Origin: Odontesthes bonariensis
Taxonomy: Eukaryota; Chordata; Actinopteri; Atheriniformes; Atherinopsidae
DNA: 64,000 bases
Assembly: GCF_027942865.1 (NCBI RefSeq)
Contig: NC_134515.1
Span: 20,482,227 to 20,546,226, forward strand
Reading direction: 5' to 3'
In this document: piece by piece, positions 1 to 64,000 of the stretch
Numbering within the stretch: the stretch's first letter is position 1
Layout: every line of letters begins with the position of its first letter
Program-made: the position numbers and the translations under genes
The notes under the pieces: generated by a model
Told to the model about the DNA's origin: nothing
Seen by the model: only the letters and a program-made list of their open reading frames with translations
Databases searched by the model: none

Positions 1-89
1 ACTCTGCTGGAAAAGGTGGTAAAGTGAAGGACTCTACTGTGTCGGCGCAGGAGGAAACCAAAGGGCCCCCAGCGACAGAGAGTCAGTAG
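1..89 (+). CDS. 3'-terminal coding end of an unidentified gene
   Basis: Reading from base 3 there is an open frame of 28 codons, rich in Lys, Glu, Ser and Thr, ending ...PPATESQ and a TAG at 87-89. It is followed by AT-rich DNA with two AATAAA signals, which is what a last exon plus 3' UTR looks like. The piece is too short and too low in complexity to name a family. The window starts inside it, so neither its splice acceptor nor the rest of the protein can be seen. The frame itself could be chance, because only 29 codons are visible. Confidence 0.4.
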   Translation, partial: SAGKGGKVKDSTVSAQEETKGPPATESQ

Positions 90-520
90 TTCATCAATGA
101 GCTCAGCAGTGAACTCTTCTTGGTGGAAAAAAAATAAAAAAGTGTGAATCACAGGTGTAGCAGCCCGCTACTGCAGGATTTATCATCAAAAGATTAAATC
201 CAATCTCATTCTGTACTTTTTACACCAATAAGCATGTAGCTTATTTTCAGGTGGATGTGTTTGTGAGCGCTGTATTTGAGGATTTTCTTTGTCTAAAATA
301 AATGTGCTGTAAATTGTAACAGAGCAAACCGTAAATGTTCAGTCAACCCCCTTGGAATCACTACTTTAAAAAATGTGAATTACAAGTAGACGTTTGTTTA
401 GATCCTCTGCTCACATGATAATGTCCCACTGTGTTACATCACTGTTAAATTATTTAAAGAATGCTGTTTCCAATTAGTATTTTATGTCATTTTATTAAAG
501 GCTCTTTTATGTAATAAAGG
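90..520 (+). other. probable 3' UTR with two polyadenylation signals
   Basis: AT-rich non-coding DNA follows the TAG at 87-89. AATAAA hexamers lie at 297-302 and 513-518 on the plus strand. Either could end the transcript of the gene entering from the left edge. Confidence 0.4.
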
Positions 521-1221
521 AGGTTTTGGTGTCTTGTTTTTAAATGACATTTTTCAGTCGTGTTGTTTGTTTTATGTGAAGTGAATACTTTGAACTACTC
601 AATGTATATATTCATAGCATAGGCCTATATACAAGCTTTGATTGGGATTTTATTTATTTAGAATATCTTTAATATGTGCAATTCAAACATCAAGATTAAG
701 ACAAAGCCGGTCTTAATTTAACATCGTTTTGGAAAACTGAAGCTATTTTTAACCAAGCAGCTTGAATGAGATCAGCCGAACTTAACCGGGAACTGTCGAA
801 ATAGGGAAATAAACTCCCGTTTATTATGTGTACTTCCTGGTCCAATTATAATAATGTCTGTGAGCCTCCATGAAGCCCACCGCTCTGCCTCCCCTTCACT
901 TGCGTCCGAACGACGGACGGGAGTGCAGACAGCACGGATGTGGCCTCACCATTATATTTCTATGTTTCCAGCCATCTCGCAGCAGCTCCCGTAACCTGAT
1001 TCTGGTCGATTTTGAACGAGCAAGCGACGCAAGTCCTTTAAATTCGTTTTCCCTTTGTCTGTGCCGTGACATTCTCATGTGAGATACCGGATTGGGATGT
1101 AAACACGCCGGCCTGCGCTCATGATCGGAGGCGAGGTGAGACTGATTCCTCAGACTCACGTTTCCTCCCCTGATAGCAAGTTGTTTTTTTTATCTCGGAG
1201 CGGAGGAACAGTCGGCTCCAA
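521..1221. other. intergenic region, likely promoter and 5' UTR of the ZBED-like gene
   Basis: I recognise no coding exon here. The last 350 bases (about 870-1221) are more GC-rich with several CpGs, as expected around a transcription start. No TATA box is evident near the ATG at 1222. Short open frames on both strands at 870-1159 have no family resemblance. Confidence 0.35.
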
Positions 1222-4200
1222 ATGGCGTCAGTTTTGAAGGTTTCTATCCTGGATTACTTTAATATTGTGTTTGAAGGTGAGAATGGTAAAATCGAGTCCA
1301 ACTGTAAGGCTTGTGGCACCAGAATCCAGGCGAAACGGAGCGTTACGTCAAACTTCGTTACGCATCTCAAGGTAATGCTTTCAAAAATAGAATGATTGTC
1401 TGTTGAAGAGAAAAAAGAACGAGTGATACGTAAAAGTCTTATTTTGTCTGCAGCAGCTGGAACAGCTGTCTCCACAGCATCTCTTTGTGTACTGCTGGCT
1501 CAGCTGTATGGAGCTGACCAAGTAAAGGCAGTCTGTTGCTTCTCTGCTCGGGGGAGATTAACCTATCTGTATCTGCTTTCACTGAAATGTACACAGCGAT
1601 GAATACACTTGAATAACATTCTTATTCTCCTCTGTCTCTGCCCTATTCAGCGTAAGCACCCAGCAATGTATGATGACTTTGTGAAAAGGAAGGATATGAA
1701 GCGAGAGGGTTATCCAGCTGGCTCCCTGCACAGTTTCACCACCAATGGGGGAAACACCCGCTACTCTCTGCCCATCAGTACTGGAGGAGGAGGAGGAGGA
1801 GGAGGAGCAGGGGCAGGAGGAGGCGTTGGAGGAATGGGAGGTCTTGAGGGAGGAGCGGGAGGAGGCTCTGGAGGAGGGTTGACCAAGTTTGACAGACATG
1901 ACCCTCGCCAGGTGCGCGTTCTAGTCCATTACCATTCAAGTAGCAGTCCTTACGAAACCCTGAAAGTGTTACTTACACGATTCATTGTGGCATGGCAATG
2001 AAATCAGAATGCATTTTGTCAATTCAGGTGATGATTTCTGAGGCGATAGCTAAGATGATTGTGCGTGATCTCCAGCCAGTGTCGGTAGTGGAAAATCAAG
2101 GCTTCAGAGAGTTGCTTCAGCTACTGGAGCCCCGTTATACTCCTGAGCCCCAGCACTACATCCAAAGCCAACTCCTTCCAGCTTACGCCTACCAGGCCCA
2201 ACTTGCTACCCGTCAGGCCCTGGCGTCGGCACATGCTCTCAGTCTCAGCCTGGATCTCTGGAGGGGCTCATCTGGAGCCACTTCAGGGTAAGGAGGTAAA
2301 ATGAACCAAAAACAGCAAAACAACAGCTTGGTTAGGTTCCCTCGCTAATGAGTCCTCTTCTCTTTCTTTCTCTTTAGGTACCTTGGTGTTACTTGTCATT
2401 TTCTTGCATCTGATTGGCAGATGCACTCGGCTCTCTTGGCGTGCCTTCCACTTACTGGTGGCAGCTCAGGGAGTCGCGTGCTTGCGGATTTTGATGAAGT
2501 TTGTCACTCTCACGGTGTGTCAGGGAGAGCATTTCGTGTCATTGCCGACCCATTCCCAAGAACAGCAGCAACAACAGTAAGGCCATGCTGTCTTCCGGGT
2601 TTCTCAGATCCACCTGGGCAAGATGGAGATGACCAAGAGGTGGTGGACAACGGCAACGAGGCAGAGCAAGGGATCAGGAATGGCCATGGTGATGTTGGAG
2701 AGGAGGGAGACTGGGAAGACTCGTGGGAGCAGGGTTTGGGTGTTTCTCGGTTAGACTGTTTCTCTCGCTCCCTGGAGCAGTGTGTCAGAGAGGGACTGCG
2801 CTCCTGTCCACAGATATCTTCCACGCTGGCCAAGGCTGCCTGTTTCTACCAATACATTACCTCTGCTGTGCCACCTGAAAAACTGAGCCAGGTGTTTGAT
2901 AGGTTGATGACTGGAGGACCAGGAAATATCCCTGATACTGCAAGAGACTGGGCTGCTCAGCTTAAGGCAAGTCATTTTCTATTACCAAAGTCATGTTTGA
3001 TGTGCAGGTAACTCATTTTCCACCCCCCATTTTTAGCATTTACACATTTCAAATTATGTATATGGTAACAATATCCCAACAAAGGTCATCTTAGGGCACT
3101 TTACAGAGAAAGGATCAATCTAGTTAAGTCAACTCAATCCAATTCAATATAATCAAATTCTTTATAATTGCATTTGTGTGACGTCAAGTAATAAAGTGTT
3201 GTCTCCATAAGGAAATCGGTGAATTGCATTGCATCTTCATTTCAAGTCAGTCCCCTGTCCCAAGCCTGCTCGGGGGATCGGGCAATAGTGAAGAGGAAAA
3301 ACTCCTTTTATAACTAGGAGAGACCTCCAGCAGAGACAGACTCATGGAGGGTGGCCGCCTGCATCCAGTGTCTCATAGCACTATGATTAAAGGGATGGCT
3401 TACCTTATACAGGCCTGGCTGTCAGCTTTATCATAAAGCCAAGTTATGAGTTTTGAGAGGGTTTTTTACCCCCCAAACCCATATTGGAAGCTGGCTCCAC
3501 AATTTTTAAGCCAAGCGGACGTCTAAACCTTACAGTCCTTACACACTGTAATGTAGATGTAAACAGATACAATGACAGTACCACTCAAAAGTTTCAATAC
3601 ACCTACCTGTGCGTGCAAACTAAAAAGAAGGGGTGTAAATGAAATGTGAACTGTGAACACTGTCATCCATAATAACATTCATTTATTAGACATATGCTTG
3701 CCTAGCTGTTTCTTTAAGAGCATGAAATTTAAATGTTTTTGATAAAAGTTATAATTTCTTGTTTTGATGAAGGTGCTTCGGCGATTGCTGGACTCAGTGG
3801 AGTTCCTGGAGGAGATGAGTGGTCCTGGGGAGCTGGTGCTGAGTAGCACAGAGCGAGCCCTGTTGATGGAGTTCACTGACACTCTGGAGCCCTTCACTGA
3901 GGCCTGGGATATGGTTCATGGAGACAGACAGACAGACGTACAGGCAGACAGACATGTGTCCATCAGCTTGGCTCTGCCCTGTGTCCTCGGCCTCCGTAAG
4001 CATCTCACTGAGACAACAACCCCCCACTGTCCCACCCTCCTGCTGGGCTTGAGCCAGGCTGTGGAGCGTCTGCTGGTCCCTATACTGGAGAACCCCCTCT
4101 ACGTCACCGCAACCACCCTGGACCCCCAGTTCAAGCTCACATGGAGCAGCAACCCTGACTGGCACAGGCAAGTTCTCATTGAAGAGTTATCCAAACAATC

Positions 4201-4615
4201 CACAGCCTCCAGTCCAGTGGATCTCAACACAGACCTTCACCCTCAATCCCAGGTTCTTCCTGTCCCTGCACAGTCTCCAGTCTCCTCACTTTCTCGGCCA
4301 TGCAAGCTGTTCTCTTTCATTAAGCAGAGACCCACAACTCAGGCTAAAAGCCTGGAGCAGGAGTTGGCTGTCTACCTACGCGAGGAACCCACAGATGAGG
4401 AGGCTTTGCATTACTGGCGTCGTAAAGCTATTGACTTTCCTTTGCTTGCCCAGGTGGCCAAAAGAGCATTTACCATACCAGCCTGTGGCACCGTGGTAGA
4501 GAGCATCTTCACTACAGCTGGGCGCCTTCTACTGCCAGAGAGAGGCCGTGTCTTACCAAAGAACCTTGAGACACTCATCTACCTCAAAGCCAACTACAGA
4601 TTATTATGGACCTAA
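1222..4615 (+). CDS. ZBED-like domesticated hAT transposase with BED zinc finger
   Basis: Five exons join to 2,103 nt (700 aa): 1222-1371, 1651-1911, 2028-2287, 2378-2966 and 3773-4615, with a TAA stop. Exon 1 plus the start of exon 2 encode a BED finger (C-x2-C in NCKACG, then HLKRKH). Exon 2 holds a poly-glycine tract at about residues 90-130. Exon 3 onward resembles the hAT RNase H-like fold (SLDLWRG, then GYLGVTCHFLASDW). Exon 5 ends in the hAT C-terminal dimerisation region (LPERGRVLPKNLETLIYLKA). The family are host proteins derived from hAT transposases, mostly nuclear DNA-binding regulators. Clean phases, multiple introns and no terminal inverted repeats argue for a host gene rather than a mobile copy. 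Intron 4 begins GC (AAG|GCAAGT). The motif usually read RW-x-S is replaced by DWAAQL, which suggests loss of transposase activity. It could be a ZBED4-type or another ZBED paralogue, and I cannot tell which. Confidence 0.82.
3080..3400. repeat. old teleost interspersed repeat in ZBED-like intron 4
   Basis: Sequence such as GGAAAAACTCCTTTTATAAC and CTCCAGCAGAGACAGACTCA with a CAATCCAATTCAAT run resembles the repeat near 8890-9550 in the apobec2 intron. The family is common in fish introns. I do not know its formal name, and this copy is diverged and partial. Confidence 0.45.
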
Positions 4616-5180
4616 AGCTTAGAATCCAGCATTTCTTTTACTTAAATAGCAACTTGATGCTTTCATCTGAAATTGAAGTGACTTCTTGGATACAAAGCTC
4701 TGTTGCTCCTGAGGGAAACAGAGCTAGCATCATAATATAGTGCGGATACTGCAGCCCATTTAATAGGAGATTGAAAGAATCACAGTTTCCATTGTCAAGA
4801 TGGATGTAGGTGTGGATTGCCTGCACACAGACTATCACACCACACACTGTTGACTGAGGGCTAAAAGCAGATCAATACTAAATCATTCACTCTGACGTTA
4901 TTTTGCCTGATCAGGGTCTCTAGACAACCACAAAGCTCCTTCCTCTCTGTTTTCCCAACTTGAGACAGTTTCTGTCTACACCAGCCAACAATGACAAACT
5001 AACCAAATGGCCAATTATCGCATACTGTAGCATCTGATTTATTTTCACTTATGTACAATAATAATATTTGAAGGATGGCATCTACTGCTAAACAATATAT
5101 TCCACTTGTTTTCCTCTATGTATGTATGTGTGTGTGAGTCATCACTGGGACATCATAATAAACGAGTTTCTCTATAAAAA
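4616..5180 (+). other. 3' UTR of the ZBED-like gene with AATAAA
   Basis: Non-coding sequence follows the TAA at 4613-4615. An AATAAA at 5157-5162 is the first good plus-strand polyadenylation signal and probably ends the transcript near 5180. Confidence 0.5.
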
Positions 5181-7072
5181 GCTGTGTGCGGTTGGAAGAC
5201 GTGAGTGTGCATGCTTTTGGAGAAAAGCTTAAATTTGCTTCACAAATCTAATTTTAAGCCATATTTTTTTTTCTCCTCAGAATGAAGGCCAGTTCCAATT
5301 CATTTTCATGATCAACATTTTTTTTTCCTCTTCTTTACATTTGAACTTTGAGGAGTTTGAAATGGGTTTGACCCTTTGTCCGCTCCAGAGAACTGGCAGA
5401 GAACAAGCGCTCGTGGCGTAACGGAGACTTCGCTTTGACTGACTTTGAAAAACTTTGAAGGAGGAACGGGGAATGCAGCAGTGTGTGTTTGCCTTTATCC
5501 AAGGACTCCATTAGACAGGGATGGGCCAGTGGGGAGGCAGGGTAATTACAATAATTCCATTAAAGTAAAATTTGAGTCAGCAGGCAGGCAGCTGTCATAT
5601 CCTACATGGCCCCTTCTTCTCCATATAACCTCGACTCACAAACAAAGTACTAATGTACTGAGAAATTAAACGGATAAAACTAGGCTATTTTCGATTAATA
5701 TGAAACCGCAAGCATCAAAATCAGTAAGTTTGAGAATGACCACCAAATTGCAAGAGAGCTTATCCACAGCAGAAACAGTGTAGCTGCTTTTGTTCATGCT
5801 TAAAAACCACCTTAGAACAGGTGTATAAATCTGTGGGAGATACAATAAGAATTCCCTCCTAGATCATAATGATCAAAGTTTGCTGTGATCTTAATGATTA
5901 TCACACCAGGACGTGTCTGTGGATTTGGATGTGTTTCCAGATATCTGTGAGGATGTGTCAGTGCATTCATCTTTAAAGCATGTGTTGCCTGCTCACTCCC
6001 TGGGTGTGTTGTTGTTTGTTATTGTATGTGGAGCAGCTTGAAGCGTTGCTTCCCCCCCCCCCCCCCCCCCCCCGCCTCCCCTCCTCCTCGGGCTGTGACA
6101 GCTCATCTATTTGAGTTAGACGACTGGGCCGGGATGCAGTCCTTTTGGTAATTGCCTCTGAAATGAATTACTTGGCAGAGAGTGAGACTGAGAAAAGGGA
6201 GGAAATTGGAATTGAACTGCCCCCCCATCCCTCCTGCCCTCTCCCTCCTGCCTCAAGTTATTACATCTGCAGTGCAGGGAGACATTTTCCATCTGCACAC
6301 AAATACACACACCCTTGCTGAACCAATTCCTCCCCTCCCCCACACAATGGCCTCGGCAGAGCACCATATTGATGCAGAGCGATTTCAGAGATTGATTGTT
6401 CATGGGCACATGCACAACAGACCACACTGCGCGGATGCACTTTTATTTACAGCACAGGGACAAACGCTTTCCTGCATTTGTTTGTGCTCCTGTGCTTCAA
6501 TTATTCCCCTATTTGCAGTGCCCTTTAGATGGCCTTCCTAATGCCTAATGGGCTGCAGGTCTTGGCACAAACAAAAATGGTGTTCAGTATCTAGAACGCC
6601 TTGGTTACCCCATGAATACAGCCAAGCAATGTTTATTAATAACCTGCCTGTTGCTGGCCCGATGACAGCGAGAAAGCCCGGTGGATTAAAGAGCTACCAC
6701 TGTTTCAGGCAACACATTTATAGAAAAAGCATTTTTTTTACTTCTCTTGTTTTGGCAACTGCTTAAAACGCTGAGGAAATTTAAGTCCATCTCTTACCTG
6801 TACTCCCCATGCAGCACATTTGTACTCGGTAATTTGTTGTCATTTAGCCTTTTAGCAGTTAGACCATGGAAAGGGGTGAGCGAGTTAACTGAGCGGCCTG
6901 CCCCCACGCTTGGCCAGACATGAACATGTTTTGACTCCTACCTCAACACACAATAGGGTCTATTTCTGTAAATGCACTAGGGTTATCACCCCACTTACAT
7001 TGACTCTCTCTCTCTCTCTATTTCTGTCACCCCTTCACTTCATCCAGCACTCTCACCCACTTACACAAAATC
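5181..7072. other. intergenic region before apobec2, including a C22 tract
   Basis: I recognise no gene. The only notable structure is an uninterrupted run of 22 cytosines at 6052-6073, G-rich on the other strand. A CT-rich microsatellite stretch lies just before the apobec2 ATG at about 7005-7020. The apobec2 promoter and any non-coding first exon should lie in this interval, but I see no TATA box. Confidence 0.4.
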
Positions 7073-10000
7073 ATGGCCGACAGAACCAGCCGACTGGGTG
7101 TTAAGAGGAAAGAGAAAAAGGTGGAAAACAAAGCAAAAGAAGAAAAGGATACGGAAAAGGATAAGGAAAAGGTTAAGGAAAAGGATAAAGGAAAGGAGAA
7201 CATTGTGAAAAAGGCAGACAAACTCGTGAAGAGCCAGGAGAAGACCCCAGAGCCCCCCAACACTGATGAGGAGAAGAGGAATGGGGAAAGTGAAGGTGCA
7301 ACAGGACCAGAGGCAAATAACAGTGAGGATAATGGAGAATTTCAACCCATAGAGCTGCCTCCATTTGAAATTGTCACAGGGTGGGTAAGACTTAATATAT
7401 GAACCAAAATGATGAAGTTGGAGTCTGTTTGTCCCTGTAAGCATGTTTGCTCTTTAACAAGTCTCATTAATTTCTGTTGCCACCATGATTCATAATGCAT
7501 TATTTTAGTGAGGAAGAATACCATTGGCTTGCACCTGCTATCTTTCCCAGCCCAGTGTTAAGAATAGAGATGAGTCACAGAGCCAACATAGACGCTTTAT
7601 CACTCTGCTTAGCATCCGTACCCCAGTTTCCATCCTTCGAGATTGCTTGATATCAAAGCTATAAGAGATCTATTTCTGTGATACATCTGGCTCTTTATGT
7701 GCAACATAACAAAAGATAAATTAAGCAATAAAGGGGGATAATGTGCTTTGTGTGAGTCAGAAATGGACTGGCACAATCACTGATTAGATCCTGAGATGAC
7801 TTGGAAGCTTACAAAAGTAATGGAAACATCAGATTGCTTAGTGGTGGTCTAGTTATCATAAAGCATGTTATTGTATTGTACTGTCATGCATCATTACAAA
7901 AAGGTGAAATATTACTGGTCAGCTGATACATGTAACCTCAGAGATGACAAAGTGTTTTGTGATATAATTGAAAAGAAAACATTTGATTGGTGACAATTCT
8001 CACTGTGACTCTACATCAGGGAGCAGATGAGCCCATTCTACTTCAAGTTTCAGTTCAGGAATGTGGAGTATTCATCGGGGCGGAACAAAACCCTGCTGTG
8101 TTTTAGAGTGGACACAGCAGGAGGCAGCACAGAGCCTCTGATAGGCTACATGGAAGATGAGCATGCCACAGCTCATGCGGAAGAGGCCTTCTTTCAACAG
8201 GTGATGAAAGCTCTTTCTTGTATAGTGCAAAATATTTTTGCAAAATCAAAATGTTGCTTTGAGTAAAAGGGAGCCTGATCTACAGTAGGCATGAAGTAAA
8301 AAATGACACATTTCGTTCATATTTTGGGAACGTTACTTTTTATTTGTATTTTTCACAGTAAAGAAAAAAGGGGTGGTGCATGTGTGTGTGTGAAGCAAAG
8401 TTTTTCAAGGTTAGTACTCACATAACCTCTGATCAGTCTAGTCTCACAGTATAAACTTTTTATAGCAGCTAGAAGGTTTTCAGTTCTCGTTTGGGGACTT
8501 TTCACCTCTTCTTATCTCAAAAGGCTTGTAGTTCTTTAAGCTCCTGGGGCCATCTTTTCTGCTGTCTTGAGTTGTATCCACAGATTTATTATTAAGTTCA
8601 GACTGGGGAACAGTGAGGGCCATGGGAAAACCTTCAGCTTCTGCCTCTTGAATTGATCCTTTGTGTCTTTTGAGGTTTGTTTCGCATCATTATGCTGTTG
8701 CTGAAGCCGTCCTCTTTTCATAGCTTTATTACGAACACTTCCAAATCTTGCAGGCATTTCGTTGAGTCCATTCTTTCTTCTGACGTTGAAATAGGTATGT
8801 GCCACAGACTGAAGTTCAGTTCACTTGAGTTTTTTTTATACGTGATGCCGGATCACAGTACAAATCATCTCAAGACCCTTCATAGAGAAGGCAAACATGC
8901 ACACACCTTACATACAATCCAATTAAATTTATTCCAATCCAATCCAATCCAGTAAAATTGTTTTTATATACTGCCTGTTCATAAATAGTTGTCTAGATTT
9001 ATAAACAAACAACATTTAAAAAGATTGCATTGAATCCCCAATCTCCCATGCATGGTATTGCTGGCAACCGTGGAGAGAACTAACACCCTTTTTACAGGAA
9101 GGCAACTTTGGTAGAACCAGACTCAGGAAGGGTGACCATCTGCCTTGACCAGTAGAGCAGTGGGAAGACAGGACAGAGATTCAAACAAACACACACAAAA
9201 AAAGTTTAGGGATTCCTGATATTGGAAAGAAAAAATACAACACAAAGTTAATGGTGGCAGTAATGACATATATAAACATGAAGAGTACGAGAGTATAGTG
9301 AGGAGAAGTGCTCAAGGCCTCATGGGATGTCCCTCATTGGCCAAGGCTTATGGCAAGATAACTAAAGTCTTGATAACCTGAACCAGCCCAAACTATGACT
9401 TTTATGAGAAATAACTGTTTTAAACCGAATCCTACAGCTTATCAGGGAGTCTGCTTTCTGAACCCAAGCCGGGAACTGGTTCCACAGGAGAGACGCCTGG
9501 CAGCTGAAGGAAATGCTGCAACACAAACCCATAGCACAATCCATCCATCCCTGTGTTTAAAGAGGTGTTCTCTTCATGAAATATGCACCTTTTTTTCCTC
9601 CATACCTTTGCGAGTTGAAGCTCAAAGGTCCCATTTTGACTTAATCAGTTGATTGGACTTGTTTCCTAAATGAGATCTGCTTGTATTGATTTTCACCAAA
9701 TGACTTCTGAAATGGAATTTTGTTTTCCTGAAGGTCTTCTCTTTTCCGCAACCGGCTCCAGAGGCTGCAGAGCAGTTTCCAGCACAGAGTTTCCTTTCTC
9801 TATCTTTTAAATCAGGGTTTATTATCAATTGAGCAGATATAGTATTCTTAAAACTATGAAATCTTTATCATCTGGCCTTTTTCTCATGATAATTTTAAAT
9901 GAGCTCTAGCTCACACAAGTTGATTAAGATGTTGGCAAGTTAGTTGAGAGCTCAAATCATTTTAGGGTGACCAAACTTCTGGCTGGTACTCTTTTTCCTT

Positions 10001-10448
10001 CTTAAACTCTTAGATTGCCTCCCTCTCCAGAAAATGAATTAATGAAACTAAAAAAAGTACATTCCTTGCTTATTGTGTTCATAAATCTCCACTGCTGATT
10101 TTCTAGGTGCTCCCTAACTCCTCCCAAGAGTATGACGTCACATGGTATGTGTCATCCAGTCCCTGTACAGCGTGTGCAGCCAAGTTGACGAACATCCTCC
10201 AACAGCGCAAAAAGCTTCGTCTCTGCATATTCTGCTCCCGTCTCTTTGAGTGGGAGGAGCCAGAGATAGTGGAAGGCCTTAAGGCTCTGGTGCATGCTGG
10301 CTGCAAGCTGCGAATGATGAAGCCAGCTGACTTCCTGCATGTCTGGGAAACGTATGTGGAGAAGGAGGAAGATACCTTTACGCCATGGGAGGATTGCCAG
10401 GAGAATTATGACTATTATTTGGAGAAACTGTCTGACATACTCAAGTAG
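7073..10448 (+). CDS. apobec2: APOBEC2-family cytidine deaminase-like protein
   Basis: Three exons, 7073-7380, 8020-8200 and 10107-10448, join in frame to 276 aa ending at TAG. From about residue 92 the protein tracks vertebrate APOBEC2: IELPPFEIVTG, FKFQFRNVEYSSGRNKT, GYMEDEH, WYVSSSPCTAC, FEWEEPEI, ending in KLSDILK. The zinc site is intact, with H155-A-E157 in HATAHAEEAFF and P182-C183-x2-C186. APOBEC2 is a muscle-enriched member of the AID/APOBEC fold whose deaminase activity is disputed. Residues 1-90 form a highly charged Lys/Glu-rich extension (repeated KEKDK-like steps), making the protein about 50 residues longer than the mammalian form of about 224. The first in-frame ATG at 7073 sits just after a pyrimidine stretch and is the only good start. 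The gene is convergent with the Fc-receptor-like gene. Confidence 0.93.
7381..8019 (+). other. apobec2 intron 1
   Basis: Intron bounded by ACAGG|GTGGGT and CATCAG|GGAGCAG. I see no other feature in it. Confidence 0.8.
8536..8805 (-). mobile_element. Tc1/mariner transposase remnant in apobec2 intron 2
   Basis: The minus strand encodes a degraded copy of the C-terminal half of a Tc1-type transposase. The block QQHNDAKQTSK corresponds to the usual HDNDPKHTSK region, and VFPWPSLFPSLNLIINLW corresponds to WPSQSPDLNPIENLW. The terminal catalytic Glu (PIENLW) is replaced by Ile, so it is inactive. I could not place its inverted repeats with confidence. Confidence 0.6.
8890..9550. repeat. teleost interspersed repeat in apobec2 intron 2
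   Basis: It starts with TCCAATCCAATCCAATCC-type steps near 8928. It continues through blocks typical of a widespread fish repeat, such as AGAACCAGACTCAGGAAGGG at about 9113, GCTTATGGCAAGATAACTAA at about 9346 and CCGGGAACTGGTTCCACAG at about 9469. The family resemblance is from memory and its formal class is not known to me. A partial relative lies at 3080-3400. Confidence 0.5.
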
Positions 10449-10840
10449 ATGTGAGTCCAGAGTTTGTGTTTGCAGCCTTCTAACTTTTACTGAGTGGATA
10501 AAAATGTTTGCACTTGAGCTTTGTTTGGATACTAACTGTTTTCCATGTGGATTTTGTACTCTTACAGGTCTTCACTGACTGAACCACAAACCAGCCTACA
10601 CATGATATTCACACTGGTTGGATGAGTGTTAGATGGATGAGTCACATCTGATGGTGCGGATTGATGTATCGATGACAAAAGTTTTGTATTTTTTATTTTG
10701 ATAAAACTTATATAGACAGGCACAAAATGCATGGATAAATATTTCAAACAATATCAAACTGGTCACTTTGGAAGAGGAAAAAAAGATTACATTCATTGTT
10801 GAACATTTAAAACATTAAAAAAAGCAGTGAAAAAAAGTTA
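10449..10840 (+). other. apobec2 3' UTR
   Basis: Non-coding sequence follows the TAG at 10446-10448. The best plus-strand signal is ATTAAA at 10814-10819, so the transcript probably ends near 10840, before the SINE. No AATAAA is present. Confidence 0.4.
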
Positions 10841-10929
10841 CATCTACTGACATCTGGTGTCTGTTTGGGAAACTGAAACAACTTGGGAAACAAAGACTAT
10901 CAGATTAATAATGTTTCATCATTAACAAT

Positions 10930-11284
10930 CCATCCATCCATTTTCTATACCTGCCTAATCCAACTCAGGGCCTGGAGCCCATCCCAGCTGTCACTGGGCA
11001 AGAGGCGGGGTACACCCTGGGCAGGGTGCCAGTCCATCACAGGGCCACACAGAGACAAACCAGACAAACAACCATTCATGCTCCAACCATTCCAAGAGTC
11101 AATTTAGAGTCGCCAATTAACCAGACACGCATGTTTTTGGGTGGTGGGAGGAAGCCAGAGAACCCGGAGAGAACCCACGCATTACACGGGATGAACATGC
11201 AAACTCCACACTGAAAGGCCCCAGCAGAGATTCAACCCTCTTACTGTGAGGCGATGGTGCTAACCGCCACACCAGCGTGCAGCC
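10930..11284 (-). mobile_element. tRNA-derived SINE (HE1-like) between apobec2 and the FcR-like gene
   Basis: Read on the minus strand it starts with a tRNA-like head (A box in CTGGTGTGGCGGTTAGCA, B box region GGTTGAATC). The body is the common CACACTGAAAGGCC / ACCCTGCCCAGGGTGTACC type, and the tail is ATGGATGGATGGATT. It is bounded by perfect 13-bp target-site duplications CATCATTAACAAT at 10917-10929 and 11285-11297. The B box lacks the C of GGTTCGAATC. Confidence 0.85.
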
Positions 11285-11512
11285 CATCATTAACAATTTG
11301 GCCATTCATCCTAACAATGATGTGAAAAAAAATATTTACAATTGCAGGTTTCTTGTTTTAACAGATAACACGCGCAAAACACATTTGTGCAGTGTGTTAG
11401 CTGGTCTCTAGGTCCAGCATTTTGCTTAAAACTGCAATATCTCAACAACTGCCTAAATCTCTGAAAAGTTTACTAAAACTTTTTCTTGTTTCAGAAGTCA
11501 AACGAGTGAGAC

Positions 11513-14500
11513 TCATTGTTGAAAGGAAACCAGCGCACCGCCATTTTCTGTTGCATCTTGGCCGTTAGTCATCACAGCTGAGGAAAAAGAGATAGTTCAG
11601 TCAGTTGTGTTTCATCAAGAATCTGACACAGCATGACACATCATGCTCAAAGTAAATGAAAATGTATTACCTTGGTCCTCTCGTGAGGTTATTGGTAATG
11701 GTGTTGTTTCACTGCAGATTTCTAGATTATCATCCACTTCTGCGTATCAGATAAACAGAAACTGTCAACATATACTATGACAATGAATAATTCTTTAAGC
11801 AAATAAGTAAAAGACTATTTCGTATTTGCTCCATGTTTTCTGCAATGGCAAATGAGTTATTTATCCATTAATTTAGAAAACAATCATGTCAATCTATTTT
11901 TTTTTTAATGCAGCTACAAAGGAATATCAGATGATGTCTGTTCTACTCATTTTTTTTTTTGTTTTTTTGTTTTTTTAATACCTTTGGGCCCGGCCTTCAA
12001 AGCTGAATCAGTGATGTACTCAACCAGTGGACAGGGTGCATCTGCAGCAGGAAGAAGAAGGAAAGAGCTTGAGTTTACAATAAACTATGAGAAACTGACC
12101 CAAGGCAGTTTCACAAACTACTTTCAACTACTTTCAACTTTCAACTAATGTCAAAAAAACAGCTCAGAATAGAATCACTGGTTGAGTTGTAATTGCACCG
12201 TGAAGACGGTGACAAACCCATAGTCACTAGAGGTGTTAACATACCAGTCGAGTCCTTCAGCTTCGTCATGCTCAGAAACAGTTCGCTCTCATCTGGTTTC
12301 TCATCATTAGCAACTATGTGACAAGAAAAGAAAGAAGTCAAATGACAAGTAACTGTGGTTTTTATTTGTTCCATTTTACACAAAATGTGCGTCACATCTA
12401 CAGCTAAAATTAGTTTTGAACTCCTGACACAAACCTTTGTCATTTCTCTGCAGAATGCATCGCCAGCTATCCATTACTTTTCATGCTTTCTTTATGGTAT
12501 AGAGTAGATATTTCGCAGAGATTCAGAACAGTGCACAGCTGCAGGACCGGTGTGCAGCTAAACAACTGTCTGGCCTTGGATATAGCCCTAATAATATTAC
12601 GTACAGCATCTTTAGAAGTGATGCGCTCTAAGATAAGTTTAAGGCTAAAGCCGAACCTGGTTTGCGGAAGATTCTGAGGAATATGCATCCAAGGAAGATG
12701 GCGATGATGCCAAAGAAGAGACAGCCAGAGATGGAGAGAAGGACTCTTCTCTTTAAGACTACAAATTAAAAACAAAAATCAAGAATAATAGCAAGACAGA
12801 ATGTTTTTAGATAATAGCTAATAACATAGAGAGCACAGTTATACTCACGAAGATTCTTTGTCTTGTAAGACTGGCTGCTTTGTGAATAGGATGGTCTCCC
12901 GTGACGGACGCCCTGGCAGACGTACAGACTCTGCTCTGGGTCATTCTGGGGTGTGACCTTATGTGTCTCTGCGGGAGGCAGATCAAGTTTTTCTCCCTCT
13001 CTGAACCTGTTTTAAGAGGGTTTTGTTGAATTTTCTGGACTGTTTTTAATTCATTTTCAGAAAGGTGAGAATCCACACTTGTCATTGGTGGTATTACCAG
13101 GTGTAGTTCCATGAATTGTCGTCCGCCACTTCACACTTGAGCAGTAAGCTGTCAGTGGAGAAGGCCTCTGACCAGCTTGTTTGCAAGATTATAATAGCCT
13201 GTGGGCGCGCTGCAACAAACACAACATTGGCTGTAATAACAGACGCTCAACAGCAGAACAATGAAAGAAAGAAACCAATAATCGTACCACTGATTTTGAG
13301 GTCTACAGGTTGACTCTGGCTTGATTTAAAGACTGTATGTTCTCCTCTTTTAACCTGACATTTATATGATCCCGTGTCTGTTGTCAGAGCAGAACCGATG
13401 TTGTGATTGTTTCCAGATGTGGGCATCGGACTGTCATTTTTGAACCACATATAATCCCATCCAGATGAAACATTGATGTGACAGCTGAAGGAGACCGAAT
13501 CTCCAGTGTGCATCAAACTGGCCTCGGGATTCTGCACAATTGTGACTCCTGGTGTTGCATCTGAGTGTAGATAATGATAAAAAGGAAAAAGTATAACAGC
13601 TTTTGAAAGTATATTTTGAGGAGAATACTTCTTACTTTCTACCTTTAAGGAACGAAAAAAAAAAAAATACTAAAGAAAGTAATGAAAAGAAAATGTCTCA
13701 CCATAAACATGAAGTGCAACATTGGAACTGAAGCTGCTTGTGACAGACCTGCCCTTCAGATTCCCTGAGCAGCTGAACATTCCACGGTGCGAGGAGGAAG
13801 AAGAGCTGATGGTAAGAGTGGTTCCATCCATTTCAGAAGTCACTATTTCATCAAGCCGGACCTCTTCTGCATCTTTGTACCATGTATATGTCCAGCCAGA
13901 GCTTCCCTGCATCCCACAGCTCAGCTTCACTGCCTCATTGGGGAACACATCCAACCACTTGGTTGCATTCTTCAGTGATGGAACGGGAATTTCTAACGAG
14001 ATAGGGAAATATTACAACAATTTACAGATCCTTATAGTACATACCTTTGAAAGTCGTTTACTTTGTTTGGTTTATAAAATTAGGCTGAGGTTTTGGTCAT
14101 ATTGGTAATGTTTTTCTAAATTGAAATCCATTATCGCTACTCAAGTTCTTATTAAATTTACATGAATTCATATTCATGGTTTCTCTTTTTTACAAAAGAT
14201 TGTGTGTGTTGCATCCACTTCTCATACAAATGATCTCATCTTTACCCAATAACTCCACCTATACTCTGCCCACAACGAGGCGTCCCCCTGCAAGTGTTCT
14301 GCTATACCACAACATCCTGTTTCAACAGAAAATGCATAGAATAACGGAAGCATGGTGCTTTTGCACCTATATTAAAACAACCTGTTGAGTTGTTTTCTCA
14401 TTTCTTATCTTTTTAACGTACAGTAAGAAAACTGACAGATTGATTGAAATAACAAACATTTCTCCTTATTACAGCATGACAACATTGCTTATTTTGACCT

Positions 14501-17500
14501 ACTGTGAACATCCTGTTGTATTTTCAGACTGCGTCTTGTTGACTTGTATGTATGCTTCTTTGTAGAAGACTGATCTACTTCATTTTTAAGATGTGTTTTT
14601 GTGTTTGTTATTTATTCTATGTTAAGCCTTGATTTTATATTGAACCTTGAGTCTGTAACAAAATTAATGCTTGCGTTGTACGGTGACTTAGCTGGTGACA
14701 GGGCGTTATAGATATGCTTACCAGAAACCTGCAGGGAGTAAGTGTCACTATCCTCAGTGTAGAACGGGCCTTCTCCTCGCTTGGCTTTGCACCGGTACTC
14801 TCCACTGTTAGAATGAACTATAGAAGCTATACTGTAAGTATCATTGTTGGATGCTTGAATTTCCGTCCCATTATGGTACCACACATAATCCCATCCGGAC
14901 GACATGTCAACTGTGCATGTGAGGAGGACAGATTCTCCAGGGTACATCGTGGCAAAGGAAGGACTTTGGGTCACAGTGGGCTTAGGCTTGCTTGCTATTC
15001 ACAGGGAAAAAAGAAAAGATAACATTTCAACGATACAATATACTACCCATGCTCAGGAAATACAGTAAAAATTATTTTCATAGGTTGTTTTTTTTTCAAC
15101 GTCGTGACCATGTGTACTATTTTCTGGGTAAGAGACAAAAACATTATTATCATCTTTTATACTTGTCTGTGCTATAACTGTATTAATTCCTCGCCAGGCT
15201 TACTCTGCTTACTCTATCATGTGTAAGACGTGCAGAGCATGTTAAATGGTCTGCTATTGCCTTCATTGACTCCCAGCATCTAAACTGCCAGTTTACGCTC
15301 ATGTGTCTCTACCATGTGGAGGACAACGTCTGGTTTTCACATTTTGCATGGCTCTGTGTGATTTGGATGGTTTTCACTTATGCCGATTTCATTTCACAGG
15401 CATTGGGGTTTACACCCCCCTTTTGGCAGTCTGCAGACAATCTGCTGTCAGATTTTTTTCTTTCTCTAAGGTAATCACTTTGACTATCATCAACATTGTC
15501 GTATTGTTTTTCATACTGTCATCAAAGAAATATTGATCGTATCTGCATTAATGTTAAATGAATGTAATGCTGTACAGAAACATGAAAACTCACAATAAAC
15601 TTGCACATCAGCTTTGTTGCTGTCTCCAGAGCTGACTCCTCTGGATTTCAGGTGAGCTTTGCAGGTATATTGTCCTTGATCGGTTTGAGTGACTGAAGTG
15701 ATTTTGAGCGATGGTCCTTCTTTTTTCAGCTCCACTCCATTTCTGTACCAGGTGAACGTCCACTCCGAGCCGCTCACTTCACAGCTAAGCTCCAGTACCT
15801 CATTTTCAAACACATCTGGCCAGCCAGTCAGCTGCTTGAGAGTTGGTGTCGGTGGATCTGAAAAATGTAGACATCCTCAAATCAAAGTCCACTAAAATGA
15901 ACTGCGTCATGAAATTACAGCTTAAAGGAAGATAAAATATCATGTGCATCATCAGCAGACTAAAGTACAACACATTCATTCAAAAATGCATCCGGGCTCA
16001 ATTAGATGAATATCAATAAACTGGTCATTCTGCCTGTGCTGCAGTGTAACCCGGCAAGTGATGCAACACATATGCTTACCAGAAACCTGCAGGGAGTAAG
16101 TGTCACTATCCTCAGTGTAGAACGGGCCTTCTCCTCGCTTGGCTTTGCACCGGTACTCTCCACTGTTAGAATGAACTATAGAAGCTATACTGTAAGTATC
16201 ATTGTCGGATGCTTGAATTTCCGTCCCATTATGGTACCACACATAATCCCATCCGGATGACACACTGACTGTGCATGTGAGGAGGACAGATTCTCCAGGG
16301 TACATCGTGGCAAAGGAAGGACTTTGGGTCACAGTGGGCTTAGGCTTGCTTGCTATTCAGAATAAAGAAGAAAAAGAGAACATTACACCATTGCATAGAA
16401 ACATTATGCATCGGGTAACATAGTAACTCCAGTATGACTGTTTTTTAGTTTTTTCAAATTCAGAATCAGATGTGTAAGTTAAACTCTGGGATTCTGTGAG
16501 CAGCTGACAGCTCTCAGAACACAATGCTTAGGAATGTTAATCCTTGATTGTTAACGCATTAACTGTCATAATGATTTGATCAATTAAATTATACATATAG
16601 GTTTTCTGACTGCCAGTATGGCTGCAGCTTGAGTTGAATCTTTTTTTATTATTATAAAGTTCAACATCCTGCTTTCAAATAAAAAAAAAAGAAAATAAAA
16701 TGTTAGTTGTGTGGGTCTCACTGTGTCAGTCGTGTTTTTTAACCCTTCAGCACAAAGGAGTAAAAATGCAATGATGGTTGAGAGGTTTAGGTAGCTACAG
16801 GAGCGGTAAAAAATAGCCCCTTGTAAAGTAGCCTCTTTTATTGAATGCTATTCTGTACTGAAGCATGAGCACCATTTACTTACTATAAACTTGCACATCA
16901 GCTTTGTTGCTGTCTCCAGAGCTGACTCCTCTGGATTTCAGGTGAGCTTTGCAGGTATACTGTCCTTGATCGGTTTGAGTGACTGAAGTGATTTTGAGCG
17001 ATGGTCCTTCTTTTTTCAGCTCCACTCCATTTCTGTACCAGGTGAACGTCCACTCCGAGCCGCTCACTTCACAGCTGAGCTCCAGTACCTCATTTTCAAA
17101 CACATCTGGCCAGCCAGTCAGCCGCTTGAGAGTTGGTGTCGGTGGATCTGAAAAATGTAGACATCCTCAAATCAAAGTCCACTAAAATGAACTGTGTCAT
17201 GAAATTATAGCTTAAAGGAAGATAAAATATCATGTCCATCATCAGCAAACTAAAGTACAACACATTCATCCAAAAATGCATCCAGGCTCAATTAGATGAA
17301 TATCAATAAACTGGTCATTCTGCCTGTGCTGCAGTGTAACCCGGCAAGTGATGCAACACATATGCTTACCAGAAACCTGCAGGGAGTAAAGGTCACTATC
17401 CTCAGTGTAGAACGGGCCTTCTCCTCGCTTGGCTTTGCATCGGTACTCTCCACTGTTAGAATGAACTATAGAAGCTATACTGTAAGTATCATTGTCGGAT

Positions 17501-20500
17501 GCTTGAATTTCCGTCCCATTATGGTACCACACATAATCCCATCCGGATGACACACTGACTGTGCATGTGAGGAGGACAGATTCTCCAGGGTACATCGTGG
17601 CAAAGGAAGGACTTTGGGTCACAGTGGGCTTAGGCTTGCTTGCTATTCAGAATAAAGAAGAAAAAGAGAACATTACACCATTGCATAGAAACATTATGCA
17701 TCGGGTAACATAGTAACTCCAGTATGACTGTTTTTTAGTTTTTTCAAATTCAGAATCAGATGTGTAAGTTAAACTCTGGGATTCTGTGAGCAGCTGACAG
17801 CTCTCAGAACACAATGCTTAGGAATGTTAATCCTTGATTGTTAACGCATTAACTGTCATAATGATTTGATCAATTAAATTATACATATAGGTTTTCTGAC
17901 TGCCAGTATGGCTGCAGCTTGAGTTGAATCTCTTTTTTTTATTATAAAGTTCAACATCCTGCTTTCAAATAATAAAAAAAAAAGAAAATAAAATGTTAGC
18001 TGTGTGGGTCTCACTGTGTCAGTCGTGTTTTTTAACCCTACAGCAGAAAGGAGTAAAAATGCAATGATGGTTGAGAGGTTTAGGTAGCTACGGGAGGGGT
18101 AAAAAAATAGCCCCTTGTAAAGTAGCCTCTTTTATTGAATGCAATTCTGTACTGAAGCATGAGCACCATTTACTTACTATAAACTTGCACATTAACTATG
18201 TTGCTGTCTCCAGAGCTGACTCTGGATTTCAGGTGAGCTTTGCAGGTATACTGTCCTTGATCGGTTTGAGTGACTGAAGTGATTTTGAGCGATGGTCCTT
18301 CTTTTTTCAGCTCCACTCCATTTCTGTACCAGGTGAACGTCCACTCCGAGCCGCTCACTTCACAGCTAAGCTCCAGTACCTCATTTTCAAACACATCTTG
18401 CCAGCCAGTCAGCTGCTTGAGAGTTGGTGTCGGTGGATCTGAAAAATGTAGACATCCTCAAATCAAAGTCCACTAAAATGAACTGTGTCATGAAATTATA
18501 GCTTAAAGGAAGATAAAATATCATGTGCATCATCAGCAGACTAAAGTACAACACATTCATCCAAAAATGCATCCGGGCTCAATTAGATGAATATCAATAA
18601 ACTGGTCATTCTGCCTGTGCTGCAGTGTAACCCGGCAAGTGATGCAACACATATGCTTACCAGAAACCTGCAGGGAGTAAAGGTCACTATCCTCAGTGTA
18701 GAACGGGCCTTCTCCTCGCTTGGCTTTGCATCGGTACTCTCCACTGTTAGAATGAACTATAGAAGCTATACTGTAAGTATCATTGTTGGATGCTTGAATT
18801 TCCGTCCCATTATGGTACCACACATAATCCCATCCGGATGACACACTGACTGTGCATGTGAGGAGGACAGATTCTCCAGGGTACATCGTGGCAAAGGAAG
18901 GACTTTGGGTCACAGTGGGCTTAGGCTTGCTTGCTATTCAGAATAAAGAAGAAAAAGAGAACATTACACCATTGCATAGAAACATTATGCATCGGGTAAC
19001 ATAGTAACTCCAGTATGACTGTTTTTTAGTTTTTTCAAATTCAGAATCAGATGTGTAAGTTAAACTCTGGGATTCTGTGAGCAGCTGACAGCTCTCAGAA
19101 CACAATGCTTAGGAATGTTAATCCTTGATTGTTAACGCATTAACTGTCATAATGATTTGATCAATTAAATTATACATATAGGTTTTCTGACTGCCAGTAT
19201 GGCTGCAGCTTGAGTTGAATCTTTTTTTTTATTATTATAAAGTTCAACATCCTGCTTTCAAATGAAAAAAAAAGAAAATAAAATGTTAGCTGTGTGGGTC
19301 TCACTGTGTCAGTCGTGTTTTTTAACCCTTCAGCACAAAGGAGTAAAAATGCAATGATGGTTGAGAGGTTTAGGTAGCTACGGGAGGGGTAAAAAATTTA
19401 GCCCCTTGTAAAGTAGCCTCTTTTATTGAATGCTATTCTGTACTGAAGCATGAGCACCATTTACTTACTATAAACTTGCACATCAACTATGTTGCTGTCT
19501 CCAGAGCTGACTCCTCTGGATTTCAGGTGAGCTTTGCAGGTATACTGTCCTTGATCGGTTTGAGTGACTGAAGTGATTTTGAGCGATGGTCCTTCTTTTT
19601 TCAGCTTCACTCCATTTCTGTACCAGGTGAACGTCCACTCCGAGCCGCTCACTTCACAGCTGAGCTCCAGTACCTCATTTTCAAACACATCTGGCCAGCC
19701 AGTCAGCCGCTTGAGAGTTGGTGTAGGTGGATCTGAAAAAATTCCCCACAAAGATATCACCTCGTTAAAAACTAGTGTTCTATCTGAAATGGCCGTGTTA
19801 AAGAATGCTGTTAATATGTGGAGTGAGAAAAAGACACAAACAAGAAGTACAAATATGTCACAAATTAATGCTTTCTAACTTTTGTCTCTTACACTGAAAT
19901 CCAGTTATTATACTGATAATATATGTTTTTACATCAGTTTTATTTTCATCTTTCTTGAGAAACTACTGTGATGATATTATCAAAACCAGCAAACAAAAGC
20001 AAAATAACTGCAGAACCCTGTTGATAATGATTTATCAATCATTATTATCCAAATTCAATGGATTAGCATAACAGTAAATGATCTTTTCACTGACTATAAT
20101 CAAGTATTGCCTTGCCTTTAGGAAGCAGGGTTTTATCACAGTGTAAGTGCTTGAATAAGAAGAAAGCAAGTGGACTTGCTTTCTTGGTTCATGAAGATGT
20201 TTGACCCCATATCCAAAAGGATTCTTCTGTTCTAACTGATTTGTGGGGAGTTTCATGCTTATAAACTGTTTTGGGACATTTACACCTTTCGAGTCACTGA
20301 AGTCGCATGCGTGTCATTGTCCAACCTGTCAACTCTCAGTGTTGTTTGAGTTTCTTGACACCGTTGTCACCCCACGAATACTGTGAAATATCTTTGAGAA
20401 CCAATATTAATATTAATAATAATCATTCCAGTTGCTTTTAATACATGGATTTAGGATTTCCTGAGAATCTACAGCAACATTAGTTTTAGAACATCCCATT

Positions 20501-21451
20501 TTAAATTAAAACCTTTAAAAGTGTGTAAATAAGCTGCTACATGATGATTGCACAGTGTTAGCGGTCAAAGTCTTACCATAGACAGTTGCTGGCAGAGAAC
20601 TGGCCACTGGCCTTATGTCTGAAGTCTGGGTGACTAGTGGGAGAAAGTAGACATATGAACTTACTTTGGATGTTATGGATAACTGAGCTCTAGTTGCCGT
20701 TATAAATGATACAGTTAGCCATTTTAATACATCTCATTTGGGAAACTATGAGAGGCATTTTTAAATAAAATTCTAAAAATTCAAGACAATACATTCTTAT
20801 GTGACAGACACTCGGAGTATTTTAAACCCAATCTAAATCACCATTTTTGCTCAGGCTACCATGAAAAAAAGCCAGCTGAAGATGACATAAGGATGGACAA
20901 AATAACCTGACTTGTTAAAAGTATGCGTAAAAACTTTAGGTTCACATAGTGTGAAGGGTACTTGCACTAGCTGCTGTTTAATTATAGGAACTGCCAAACA
21001 CATGACAAAAAGGTACTTCATGTTCCTCATGATAATTTTAGTCATGTTCTACTTCCCAAACATGGCTTTGGTTTGATTTTAAAACATCTCACGTACTACG
21101 GACACAGCTTGTGTGTTTTCAGTCGACAAGAGAATGGGATGGTTTTTAAAGTTTACAGAAACACCCAACCAGCTTCTGTCAAATCAATACAAACTGCTTG
21201 TGTAATGCTGTGAGAGATATGTTTTCCTACCATAGACATTGTCCTGAGCTGCACAAACAGCAGTCAAATCTGTCAGATCAGATAGTGATAAATATTCAGT
21301 GAGAATGTCCACACATGTTAGAAATGTAGAGAAAGTTCACCCAAAAAAGGATTAAAACAGTGAAAAACTTACGTAGGACAGCAAAAACCTTGAGAAGCCA
21401 CATTTTCCATCGAGCCCCACGTATGAAGGCTGTATTGCTGTGTTGAGTCAT
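11513..21451 (-). CDS. Fc-receptor-like Ig superfamily receptor, 11 Ig domains
   Basis: Twenty exons join without a stop to 3,498 nt (1,165 aa). Leader and linker exons are 21373-21451, 21231-21248 (18 nt) and 20577-20633. Alternating Ig exons of two types follow: A 19469-19732, B 18661-18933, A 18178-18438, B 17370-17642, A 16884-17147, B 16080-16352, A 15594-15857, B 14722-14994. Then come C 13702-13992, D 13288-13560 and E split as 13098-13209 plus 12849-13006. The transmembrane exon is 12657-12758, and tail exons are 12245-12313, 11982-12041, 11671-11739 and 11513-11577. Apart from the intron inside E, every junction is phase 1, as in FcR/FCRL genes. Each domain has the Cys / W-Y / Y-x-C pattern (LSCEV, TWYRNG, GQYTC). 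The membrane span is SISGCLFFGIIAIFLGCIF, with no charged residue. The tail has one Tyr (VEYITD) and no ITIM or ITAM. Start choice (21451 or the internal Met 48 nt later) is uncertain. Teleost FCRL-like proteins are surface receptors of immune cells. The ligand is unknown. Confidence 0.85.
12657..12758 (-). other. transmembrane exon of the FcR-like gene
   Basis: This exon encodes LLKRRV, a 20-residue hydrophobic span (LLSISGC to GCIFL) and then RIFRKP. The basic residues on both sides fit a single-pass type I anchor. Its donor (CCAG|GTTCGG) is weak. The exon closely resembles the membrane exon of other teleost FcR-like proteins that I know of. Confidence 0.8.
12849..13209 (-). other. membrane-proximal Ig domain split by a 90-bp intron
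   Basis: The two halves (13098-13209 and 12849-13006) flank a GTAATA...ACAG intron. Spliced, they read ...NSWNYTWFREGEKL... and ...LYVCQGVRHGRPSY..., an intact C2-type Ig domain. Read through, the region has several stops, so the intron must be removed. The summed length of 270 nt keeps the frame. Confidence 0.82.
15594..19732 (-). repeat. tandem array of the A-B Ig exon module (about 1.29 kb unit)
   Basis: Three head-to-tail units start at about 15594, 16884 and 18178, followed by a fourth A exon at 19469-19732. Spacings are 1290, 1294 and 1291 bp. Exons and introns are nearly identical between units, apart from small poly-A length changes and scattered substitutions. The B exon at 14722 and the intron after it are more diverged. 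Gene-internal duplication by unequal crossing over is the likely origin. Confidence 0.92.
19733..20576 (-). other. FcR-like intron between linker exon and first Ig exon
   Basis: Sequence diverges from the tandem units immediately upstream of the A exon acceptor at 19732. No additional Ig exon or open frame is visible. Confidence 0.6.
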
Positions 21452-21781
21452 TTATCTGCTGTGTAGCGAAGTTCACTAAAAGAAGGAGATTGCATGTGAG
21501 ATGGGTGTGTGTGAAAGATTCATTTCTGAACTCATCTCAGGACAGCAGCTTTCCTGTCACCCTGACATCTGCTTTTCTCTGTTGCTGAAGCAACAGGAAA
21601 TGTGTTGGTGAACCACATTGAAATGCTAGTTCGTTTAACATAAAATGCTGAATGGTGCTGAAAAGGGATTAAAAGGCTCAGAGAATTTAAAGAACTTGCA
21701 AAAATAAACAATATTTTGCTGCATTTCATATATTGTTGTGTGGGTTTATTTGTGTGCTTACTGTATTTAAACAGGAAAAAG

Positions 21782-22916
<1,135 letters not shown>

Positions 22917-23114
22917 ATGGGGTTCCATCAGGGCCATGGTTATGCTCACTGTTTATGTTCACAGAGCATCTAACAAAACCCTTGGATATGTTTTTGTGTC
23001 TCTAAACAGTACTTCAGTTGGGAGTGGGACCAAGCTACTCTGACAACTACATTGTCTGTTTAGATTGCTAATGGCTCATTTAGAATGAGAGCTGAGAGCA
23101 GTCAAATTAGACCA
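22917..23114. repeat. segmental duplicate, copy 1 (partner 24708-25088)
   Basis: Shares long matching blocks with 24708-25088, including GAGCATCTAAC, GTACTTCAGT, ACCAAGCTACTCTGACAAC and GAGCTGAGAGCAGTCAAAT. This copy lacks about 180 bp present in the partner before the last block. Confidence 0.8.
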
Positions 23115-23126
23115 TTTGCGACTGTT

Positions 23127-23898
23127 TCAGGCTGCGGCTACACGGAAACGTTTTTCACTGTAAACGATACTTTTTCTTATCGTTTCGCTGTCGCGGCCAC
23201 ACGGAGCCGGCGTTCCCACTACCCCAAAACGATAGTTTTTGAAAACGGGTTCCAGAGTGGGAAAGTTTGAAAACGGCCTCGTTTCGTTTCCATTGTTACA
23301 GCTAAAACGTTTTTGCGTCAGTCACACGTTGACGCTGTGAGCCAATTTTAACACTTCTCTATTGTCTCACAGCGTGGCGTGACACAGTGGCGTGTGTACT
23401 GCATCGTTTCATCGTTTTCGTCTGGACAGCAGCGCGTTTCCGTGTGGTCGCAAGAACTTTCGTACCCGTTTTCAAAAAAAACCTCGTTTCGTTTTCGTGT
23501 AGCCGTAGCCTCAGGCTGCGGCTACACGGAAACGTTTTTCACTGTAAACGATACTTTTTCTTATCGTTTCGCTGTCGCGGCCACACGGAGCCGGCGTTCC
23601 CACTACCCCAAAACGATAGTTTTTGAAAACGGGTTCCAGAGTGGGAAAGTTTGAAAACGGCCTCGTTTCGTTTCCATTGTTACAGCTAAAACGTTTTTGC
23701 GTCAGTCACACGTTGACGCTGTGAGCCAATTTTAACACTTCTCTATTGTCTCACAGCGTGGCGTGACACAGTGGCGTGTGTACTGCATCGTTTCATCGTT
23801 TTCGTCTGGACAGCAGCGCGTTTCCGTGTGGTCGCAAGAACTTTCGTACCCGTTTTCAAAAAAAACCTCGTTTCGTTTTCGTGTAGCCGTAGCCTCAG
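23127..23898. mobile_element. perfect tandem dimer of a 384-bp inverted-repeat element
   Basis: Two copies with a 384-bp period (GCTGCGGCTACACGG at 23131 and 23515) look identical by eye. Each begins GGCTGCGGCTACACGGAAAC and ends with the near inverse (GTTTTCGTGTAGCCGTAGCC), so the unit has terminal inverted repeats of about 20 bp. TCAG occurs at 23127-23130, 23511-23514 and 23895-23898, bounding and joining the copies. It has no coding capacity, so it is a MITE-like non-autonomous DNA element. I cannot assign the superfamily safely. Confidence 0.85.
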
Positions 23899-24112
23899 TT
23901 TGGTCTGTCCTCTCTTGACTATACAAACTGGACGGTTGAGTATTACCCTTACTCACAGGGAACTGTGCTTCACATAAAATAAAAGCATTACAGCAGGGAG
24001 AGTAAGAAGTATTAAAAATACATAAAAGAATATAAAGAGAAACAAATAAAATAATTAAAATTAATTTAAAACAAGCAACAGTCCAGATAAATTAAAAGAT
24101 ATCGTGCAGATT

Positions 24113-24328
24113 TCATGCATAGACACATGAGAAAAGAAATGTTTTTAACCTGGATTTTAAAATGTCTACATTTGGTGAAAGTTTAATCTCCAGTGGCAGT
24201 TTGTTCCACTTGTTTGCAGCATAACAGCTAAATGCTGCTTCTCCATGTTTAGTCTGGACTCTGGACTGGACCAGCTGACCTGAGTCCTTGGATCTAAGAG
24301 CTCTGCTAAGTTTATATTCTCTGAACAT
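24113..24328 (-). mobile_element. LINE 3' fragment (reverse transcriptase protein C-terminus)
   Basis: The minus strand encodes a 71-residue end with WNKLPLEIKLS and LKSRLKTFLFS, the typical C-terminus of L2/Rex1-type fish LINE proteins. The copy is truncated on its 5' side. AT-rich tail-like sequence lies around 23990-24090. Confidence 0.6.
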
Positions 24329-24707
24329 ATCACAGATGTATTTTGGGCCTAAACCGTTCCAAATGATAGCTAGTGTACATAATTCCGGCCATTACCCCTG
24401 GCTAAACACCATTTCAGTGACACCCATGAGACAGGTGCGTCACTTGTAACTAATAAATCAATTCCGTATTATTCCGATGTATACGTTTCATTAGTGTCAC
24501 GTATTATAAAGTAGTTCAAGAGGTCACTTCGCTGGAATCAACTATCGGCAACAATCCTCCAAGGAAATGTTGTGATACACGAGGGGAGTGAGGAAAGATG
24601 CATTTTTTTCCTTCAGTATACTAAACCAAAATCAAAATTCACAGAACCCTCTGAGAAATTTCACTTAAGGTGGTCCAAGGAAAAATAAAGTCAAGTTGCT
24701 TGTTAGC

Positions 24708-25088
24708 ATGGGGTTCCATCAGTGCCAAAATTATGCTCACATATTCACTGTTTATGTTCACAGAGCATCTAACAGAACACTCAGATATGTTTTTGTGACT
24801 CTAAACAGTACTTCAGTGGGGACCAAGCTACTCTGACAACTACATTGTCTGTTTAGATTTCTAACCTGACAAAACATTTGGCTGTGGTTGATTTAACCTT
24901 AATCTATACTTCTGTAGTATCCTCATGTCTTCAGCGGTCTGACTGTGTCATTGAGGAATGTCGTCTTGTTGTGTCGTTTGACTGTGTCGTCCTGGTCATT
25001 TTCATCTGTGAAATATTCAGCGGTCTCTTTGGAATTGGCACACTTCCTCATTCGTGTACAAGAGCTGAGAGCAGTCAAATCAGACCAT
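24708..25088. repeat. segmental duplicate, copy 2 (partner 22917-23114)
   Basis: The longer copy of the duplicated segment. It contains about 180 extra bases between GTTTAGATT and the GAGCTGAGAGCAGTCAAAT block. The copies flank the element dimer and the LINE fragment. Confidence 0.8.
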
Positions 25089-26054
25089 AAACATAAACAG
25101 TTAGCACCAATTGAACCCCATACTTATCCGTGCTGGTCTTTAATTCAACATTACTAAACATTGGCCATTCCGTGCCAGATCTCCACGGCACTGAGAAATA
25201 GAACGTGGGCCATACAGCCAAAAGTAACCCTCTGTTACATTTTGTTTTATATAAACAGCCTTCATTTTATATTTTCCTGTCCCTCCAAAAGCTTCTGAAA
25301 TACTGAAGCTGCTTATAGTTGTAAAATGTAAAGGCCTCTTATTCATCCTGTTTGCACTAACGTTTAGTGAGTTTAGTTTAGTTGTTGCTTTAATCATATA
25401 ATAAGCTCCATATAGTCTCAACTTGTTGCAGTGATTTAAGTGTATGCCAATAGTGTTTAATTCTAACTCTTCCTCTTGGCAACAGTTCTAATCGAGTTTT
25501 TATTTTCAAACTCGGTTGTAATTTTTTTTGTCAGTGCTAAATATTTAATTCAGTGGTTTTCATTGAAGTCAAGAGGCAAGCTCTCTCCTCTCAGTCTTTT
25601 GACAAGAGCTGGTCAAATACCATTTCATCTCAATATTCAGTCCATTTAATTAAGGTCCATGCAGGGCATTTTCCTCCCTCTTCATCAGCGGCATCGCTGG
25701 TTGTCCAGAGCCATGTTCTCTAACGTCCAAACTAATTCTGTTATTTCCTCTTAACCTAAATATTTGAATCCTTATGTTGCAGTGGTAAGTCGGCATTTAT
25801 AAGGGGTGGTGGTGGTTTCCTCTCAGCCTTATTGCAGGCTGGCTCTTCCCTTCCCCTCTTTTCAGGCTGAACACATGCAGGAAACACATGCAGACTTTGA
25901 TCCACTCTAATCTCAACCTCAATACAGGAAATACTCTTTCCTCTCCTCATCTCGGCCTCAACACGGGCACCTTTTATGCTTTTTGTTCCTTCCCACTTTG
26001 ATTGTTACTAATGTTTCTTTGCTTTGTGTCCCAGCATTTCTTAATTTTCTTAAT
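25089..26054. other. intergenic, nothing recognised
   Basis: Ordinary AT-rich sequence. The open frames at 25140-25421 and 25756-25950 show no domain or family resemblance. Confidence 0.4.
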
Positions 26055-26066
26055 TAATTAAGTTCA

Positions 26067-28517
26067 AGTGAGCTGGGTGGCAGCCAAAGGCGGAGATCTT
26101 GGCGGTCTGATCCTCGGCTACTGAAGCTGGCTCTTGGCTCTCTGTTGGGGAAGGAGCCTGAGCTGGTGCGCGAGGCTGAGCGGTTCCGGCTAGATGTAGT
26201 CGGACTCACCTCGACGCATGGCTTGGGCTCCGGAACCAGCCTCCTCGAGAGGGGTTTGACTCTCTTCCACTCTGGAGTTGCCCGTGGTGAGAGGCGTAGA
26301 GCCCCCCGGCTGTGCGCCTGTACATTGGGGTTTACCCCGGTGGACGAGAGGGTAGCCTGGGGGGACGTGTCCTAACTGTTGTTTGTGCTTATGCACCGAA
26401 CAGCAGTTCAGAGTACCCACACTTTTTGGAGTCCCTGGAGGAGGCACTGGAAAGTGCTCCTCCAGGAGACTCCCTCGTCCTGCTGGGGGACTTCAATGCT
26501 CACGTGGGCAATGACAATGAGACCTGGAGAGGGGTGATTGGGAGGAACGGCCCCCCCAATCTGAATCAGAGTGGTGTTCTGTTATTGGACTTCTGTGCTC
26601 GTCACGGACTGTCCATAACGAACACCATGTTCAGGCATAAGGGGGTCCATATGTGCACTTGGCACCAGGACATCCTAGGCCGCAGCTCGATGATCGACTT
26701 TGTGTGTCTTGGACACTCGGGTGAAGAGAGGGATGGAGCTGTCAACTGATCACCACCGGTGGTGAGTTGGCTCCGCTGGTGGGGGAGGAAGCTGGTCAGA
26801 CCTGGCAGCCCCAAACGTATTGTGAGGGTCTGCTGGGAACGTCTGGCGGAATCCCCTGTCAGGAGGAGTTTCAACTCCCACCTCCGGCAGAGCTTCAACC
26901 ATGTCCCGGGGGAGGTGGGGGACATTGAGCCCGAATGGGCCATGTTCCGTACCTCCATTGTTGAGGCGGCCGACCGGAGCTGTGGCCGTAAGGTGGTCGG
27001 TGCCTGTTGTGGCGGCAATCCCCGAACCCGCTGGTGGACACCAGTGGTGAGGGAAGCCATCAAGCTGAAGAAGGAGTCCTATCGGGCCTTTTTGGCCAGT
27101 GGGACTCTGGAAGCAGCTGATTGGTACCGACAGGCCAAGCAGAACGCGGCCTCGGCGGTTGCTGAGGCAAAAACTCGGGCTTGGGAGGAGTTCGGGGAGG
27201 CCATGGAGAATGATGAGGGCGGGGCTCTGCTGACCTCAACTAGGGACGTCGTGAGTCGGTGGGGGGAATACTTCAAGGGCCTCCTCAATCCTACCGATAC
27301 GCCTTCCGATGAGGAAGCAGAGTTGGGGAACTCGGACATGGGGCCTCCCATTTCTGGGGCTGAGGTTGCTGAGGTGGTCAAAAAACTCCTCGGTGGCAAG
27401 GCCCCGGGGGTGGATGAGGTTCGTCCCGAGTTCCTCAAGGCTCTGGATGTTGTAGGGCTGTTGCGTGGACATCGGGGGCAGTGCCTCTGGACTGGCAGAT
27501 CGGGGTGGTGGTCCCCCTCTTTAAAAAAGGGGACCGGAGGGTGTGTTCCAACTATAGGGGGATCACACTCCTCAGCCTGCCTGGTAAGGATCCGCCGGAT
27601 AATCGGATCTCGGATTCAGGAGGTGCAGTGTGGTTTTCGTCCTGGCTGTGGAACATTAGACCAGCTCTATACCCTCAGCAGGATCCTGGAGGGTGCATGG
27701 GAGTTCGCATGTGTTTTGTGGACTTAGAGAAGGCGTTCGACCGTGTCCCTCGGGGACTCTTGTGGGGGGTGCTCCGGGAGTATGGAGTGCCGGACCCCTT
27801 GATATGGGCTGTTCGGTCTCTGTATGACCGGTGTCAGAGTTTGGTCCGTATTGCCGGCAGTAAGTCGGACATGTTTAATGTGAGGGTTGGACTCCGTCTC
27901 GGGGTCTTGTTCACGAGTGAGGGACGAATGGAGCAGGAGATTGACAGGCGGATTGGTGTGGCATCTGCAGTGATGCGGGCTCTGCACCGGCCCGTCGTGG
28001 TGAAAAAGGAGCTGAGCCAGAAGGTGAAGCTCTCAATTTACCGGTCAATCTATGTTCCTACCCTCACCTATGGTCACGAGCTGTGGGTAGTGACCGAAAG
28101 AATGAGATCGCGAATACAAGCGGCCGACATGAGTTTCCTCCGCAGGGTGTCTGGGCTCTCCCTTAGAGATAGGGTGAGAAGCTCGGTCATCCGGGAGGAG
28201 CTTGGAGTAGAACCGCTGCTCCTCCGCATCGAGAGGAGTCAGATGAGGTGGCTCGGGCATCTGGTGAGAATGCCTCCTGGATGCCTCCCTGGTGAGGTGT
28301 TCCGGGCCCGTCCCACTGGGAGGAGGCCCCGGGGAAGACCCAGGACACGTTGGAGAGACTACGTCTCTTGGCTGGCCTGGGAACGCCTCGGGGTCCCCCC
28401 AGAAGAGCTGGAGGAAGTGGCCGGGGACAGGGACGTCTGGGTTTCTCTGCTTAAGCTGCTGCCCCCACGACCCGACCCCCGGACAAGCGGAAGATAATGG
28501 ATGGATGGATGGATGGA
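26067..28517 (+). mobile_element. RTE-like LINE, internally deleted, with 12-bp target-site duplications
   Basis: Plus-strand frames encode an AP endonuclease region ([30 protein letters not shown]) and a reverse transcriptase region (GKAPGVDEVRPEFL, PLFKKGDRRVCSNYRGITL, CGFRPGCGTLDQLYTLSR, FVDLEKAFDRVPRG). A C-terminal region TGRRPRGRPRTRWRDY follows. The protein is broken across frames with at least three deletions. Near 27900 the text jumps from VGLR to LGVLFTSEG, removing the part that carries the catalytic F/Y-x-D-D box. The 3' end is GATAATGGATGGATGGATGG-like, as in RTE elements. Target-site duplications TAATTAAGTTCA lie at 26055-26066 and 28518-28529. The clade call is from motif memory. 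Confidence 0.85.
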
Positions 28518-28529
28518 TAATTAAGTTCA

Positions 28530-28988
28530 CTCCTCTTTTGGGGAACTTTCCACTATCAGCTATGACATCACGTTCCACCTTGAGGCAGCACCGAAGTCTA
28601 ATCACCAAACATTATTCCAATTCTTTGTACAAGAAACTTTCTTTATGATTAATTGAACACCAATAAATTTGTGTCACCCTTTCATTTTATCTATCATTTG
28701 AAGTGATTATATCCAAGATTAAAACTTATTAAGTGCCAGCTCAAGAAAAAGAACAAACAAGTCACTTTGGGCACCGTTACTCACAAGAGAGACTTAAAGA
28801 GAAGGGCCTCTTTAACATTTTTAGTTTGTTCCTGCGTAGAGGATGGCTGCTGTAATCAGCTTGGTTTCGCGGCCAATCACAGTTGATTCCTTTTGGAAAA
28901 CAGTTAAAGGACAGAAACATGCAACTATTTAAGGAAAATAAAAATGCAAGTACCGAAAAAGAAAAGGTCGAGACCCTGTGGGATCCTG
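28530..28988. other. gap between the RTE-like LINE and the piggyBac element
   Basis: No gene or further repeat recognised. Confidence 0.4.
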
Positions 28989-29000
28989 TTAACCCATTGA

Positions 29001-29130
29001 CGCCGGATGTTGCGTAGCGCAACATTGCCCCTAGCGCCGGTTGTTGCATAACGTAACATTGTCCCTAACGCCGGTTGTTGCGTAGCGCAACATTGTCCCT
29101 AACGCCGGTAGCTGCATAACGCAACATTGT
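29001..29130. repeat. four 34-bp hairpin repeats at the piggyBac 5' end
   Basis: CGCCGG recurs at 29001, 29035, 29069 and 29103. Each unit contains a short palindrome of the type TGTTGCGTAGCGCAACA, or a TGCATAACGCAACA variant, followed by TTGTCCCTAA. Confidence 0.9.
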
Positions 29131-31239
29131 TAATTTATCATTATTTTCAAGACGCATGCAGCATGTAATGCACAATAATTGGTTCAAACAAACAACAAAA
29201 GTTTACTCGTACACCGGGGCTGAAGGTGCCAATATCTGAAGATGCAAGTCCTTTAGATGTGTTCTCGCATATTTTCACTGATGAAGTTTGGGATATGTTG
29301 GTGACACAGACAAACTTATATGCGGATCAGGCGCGCGGCCACACACCACTCGAAGTGGAGCCCCATGTCAAAGCAGGAGATTAAATCTTTCATCGGTCTC
29401 TGCTGTAGCAGTCACAGTGCCGTGTGGATTAAGAGTTTTTCAAACTTTGACAAAACCAACATTCCTGTGGGGGATGTTTACGTATGTGGATATAAACCAG
29501 ATCTTCATTTTCTTTCCACAAAGGAAAAAGAGACAGAAACTGCCTAATTTACGTTAACCTTCTACCCTCTTAAGAGCTTTTGGGAGTGAAAAATAAGCAA
29601 CAGACACTTGCCATAAAAATTGGAAAACTCGAATGAACAAAGGACCTTTCTGTTGGAGATGATGGAGACCTCACTATCTTATCTTCACCATGAATCAAAT
29701 TGACATGTTAACACCCTCTTCCCCCAGAGAAAGAGACCAGATGGCTACACACGAACTGAGAAGACTTCACTAAGACTCACTTTTAGTCGAATCTTAAAAC
29801 TATATTAAATGTGTTTGATAACCGTATACAATTTCTTTCAGGTTTCCAGCTTGATCACAAGACGCATATAGAGACAATTTGTACGATTCTGGCTTAAATA
29901 TTGACAAAGAACTGATCTTGGTTGAAAATGCCCAACCTGCCTGATGGAACCACATTGCCCCCTAGTGGTCTGCAGTGTTGATTAGTTGAACATTTAAATC
30001 CCAGAGGACTCAGTAAAATGGACAAGATATATGCAACTATTAACTTCTAACGATGTCCCTTCGGTATCTATTTGGTATTTGTTTGGTATCCCCATTGTTA
30101 ACACGGAAAATTAACATTGTGTGGTTCACTATTCATATGTCACGATTTCATAGATATTCATCTGAATTTTGAAAGTCATAATCATCAATTACGTTGTGTG
30201 TTATTTTGATGTCTTTATATTGCAAGTCTATGTTATATCTTTAATCTGCATATCTTAACAAGATGTGGTGTTTTCAGAATCACAGAGACAAATGTTCTAT
30301 GAGACAGAGTTTCTCATCCAGAAATCCCCACGCAAAACAGATCATCTTACACAGTTCAAGAATGTCATTGGCTGAAAGAGTAGTGTAAGCTTACGTCACG
30401 CCCGCCTCCGAGAGTCAAAACCCGGAGCCTGCGAAAAACGCGCTCGTTCTCTTGCTTCTTGCCTCTTGTTCCAGAAGAGTTTCAACCCAGAGTTTCAGAA
30501 GGAGATTTGAGCAGAGAACAGCTGCTCAGAGAGTTTTGGAGATGGTTTGAGCAGAAGAGAAGAGCTCACCAGAGTTTGGGAGTTTTCCCATAATCTCAGG
30601 AGAGAGCGGAAGGCCGTGAGGATGACCAGAGGAAACCCTCCAGTGAGACAAGAAAGAAAGACCCGAACAAAGATGAGAACAGAATGAAGTTTTCCTACCC
30701 AGAAAGCCAACTCCAAGGAACCTTTTATTAATCTTCTGTGAACTTAAGTTCACTTCATCAGAGAAGCAAGAGACCCACTGACACTCAGAAGATTCGATCA
30801 TCTAACCACAGCCCTCGGCACCATTGTTCCCGTTTCCCAGTGAAAGAAGCAACTGAGAAGTCCGCTAAAGTCAGCCACCACAACCAGGAAGGCCCAGAGA
30901 GCGGAAGAGAAATCCCCTCGGACACCGCGTGGCCGCTGCCGTGTTCCGAGCTGACTAAGCAGAACTTCAGCACAGTAAGACCGACCCGTTTTCACCTTAA
31001 AGTGGGTTTGATGGATGTCTTGAGGCTTTCACAGAATGATACATTAATCCGAAATGTCAGTATTTAGCGTCAAATAGTCAGCCAACCTCAACTATTTGAA
31101 TACATCCAGTATCTCCCCATTCCCCATATTTTATTTTCCATTCACTAAGTGTTTTATATAATCACCCATATTCAATGCATCTCCTGTTTGTTTTAAAGGT
31201 TCATGTTTTGGTCACATTTTTAATAAACAGTTCATTTAT

Positions 31240-31293
31240 CTATATATATATATATAGATATATATATATATATCTATATATATATATATATAT
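31240..31293. repeat. (TA)n microsatellite
   Basis: A TA-repeat run with two short interruptions (TAGATA, TCTATA), self-complementary throughout. It lies inside the LTR-like insertion. Confidence 0.9.
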
Positions 31294-31382
31294 GTTATAA
31301 TCACAGATTGTGTCGTATGCTTTCTTTACGTAATGTCTGTCCAACCAAACGAGAACTTCACGAAAGTAGCGAGATATGAGAC

Positions 31383-31427
31383 TGATTATTAATTGATTAT
31401 TAATTGATTATTAACTGATTATTAATT
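31383..31427. repeat. 11-bp tandem repeat (TGATTATTAAT)n
   Basis: Four consecutive copies of TGATTATTAAT with one C substitution, inside the LTR-like insertion. Confidence 0.88.
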
Positions 31428-31945
31428 TAACATACCAGGATCGTAAGATTTTAACAGTTTCCTACCTGACTGTAACGTAAAGTTAAAATATAAGTAGGTG
31501 GTGCCCTAAATTCGAGGTTTAAGATAAATCCTTATATTTGATAACCAATAACGCTACACTGTCTAACTTTTGGAATAATCAAACTACCAACTCGCCGGGA
31601 TTACTGGAGGCAGAGCAAGTGGCTGTATCAGACAAATGTCGCCCGAGTGATGGCACGAGATTGTTTCGACATGATCTGGAGGTAATTATTTATTCTTGCG
31701 CTTCATTCTGACGACTTCTCATTCTTATTTGAGTGGCGTTGCCCTTATGTAAAAAAAAAGAGAGCCCGGTGCGAATTACTGCGGTATGACAATGATGTTT
31801 TAGAAGTCGTGTCACTGAAGTATACAGTATAACTGCACAGTGCAAGATATATTGCAGGGTTTTTTTATCATTCATTATTATTGCTGATATTATTATTTTG
31901 CAATGACGTCTCTATCATGGCCAGTAATGTAGCTGAAGTGGTGCC

Positions 31946-31996
31946 TACTACTACTACTACTAATAATAACAATAATAATAATAATAATGATGATAA
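31946..31996. repeat. compound trinucleotide repeat
   Basis: CTA units followed by ATA/ATG units in the decayed 3' part of the piggyBac element. Confidence 0.9.
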
Positions 31997-32287
31997 AAAT
32001 AGTAATGATGATTATGATTTAGTTTAGATTATCCTGAATCATAAAGCAAAACTACATGAACCAAATGTCCAACATTTATAAAAAAAAAAGGTAATACAAC
32101 CCAGCCAGTGTTTCAGAGGCTGAGATATTGAATTTTTCTTAGGTGTTTTCAATTAATTGTTTTTAGTTCAAAAAACCCTCAGGCATTGGGGACCTTTTCT
32201 AAAAACTGGCTTAGGCATTGAGCAGCCTTTTTTGCAGGTGCTTCAGGCGCCAATGGGTTAACTAATGCACTGCATGGGAGGGCATTA

Positions 32288-32820
32288 AAGCCTGATTTAT
32301 ACTCGGAAACCAGGTCGTCTGCGTGTGTGTCGCAGTTAACGCAGACACTACGCAGACACTACGCAGACACTCTGGTGCACCTCCTCAAAATTGTAACTCA
32401 CCGCAGACAGTGCCGCAGACATCGCCGCAGGGAGGAGAGAAAGGAGGCCTCTGATTGGTCAACTCTACATCCGCTCTACACTATGCGTATTTCCGGTTTG
32501 CTAACCGGCTGACGCTAACCGTGCTAACCGTGACGATTCTTTCACCTCTCTGCCAGCTCCAGTAGTAGCAGTATTTCTTCTATTTCTAGATCAATCAGCT
32601 GCATCTCAATCAAAGTGCGCATTCGTCCAGTCGCCATTGTTGTTGAATGACCTCCGTAACCGTAACACCCACAATCCTAGCTTGTTCGTGATTGTTCCTC
32701 TTGCGTTGTGGCGTGGGATTAACATAGCGCAGACACCGCTTCAAGGCATAAATCAAAAATAACTGCGTCGTGTCTGCGACAAGCTCACTGCGACACACTG
32801 CTGCAAAGTATACACGAGCC
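32288..32820. mobile_element. PIF/Harbinger-type MITE, 533 bp
   Basis: TTA target duplications lie at 32285-32287 and 32821-32823. The imperfect inverted ends are AAGCCTGATTTATACTC and, inverted, AGGCTCGTGTATACTTT. The interior has GCAGACACTAC repeated three times near 32341-32370 and no transposase. The 3-bp TTA duplication suggests PIF/Harbinger. Confidence 0.72.
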
Positions 32821-33366
32821 TTAAGTCAGTCAAGGGTTAGCAACAAAAAAAGTGCCCAATTTCTCTTGATGGCAAATCTGAGACTCAATTAGCTAATAAT
32901 TGTGGTTAGCAGTTCCCTGAATCATTTTAAAACTCACGAGTTTAAGAAAGAACTATCCACATTCAGAGGTGCTTCCTCGGGACAGAAAAGAGATACATCC
33001 TGTCAGGGAAATCGTTTTTCAGCTCTTTAGGGTGGTTAAAGAGGAGGAAATTCGCAGCCCTGACAGTATTTGTGGCCAACTTCTTAAACTGTGTAAAGTT
33101 CCTCATTAATACAGGTGTCTGGGGACAACAATAAATTTAAATATGTGGCCAATACTGATAATAATTGTGGAAAATCCACCAACATGTGTATTTTTACCAT
33201 AAACGCAGAAGTTTAAATATTAACGCTTCTCTTTAAATATGTTTGAGTCTCTTTTAAGCCTTTATTCTATTTCCTAGTTTCACTCTCAGAACCATAGAAC
33301 AGGCAGAGGCGGACCTGGCTAGATTTACCATAGAGATTACGCCCTGGGCGAACCATCCCTTGCCGC

Positions 33367-33684
33367 CTATAGGCTAATAAATAGCCTATAGCCTAAATCA
33401 CTCACGTCACTCAAAGAAGGTCTGAAGCCCCCGGCATCATCACTTCGAGTCTCTGCCCTCTTCTTTGCCTTCACGTATCTGTCCGGTAGCTTCTTCCGCA
33501 CATTCTTACAGAACTCTCCCTCTTTCTCCAAAGTTCTGCCAATCTCTGTCCACGAGTTTTGGGAGTTTACGTGGTCCCTGTGCTGTTTCACTGCAGTTTC
33601 GTACAGGTGCCTGTCCAAACATACCTTCTCACTGAGCTTGGTCTCAAATTGGTCCATCCGGTTTGTCGTTCTCGGCGCAGCCAA
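33367..33684 (-). pseudogene. MADF/Myb-like accessory gene remnant of a Harbinger element, copy A
   Basis: The minus frame encodes a MADF-type DNA-binding domain: FETKLSEKVCLDRHLYETAV, WTEIGRTLEKE, KKLPDRYVKAKK. PIF/Harbinger elements carry such a Myb/MADF protein beside the transposase. No complete gene follows, and it is one of two related copies, so I treat it as a remnant. Confidence 0.65.
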
Positions 33685-33827
33685 GTTACAAAAAACGACT
33701 GGCGCACGACATCGCGCTGCGCCGTCTTTTCAAGGGAAGCGCCAGGCCTGAAATGTCATTTTGACGTCACGGGTCGGCTTCGCCGTGAGCAACGCGTCAA
33801 CTTTAAATCCATCTTAAATGCAGCTTG
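33417..33827. repeat. 410-bp direct repeat, copy A
   Basis: Runs from GGTCTGAAGCCCCCGGCATC to CGCGTCAACT and matches 34238-34648 in the same orientation with many point differences. It contains the MADF frame and a GC-rich segment with a palindromic GCGCCAGGCC region. Confidence 0.85.
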
Positions 33828-34237
33828 AGGGCGCCCCAGCGCCCACTCCATTAACTTGACATGGAAATGAGCGGTAGTCTAGAAAACTGGCGAGTACAGG
33901 CATGAATTTGGAGGAGCCAGCGTTAGGTGGGCTATCCCGAGGAGCAACAGCCACTTCCTGTAAAGGCTCTAGCATGGTTGCCGTGTCTGCTAGTGCGAGC
34001 GGTGTTGATGACGTCACGATTTCGTGCCCGCAATATATACTGGCGCAAGTCGACGCGCCAGTAGTTGCAATCTTCTCCGTCACAGAGATGGCGCTGCTAC
34101 GTTAAGGTAACCACTATTCTACAACCACAAAAGTCGAGAAGAAAACAATGCCTCTGTCAAGAGCAAGAATACTGTAATTAATGATACTGCTGCAGTATTC
34201 GGATCATTTTAATTTTTTAATTCAGTTAAAAGAGGTG

Positions 34238-34648
34238 AAGGTCTGAAGCCCCCGGCATCGCCACTTGGAGTCTCTGCCCTCTTCTATGCCTTCACGTATC
34301 TGTCCCGTAGCTTTTTCCACACATTCTTACAGAACTCTCTCTCTTTCCCCAAAGTTCTGCCAATCTCTGTCCACCAGTTTTGGGAGTTTATGGGGTCCCT
34401 GTGCTGTTTCACTGCAGTTTCGTACAGGTGCCTGTACAAACGCACCTCCTGACTGATCCTGGTCTCAAAATGGTCCATCCGGTTTGTCGTTGTTGGCGTC
34501 GCCAAGTTACAAAAATCGACTGGTGCACGACACCGCGCTGCGCCGTCTTTTCAAGGGAAGCACCAGGCCTGAAACGTCATTTTGACGTCACGGTCCGCCA
34601 CCGCCATGACAGACGCGTCAACTGTAACTCCAGCTTAAAGCGACTACA
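34238..34648. repeat. 410-bp direct repeat, copy B
   Basis: Partner of 33417-33827, 821 bp downstream. The intervening segment is not shared. Confidence 0.85.
34284..34505 (-). pseudogene. MADF/Myb-like accessory gene remnant, copy B
   Basis: Encodes the same domain as copy A (FETRISQEVRLYRHLYETAV, WWTEIGRTLGKE, WKKLRDRYVKA) but stops earlier. It keeps the Trp residues (WW, WKKL) typical of MADF that copy A has lost, so it is the better-preserved domain. Confidence 0.65.
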
Positions 34649-34773
34649 GAACACGTCCATCTGATTTAGCCTGAATGCAGCAAGATTCTGAAGTTGTGCA
34701 CCTAGTTTTTCTTTTACATATGGAGCGTGTTTTGTGTATGTATTTATTGTGACTGCACTTTTTTGTAGACAAA

Positions 34774-35715
34774 GGCTACATTTACACTGTCAGTTAAATG
34801 TTACCCAATTCCGATTTTTTGCTCTCATGTGACACAGATCGGATATGTTTTTTGACCATGTAAATAGGACAAGGACGCATGCATTCGGATATTTTGAGAT
34901 CGGATACAGGCCTCCTTCATATGTGGAAATTTATCAGATACGAATCGGATGTGTGACAATGCGACCGCCGTGTAAACAGGCAGATCGGATATTCTTACAC
35001 ATTGCGTTCCACACGTCAACCTCGGAGGACGGTCTGTAGCTCATCAGCTCGTGGAAGCTGTATGTACCGATGCCACAGCTCGTCTCGCACGACTTGGCAG
35101 AAGTTACAATCAGGCACACTGATGTGTTGCTAATGCCAAATAGGTGAGCCAATGTGCGATAGCCTGCACCTGTTGCGAGCCACCAAAGAGCAACACGCAT
35201 TTTTAGTGGAATCGCCCGACGAAATGTGGTGTCTTGGTATGGGGACAAACTCTCGCACAGCATATCAAAAGTTTGTCGGCTCATTCTAAAATTGCTGACC
35301 CACTGCTCTTCATCAAAGCCCGCCACAACATTCTCCCACCAGTCCTGGGATCAGTCTCGCACCCAGACACTCCTCTGAACAGCTGAGGAGGCAATAATTG
35401 CAGCGTGTGCACAGGATGCAATAATGGCCCTTTTCCTCCTTCTCTGCCTTAAAATCCTGCCAATGTTGGGCAAACTTCTCATGTACCGCAACACTAGCAT
35501 CACACCTATTTCAACGTCGTCCATTTGCCTCAGCAGTAGAGTTTGGTAAACACTTAAGTAGGCATGCGCGATGTTTCGGGTGATAGGCAAGTGTAATCGC
35601 GTGAATCAGATATGAGTCACATTATTAAAGTACGTGTAACCACACGTTAAAAAAAAAATCGGATTTAGGCAAAAAATCAGATCTGGGCATCAAGACTTGC
35701 AGTGTAAATGAAGCC
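34774..35715 (-). mobile_element. PIF/Harbinger transposon, internally deleted, 942 bp
   Basis: Its inverted ends begin GGCTACATTTACACTGTCAG and, on the other side, GGCTTCATTTACACTGCAAG. Similarity continues through CCGATTTTTTGC-like blocks for about 50 bp. AAA flanks both ends (34771-34773 and 35716-35718) as a possible 3-bp target duplication. It carries the N-terminal part of a HARBI1-like transposase on the minus strand. Confidence 0.78.
34934..35590 (-). pseudogene. HARBI1-like transposase N-terminal fragment with one in-frame stop
   Basis: One minus-strand frame runs from an ATG at 35590 through LRQRRRKRAIIASC and VQRSVWVRD, hits a TGA, then continues as SQDWWENVVAGFDEEQWVSN and FRMSRQTFDMLCESLSPY. 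It then reads MRVALWWLATGAGYRTLAHL, as in HARBI1-type proteins. It ends at the element's inverted repeat, so the catalytic DDE half is missing. A single TGA separates two otherwise open 79- and 130-residue parts. Confidence 0.8.
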
Positions 35716-35718
35716 AAA

Positions 35719-36220
35719 AAGAGGCATAACAAGTAAGCCTGTTTACAGCTCGGCTGTAGGATTTATTCTGCTTATTTAAAAGAACATATGAGACATCCAA
35801 AGTCTTTCAGTGGTACCTAAATTGCTCTCTAAGTTACATTACATTAAAGTTTCAACAGATGTAAAATCTCCAGACATTACAGATGTGACACAGTTAAATG
35901 CAAACAGAATTAAAAATGAAGTATGGCAGTAACACCATGTGCGTTTCAATTATAATCCTTTAAATGTACTTACAAAACAATCCACCATTTTAATATCACT
36001 GGCTTAGCAACTGATTCCTTGCGATGCATCCGTCCCATTAGCAACAGGCCTGTGAGCTCAGCATCACCACCACCAGACTAATTATTTAAACTTCTACACA
36101 TCAAAATGACACAAAGCAAAACACTGTAAGTTAGTTATACTGATTTACCACTTTTTTCCCCCACTTATATTGAGGTACCTGTTTATCACTTTAAGGAATA
36201 TTAATGCACCTCCTTGTAGA

Positions 36221-36260
<40 letters not shown>

Positions 36261-39200
36261 TGTATAGAAACCACGCAATTTTCATTTCTACATGTTTTAA
36301 CCCTTTAACAAATTTAATCTCCACTTACAAACACTGGGATGGAGGCAGAAATCTTAAACCTTCCACAGATTAATCCAAAACTATCTGGATGACTCAATAT
36401 CAAATTTGGTAAATGTATTTCTACTTTCCAGTAGGATCAGGCAGCTCAATCTTAATAGGCCTATTTCTGTATAAAGTGATAATGCAAGAATTGTATTAAT
36501 AAGGATTTTTATTTAATCTCTTAAAATGAAAAAAAAATTGACATGATATGTGATAAAATACAGTTTTTATTAAACATAAATAGTCATTTCAATAGCATGT
36601 CCATGGATTCACTGTTAAATTGAGTAGTGCACATACTTATGCTCTAACAAACAGGAAATGGACATAGGCAGAAAAAAAAATGTGATTAATATAGACTTCC
36701 ATACATGTCACCAGCTAAAACAACATACATTTGTCAAATAACGATGCCTGGGATGAGTGTGGTGTGGGTCTTAGTCCTGAAAGGAGCGTGCGGGTGGAGA
36801 AAAATATGAAGATGCTTGTATTTCCTTAAAATGTACACACAGCTGCACAGCCAGCAACAACTTCTCTCACTTCCTCTAACATTCTGAAAGAAAGGTTGGA
36901 CACATAGAGAGAGGGATTTATAAAATGTTTAAGGTATATAGACACACACACACACAACAGCCTCCATCATCGCTTACTTCACAGTTATGAATTTTATCAT
37001 TTTTGACCCTAAGAGAGGAAGGTTCTACAATGATTTATATCCTCACACATAGGAAATACACGCATACACATACACATACTTACAAACTTACAAACTTACC
37101 TTAAAACATAGGACCTGGACTTCTGCTTGTTCTTTAAAGACACTGATGGAAAGATAATTAAAGACAGGGGGTTAAATAGGGTCATGAAGTGTTAACGGTC
37201 ACTTCAGCCAGGAATGTTCTGGTAGAGTGTGGGGATTTGTTAAGGCCCTCAACGTGTGTGTGCACGCAAGAGTCCCATGGTACTTTCCATCAGGGATTAT
37301 CTGGCTCGGTTTCTGCCCTCTTAGCCCATTCTCCCAACTTCTCACAGTTCTCCACGTGGCCTGTCGACTCATGGTAATGTGAAGAGTTTGGCTGTGTGTC
37401 AAATCATCTGGAGTCATTTTTAGAAGCTGTGGAGTGCTATGCTGACATCACCCCTACCTCCCACCCAAAGGCGCTCCCTCTCTAATCCTTCATCTTCCCT
37501 TTGAGGGGGCGTCTCCCATGTAAGGCCATGCCTTATGGAGCCACATCCTAACACTCACTATCAGGGTACACTTGGCATGAATTCTCTCTTTGGGTAATTT
37601 GATCATAGGAGGACAGCTGTAAATACAGGTGTGAATGAATCTAAACACATCTAGGATGCACCGAGGTCTGATCACCACAGCCTCTTTCGGGGGTGGTTGA
37701 GAAGGCATGTAAACCCATTTACGGTAGGGTGTGCACACACACATGTCCCTGACAGCAGGGAAGGTCAACTTTGTTTTGTGCATGTCACACAGCGACTGCA
37801 TCCAGTTTATTTGGTCAAACAACTAAGACAGAAAACTGAGACCCTAAAATCAAGGTTAAGTACCAAAAGCACATCAGAATGTCCCTCTAATCGGGCATGT
37901 GTGTGCAAAAAATGGTTTCCACTGACATTTGAGTATCCTCAAACCTATCAAACCTACAATGGATTTATTGGAAAAAATAATACGTAAAATTTTTTTTTTT
38001 GCCGCAAACCACTTTTGTTGTTCAGAAAAATTTGGAGCTATAGAGTAAAGAAAAAGGCGTCGGGGCAAGGCTCTCAGAATCTCACATTGTTTGGATTTCT
38101 CTGGAAAATAAGTCACAATTTGTTTCCCATCAGACCAATGTCAAGAAACAGCAATGACAAAAGGCACCCTAGGATTCATGTGTACAGTGTCTGGAAAAAA
38201 TAAAATAAACTAGGACTTGAACACACAGTATAGACTACAGGGTGATTGGAAGACCACGTTGATAAAAATGTCAACAAACCTGGAGGCTGAAGAGGAGGAA
38301 GTCGGGTAGAGAATTATACTATACCGATCACTCCCATGCCAGATACCATGAGCACGAGAACCATCCCGCTCAGTGTTTTTCCACACATTTTCATTTTTTT
38401 TCCCATTCATTAATGGTTAAAAATTTACAGCATGTGACTAGGGTTGAAATGAACATATATATGATTGGGTTTTAGTACAAAAACAATACATGTTCGGCAT
38501 TCTAAAAAATATACAGTACATGATAAGGAGGTGCATGTTTTACTCCTATTTGATCAAGGCAACCGGGATCTCACATGGATGTCATCCTACACAAAACAAC
38601 ATCCTACATGATATATGTTGCCATCTCATGCTTTCTACCCATGAATTGTGACACTACATTTTGGGCATGTGGACAAAGATACCTTTAACATGTTTGTGAG
38701 TGGGACTGCTCTGCATTTATTGCATCTTACAATCTTGTGTAGGTACAGAAAGGATTGAGTCAAGTTATAAAGGTGGTCTCAAGCAGAAAACAAAATCTTG
38801 TGTATTATCTCATGTAATTTGCAAAGTAAAGTGGGTCACGGTGATAATGTTTCACATTGCTGTAAAAAGAATCTGTGTCATGTGCTCTGAAGTAATATCA
38901 CACCATTATACTTCACTCTTGAACTCTTACAAGCAGCTATTCCTTTAACAAACCGGTTCAGTCAAAGGTCTCCTCATTCATACAAGCTCAAATGCTGTTT
39001 CTGCATCTGTTATTACTCTTCACCACTCTGAGTTTTTTTTTAATCTTTGTCACCCTCTCTCCTTGCTTTGTGCTTCTAAAAGACTCTATCTGGCCTCTCT
39101 TGTCAACAGTTTAAATGACACTGTAAGGCTGCGGACACTTCTTGAAACGCTACACCACCTGAGCATTTAAAACACTAATACTGAAACATGAATACGGCTG

Positions 39201-40693
39201 CCTAATAGTGCAATTATAAATAGATAATAGATATAAATAGAAAGCCGTGAAAACACCAGATTTGGTATTTATATTTGACTATAAGAACTCTTTGCCACAT
39301 CCAAAAGCAGGGCTTGTAGTGTACAGGGTGTACAGGAGAGAAGGGCTGAAAGCTAAGCAGAGATGTGGAGGAAAGAAGAGGGCAAGAGGGAAAGGACAGG
39401 TTATTTTTGTTTTTTCCAGTGTTTCTCTGCTTCTACCCTACTGAAATAAGCACTGATGGAAGCAAATGATGGAAAGTGGTTTATATGCTTTGACAGTTTA
39501 TAATCTATTAGGCTACATACGTGTTTTAGCTGTGCACAAAATTGTTTACCCTCAGGTACATCAGGTCGTGCCACAATTGTAAGCTAACAGCTTGAATAAA
39601 AATTATTAGAAGAACTTAATGTACAAAACCTATAGCTAAAGTAATAAATGAACTGATAAATTGTGAGTCAACACTTCGCTTTAAGAATTTTGTTTGTAAT
39701 TATTAAGAAAAAGTCAAAATGGTTGGCTAACAGTTTTAATAAATGGTAATTTTAGATAAAAGTATGGATTAATAGTTGTCACTGCTAGCTAAAATTATGA
39801 ATAAAAAGTTCTAAAGCTGGACTGTATGAGTCTACAGTATGAATGACTGTTGGAAACCTATGCTAATGGCAAGGTTGTTGGAAATTATAGCGAACAGTAT
39901 GAATAATAGCTAAGTGTTCTCTAAAAGCATGAATAGCATGAGCTATAACTGCGTTCAACAATTTATTATTATTACTCTCTAAATGAAATAAATCAGTTAA
40001 ACTGGTAATAGAAATAATACATTAATGGTTGAAAGTCAAAAATCACTGCTACAAGTTAATAGTAAGACCAAAGTCATCCAGGAACTTGTTAAAATGAACT
40101 CAAATAAACACATTTGAAAACCGTGGTAAAATGGTTGATGATTCATCTGAGAGGCTTGTAGGGGTTACGTCAAATGTCAAACATTTGGAACCGGGTTGGT
40201 TTTGTACTGCAAGAAAGAATGTCCTCACTTAACTACATTTATACTTGCGAGATTGAGTCCTGGGTCCAGATCTGTCTTCTTATGTGGGCTTAAAACTCCT
40301 GTTCAGAAACAGGCTGAACCACTGAACCACTGAAACACATTTCTGTTGTCTGTGACTCTAATCGACAGTCATGTAGTTAATGACATGTTTAGGATCCGAT
40401 AACGTTTCTGAGAAGTATGTTCTATTCCCCACACTGACTCTCTCTAAAAATATACGGCCAGAGAGTGATCTGTGTCACTAGTAGGTGGAAATAGAGAATC
40501 ATGTCAGCTTCAGTTTAAATTGATTTACAGGTTTTTTGTGTTTGATTTGTATGCATTTAATTGCACTTTTATGAAAATGGAAGACTTAAGTGTTTGAAAT
40601 CCTCCATGAATCATTTTGTGAATAATTTACAACTTTGATTTACTATTTAATCTTTGCTGTGCGCTCCTTACCTCTGTAAGTTTAGATATTGGT
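35719..40693. other. intergenic desert and mybph 3' flank
   Basis: No convincing gene. The right end should contain the mybph 3' UTR (minus strand, below 40694). Candidate minus-strand signals are ATTAAA at 40646-40651 and an AATAAA near 39962. Short frames between 36.8 and 38.4 kb have splice-like edges but do not assemble into a recognisable protein. A (TA)n run lies at 36224-36267. Confidence 0.45.
36224..36267. repeat. (TA)n microsatellite
   Basis: Alternating TA with minor breaks (TACATATATG) near the end. Confidence 0.9.
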
Positions 40694-43600
40694 TTATTTG
40701 CCCTTTTCTTTGTCAGTTTCTGGAAGAATAACCTCTGTTGGGAGAGAAAAAATATAGTTAGTCAATCATTTATTCCAAAGAGATTTACATCTGATGTATT
40801 TTGCAGTAAAGGAATGCTTTCAAGGTTAAATATTTGAAGACAAGTCTGGAGATTAATTTAAATAGTCTGCTGATACGTACGCTTGACCTCCAGTTTGCAG
40901 GAAACAATGGCCTCTCCCTGGACGTTCTTGGCTCTACAGGTGTACACACCACCATCGAAGGTACAGGGCTTACGGATCTCGAGAGAGCAAATGCCCTGAT
41001 TGGACAACTGACGAAACTTGGGGTCATTACCAATGACCATCTGATTCTTCAACCACTCGATCTTAGGCTGGGAGGAAGAGAGGACACATTTATAAATCAT
41101 CTAACTTGTTCATTACTCACAGACACCTTCCTTGTTTTTACTTTATAACCTGATGCTGTGACAAATAAAAAAAAAAAAACATTTATAAGCTCATGTTCAT
41201 GCCAAAGTGCTTTGTGATTTTTAAATCATAGTTAGTTTGTATCTTTATCATTGGACAAGTGTCAATAGGCAGCAAGCATGAAGCACAAATGTACATTTAA
41301 AGTGCCGCACGTTACTATTATCACAGAATATGTAATAAAGCAAACATAACTAAAGATAACAAGAAAGACGGGATTGTTTAAGTCTGAAGACCAGCATTTT
41401 ATTAAATTAAGCAGTGGGCACTCTCAATCTATAGATGAAAGAATAGAAAAGTCCTATAACATTTGAACAGTTGATTAAGCTCAGCATGTCAGGACCGCAA
41501 GCTCAACATGGCTCCTGTGTGTCACCTGGCATGGCTGTAGACTTGAGCTCATTTAAATTACAGCGACAATGTAAACCAATCCATTCAAATCCTCCCCTGT
41601 GTGTGGATGTTACACAGGTTGCCATTAACAGCGATAGCAAAGCTTCGCTGCAACCCAGACGGGTGGCAAAAATAGGACCTTTAGTGATACAGCAACATCC
41701 CTGTGTGGACCTGATAGTACATCAAGCCATGCTTGTTATCACTGTCTCTTCTTTATGTTTCTCTCAGCCCCCAATGCAGTCTCTCCATCTGTGTGCGACA
41801 GCTCTTTATCAGAGCTGGCAGGACAACTTATCAGACTACTGGACATGCCTTTCTGCTAGACCACTTCAACAGTTCTTAACAGGCTCTAATGTCCATGCCA
41901 GTGAAGAAAGAAGCTCCATAACCACATGCTAAACATTAACAACCCACTTAATGTGACATTTATGATGGATTAATAAAGAGTTGAAGATGAAAAAGAAAAG
42001 TAAGAGAGAAAGAACAAGCCTGCAGGAGAAAGTGGATGAGAGAGAAACTAAAATGAAACAGTTTGTAATTACATGATAACTAGAAAAAGCTGTTCCTGCG
42101 AAACAGCAGTGAGAATGCTGATGAGCTGAATGGGGGACCCTGAATATGCTGAAGAGCAGAAACTGTTGCTGAACTCTTAGTCGAGATGAAAAGGTTAATT
42201 GAGTAGTCAGAACATTGTCCTTAAATGTCAAAGATTAAAATAATCAGCAGAGCTTTGGATGTAAAAAAGGATTCAAAGACACAGATGTGAAATGAGATCA
42301 ATACATCCAACATGATTTAAGTTGCAGCAGTTGTAGTAACTGTAAGTGACCTGAAGTGTCAGAGGAAACATTTCAGTTAAAAGTTAAGGATTTAGTTGCG
42401 ATGTACAGTGGATGAGGACAGCACCCTTTGTCAAAGGAAACCAAAAAGTTTTACTTTGTGTCCATCAGTTTAAGTCCATTTAAGTGTGTGTGTATCTTTT
42501 GCAATTTGCTGTGTTTTATCACAGAAATATAGCCTCGAAATATTATGTAGATGTTTGTGTGTCTATTTGTGTCTTTGTGATTCTCCAGGGATGCACGTGT
42601 GTATGTGTTTCTGTGTCAGAGCAATGGAGTTGGTATAATAGTTGAGATTGCTTAAATATGTGTAAATCCATGTTGTGTCACATATCACAGAAACATATAT
42701 GGTAGGTGAGGTTTATATGCCACTGGAATATTTTGAATGATAAAGCAGAAAACTGAACAGCTGATTGATGAAAACATCTTCTGTACCTGTGTGAGCTGTC
42801 AGTTATGTCGCCATGGGGGAGATACGAGAGTCTGGGCTGAGAAATGCACTCAAACTTTGTGTCAATCCTCCCCATTTTGTGGAAAAACTGTAACTCCAAC
42901 TTTCAAATGTTTTACACCGTAGGAACAACAAGGCTTTGCTGATGAGATCGGTGTGTCAGTTGTGTTACTGAGGCAGGAAAGTGTTAAAAGAAAAGTAAAT
43001 GCTTCTCCTAATGTGTACTGCAGTCTATTGGGCAATTGGAAGGTACTCTTGTGATTTAGAGGCTTCTAGTTCAAAAAGTGAAGTTCTGATGGCTATGAGA
43101 GTCATATTCTGAGGGAGAGGATACATTTTCCCAAGTTTTGAAGGTAAAATTATGTCTGTGGGTTAAAGATTGTGGACACAGTGACAGGTTGAAAACGTTT
43201 TTCTGAAAGAATCTTTCTTTCTTCTGCCACAGTTGGAGCCTCCACTCTACACACCAACATTACATCTCATTGACAAAATTTGCATAAAGAGCTAAATATC
43301 TTCATAAATATAATTATAAATCATAATTCTAAAAGTTAGAAAAAACAAAAGTGGTAGTCTTTTGCAAAGACAGCAATCCATGCCTCTCTTTTCATGTTCC
43401 CAAGCTGATAATTGGATGTTTTCACACAGCCATTGCAATGCTGCTATTTATTCAGACATGGTTTATCTAGGTCTACATTTATTTTTGCCAAAGAAAAGAA
43501 AAATTTGATAAATAGATCCTTATTCTCAAAGAGCCAGAGTTTCAGAAACATATCATACTCACATTCTCAGCTGTAATGGAAACATCCATCTCCCTGCTCT

Positions 43601-45519
43601 TCCCCTTTCTCCATTTCCTCATGCTAAATGTTGTGGTCAGACATAAGAACGATCACAGTTTCTTTATCAGTTTGTTTGATTTGTCTCGCTTACACTGACA
43701 TGTGCAGACCGTCCGTCCACTGCTGTCCTTGGGGAGAGGCCAAGGACAGCTGAGACGAACAATCAACTGCATTTCCACCATGGCCTGCCACCTAATCTGT
43801 CTGAGTCTGTTGGACAACTGTAAAGATAAGTTTAACCAGAGAAGCGGCCGCCAAGCAGAGTGAGAGACATGCTGAAACTTTGTACTGACATGCCAGCATG
43901 ATCCCTACCCTGAAGCTACAGTGGATCTTTTTAGCTGTGACATTAATAACTCATTTGAGGCAGCGTGTAACTCACTAAAACAGTTTTATTGAGTGCATAT
44001 ATTGAACAAAACTGTTTTGTATGAAATATTAAGTATCCAAAATTTAAGCTTCCCATTATGATACAAAAAAAATTAAGCTTTTTTTTTTTTTTTTAAATCA
44101 ACTTAATTTCGTTATCAATGAGGAGAAGTCCTGCAGAAGCTATGTGTGAGTTTAAGAGTGTATGACTGACCTTGGGACATCCACGAACAGAACACAGCAG
44201 CTTGGTGGTGTATCCCACAGTGGCAGCACGGTCTATGAGGGGAGTGGTGAACTTGGGTGCCTCATTGTAGTCGGGATCCTGGTACTCGGGAGGCTTGTAG
44301 TTGATACCTGTTTTCAAACGCAGTTGGGTTAAGAAGGCTGTGGTCACTACATCTGGGTATCCTATTAAAACTCTTCTCTTATACACAGAATGGTAATAAC
44401 TGACAGCACTGGATGGAGGTGTTCACTGTTTCACTGAGCAGCTGCAGTTGTGCGTCATACACAGAAATGGTGGTTCCGCCACAAAAGGCTAACCTGTGGA
44501 GTAAAGTTGTGCTACTCAAGATTTGCTGAACAGCAGCACTTTGGCGACATGTAGGTACACTAAAGTCAGCGGCACCGCTCATGTGGAGGAGAGTGAAGAT
44601 GTGCTAATGTGTTACATAGTGGTATTTTTGCAGATATGAGGTAAGACATGGTAAGCTAATGTTCATATGAGACCAAACCTTGCAGTGGATTGTACTGAGC
44701 AACAGTCTTTGATTAATCCATTTTACAAGTAAGCGAGTATGTGTTATTTCTTTATTTAAAAAAAAAAAAATCTTACTTTGTTAATATTCATACAATAACG
44801 TTTGTTAGCATACTCAGCGCCATTTTATTTATGCCTCTGCAAACCGCTGAGTTACAAAGACTCAAAAGTGCCTGTGACGTCCCCATTTAGCCCGAAGGAG
44901 AACGTTTCAGATTCAGATTCGCATCAAATGCAAAGACAGATGGTCCAACTATAACAAAGACTGACGAGAAAAATGGATTCAATTATTCAAATTTGTGTTT
45001 CCATTATTATCATTTAAATCTGTTTCTGCAGCGGGTCCTGCACAGAAAATAGCTGTAGTGCTGCCATAAAAATGGCCCACAGAGGAAGAGAACTGTTCAG
45101 AAGGTGATGGGGAAAAAGTATTCATTGTGGATACTGTTTAATGCGTCTGTAGAGGACACATTTAAGAAATGGAAATCCGTATTCATTATGTAATGAAAAC
45201 ATTAAAGAGGGACGTCACACACTTACTTTGAATTAAATTTTTACATCATGCTGAAATATATATAGATGTCAACATTTTAAAACTACAAAAAAACATACTG
45301 ATGCTGATATAAATTGTATTATATGAAAAAAAATATCCACATCAATCAATTAGTATCCAATCTATACTATCAAAATAGAAATCACAAAGACAGCGGGAAC
45401 TATTTAAATACGTCACACAGTCGATGGTATGCACAGACACTGACCCACGCCACCAATTGCATTTGAAGGGTAGGCTACATAGGTAAATATGAAAACACTT
45501 GCAAGCACACACACACACC

Positions 45520-45583
<64 letters not shown>

Positions 45584-48500
45584 GCGCTCTGCCAGGGGTC
45601 TTAATGCTTTCGCAGCCTCTTAAAATTCATCTCAGACATAGCTGAACACTGGCCAAGAGAGTTATCCACTTATGTTTAAAGCTTTGCCAAGGTCATTTCC
45701 ACTCCTCAAGTCTTCACTGCAGACTCCTTTGGAGTAACTGCGGTTCATTAATATATATATCATGCTCCGGAGGGGCAGCCTTGTAACTACAACTCTTTTC
45801 CATATAAGCAAACTGGCCAAGGAAAATAAAGGAATTGCATGTGAAAAAGTTTCACCTGTCTTCTGGATAGTGGCCACTTCCTTGGTGAGAGCGCTCTGCT
45901 CACTCTTGCCCACCCGGTTCTCAGCAAACACCCTGAAGATGTACGAGTTGCCCATGATGAGGTCTGAGATGGTGGCAGTTAGCCTGTGGCAGTGCTCCAG
46001 CACCGTGAACCAGTCCTGCAGGTGGAGACACAACAGACTGGTCACTTTAGTGCGGCACAGATGGAAAATCCCTGCTGCTGAATCCCTGCCGGATGAAGTA
46101 TTACCAGTGAGCTATAAATCAACCCATTAGAAACTTGAATTTTTTGTCACCACAATTATCTACCTCCATTTTCCTTTTTCACCATCTTGATTTGAACCCT
46201 TTTTTTTCACAATTAATCCCCTACTTTCTCTCTAAACCTTCTCTAAACCTTAACAGTTTTTTTTTTTTATGTAAGCATGTGCCATCTCATACCCCTGTCT
46301 TCCTATCAGCCTTCTGAACAGTGTATCCAGTGATGTCTGTGTTGCCGTTATCTTTGGGAGGAGTCCATTCCAGAGCAGCATTGAATCCCCAGGTGTCCAC
46401 CAGCTTCAAACTAGAAGGAGGACCGGGCCGCTCTGAGGAGACACACTACCGTCAGTTTTACATCCAAAACTATTAAAATCACAACCATCTTGTTTATCAA
46501 AGGATGACTGGTGCCAGCTCCAAGCCGTATAAGATCTAAGATCTATCATGTGTCGAACATCCGATCCCTTGTTTATTGGTAGCAGCTGACAGCCGACTCA
46601 AAAAGTCTCAAAACCAAAATGTCAACAAGTCAGCCGAGCACATTAATCAGGGAGATCTGAAGTCAGTCCACATGTTGCATCCATATTATTCTGTGTATGC
46701 ATTTGTCTATGCTGGTTTACATTTTCCAAAATAAACCCCGCCATGCATGACTCACCCACGATCTGAAGGGTGACGGTGGCTTTGTCTTCAAAGCTCTCCA
46801 CTTTAAGAGCCATCTCGTAAACGCCAGAGTCTTCCCTCTGAGCGCTGCGGATAAACATGATGCTGTCCTTGTCACTGTTCCTGATGTTGACCGTCTTTGT
46901 ATCCAAAGGCTGACCATCCTTGAGCCAGGACACTACAGGTTTGGGCTTTCCCTGAGAAGTTGGCAAAAGAAACGTCAAAAACATGCAGTGACAGGAGTTT
47001 TTTGTTTCTCATTCATTTTTCATTATTTGGGTGCCATCTTACAAGGAATGGGATGACAAGGTTGACCTGCTCCCCAACCTGCTTGACGTAGCAGGATCTG
47101 AGATTACGAGGCAAGCGGATCTTGGGACGGTCTGAAAAGTCAAGTCAAACATGTTTATCCCCATCCATTTTCTATAACTTTCATAAACGTACAGAAATGT
47201 TGCCCCTTTTGTACCAAATCATTAATTTTCCAGCATTAGCTAACATCACCAGCCATGAAGGGCACAGTGTACAAACTGTCCTATGATTGAGGCGTTTTTA
47301 AAGCAAAAGGGCAAATGTTTTCTGCTTGGGTCAAAGACACCTAACGCCAAAGACACGCCAGAGAAGAAAACAAACCAACAAAAAAAAATCTGATTGTGGA
47401 TTGTGATAGACTTGTGATTACACTCAAGAGCCTACCATCTGCACAGTTTGTTCCTCTTCTCAGTTTATAATAAAGAAGGAGAGCGTCACAGGAATTATAG
47501 AACATTTTCTGAGTGTCAACATTCTGAGTGTCTGTAGAAAACCACAGTATCTGGGCAGAGAGTGGCAAAAGAGTAAGACTCTGCATCCAGCAGCTCCAAA
47601 AATAGATCTGGTGACACGAAAGTCTCGGATGAAACCTTTCAAGTGTCCCTCCATGTCATGGGAATAGGAAAAGAAAGAAGATGTCATCATTTTCAGGTTC
47701 TGCTGTGAATACAATCATATGGATGAAATTGCATCACGGGTGAGATTTTGTGCTCCATCTATCCAGATATTGCTGGCTGTTTTTTTCGTTCAGGCCAAGT
47801 GCTAAGTAACAGGAACGGCATCCTTCACATTTCTGCATTAGCAGCAAATATTTCAAAAGTTCTCTGAGCTTAGAGGATACATAAAACCCCCAAGCTGCTG
47901 CCCTCCATCAACTCTTTCATCCTGCTGTTTCTCCTTATCTCACACCCCATCAAGCTCATGTTCATATTCATCTAGCTATCACATTGACCCACTCTCTCGC
48001 CTCGTGTCTTTACATTTGTCACCATATCAGTGTTGCACAGGCTGAGTCTAGCTCCTGGAGCCATTATTTCCCCGGAAGATCAGGTCTGCCCCCAGATTTG
48101 GCTCAAACACTAATCCCTGCTAATCAACAAGCCTGCCAGCAATGCCCAGAAGTGTCACTGTCATCAGAGCATCCAGCAGCCAATAAGTCCTCCCACAAAC
48201 AATGTGTAATCTGTCTTTGTCTCTGGATAAAGTGTCTTTGTGGGGGGCTTTCGACAAATGTAGGACAGTGTGTCTTCATCAGAAGCTTGTACATGTGTGA
48301 CACACAGCTGAATTTACCCCCAACAAGCCACTCAGAATCCATCAATCAGGCTCATGTTTCACTCTCCTCAGATGACCAGTAGTTCTGTTTGCCTGACCGC
48401 ATTTCTCTCTAAAGTCCCCCGTTTCGTCACAGTGGTTTGAACCTCAAGCAGGAAATGTATTCAAATGCATTAAGCCATGTGTCTGAAAGTGGATAAGTGG

Positions 48501-51500
48501 GGCACGTCAGCCTGGGTTGACACCATTCCACTGAGACACAGTGAGTGTCTGCTTTGAACATGCAAACAACAAAAAGTTGGGGGTTTAAAAGGAAATGTAT
48601 GATCAGGCGGTGGCAGCACAAGTTATTTTAGGTATGGCTGTAATAAAAAGAGCAGAGGGTGCAGAGGTTTTCAACCAGAAACAAAACCAAAAAGAGAAAC
48701 TAATTCTGGCCATGTTTCTGCTCTAAAAACAGATATTTGCAGTTGCTGATTTGCATGATCAGTCGTGTGAGTGGAAATTTCAGTTCATTGGAACTGATGT
48801 GTAAAAGGTGTTTCTATGTCCTTCTATGCACATTATTATAGTTTGTTGAAGAAAAATGGAAGAACCACCTCAAACAAAGTTTTGCACTTCCATCAACCTT
48901 TTCCAATACCTCAAAATTCCCATTCCAAAATGAATTGTGTTAATGAGCTTGAAAGCCTGATGTTAATGAGCTTGACAGCAGAAAACATGGCCAGTGACAA
49001 CAGTGCTTATTTCAAAAGTCTTAAAAAGTTGATGCAAAAGTGCAACAAATGTGTTCTTTTACGTCATAGTATCGAAAAGTGTTTATACAGTGATTCTGCC
49101 TGGGCTGGCTGCTAAAAAAAAAAACAGAGCTGTTCATGCAGTTGTACAAATATGGCCTGGACCTGCTACAGGAACCTCAGAAGGGGAAAAGGAGACGCAA
49201 AGATATGCCTTTAGACCTCTTATCTGATGTAAGTATTTTTGTTCTAGGTAAAATGTCAGAAAGTTATTTTGAAAAGCAGGGGTTAGATCTTAGATCTTAA
49301 CTTAAAACACTGTATTTGTCACCATCATGCGGCTATCGTGCAGATTCTTAGCATCATTTTACCACGTTTCCTAACCGCTTTGACATTAGCAAACGTTACC
49401 ATGCTCATATCTGTTTATTAATTCTACTCACAGTGAAGCTGAGACTGACAGGTGGCATATGGCGAGTAAACTTTGACCCAGTGATAACAATGGAATAAAC
49501 TGTCATAACAACCACCTTTCTGTTGATATCTTGATTTTTGGACCAAAAAGAGTTGGACTGACAACAAACATTTCTCAGAGCCTCGCTGTTAGAATGGCTG
49601 ATAATTCAATTGCAGCAACTGTTTAAGATGTATCATTTACATGTATTATAATGCCATTAAGCCATACCTATATGAGACAACAAGACAGCTAGAGCAGCAG
49701 GGCCATAAATAAAGTGACAGTGAGGCTGAAGTGACAGAGTTAATGTCAATAAATCACGTGACTGCCAGATGGCTCGTTACACAAATGTTTTCTTTAGCCT
49801 GTCTGAGGATGCCATTAAATCATCTTTAGGACCCACAGCGATAGGCTCTTCTTCATAGCAAGAGAGTGTCTCTCGGAAGTTCCCAGGTTTGACGAAGCTT
49901 TTACCCAAATGGGAGCTGCTGTTTCCAAATCAGGCCCCTATAGATCAGTCCAGCGTTTCTATCTCATCCCCTGGAGCGGACTTTGAATGTATGGTTTTGA
50001 TTTAATTCATAAAGTAGCAGCCACATCAGCATCGTTTGTGCTATTTTCTTTCTTGAAGTATTCACCATCAGACTTCACAATTCATAATACTCCCAAAAGA
50101 TTTGCTCATCACGTTTAGTCTTTAGATTGTTAATGAGCAAGAAAACAATGTGTTTGGTCAGCTGGTTTTGATCGATTACGAGAGAAATGCTCGATTCAAA
50201 AAAATCGAGTGCTCAGTCTTATTTGTGATGAAAATTGCCGTCACCTCTGAAGATGTCCAAATGAAAGCTTGATTTACAGTCAACGAAAGCAGTTGTCAGC
50301 ACCTGCTGGATTTATGCACATACATCTGTGCAGTCCATCTGAAGCTGGCAGTTAATACCACCTCCACCTCCCTGGTTGCAGCACGAGTATTTTAAGGATA
50401 GGTCATAAGTTACAGCTATCAGGGGGCTCTTGACAGACATCTTAAAAGTTGGCTTAACACCAGCAAAATTCTGAACTCCGGGGTTTCTCGCAGGACATTT
50501 TGTACAGAGTTTTACTCATTAACAGCTCTTTACAGAGAGTGGTTCTCAGTGCATCAAATAAGGTATTATGACTATGACGGCTACCCACCAGCAATCTCGC
50601 GGATCGGCACAGGCTCAGCAAGTGTTCCAGGTTCACTACGGCCACCAGGGTTTACAGCCACCACGCGCACAAGCAGCAGGTCGTCGGCTGTCAGGTTCTT
50701 GATGCAGTAGTGGTTAGCTGTGGTCAGCTCTTCATTAGCTACAACCCAGTCTGTTGCTGTAGGGAAACCAAAGGTTTGTGCTAGTGAGAGGCTTTTAGGG
50801 TAATCTATTATTTTATGCACGTGTATATCTCATCATTGTTTGAAACGGTGAAAATTATATCAACCTGATGTAAATTTCCCAAATGCTAAACATTCCGTAG
50901 ATGAGATATACTAAATGGTTTATCACCTGTCGACACACAAGTTTACAAACAACCTGCCCATAAGAAGTATACTGATGGCTAATGAAATCTTAGAAGGCAT
51001 GCTGTCATCCGAGTAAAAGAGCGCTTCTAAAAGTGGTGTCAGGGGGATACTGCGACAGCCGGTAGACTGATGCCTGCCGTATACGGTTTGAACCCGGCTA
51101 TGAGTCTAACTGCCCCCTGACACTCTGGAGACAGGTGCAGCATTATGCACACACACTTACTTCCATCCTTGCAGTACTCAATGGTATAGCCAGTCAAGCC
51201 AGAGTCTCCAATGGTTTCCGGCGTCTTCCATTTAATGGTGAGGCTGGACTCATTCACATCTTCCACTGACACATCCAAAGGAGCGCTAGTGGGGGCTGTA
51301 AGAAGTGGAGTGATTACAAAGGTGGAGGATGAGCTGAAAATACACACATTAAGGGAATAAGTCCCATTTTTACATCATGTTTACAGAGGTGGGTAAAAGT
51401 CTCACAATTACTTTTATTGTCAATTATTCTGCAGATTGGTTTTGCAATGAAATGTTAAGATAAATTCCACTTATAATTCAGTGTGGCCTCAGGTGATGAC

Positions 51501-53865
51501 AGCAGCAGTTCTACGTAGCTTGGAGTCCTAAAACAATTATTACTCATTGTGTGGAATTTGCTTTCAGCAAATATTTCTAAAGCAAAAATTGGCAAATAAT
51601 TGTTGCCTCCAGCTTCTCATACATTTTTACTCTTTTCTTTGACATAGACATTGTTGTTGTTTCTGAGTAAAGATATTTAGTTACTCCTGGTTTCATGTCT
51701 CTCGTTGACCTTGATTGTGGACACAAAGCAGGACGCAGCTAGCAGCAGAGATGGTGATGTTACCTGCAGGAGGTGGAGGCATGGGTGCCTTGGGTGGCTC
51801 CTCAACCACAGCAGCTTCAGCTGGAGCCGCTGTTATTAAACAAACAGGAGGTTGAGCGAGACCATCATTTCTCCACAATAACACCTCAACTTATTAGTTT
51901 CAAAATGTTCGTTTTTGTTCTTTGGGAATTTGGATGTGCCATTTGACTATAGAAGACACCAGGAGGTTCAAAGTTTTGTGAAGAATGGACCACAGCAGTC
52001 TCAACATGTGGGGAAAGGCATTTTAAATCGGGCAGTTGCCAGTATAAGCAGCACAAAACATACATAAATGTGTTTGTGTGCTGCAGTTTATGTTTACCGT
52101 CTACAGGAGCATCTGCAGCTGGAGTGGTGGCGCCGTCTTCAGCGGCTGGGGCAGCAGCTAGCATTAAAATGTCATTAGGGAAGCAAATTAGTGGTGTTAC
52201 TCATGCAGGTAATCAATGTGTTTTCAGCTAATTTGATCAACATGGGTCTCACTGAAGCACAGCACCGGGATAGACAGGAGGAGAAGACGCTTTATGTATC
52301 CAAAGAGACAATAACAGAAGAGTCTAAGAGCCAAAAAACTGATCTGTCAGCACAGGAAACATTTGCTGCCCGAATAAGGCCATTTTATGTCCACAAAGAG
52401 AAACTTTGAGGTTTTGACAATCAGATAGCGATTCAAGATTAAAAAAAAAACATACTGTAAATGTCATAATGTTAACAGTGAGAAATACAGCAGGTCATGA
52501 CCCAGAAACGAAAGCAGCATGTGCGTTGCACAGCAGGCCGCCAACACACATCTTACATTACAGCTTGCGTATGTGGACTGCCTGCTCTGTGTGCTTGCCC
52601 TCAGTCGGGGTTGTTGCACCTGCTTCTTCGTCCGTGGGATCAGCTGAAGTTAGGTTGAGGTTGAGGTCAGCAGCCAATAAACAGTATGAGCAATTCTACT
52701 AAACCCAACAGTGATGTGCATGATCTGCAAGATCTGGTGATCAGATTATCTGAATGAGATAAAGAAGGATTGCCTTCTTCTCCCTGAAACAATACTTTTC
52801 AGTACTGCTTTTTCTCTTTTAAAATTTTTTTAAATCTTTTTTAATTTCTTGTTTCATATCTGTTGTTGCTGCTGTGACAAGTGAATTTCCCCGTTGTGGG
52901 ATAATAAAGTACAATCTAATCTAATCTAATCTAATCTAATCTAAACAGACAAGTGGACAGACCTGGGTGACAATGTAGACATCAGTGGTGGGTTCTAATC
53001 TTTAACACATATTCCCATGCATTTTGTGCGGCTGCTTGTTCTATAAAAAACTGTTTCTGCAGGGTGCAACAACTAGAGCAGGGGCTTAATTAGATATATG
53101 GTAATAAATAACAAAGGGATTTGCAATTTATCAAATACAGGTGATGTATTAAACAAAGAGGATGAAATCCACAGCACATCCAGAAGAAAGAGAGAGTAAA
53201 AGGCATTTTTCTAGTTTTTGGGAAAAGTGATGACATGAACGTGGATGGACAGATGGATGTTCGTGTACAAAATTTGAAAGTCCAACAGAGTCGAATTATT
53301 TTTTTCCAAATCTGCAAAAGCAACAACAATTCACTGATCAGCAGCTTTAAAAATACATGTACCCAATCTTATGTTGGTTTTACGCTCGTCTTTCACTTCA
53401 CTGCAGGGGTAGCTGGTGTCTCCTTATCTGCATGAGCTGATACTGCAGAACATCTGGAGTCAATAGACGACCGTTTTGTTTTGTATTGTCAGTGCGTCCG
53501 TGCAATGCTCACCCATATAGTTTAATCAGTACTGGTACATGTTTTCCATGTGTTCTTTACATGTAAGCATTAAAATGACTTACAACCTTAGTTTGTGTAA
53601 GCTTTGAACTCAAAAAAGCGTATTTCGCGGATAATCGGGTACCTGGAGAGCTTCCCTCAGCCGCCGCGGTGTCCTCTGCTGGGGCGGCGGGAGTTGCCTC
53701 CCCCTCGGCTGCAGGAGCTGCCTCCGCAGGGGCCTCTACGGGAGCAGCCTCCGCAGGTGCATCCTCTGCAGGTGGAGCCTCCACGGCAGCGGCCTCAGGC
53801 TCAGGTGCCTTCTCAACAGCCTTCTTGGCTGGAGATTTCTTGAGGGGTGCAGGTTTGCTCGGCAT
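40694..53865 (-). CDS. mybph: myosin-binding protein H
   Basis: Thirteen coding exons join to 1,647 nt (548 aa): 53643-53865, 52599-52643, 52098-52157, 51764-51829, 51161-51295, 50589-50756, 47043-47131, 46756-46951, 46293-46432, 45856-46015, 44171-44307, 40881-41067 and 40694-40734 (TAA). Residues 1-131 are Ala/Pro/Glu-rich. Then follow FnIII (about 132-232, [20 protein letters not shown]), Ig (233-327, IRLPRNL to KATVTLQIV), FnIII (328-427, [20 protein letters not shown]) and C-terminal Ig (428-536, [12 protein letters not shown]). This FnIII-Ig-FnIII-Ig order is that of MyBP-H. It is shorter than MyBP-C, which has extra N-terminal Ig domains. The protein binds myosin in skeletal-muscle thick filaments. 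The N-terminus is longer than in the mammalian protein (about 477 aa). The start is the only in-frame ATG upstream of the Ala/Pro tract (MPSKPAP). The exon at 52599 uses a GC donor. nav1 lies just upstream on the same strand. Confidence 0.92.
41068..44170 (-). other. mybph intron before the last Ig exon
   Basis: Intron of 3.1 kb between TGTCCCAAG|GTCAGT and TCCCAG|CCTAAG. No nested gene or clear repeat seen. Confidence 0.7.
44308..45855 (-). other. mybph intron with a (CA)n microsatellite
   Basis: Contains only a CA microsatellite at 45506-45580 and unremarkable sequence. Confidence 0.7.
45506..45580. repeat. (CA)n microsatellite
   Basis: About 75 bp of CA repeat with one CCCG interruption, inside a mybph intron. 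Confidence 0.95.
47132..50588 (-). other. mybph intron between FnIII-1 and Ig-1
   Basis: Intron of 3.5 kb. No exon, repeat family or RNA gene recognised. Confidence 0.65.
52644..53642 (-). other. mybph intron 1
   Basis: Contains a LINE tail remnant at 52850-52944. It also holds an ambiguous short open segment near 53404-53450 ([10 protein letters not shown] on the minus strand) that lacks a phase-compatible donor. Confidence 0.55.
52850..52944 (+). repeat. LINE 3' tail with (TCTAA)n
   Basis: GTGAATTTCCCCGTTGTGGG followed by ATAATAAAGTA and six TCTAA units is the familiar 3' end of short fish LINE copies. No coding part remains. Confidence 0.65.
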
Positions 53866-53907
53866 CACGATCACAGACAACTCTGTGCTGAGATCCAGAA
53901 TCCTTGG

Positions 53908-53916
53908 TTATATATA
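53908..53916 (-). promoter_or_regulatory. candidate TATA box of mybph
   Basis: The minus strand reads TATATATAA 43 bp upstream of the ATG, consistent with a muscle-gene TATA promoter. The implied 5' UTR would be only about 15-20 nt, which is short, so an upstream non-coding exon cannot be excluded. Confidence 0.4.
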
Positions 53917-54593
53917 TGGTGAGAGTTGGATGGCTTGTTGGCAGCTCCACCTACCCCCTGACCCGCCTACCCACTTCATTAACATCATCTTCTTCTTTTA
54001 GACTTGAGACAAATTTTATAAACCAGTGGGGAGAACACTAAAATTGAACCCGTTTATGAACAGCCCTGTCTAATAATTATGATAATAATAATTATAATAG
54101 GAAATATTAGGACATAAAAAGATCGGGTGGAGATTTTTCATGATCACTGGCTAAAGATGTTTTCATATAAAAAAATAAAAATAAGCCATTTTCTCAAATT
54201 TGGTTTTTGTGTTTCTTTTTCATATTCCACCTACCTCAGTAGCATGTGCTTACACCAAACTTTATACTTTTATTCTAATTTGTATATAAAATGTGCTCTG
54301 AAAATCACATAAAAAAATATCACTTGATATAAGCAATTAGTAGTAAACATTCCTTAATTCCTTCATTCAACTGTTGTGTGTTGCCTCAAATCTTTATTTA
54401 AAAAACACTGACTGAAAAGTTCAAACAGATCAGATGGTCTTTCTTTTGGTCTATGCTTATGTTGCTCTGATGAGGGACTGATGTAGAATTGAACTGACAA
54501 TTATAAAACTTGTAGTGCCCTCCAATGGATGATAGGGATAACAAAATGCAAGCATACAACCCAGACGAGTAATGGTGTGAGGAATGGCATGAC
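53917..54593. other. intergenic spacer between nav1 and mybph
   Basis: About 0.7 kb of AT-rich sequence separates the putative nav1 polyadenylation signal from the mybph promoter. No gene seen. Confidence 0.45.
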
Positions 54594-54599
54594 TTTATT
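54594..54599 (-). terminator. candidate nav1 polyadenylation signal
   Basis: AATAAA on the minus strand, about 2.3 kb after the nav1 stop codon and before mybph begins. Other weaker signals exist nearer the stop, so the position is provisional. Confidence 0.4.
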
Positions 54600-56938
54600 A
54601 TGTCCGTCACTCCATGTTAGACATATGGGATTTAATGTGGTTATAGACACAACCATTATTAAGCCCAGTTTTTAAGCCAAGTGCTTCTTCCTACTTGAGG
54701 AAGACAACAAAACCGCAGAGGATGCTCATTTTCTACATACAGGGGCCAGGCTTCTTACATCTCTTAGTTGTAGTGATTGCTGTCGCAGATGAAGTGATTA
54801 TTTACAGTGTTTACAATGGAGATGTTCATGTACAAAAGAGAAAGAAACCTTTACAAATATTTGCATAAGAAAAAAAAACAAAGTTCTACTTTTAAAAACA
54901 AAGTGAAAAGAGGAAGATATCCAGTTATTAAAAATCTCTTTCCCGTGATAAGGTTTAAGCATGGTAGGTCCAATGAAAGAAAATATTTGGAACACACCAG
55001 GGATCCACGCTTTGGGGTTACATCTCAAGGCTGAAATCTGTTCAAAAACTGCTTTCCACTCTTAGGCAACTCCTCAAAGATGTTGAGTCTTTCACACTTA
55101 CAATAGTGTCAAATAGCACACAAGCCGCCCAGTCATGGTACACATTCTCATTCACTGCAGAGTTAACAGACACACACGTCTTTACTAACAGCTTGCCTAC
55201 CTGTCAAAGGTCCAAACAGATAACCCACTCTAAGCCTAAATATGGGCCTTACGGTGACAGCATTAAAGTGGCATCAGAGTAGGTGAGAGGAAGTAATTGT
55301 CTTTCCTCTAAACTGAGGCCTCTGTGTGCTAAATCCAAGCAGCTCAACAGCAGCTTTAGGCCAAATTGTGTTTCAGGCACAGATAGACTTAGGCATAGTG
55401 TCTCTACTTTACGCAAACACCTTAAGTGGAAAGTAGAGTGAACATCAGGACAGAATATGTCAGTCTGAGGTACTTCAGGGCACAGAGTTCTCTACAACCC
55501 CCCTTTCCTCCTTCATCACATCACAGTCAAGATGTGAGTAATAAATACTGTAATCTACCACTTTGTAACAAATCTTATGTGCAAACCATTAAAGGAAAGA
55601 AATTGGAGGAAGCCACTTGAAGTTTGATTCAATAATTCTCATCATAATTTTTAACAATGACTGAGAAGGAAACTCATCTTCGATTTGATTAAAAGTAGCA
55701 TGGTCACAGGATTTAAAGAGCAAATGCAAAGAGGAAGAAAAACGTCGCATGAAAGTTTGCTTCTTTTTTTTTTTTTGTATCTCCACTTCCCCTTATGCGA
55801 TGGCGTATGAGAAATGATGTGACAGCCAAGACCACGGTGTGTTTTGCTGTCAACGTCTCTCTCACCCTGTTTCATATTGGGTGTTACTAAAGTCGGCGAG
55901 GTGACTACTGAAGATGACTCGGTACAAAATCCTATAAAATCAAGACTTTTAAAGCTGTATTCTCAGCTTTTACAAGAAAAGTTTGTGTTTTAAATACAGA
56001 ATATACTGTACGCAAGCATAGTCGGAAATGGTAGACTTGATCATCAAGCAGCCTGTGTGTCTGTGTTGAGTTTCTATTGTTTCTGTCAATGATGACATTT
56101 TCCTCAAAAGATTCGCCCTGAAACTGACTCATTATTCATCCATGCATGTTTCACTTGCAGCTTCACAGTTTTGGTATTTGATTCATGACAATTGGCTGAA
56201 CTTAAAAGAAGATAACATTCAAGGCCATGTTCGTAATTGCGGTCTTGTCGGTTTGTTGTATTCTACTGAGCACCTTTGAGAAGACAGAGAGCACAGAGAT
56301 CAATAAATACTGCCATCTACAGGATTTACTCATGAACTGCGCATTTTGGGCAACTAGCTGTCCCCAATTTGACAACGGTCACTGCCACAGCCCTCTAAAA
56401 AATCCAATTATCACAAGTAAAAAATAAAGTGCATTTTGGCTGTTGTCAAGTGACGGCCCTACTTGTAGGCGAGTCATACACAGGCTGATTATCCTCTGAA
56501 ATAAAGTCTGCATTCACAGAAAACCAGTGAGCACCAGTAGTTGCTGTGAAGTTTGTGGCGGTTAAACATAAACAAAAGAAAAGGGGAACAAATAGGTCTT
56601 GACCAACAGGATTATAGTTAATATTTTGCATCATACTATTCTGGTCACCATGCACTTGCAGATTCAACAACAACCCATCTGGAACAAGCTGAGGCAAAGA
56701 GGGAAGGACAGGTCCTTGTCTTCCCCTCGATGCAATCATCACAGTTTCCTTTTAAAGCAGTTTAATTGTCTTTCCAAATTTGTGATAGCAGGGGAGACCA
56801 AACCCTCTGTCCATAATCACTCTCTTTATATTTAGCTTTGTAACTGCTCACTGAGCACACATTAACGTTCATTGCTGAGTCTTAAATTCTCTGCTGTGTC
56901 AAAGAGTCTGCATTTCCTATGCTTAATGGACAGTCAGC
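54600..56938 (-). other. probable long 3' UTR of nav1
   Basis: No coding exon is recognisable between the nav1 stop (56939-56941) and the AATAAA at 54594. AT-rich non-coding sequence of this length is usual for a neuronal gene's 3' UTR. Confidence 0.45.
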
Positions 56939-59900
56939 TCAGAGCGTAGCCTGCAGAGTGGGATCCAGGCAGCCATCCCTCTCTGGAGACTCGATGTAGT
57001 TGGCTGACTCCTGGAGTTTCAGCAGCATGGCCATCTGAGGAACAGGATGGGACACAGACGTAGAGTGAGTCATACATGGTTACATTTAGTTTAGCCTCCA
57101 TTAATTACGATTTTTTTTTTTTTAATTCCTCAAATGAACACTGAGCGTTATAGTGACTATAACTATTCAACACTGTCTAAGTATTCTTGGCTCTGACACT
57201 GACTTCCATAGTAGTTTTCTGTTACTAGGACATGATTGTGCGAGTGAGTGGGTGACTGTGAGGAAAATTGAAAAGCACTTTCAATTAAAACTCTATATAA
57301 ATATGCAGGAAGATGTGCATGTGTAATCACCCTCACAGTGGCTGAACTGTAAGCAAACACATACTCTTCTATTACCAAGAGTTTCTTGAGATAAGCCTGG
57401 ACTGAGACACATGTCGCATCTTCAAAACACATACTCACCAGTGGGTCTGACTCCAGTGTGCTGGGTGGAGGTGTATCTTTGGGGGGCTTCTTCTCCTCAC
57501 TTGGTGGACCTATACTGGGTGGAGGTAGGTGAAAGAGCCTGGACTGGTCCTGCTGTGCATTGGGCCAGGGGAGGGTACCTCTCACCCACTCCACAGGATC
57601 CTCCCACACCGCTTTATGACCGTGCACCTGAGAGAACAGGCAGAAGGCTGTTGCAGAATTGTACTATAAAGAGGAGCTTCTTGTTGATATCACTGATGTT
57701 AGACTTTGGAGGTTCTTCTGTTTTCACCTTGATACCGTCTTTGGATCCCTCCTGCAGGTATGGTATGATAGAGTGGTTCCAAAGGTCAATGAACCACTGC
57801 CTGAACTCTACCACTGACACTGGGCATGACAAGAAGAAGCAAGGACCTGAGGGATACAACACTTTCTGTTAATACCGGTCTATTCCCTGAGTCAACTCCC
57901 CCAGTCAGACTCAAGTGGCCCCGTGTCCACCGTATCTCACCTATGAGGAAGTCGGACGTGCTGTGTTTCTCCAGGAAAGTGTGCAGGTGGTACCAGAGCT
58001 GAGGGATCCAGTCGAGAACACAGAGGAGAGCCTGGCGGCGTGCTGAGTCCTGCTCCTCCTCCTGGTAGGCCTCCACAGCTTTACGATGCAGGTACCTCAG
58101 CAGAAACCCGTTTGCCGGTTCCACATTATTGGAGAACATCACCATTCTGTTGCCAAAAAAAAAAAATGTTTTAACTATCTGTGAGCGCTAAACTTTGCGT
58201 ATAGTCATGTAAGACTTGCGGGGAAGTACTTTGACTGAGTGCTGACCTGAAGCTGAGGTGCAGTCCGTGGTTAGACGTCATCCTCACAGGCTGATTGGTT
58301 GTTCCAATAATGTAAGGACTGAAACACCAACAGAAGATATTATGTTTAGCTTTCATAAAGCAAAACGTTTTTAATTATTTAAGAAATACAATAGCTGAAG
58401 GACCCACCATTTGTGATATTTGCAGGTGAGCGCTCCATTAACAAGCTCAGTGATGGCCGCCGGATCACTAATGTCATCTATGATAACAACCAACGGCAGC
58501 TCTCCTGCACTGTCTCTGTCAATTTGATTCGCGAGATCTGACAGATACAACTGCAAATCCTGCAATCATACAGAGATATGTGTATATATATATATACAGC
58601 TTTGAGAGAGAAACAACAGTTTCTTATTTTTCTAGAAAAGACTGAAATATGGTGGGCAAAATTCGCGTTTTACCTTCTGCGACTGTCGGTGCATGTTGAA
58701 GGTGACAGCAGAGCTGTGACCCACGCCACACGGCTCATGGTCGACCTCAGACGAGTCAATCCTGCTGCGCTGCAGGAGGTAGTGAGCCAGATGCTGGGCG
58801 AGATACGTCTTTCCTGTTCCGCTGGGTCCAGACAGAACCAGACGCCTGTGTTTCGTCAGCAGGCTGATGTAGTGCAGCATCATGGGCTTAGGAATCAGAG
58901 TCTCAAACACCAGTGAGTCAACACATTTCTCTCTGAGACCTTTATCAGTATCAAACACAAAGGAGAAAGAGAGGAAAGGATTATGGCATTTCCTATTGAA
59001 TACGAGCATACATATACACATCTGTAAATCATACACTCACTTTCAAATTTAAGCAAAACGAATGATCAAAACGAGTATTTCTTCAAAACTGATTTTGTGT
59101 AGGTAATCACTATTAATTGCATATTCATTTCATTTTGTAATTTGCCGAAATTTTACCACAACAAGACTTTTTCACGTGCAATGAAAATATAAAAAAAAAG
59201 AGGAAGCACAATATGTTTCATATGAATGCGATGTTACCAGCCAAGCCTTTCCCTTTAAGACGGGGGCCTGGTGTAACATGAGTGTGATCTTTGTAGCTCT
59301 GTGAATAATGTAACCTAGATGCAGCTGTGAGGTGCGTGTGAACAGAAGTGGCTAGAATACCCATATTCAGCCATAAAATGTGTAGATGGCTTTAAGTTCC
59401 TGGACAACAGTTATCCGAATGTTAAAGGCCTTATTGAGTGTCTCAAAGGTGGAAATAAGAGCCTAGTTGAACTAAGTAATGAGAGGGTATCTCTGTTTCT
59501 CTTCCTCACTGCAAGCAAGCAAGTGATACTTCATCAACTCCTTACAAGAACATACTTAACGAGTTAATAATAATATCAGGTAACTGTCTCGTAACCATTC
59601 ATTTGTTTGTGGTTTGCATGTCATGTAGGCTGGAAGAACTCTGGATATGACCAAACTCATTAAATGTAAGTATAACATCTTCTAGATTTTTATGGCAGTT
59701 GGCAAATAATGTTGCTATGTTTTAAAACATCGGCTAGAAATATTGAAACTGTGCACTTACTTCAGTGAATGCCCCAGACAGTCTTTTAATGGCAATAAAC
59801 GGCAACAGTCCTGGCTTTTAACATACCAAGAAACTAAGCACCAAGCGTAGTATGTATTTGTACTACTGACCTTTTAAGGTGACACATATTCGAGCAGAAC

Positions 59901-62900
59901 CGTTGCCAAGGCATCGATAAGGTACGGCCTGGGGACTGTCCCCTCCTATCACCCTCTGCTCTCCGTGAGTCAGCTGGTACATGTGCAGGGAGTCACAGGT
60001 CAGGCCCAGGCTGGCTGTCGGGTCCACCTGACTTAAGTAGTCCTGAACAAAAACAAAATGACAATTAAGACCAGGATTGAACAATCATGTGCGCATCAGG
60101 CCTTCTGTTGGAGCTCTAGAAATTGACAAGGTGAGACTTACTTTGAAGATCTTAGTGATGAGGGAATCCAGAGAGGTCCAGTCAGTCCTTGCACTAATCA
60201 GCACTGAGCCCAGGTAGAACTCCTGCTGCTGTTTACTGTCCTACAGAGAGAAGAGCACACAAACCCCTCAGTAAAAAGCCTCCATATCATATGATTTTTG
60301 ACTGTTCCAAGAGCTCTGTGCTTACCTCTGTTTCTCCAATACGCACAAATACTTTTGCACACAGTTCTTCACGCTGAGAGGAAACATTTTGCAAGTCACC
60401 TGGACACAGTTCTGAGAAGGAAGGAAAGAATACATTTTTAAAAATAACATACAGCGCTGATGTAGATGTTGTAGAGAGTTCTGTTCCTTCCTTACCTGGA
60501 TCTTTACAATCATTCAGACTGAGGCTGAAGGACTTGGTGAGTGACATGCTCATCGGCTGCCTCAGTGAGGGCCCGAGAAGAGAGGCCAGGCCAGAGGGCT
60601 GGGAGGTGGAGGAGGTGGGACCAGAGCCAGTTTTCAAGTGGTCATTTTCCGCCTTCAGGTTCTCCACCGTGGACTAGAATACAAGCAGATTTTCACTTTA
60701 AGTTCAAGCTGTATTGGCTAATAACTGCAGCATCAAATACATTTATGGACAGACAATACTGAGGATCTCAGATAGGCTAAACAAACCTGCATGTTGTTCA
60801 TGGCTTCTCTGAGCTGCTCCAGGTGATGCGCAGAGCTTAAGGCCTCTAATCGGATGTCTGTCAGTTCCCTCTCTTTCACCCAGAGCTCCGAGCGCAACTC
60901 TGATACTGCTGTGTCACCACTGTCTCCCTCCTCTGCAGTTTCCATGATCCTATACAGGCCAAGACTCTCTTGTCAGAGGCAGACACCCATAACAGCAGAA
61001 CTGACTGTCTAGTTTTGGCTTGTATACTTACACTGAAGAGGTATCAGATGCTGAGGTTTTAAGGGATGAAGTTTGGTTCTCGCCTGCCTCTCCCCCTTCA
61101 TGAGCCATCTTTGGAGAGTTGGGAGCTGAAGAATCTGGGGTGGCGATTTCCTCAATGTCCGAGTAGGTTTTGGTGCCTTTCTTAATGCTGAAAGCCTTGT
61201 TGAAGGAGCTCCTCAGCTGCACAGAAACAAAAGAGCAGACACACAAACTGAGATACAGTCAGAGTTAAAAACCAGTAACCGAGATGAGCAAAAAAGAGGT
61301 AAGTGTTAGAATTGTTAACTTAAAACATGCTTAAAGTTAAAGGAATAGTTTGTCACAGTTTCCAGCACATAACACCTCATTAACAATACATTCTGTTGCA
61401 TTTGTGCAAAACAAACAAACAAACAAAAAAAATATTATAACGTAGTAACTTAAAAGCTTTTGATGGGCTGGCACATTTTGTTAGAAATAGCTACTGTGAA
61501 AGCATCACAGTAGCTATTTCCTCTGATTTTTAACCTTTATTTTAAGCTAAATTTGTTTCAGCTTCGTAATGTGAAACACTAAAAGCAGAACCTTTTTTTT
61601 TCTGTTTCAAGATTTTGGGTTGTGCTCCCAAGTATACTTTCAGGCAATTAAAAAAATATATACAATCTTAACAACAAAAATATGTTAGATTTTACAATCT
61701 AATTTTCCCTAGAATCATTTTTCTTAGACCAAATCTTCACTTTAGTAGCATCTGCAAAAAATAACATTTCCAGTCCTATTACTGTTTTGTTTACTCAACT
61801 TTAAAAAGAGTTTTGATCATATTTCATTCGTGGTCTTAGCGTAGAACATTTTATTCCTAAGTACAAACCAAATACTGAGTCAGGCTTTAATTCCCGTTCA
61901 AACAATTCAGAAAACTTGTCAAAATAAAATCCTAACCACAGCACACATAATTATCTGAGGAAGATTCGTGGTGATGTATGAGTTACAAATATTTCCACCC
62001 TCACTTTTCCATATTCAGTTTCTCCCTGTGTAACAGACAAACTATTCCTTTAAACTTTCAGTCATTGCAATTACCCGACTACTGGGTCAGTAAATGTTAC
62101 GTGGGAACGCTAAGGCTGGTCATGATCCTGACTACACATGTTTTTACTGAAAGATGAAAGACATAAAAAATTAAATGAGTAAATTGGGAGAAACACAACT
62201 GAATACTGCATTTTATAAGCTAAACCTGGACTGTAACCTCCACTTTTCATGGAGCGTCATGTCTGCTGCTTGCCCCTCTACCTGAATCAAAGCCATCAAT
62301 TCCAATTAAATGTTTACAGAACAGGCAGCCAATCAAGTGGTGTCGGAGGTCAGGCAGCAGAGATGGAGGGACTGTGTTACAGTTTTTGATGGTTCATCAT
62401 GCTGTATGACAGAAAATTACAGAAGCTTTATAGACTACACAGTGACGGCACTCACCTCCAGGACCTGAAATGGCAAAATAACACAACACAAAGGAGGAAA
62501 AGACTCGTCATACTTCATCCATGCTGCTTTGTCATTCATATAAAGGACAAACAGCAGCAGACAAACAGCAGGCTGAAAGGATAAAACGGTGCATTGTAAA
62601 ATGATCTAATAATTTACCCAGCTCTTCTTCTTTTTTTTCTTGGCATCTTGATCCTTAAAGCTGCCAACACTTGACATACTGGTTAAGCTGTTCAAACTGG
62701 AAATGCTCTCACACGAGTTCTGACGTTGAATATGCACGTCTGGAAAACAATAAAACTCATTATTAGCCACGGAGGTTTGGAAGCGGAGAAAAAGACAGAT
62801 TAAGTTGGTTAGTTTACAAACCTTTCGTGTTGTCTGGGTTGTTTAAGGCTCCGTGTATGACAGCCTGTGCTTCCTCATTCCTGGTCTTCAGAGACTCGAT

Positions 62901-62930
62901 GGTCTCCCGCAGCTCCATCAGCTCAGAGTC
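56939..62930 (-). CDS. nav1: neuron navigator 1, C-terminal 16 coding exons (partial)
   Basis: Exons: 62822-62930, 62618-62739, 62456-62464, 61032-61216, 60787-60949, 60496-60673, 60326-60411, 60142-60240, 59871-60042, 58674-58939, 58408-58559, 58247-58318, 57941-58146, 57728-57846, 57439-57627 and 56939-57034. Together they give 2,223 nt (740 aa and TGA), all in phase. Order: serine-rich segment with DVHIQRQNS, Lys run KKKKKKSW, SSFNKAFSIKKGTK, and a coiled coil (about 60787-60949). The AAA region follows, with Walker A GPSGTGKT, Walker B LPLVVIIDD, IIGTTNQPVRMT and FSNNVEPANGF. The end is MLLKLQESANYIESPERD then LQATL. It matches NAV1 closely. The family binds microtubule plus ends and acts in neuronal migration and axon guidance. 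The upstream part, including the first exons, lies beyond 64000. Confidence 0.93.
59043..59870 (-). other. nav1 intron sequence
   Basis: Part of the intron 58940-59870 between the exon ending TTAAAAG and the Walker A exon. No repeat or RNA gene recognised. Confidence 0.6.
61217..62455 (-). other. nav1 intron downstream of the microexon
   Basis: Intron of 1.2 kb. A short inverted repeat (ATAGCTACTGTGA / TCACAGTAGCTAT at about 61487-61521) is the only structure seen. Confidence 0.55.
62456..62464 (-). other. nav1 9-nt microexon encoding V-L-E
   Basis: Between TTTCAG and GTGAGT on the minus strand lies GTCCTGGAG. It joins ...KKKSW to LRSSFNKAF in frame as W-VLE-LRSS. As I recall, mammalian NAV1 has V-Y-E at the same junction. 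Nine bases make it skippable without a frameshift. Confidence 0.8.
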
Positions 62931-63676
62931 CTGCACATTTAACGAATGTTACAGAGTTGCCACCAGTACAGCTTTAATTGCCTTATTATAGATTCTACAA
63001 GTCTGAGAAAGCTGTATTAGAGGAATGGATACCATTCTGCTTGAAGAATACCCCTTTTATCTAGTGTTTTGATGCTGGTGGTAGAGAGAACAGTCTAACG
63101 TTTCTGTCCAAGATCGGCCAGTTTTAAGCTTTGATTTGATTAATCACCCAAGTGTATTAATTTAGGTCTGAAAACATCTATAACAGAACAGAAAGAGCTT
63201 CCACTTGGAAACTGGGGGAGATTATCATGCCCGAGAAAATACAATCTGCTGATTGTTCCTGAAAGTAATGGACATCAATACCTTGTTCATGACCATCTCC
63301 AGGGCTGTGCAACAACTAAAGAATTTATCATTACCCCAATATCAACATTATGACTTAAAATGGGACAAGCACAGGTGTGCTTAATGAGGGGAGGAGGTTC
63401 TGGTTTGGTGCATGTTCTACAACTAACCACAATGCAGATAATTGCATATTGCAGGTCATATTGTCATCAGACTATTCAACAATGATTTTGTATATTGCAT
63501 GTTTTCCTAATACTGTGCAGCCCTACTCAACTCTATGATGCTTTTATTTTATTCCAGTTCTCAATTTTGCAAATAAAGCACCAAAATGTGACATTTCACT
63601 ATATATATACAACTTTACTGACAGACATGTATATTGATGTACTGACCGAGACAAGTAACAATTTTGATTATATAAT
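62931..63676 (-). other. nav1 intron, nothing recognised
   Basis: AT-rich intron sequence up to the left target-site duplication of the SINE. Confidence 0.5.
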
Positions 63677-63695
63677 AAAATTGTAAAATATTCTT

Positions 63696-63891
63696 TTTTT
63701 AAATAGTATTTTCTTGGGCTTTTTATGCCTTTAATGATAGGACAGTGTGAGAGAGACAGGAAGCAGAGAGATGGGGAAGACACGCAGTAAAGGGCCGCCC
63801 GGTGCGGGAGTCGAACCGGGGCCCGCTGCATCGAGGACCAAGCCTCTGCACATGGGGCGGCCGCTCAACCCACTACGCCACCGACCGCCCC
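63696..63891 (-). mobile_element. tRNA-derived SINE in a nav1 intron
   Basis: On the minus strand it starts GGGGCGGTCGG. It has an A box (TGGCGTAGTGGGTTGAG) and an intact B box (GGTTCGACTCC), then a body ending in a pyrimidine-rich CTCTCTGCTTCCTGTCTC region and an A-rich tail. It is flanked by perfect 19-bp duplications AAAATTGTAAAATATTCTT at 63677-63695 and 63892-63910. Intact promoter boxes and perfect duplications indicate a recent insertion. Confidence 0.9.
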
Positions 63892-64000
63892 AAAATTGTA
63901 AAATATTCTTAATAATTAAAGGTTTCAGAGGTTTATTATCTTACATATATTTCATCAGCTATATGTAATGAAATAAATAAAATGAAAACCGGATATATTC

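Follow-up and report, generated by a model that had tools for sequence, protein, structure and literature searches.

A fish Fc-receptor-like gene with three near-identical two-domain units and a fourth pair alike in exons but not in introns

Background

Fc-receptor-like (FCRL) genes and their relatives offer the closest described systems for the gene analyzed here. In mammalian FCRL1-6 the signal peptide is carried by exons of 30 and 21 bp, an arrangement to which only a fraction of Xenopus genes conform (PMC2413239), while Xenopus XFL proteins carry as many as seven repeats of the D3 domain type, and frequent exon recombination between their genes has been inferred (PMC2413239, PMC4016189). 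The teleost LITR and FCRL5-like/CD22-like proteins are Ig-superfamily leukocyte receptors of fish, described as distant kin of FcR and FCRL (PMC4810170). Two-domain soluble FcgammaR homologues have also been reported in fish (PMC9699129), FCRL5 is up-regulated in resistant steelhead (PMC7901748), and a tabulation of genetically variable genes in akame lists an FCRL5 gene (PMC11346364). Outside this family, insertion and deletion of repeats in complement receptor 1 gives rise to size alleles in people (PMC5736761), so that whole-module length variation is already known in a human receptor, and a conversion tract in dog CEACAM reaches into intron and 5′ flank (PMC8860441, PMC2110893).

The gene lies on contig C15, in a 64-kb stretch of DNA that was analyzed as a whole (the window), and adds to a known receptor kind; it is not a new receptor type. 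As described in the sources cited, it resembles the XFL and FCRL genes in the phase-1 exons of ten of its Ig domains, in a signal peptide spread over two exons, in the uncharged transmembrane type and in the separate tail exons (PMC2413239, PMC4016189), but it repeats a two-domain pair, a phase-2 intron interrupts the eleventh and last Ig domain, its second signal exon is 39 nt long, not 21, and its tail lacks YxxL/I/V. It resembles the teleost LITR (PMC4810170), by description only, as a fish Ig-superfamily receptor with kinship to FcR and FCRL, many related domains of two alternating types lying on another contig, C24, and differs in that the array stands alone on C15 among the matches scored and its first module intron (i1) was found nowhere else in the genome. 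Complement receptor 1 works in a like manner, being a surface receptor whose modules, each of several domains, are repeated, but it is not homologous, being built of complement control repeats, 28 of 30 of them in four long repeats (PMC5736761). The CEACAM genes provide a parallel for gene conversion confined to one Ig-domain region in an immune receptor family, although that conversion takes place between genes (PMC8860441, PMC2110893) and here it would act between exons of one gene. Within a literature coverage that leaves out most subscription journals, no title was found on this gene or on an A-B module array in fish FCRL.

Gene structure

Joined in frame, 20 exons on the minus strand (21451-11513) encode a protein of 1,172 aa, or of 1,156 aa if translation starts at the second in-frame Met. 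All 19 introns are GT-AG, bearing out the twenty in-frame exons of the original prediction, which had put the product at about 1,165 aa. The protein comprises a split signal peptide, a linker exon, eleven Ig domains, a transmembrane exon and a four-exon tail. Ten Ig domains occupy one exon each, and the eleventh extends over two (C1 and C2), the intron inside it being the only one of the 19 in phase 2; the other 18 are in phase 1. The features are as follows, in transcript order.

Exon 1 (SP1), 21373..21451, minus strand: start codon and first part of the signal peptide, with a second in-frame Met 48 nt inward
Exon 2 (SP2), 21231..21269, minus strand: 39 nt, putative end of the signal peptide, from translation
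Exon 3 (L3), 20577..20633, minus strand: 57 nt, short 19-residue linker
Unit 1, 18439..19732, minus strand: 1294 bp, with B1 19732-19469, i1, A1 18933-18661 and i2
Unit 2, 17148..18438, minus strand: 1291 bp, with B2 18438-18178, i1, A2 17642-17370 and i2
Unit 3, 15858..17147, minus strand: 1290 bp, with B3 17147-16884, i1 16883-16353, A3 16352-16080 and i2 16079-15858
Exon B4, 15594..15857, minus strand: 97.0-98.5% identical to B1-B3, with a 3′ flank unlike theirs
Intron i3 (B4>A4), 14995..15593, minus strand: 599 bp, unlike i1 save for a probable old match in its last ~124 nt
Exon A4, 14722..14994, minus strand: 96.3-97.4% identical to A1-A3, neither flank closely similar
Exon B5, 13702..13992, minus strand: Ig domain of B type, old and diverged, with 54.6-55.2% of DNA positions identical to B1-B4
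Exon A5, 13288..13560, minus strand: Ig domain of A type, old and diverged, with 50.9-52.8% of DNA positions identical to A1-A4
Membrane-proximal Ig domain C, 12849..13209, minus strand: C1 13209-13098 and C2 13006-12849, parted by a 91-bp phase-2 intron
Transmembrane exon, 12657..12758, minus strand: from translation, hydrophobic stretch without charged residue
Cytoplasmic tail, 11513..12313, minus strand: CY1 12313-12245, CY2 12041-11982, CY3 11739-11671 and CY4 11577-11513 with the stop codon

Both B1 and A1 match the Pfam Ig_3/Ig_2/I-set models. Scanning for open phase-1 exons that are flanked by splice sites and bear the Ig cysteine-tryptophan-cysteine pattern found B1-B5 and A1-A5 again but no missed Ig exon of that description, and tblastn at E up to 1 returned no paralogue elsewhere in the window. 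The tail holds a single tyrosine, in EYITD, and exons CY1-CY4 contain no ITIM, ITSM or ITAM. No hidden ITIM exon was found; the five ITIM-like strings in the raw translation of 12800-10450 all fall outside the model exons. Because YxxL/I/V is absent from the tail, we do not place the gene in the inhibitory (TM2) FCRL class, even with its uncharged transmembrane segment and separate tail exons.

Family affiliation

The gene is most like the Fc-receptor-like genes. When the B1-A1 pair was searched against PDB sequences, FCRL5 ranked first of 250 (7e-29); it was also first with the A profile and second, behind titin, with the B profile, making the B domain ambiguous on its own. The best PDB match of domain C is the first domain of FcgammaRI, and the first 23 are all Fc gamma receptors. 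The FCRL trait of one exon per Ig domain with phase-1 introns holds for ten of the eleven domains, C being split. Of the two signal-peptide exons, the first measures 79 nt, or 31 nt when counted from the second Met, and the other 39 nt, so that the 21-nt exon of FCRL is not matched.

We also considered whether the gene might belong with fish CD22/Siglec or CEACAM. CEA ranks second, just below FCRL5, for B1-A1 (2.9e-28) and third for both the A and B profiles, and in a Foldseek search with the AlphaFold model of the A domain (mean pLDDT 84.7) CD22 domains 1-3 provided the first two matches, followed by FcgammaRIIIa in third and FcgammaRIIb in seventh place. Fold matches of the model thus do not separate FcR from CD22; the B-domain model (mean pLDDT 63.4) was too weak to use. 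CD22 and CEACAM carry an N-terminal V-set domain. Taken as a whole, the protein reaches 58.6 bits with Pfam V-set, which exceeds the cut-off of 26, but this is a sum of weak pieces of which no single stretch passes, and B1 alone gives a partial V-set match of 23.7, below the cut-off, against 45.0 for Ig_3. With the N-terminal V-set absent and domain C matching Fc gamma receptors in its first 23 PDB matches, we judge a CD22/Siglec or CEACAM origin decidedly unlikely. The eleven Ig domains had been predicted to be Fc-receptor-like, and the top PDB matches of B1-A1, the A profile and domain C (FCRL5 and FcgammaRI) support that assignment.

Three near-identical units

Eight of the Ig domains form four B-A pairs, as had been predicted, with DNA identities among copies of 97.0-98.5% for B1-B4 and 96.3-99.6% for A1-A4. 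The units beginning at B1, B2 and B3 (1294, 1291 and 1290 bp) are 98.1-98.8% identical to one another, in agreement with the three 1.29-kb units foreseen. All nine introns flanking the eight module exons are in phase 1, again as anticipated, so module gain or loss is neutral to the reading frame; frame and splice sites are intact in every copy, and the 3-nt deletion in exon B2 is in frame. Intron i1 has three matches in the genome, all within this array. The best reading of these data is that recent unequal crossing-over tripled one B-A module to give units 1-3.

Units 98-99% identical in one assembly could instead reflect an assembly artefact, with a wrong unit count or alleles mis-expanded as units. 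We consider this very unlikely. Exons and introns alike hold the 38 alignment columns at which the units vary, no copy has lost its frame or its splice sites, and the window contains no N. The contiguity of the assembly (945 Mb in 187 contigs; C24 35 Mb, C4 43 Mb) also makes a simple collapse of the locus unlikely.

Pair 4 shares exons but not introns

Tandem amplification of an A-B pair, as originally predicted for the array, holds for units 1-3 but does not account for pair 4, which is not another unit, a point that the prediction had missed. The exons of pair 4 are 96.3-98.5% identical to the other copies, with dS against copies 1-3 of 0.017-0.052 for B4 and 0.051-0.069 for A4; A4 and A1 show nine differences, six of them packed into 10 nt. 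Identity is 46-48% between i3 and i1 and 44.5% for the 222 nt after A4. Comparison of i1 with 20 unrelated window segments yields a mean of 44.3% (41.0-50.7), placing i3 and the DNA after A4 at the level of unrelated sequence, save for the probable old match in i3. Around pair 4, close similarity stops at the exon borders or no more than ~10 nt from them, and it is likewise lost within ~10 bases of the 5′ edge of B1. Since pair 4 and that edge match at exons only, unit duplication does not suffice, and an exchange confined to exons must also have acted on an older pair of modules. Plain constraint does not explain the likeness of the exons, because B5 and A5, exons of the same gene, did diverge (dS ~2.3 or more, one pair being beyond estimate).

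The evidence that the last ~124 nt of i3 are a probable old relative of i1 is mixed. Anchored at the acceptor, the two introns score 26 over 124/122 nt, the top of 91 intron pairs (next 13); at the donor side they score 10, equal to three other pairs and below one at 11. In a trimmed test the score was reached by 6 of 200 shuffles, and without the last 25 nt it is 13, tied with an unrelated pair as best of 55. The untrimmed local match, 23.6, was reached by none of 300 shuffles (best shuffle 23.3). Trimming 40 nt at the acceptor takes away its significance: of 300 shuffles, 24 then reach the score of the 3′ part and 134 that of the whole.

The simplest history would be a plain fourfold tandem amplification of one B-A unit, with the B4>A4 intron and the flank after A4 later replaced by insertions or deletions, and the similar lengths of i1 (531-535 bp) and i3 (599 bp) agree with it. 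Such replacement, however, must stop at three exon borders (B4 3′, A4 5′ and A4 3′), and the possible kinship of i1 with the end of i3 speaks against it, mixed as that evidence is. It also wants a supplier: in a genome search that skips very common words, i3 and the intron after A4 each matched only themselves, leaving a common transposon as their source unsupported. We regard this history as unlikely. Still less credible, to the point of being very nearly dismissed, is a copying of exon A4 from a spliced or reverse-transcribed message; the tract is exon-shaped and has a closely similar flank on neither side, but its identity runs ~10 nt into the donor-side intron, so that it is not purely exonic, and an intron still parts B4 from A4, where a message would join the two exons.

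The same search shows that the intron before B1 carries an old repeat fragment mid-intron, away from the exon border, with 26 further matches at 69-84%.

Proposed history and function

We favor, with some confidence, a history in which older neighboring modules, exon-sized gene conversion and a recent unequal crossing-over of one module each took part. An old tandem duplication would have produced two adjoining B-A modules whose introns then drifted apart, while exon-sized conversion maintained or created the likeness of their B and A exons; the oldest pair, B5-A5, would have escaped conversion and diverged. By then only the exons would have offered long stretches of homology from one module to the other, and an unequal crossover within exon B could have copied a B-i1-A-i2 unit, leaving three units followed by B4-i3-A4; the phase-1 flanks would have kept every crossover product in frame. 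Site groupings in exon B conflict, positions 25 and 71 joining copies 1 and 3 and positions 244 and 247 joining copies 1 and 2, in line with conversion. The exons, however, provide only 23 variable columns, three of which are one deletion, and sites 25 and 71 are transitions, the former in a CpG context, making recurrent mutation possible.

A more general reading, which we put forward tentatively and think rather doubtful, is that exons and not genomic units are the currency of recombination, conversion keeping them alike in the long term and the exons serving as repeated crossover sites that change module number; the length of the receptor would in that case be polymorphic in a fast, self-maintaining and frame-safe manner.

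On sequence grounds, the product is probably an Fc-receptor-like surface protein that crosses the membrane once and is probably borne by leukocytes, with a predicted ectodomain forming a rod of five B-A pairs and a membrane-proximal domain. Repeated near-identical domains would give it reach and several equal binding sites, and hence avidity for a multivalent ligand, for which immunoglobulin, a host glycoprotein or a microbe are candidates. Given the absence of ITIM and ITAM and of a charged membrane residue, it most likely serves in binding or adhesion, or as a decoy, or else signals via a partner. Copy-number variation of the module, predicted at the outset between individuals or species, may plausibly exist between individuals; genome searches gave no second allele of the locus among the candidates scored. 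The locus offers a small natural test case for the growth, uniformity and variation of immune-receptor ectodomains, as it combines recent, frame-neutral copies of a module with one pair whose introns let exon conversion be told from unit duplication.

Related domains in the genome

Domains related to those of this gene are numerous in the genome, mostly on C24, where two types alternate; the deep branches of a tree of the genome's own domains are weak, and C15 holds no other match to the gene among those scored. Two of the seven C24 stretches checked, L010 and L014, both without a gene model, contain module duplications, and amplification therefore seems to be the usual habit of these relatives here, not an exception. 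In these duplications the introns are 99.4% and 99.0% identical and the exons 94.8-98.0%, the opposite of the pattern in pair 4.

Gene structure and repeat units

The model of the Fc-receptor-like gene, which lies on the minus strand, was rebuilt with each splice site made explicit, yielding 3,519 nt including the stop codon and a protein of 1,172 aa (1,156 aa counted from the second Met). Its exons, with B, A and C denoting types of Ig domain, are arranged as follows:

21451-11513 (-): Fc-receptor-like gene, 20 exons, in the order
signal peptide (two exons)
linker (19 residues)
B1, A1, B2, A2, B3, A3, B4, A4, B5, A5 (Ig domains)
C1 and C2 (the last Ig domain, C)
transmembrane exon
tail (four exons)

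All 19 introns have GT-AG borders and 18 are in phase 1, the sole intron within the last Ig domain (C1/C2) being in phase 2. A scan for extra open, Ig-like phase-1 exons returned B1-B5 and A1-A5 and no others. Single-domain Pfam scans of five of the eleven domains (B1, A1, B5, A5 and C) matched Ig families in every case, with domain C under the curated cut-off (23.1 vs 30, Ig_3). At 21782-21884, about 330 bp upstream of the start codon, the dinucleotide GT is repeated roughly 51 times.

Units 1-3, each comprising exon B, intron i1, exon A and intron i2, measure 1294, 1291 and 1290 bp from B to B and are 98.1-98.8% identical (38 alignment columns differ), with i1 98.3-99.3% and i2 97.3-98.7% identical among them. 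Exon identity is 97.0-98.5% across B1-B4 and 96.3-99.6% across A1-A4; B5 and A5, at 51-55%, are an old pair. The 20 exons, eleven Ig domains and three near-identical units described in the original prediction are real and well described, but its four module copies hold for the exons B1-B4 and A1-A4 and not for the introns of pair 4, which lack close similarity to those of units 1-3.

Exon-limited identity in pair 4

Intron i3, which separates B4 from A4, is 47.5-47.7% identical to the three i1 copies in a multiple alignment (46.4% pairwise), and the 222 nt 3' of A4 show 44.5% identity, against a mean of 44.3% (range 41.0-50.7) for i1 compared with 20 unrelated window segments. Close resemblance to the other copies ends within about 10 nt of the exon at the 5' side of B1, the 3' side of B4 and both sides of A4. 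Yet at synonymous sites B4 and A4 have diverged from copies 1-3 by only 0.017-0.069, which makes A4 an island of identity the size of an exon. Six of the nine differences between A4 and A1 fall within 10 nt, a clustering equalled in 2 of 200,000 permutations.

Evidence on the origin of i3 is mixed, and i3 is probably an old homologue of i1. Aligned from the acceptor, the two score 26 over 124/122 nt, the highest among 91 intron pairs (runner-up 13); blastn returns 126 nt at 62% (E 0.001), and the local alignment (88/131 identical, score 23.6) exceeds all 300 shuffles, the best of which reaches 23.3. With the last 25 nt trimmed the score is 13, unmatched in 200 shuffles and tied by an unrelated intron pair as joint best of 55; with the last 40 nt trimmed the local match is not significant (24/300 shuffles for the 3' part, 134/300 for the whole). 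At the donor end i1/i3 does not stand out, tying with three other pairs and bettered by one among 91; its trimmed score is matched by 6/200 shuffles, although a local match of 25/32 nt there is equalled by 1/300. In the genome, i3 and the intron after A4 have one match each and i1 has three, all in the receptor gene. The middle of the intron before B1 holds an old repeat fragment.

Related domains elsewhere in the genome

The A domain has at least 72 scored matches, 10 of them in the receptor gene and the others on four other contigs, 46 (C24), 14 (C4), 1 (C7) and 1 (C16), all lower bounds because 150 of 207 candidates were scored. Eight 10-kb stretches were fetched, and seven, from C24, were checked for internal DNA repeats; exon and intron identity was measured in two of them (L010 and L014), chosen for a duplicated A-B-like pair. 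Approximate stretches aligned there without a gene model give 99.4% and 99.0% for the intron and 94.8-98.0% for exons. Since introns are more alike than exons, the pattern reads as ordinary unit duplication, the opposite of pair 4, where the exons are alike and the intron is not. Two further stretches of C24 (7.107-7.127 Mb) carry tandem Ig-receptor DNA copies, 97.7-98.3% identical and spaced by about 3.2-3.4 kb, which by their sequence form a cluster in recent expansion. Module amplification looks ordinary for this receptor family within the genome; less usual is that identity in pair 4 is limited to the exons.

Proposed mechanism

The gene anatomy and exon-limited identity are direct observations, for which we propose three steps. 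A module would have been duplicated long ago; gene conversion may then have acted over exon-sized tracts; and later unequal crossing-over within exon B would have produced the order (B-i1-A-i2)x3-B-i3-A. Crossing-over in B alone does not explain the likeness of A4, which lacks similar flanks on either side and therefore calls for conversion or a double crossover. Site groupings conflict within exon B (positions 25 and 71 vs 244 and 247) and exon A (147 vs 203, 252 and 253), as expected under exchange; the sites are few, and recurrent mutation could also yield them. Copy-number variation in populations is a good, if hypothetical, prediction.

Published work describes Xenopus FcR-like genes in which one domain type recurs as often as seven times and which bear marks of exon recombination (PMC2413239), four FcRL5-like genes reported in zebrafish (PMC4016189), LITR and FCRL5-like receptors across many fish (PMC4810170), size alleles of CR1 through repeat gain or loss (PMC5736761), gene conversion restricted to the domain in CEACAM N domains (PMC8860441) and a dog CEACAM conversion tract running into an intron (PMC2110893).

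Receptor family and putative function

Sequence matches favour Fc-receptor-like receptors, with CEA a close second in one search, and point to a receptor of the Fc-receptor-like kind. The B profile matches titin best, and a fold search with the A model brings up a mixture of CD22, FcgammaR, FcepsilonRI and CEACAM (best 50 of 214 hits at E <=0.001). Domain C is closest to the first domain of FcgammaRI, an unusual neighbour for the membrane, from which domain 1 of mammalian receptors lies farthest away. A tree built from 27 of this genome's domain rows groups the B rows with C (83/76) and A1, A4 and A5 with one another (83/78); its deep branches are weak and the branch of C is very long.

By reading, the transmembrane stretch carries no charge. 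The tail has a single tyrosine (EYITD), with no ITIM or ITAM found in it, and there are 11 N-glycosylation sequons, two per domain in A1-A4. A putative role would be binding, adhesion or decoy, or signalling via a partner.

Neighbouring features

3755-4615 (+): ORF derived from a hAT transposase (Dimer_Tnp_hAT), a possible part of a domesticated ZBED-type gene
~7004-10448 (+): AID/APOBEC-type deaminase gene, convergent with the receptor gene; for ORF 10107-10448 the Pfam top is APOBEC2, NAD1 narrowly behind, and among solved structures APOBEC3G leads, APOBEC2 a close second
23127-23898: 384-bp tandem pair (384/384 identical), probably a recently active repeat element, judging from at least 45 scored genome matches, 42 at 98-100% identity (40 of 1,484 first-look candidates scored)
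26300-28500 (+): LINE-like reverse-transcriptase ORFs, identified by reading
~44000-63000 (-): Ig-bearing ORFs, myosin-binding-protein-like by reading; ORF 46643-47008, the one scanned, is an I-set domain
57786-58187 (-): NAV1-like ORF (AAA_lid_NAV1)
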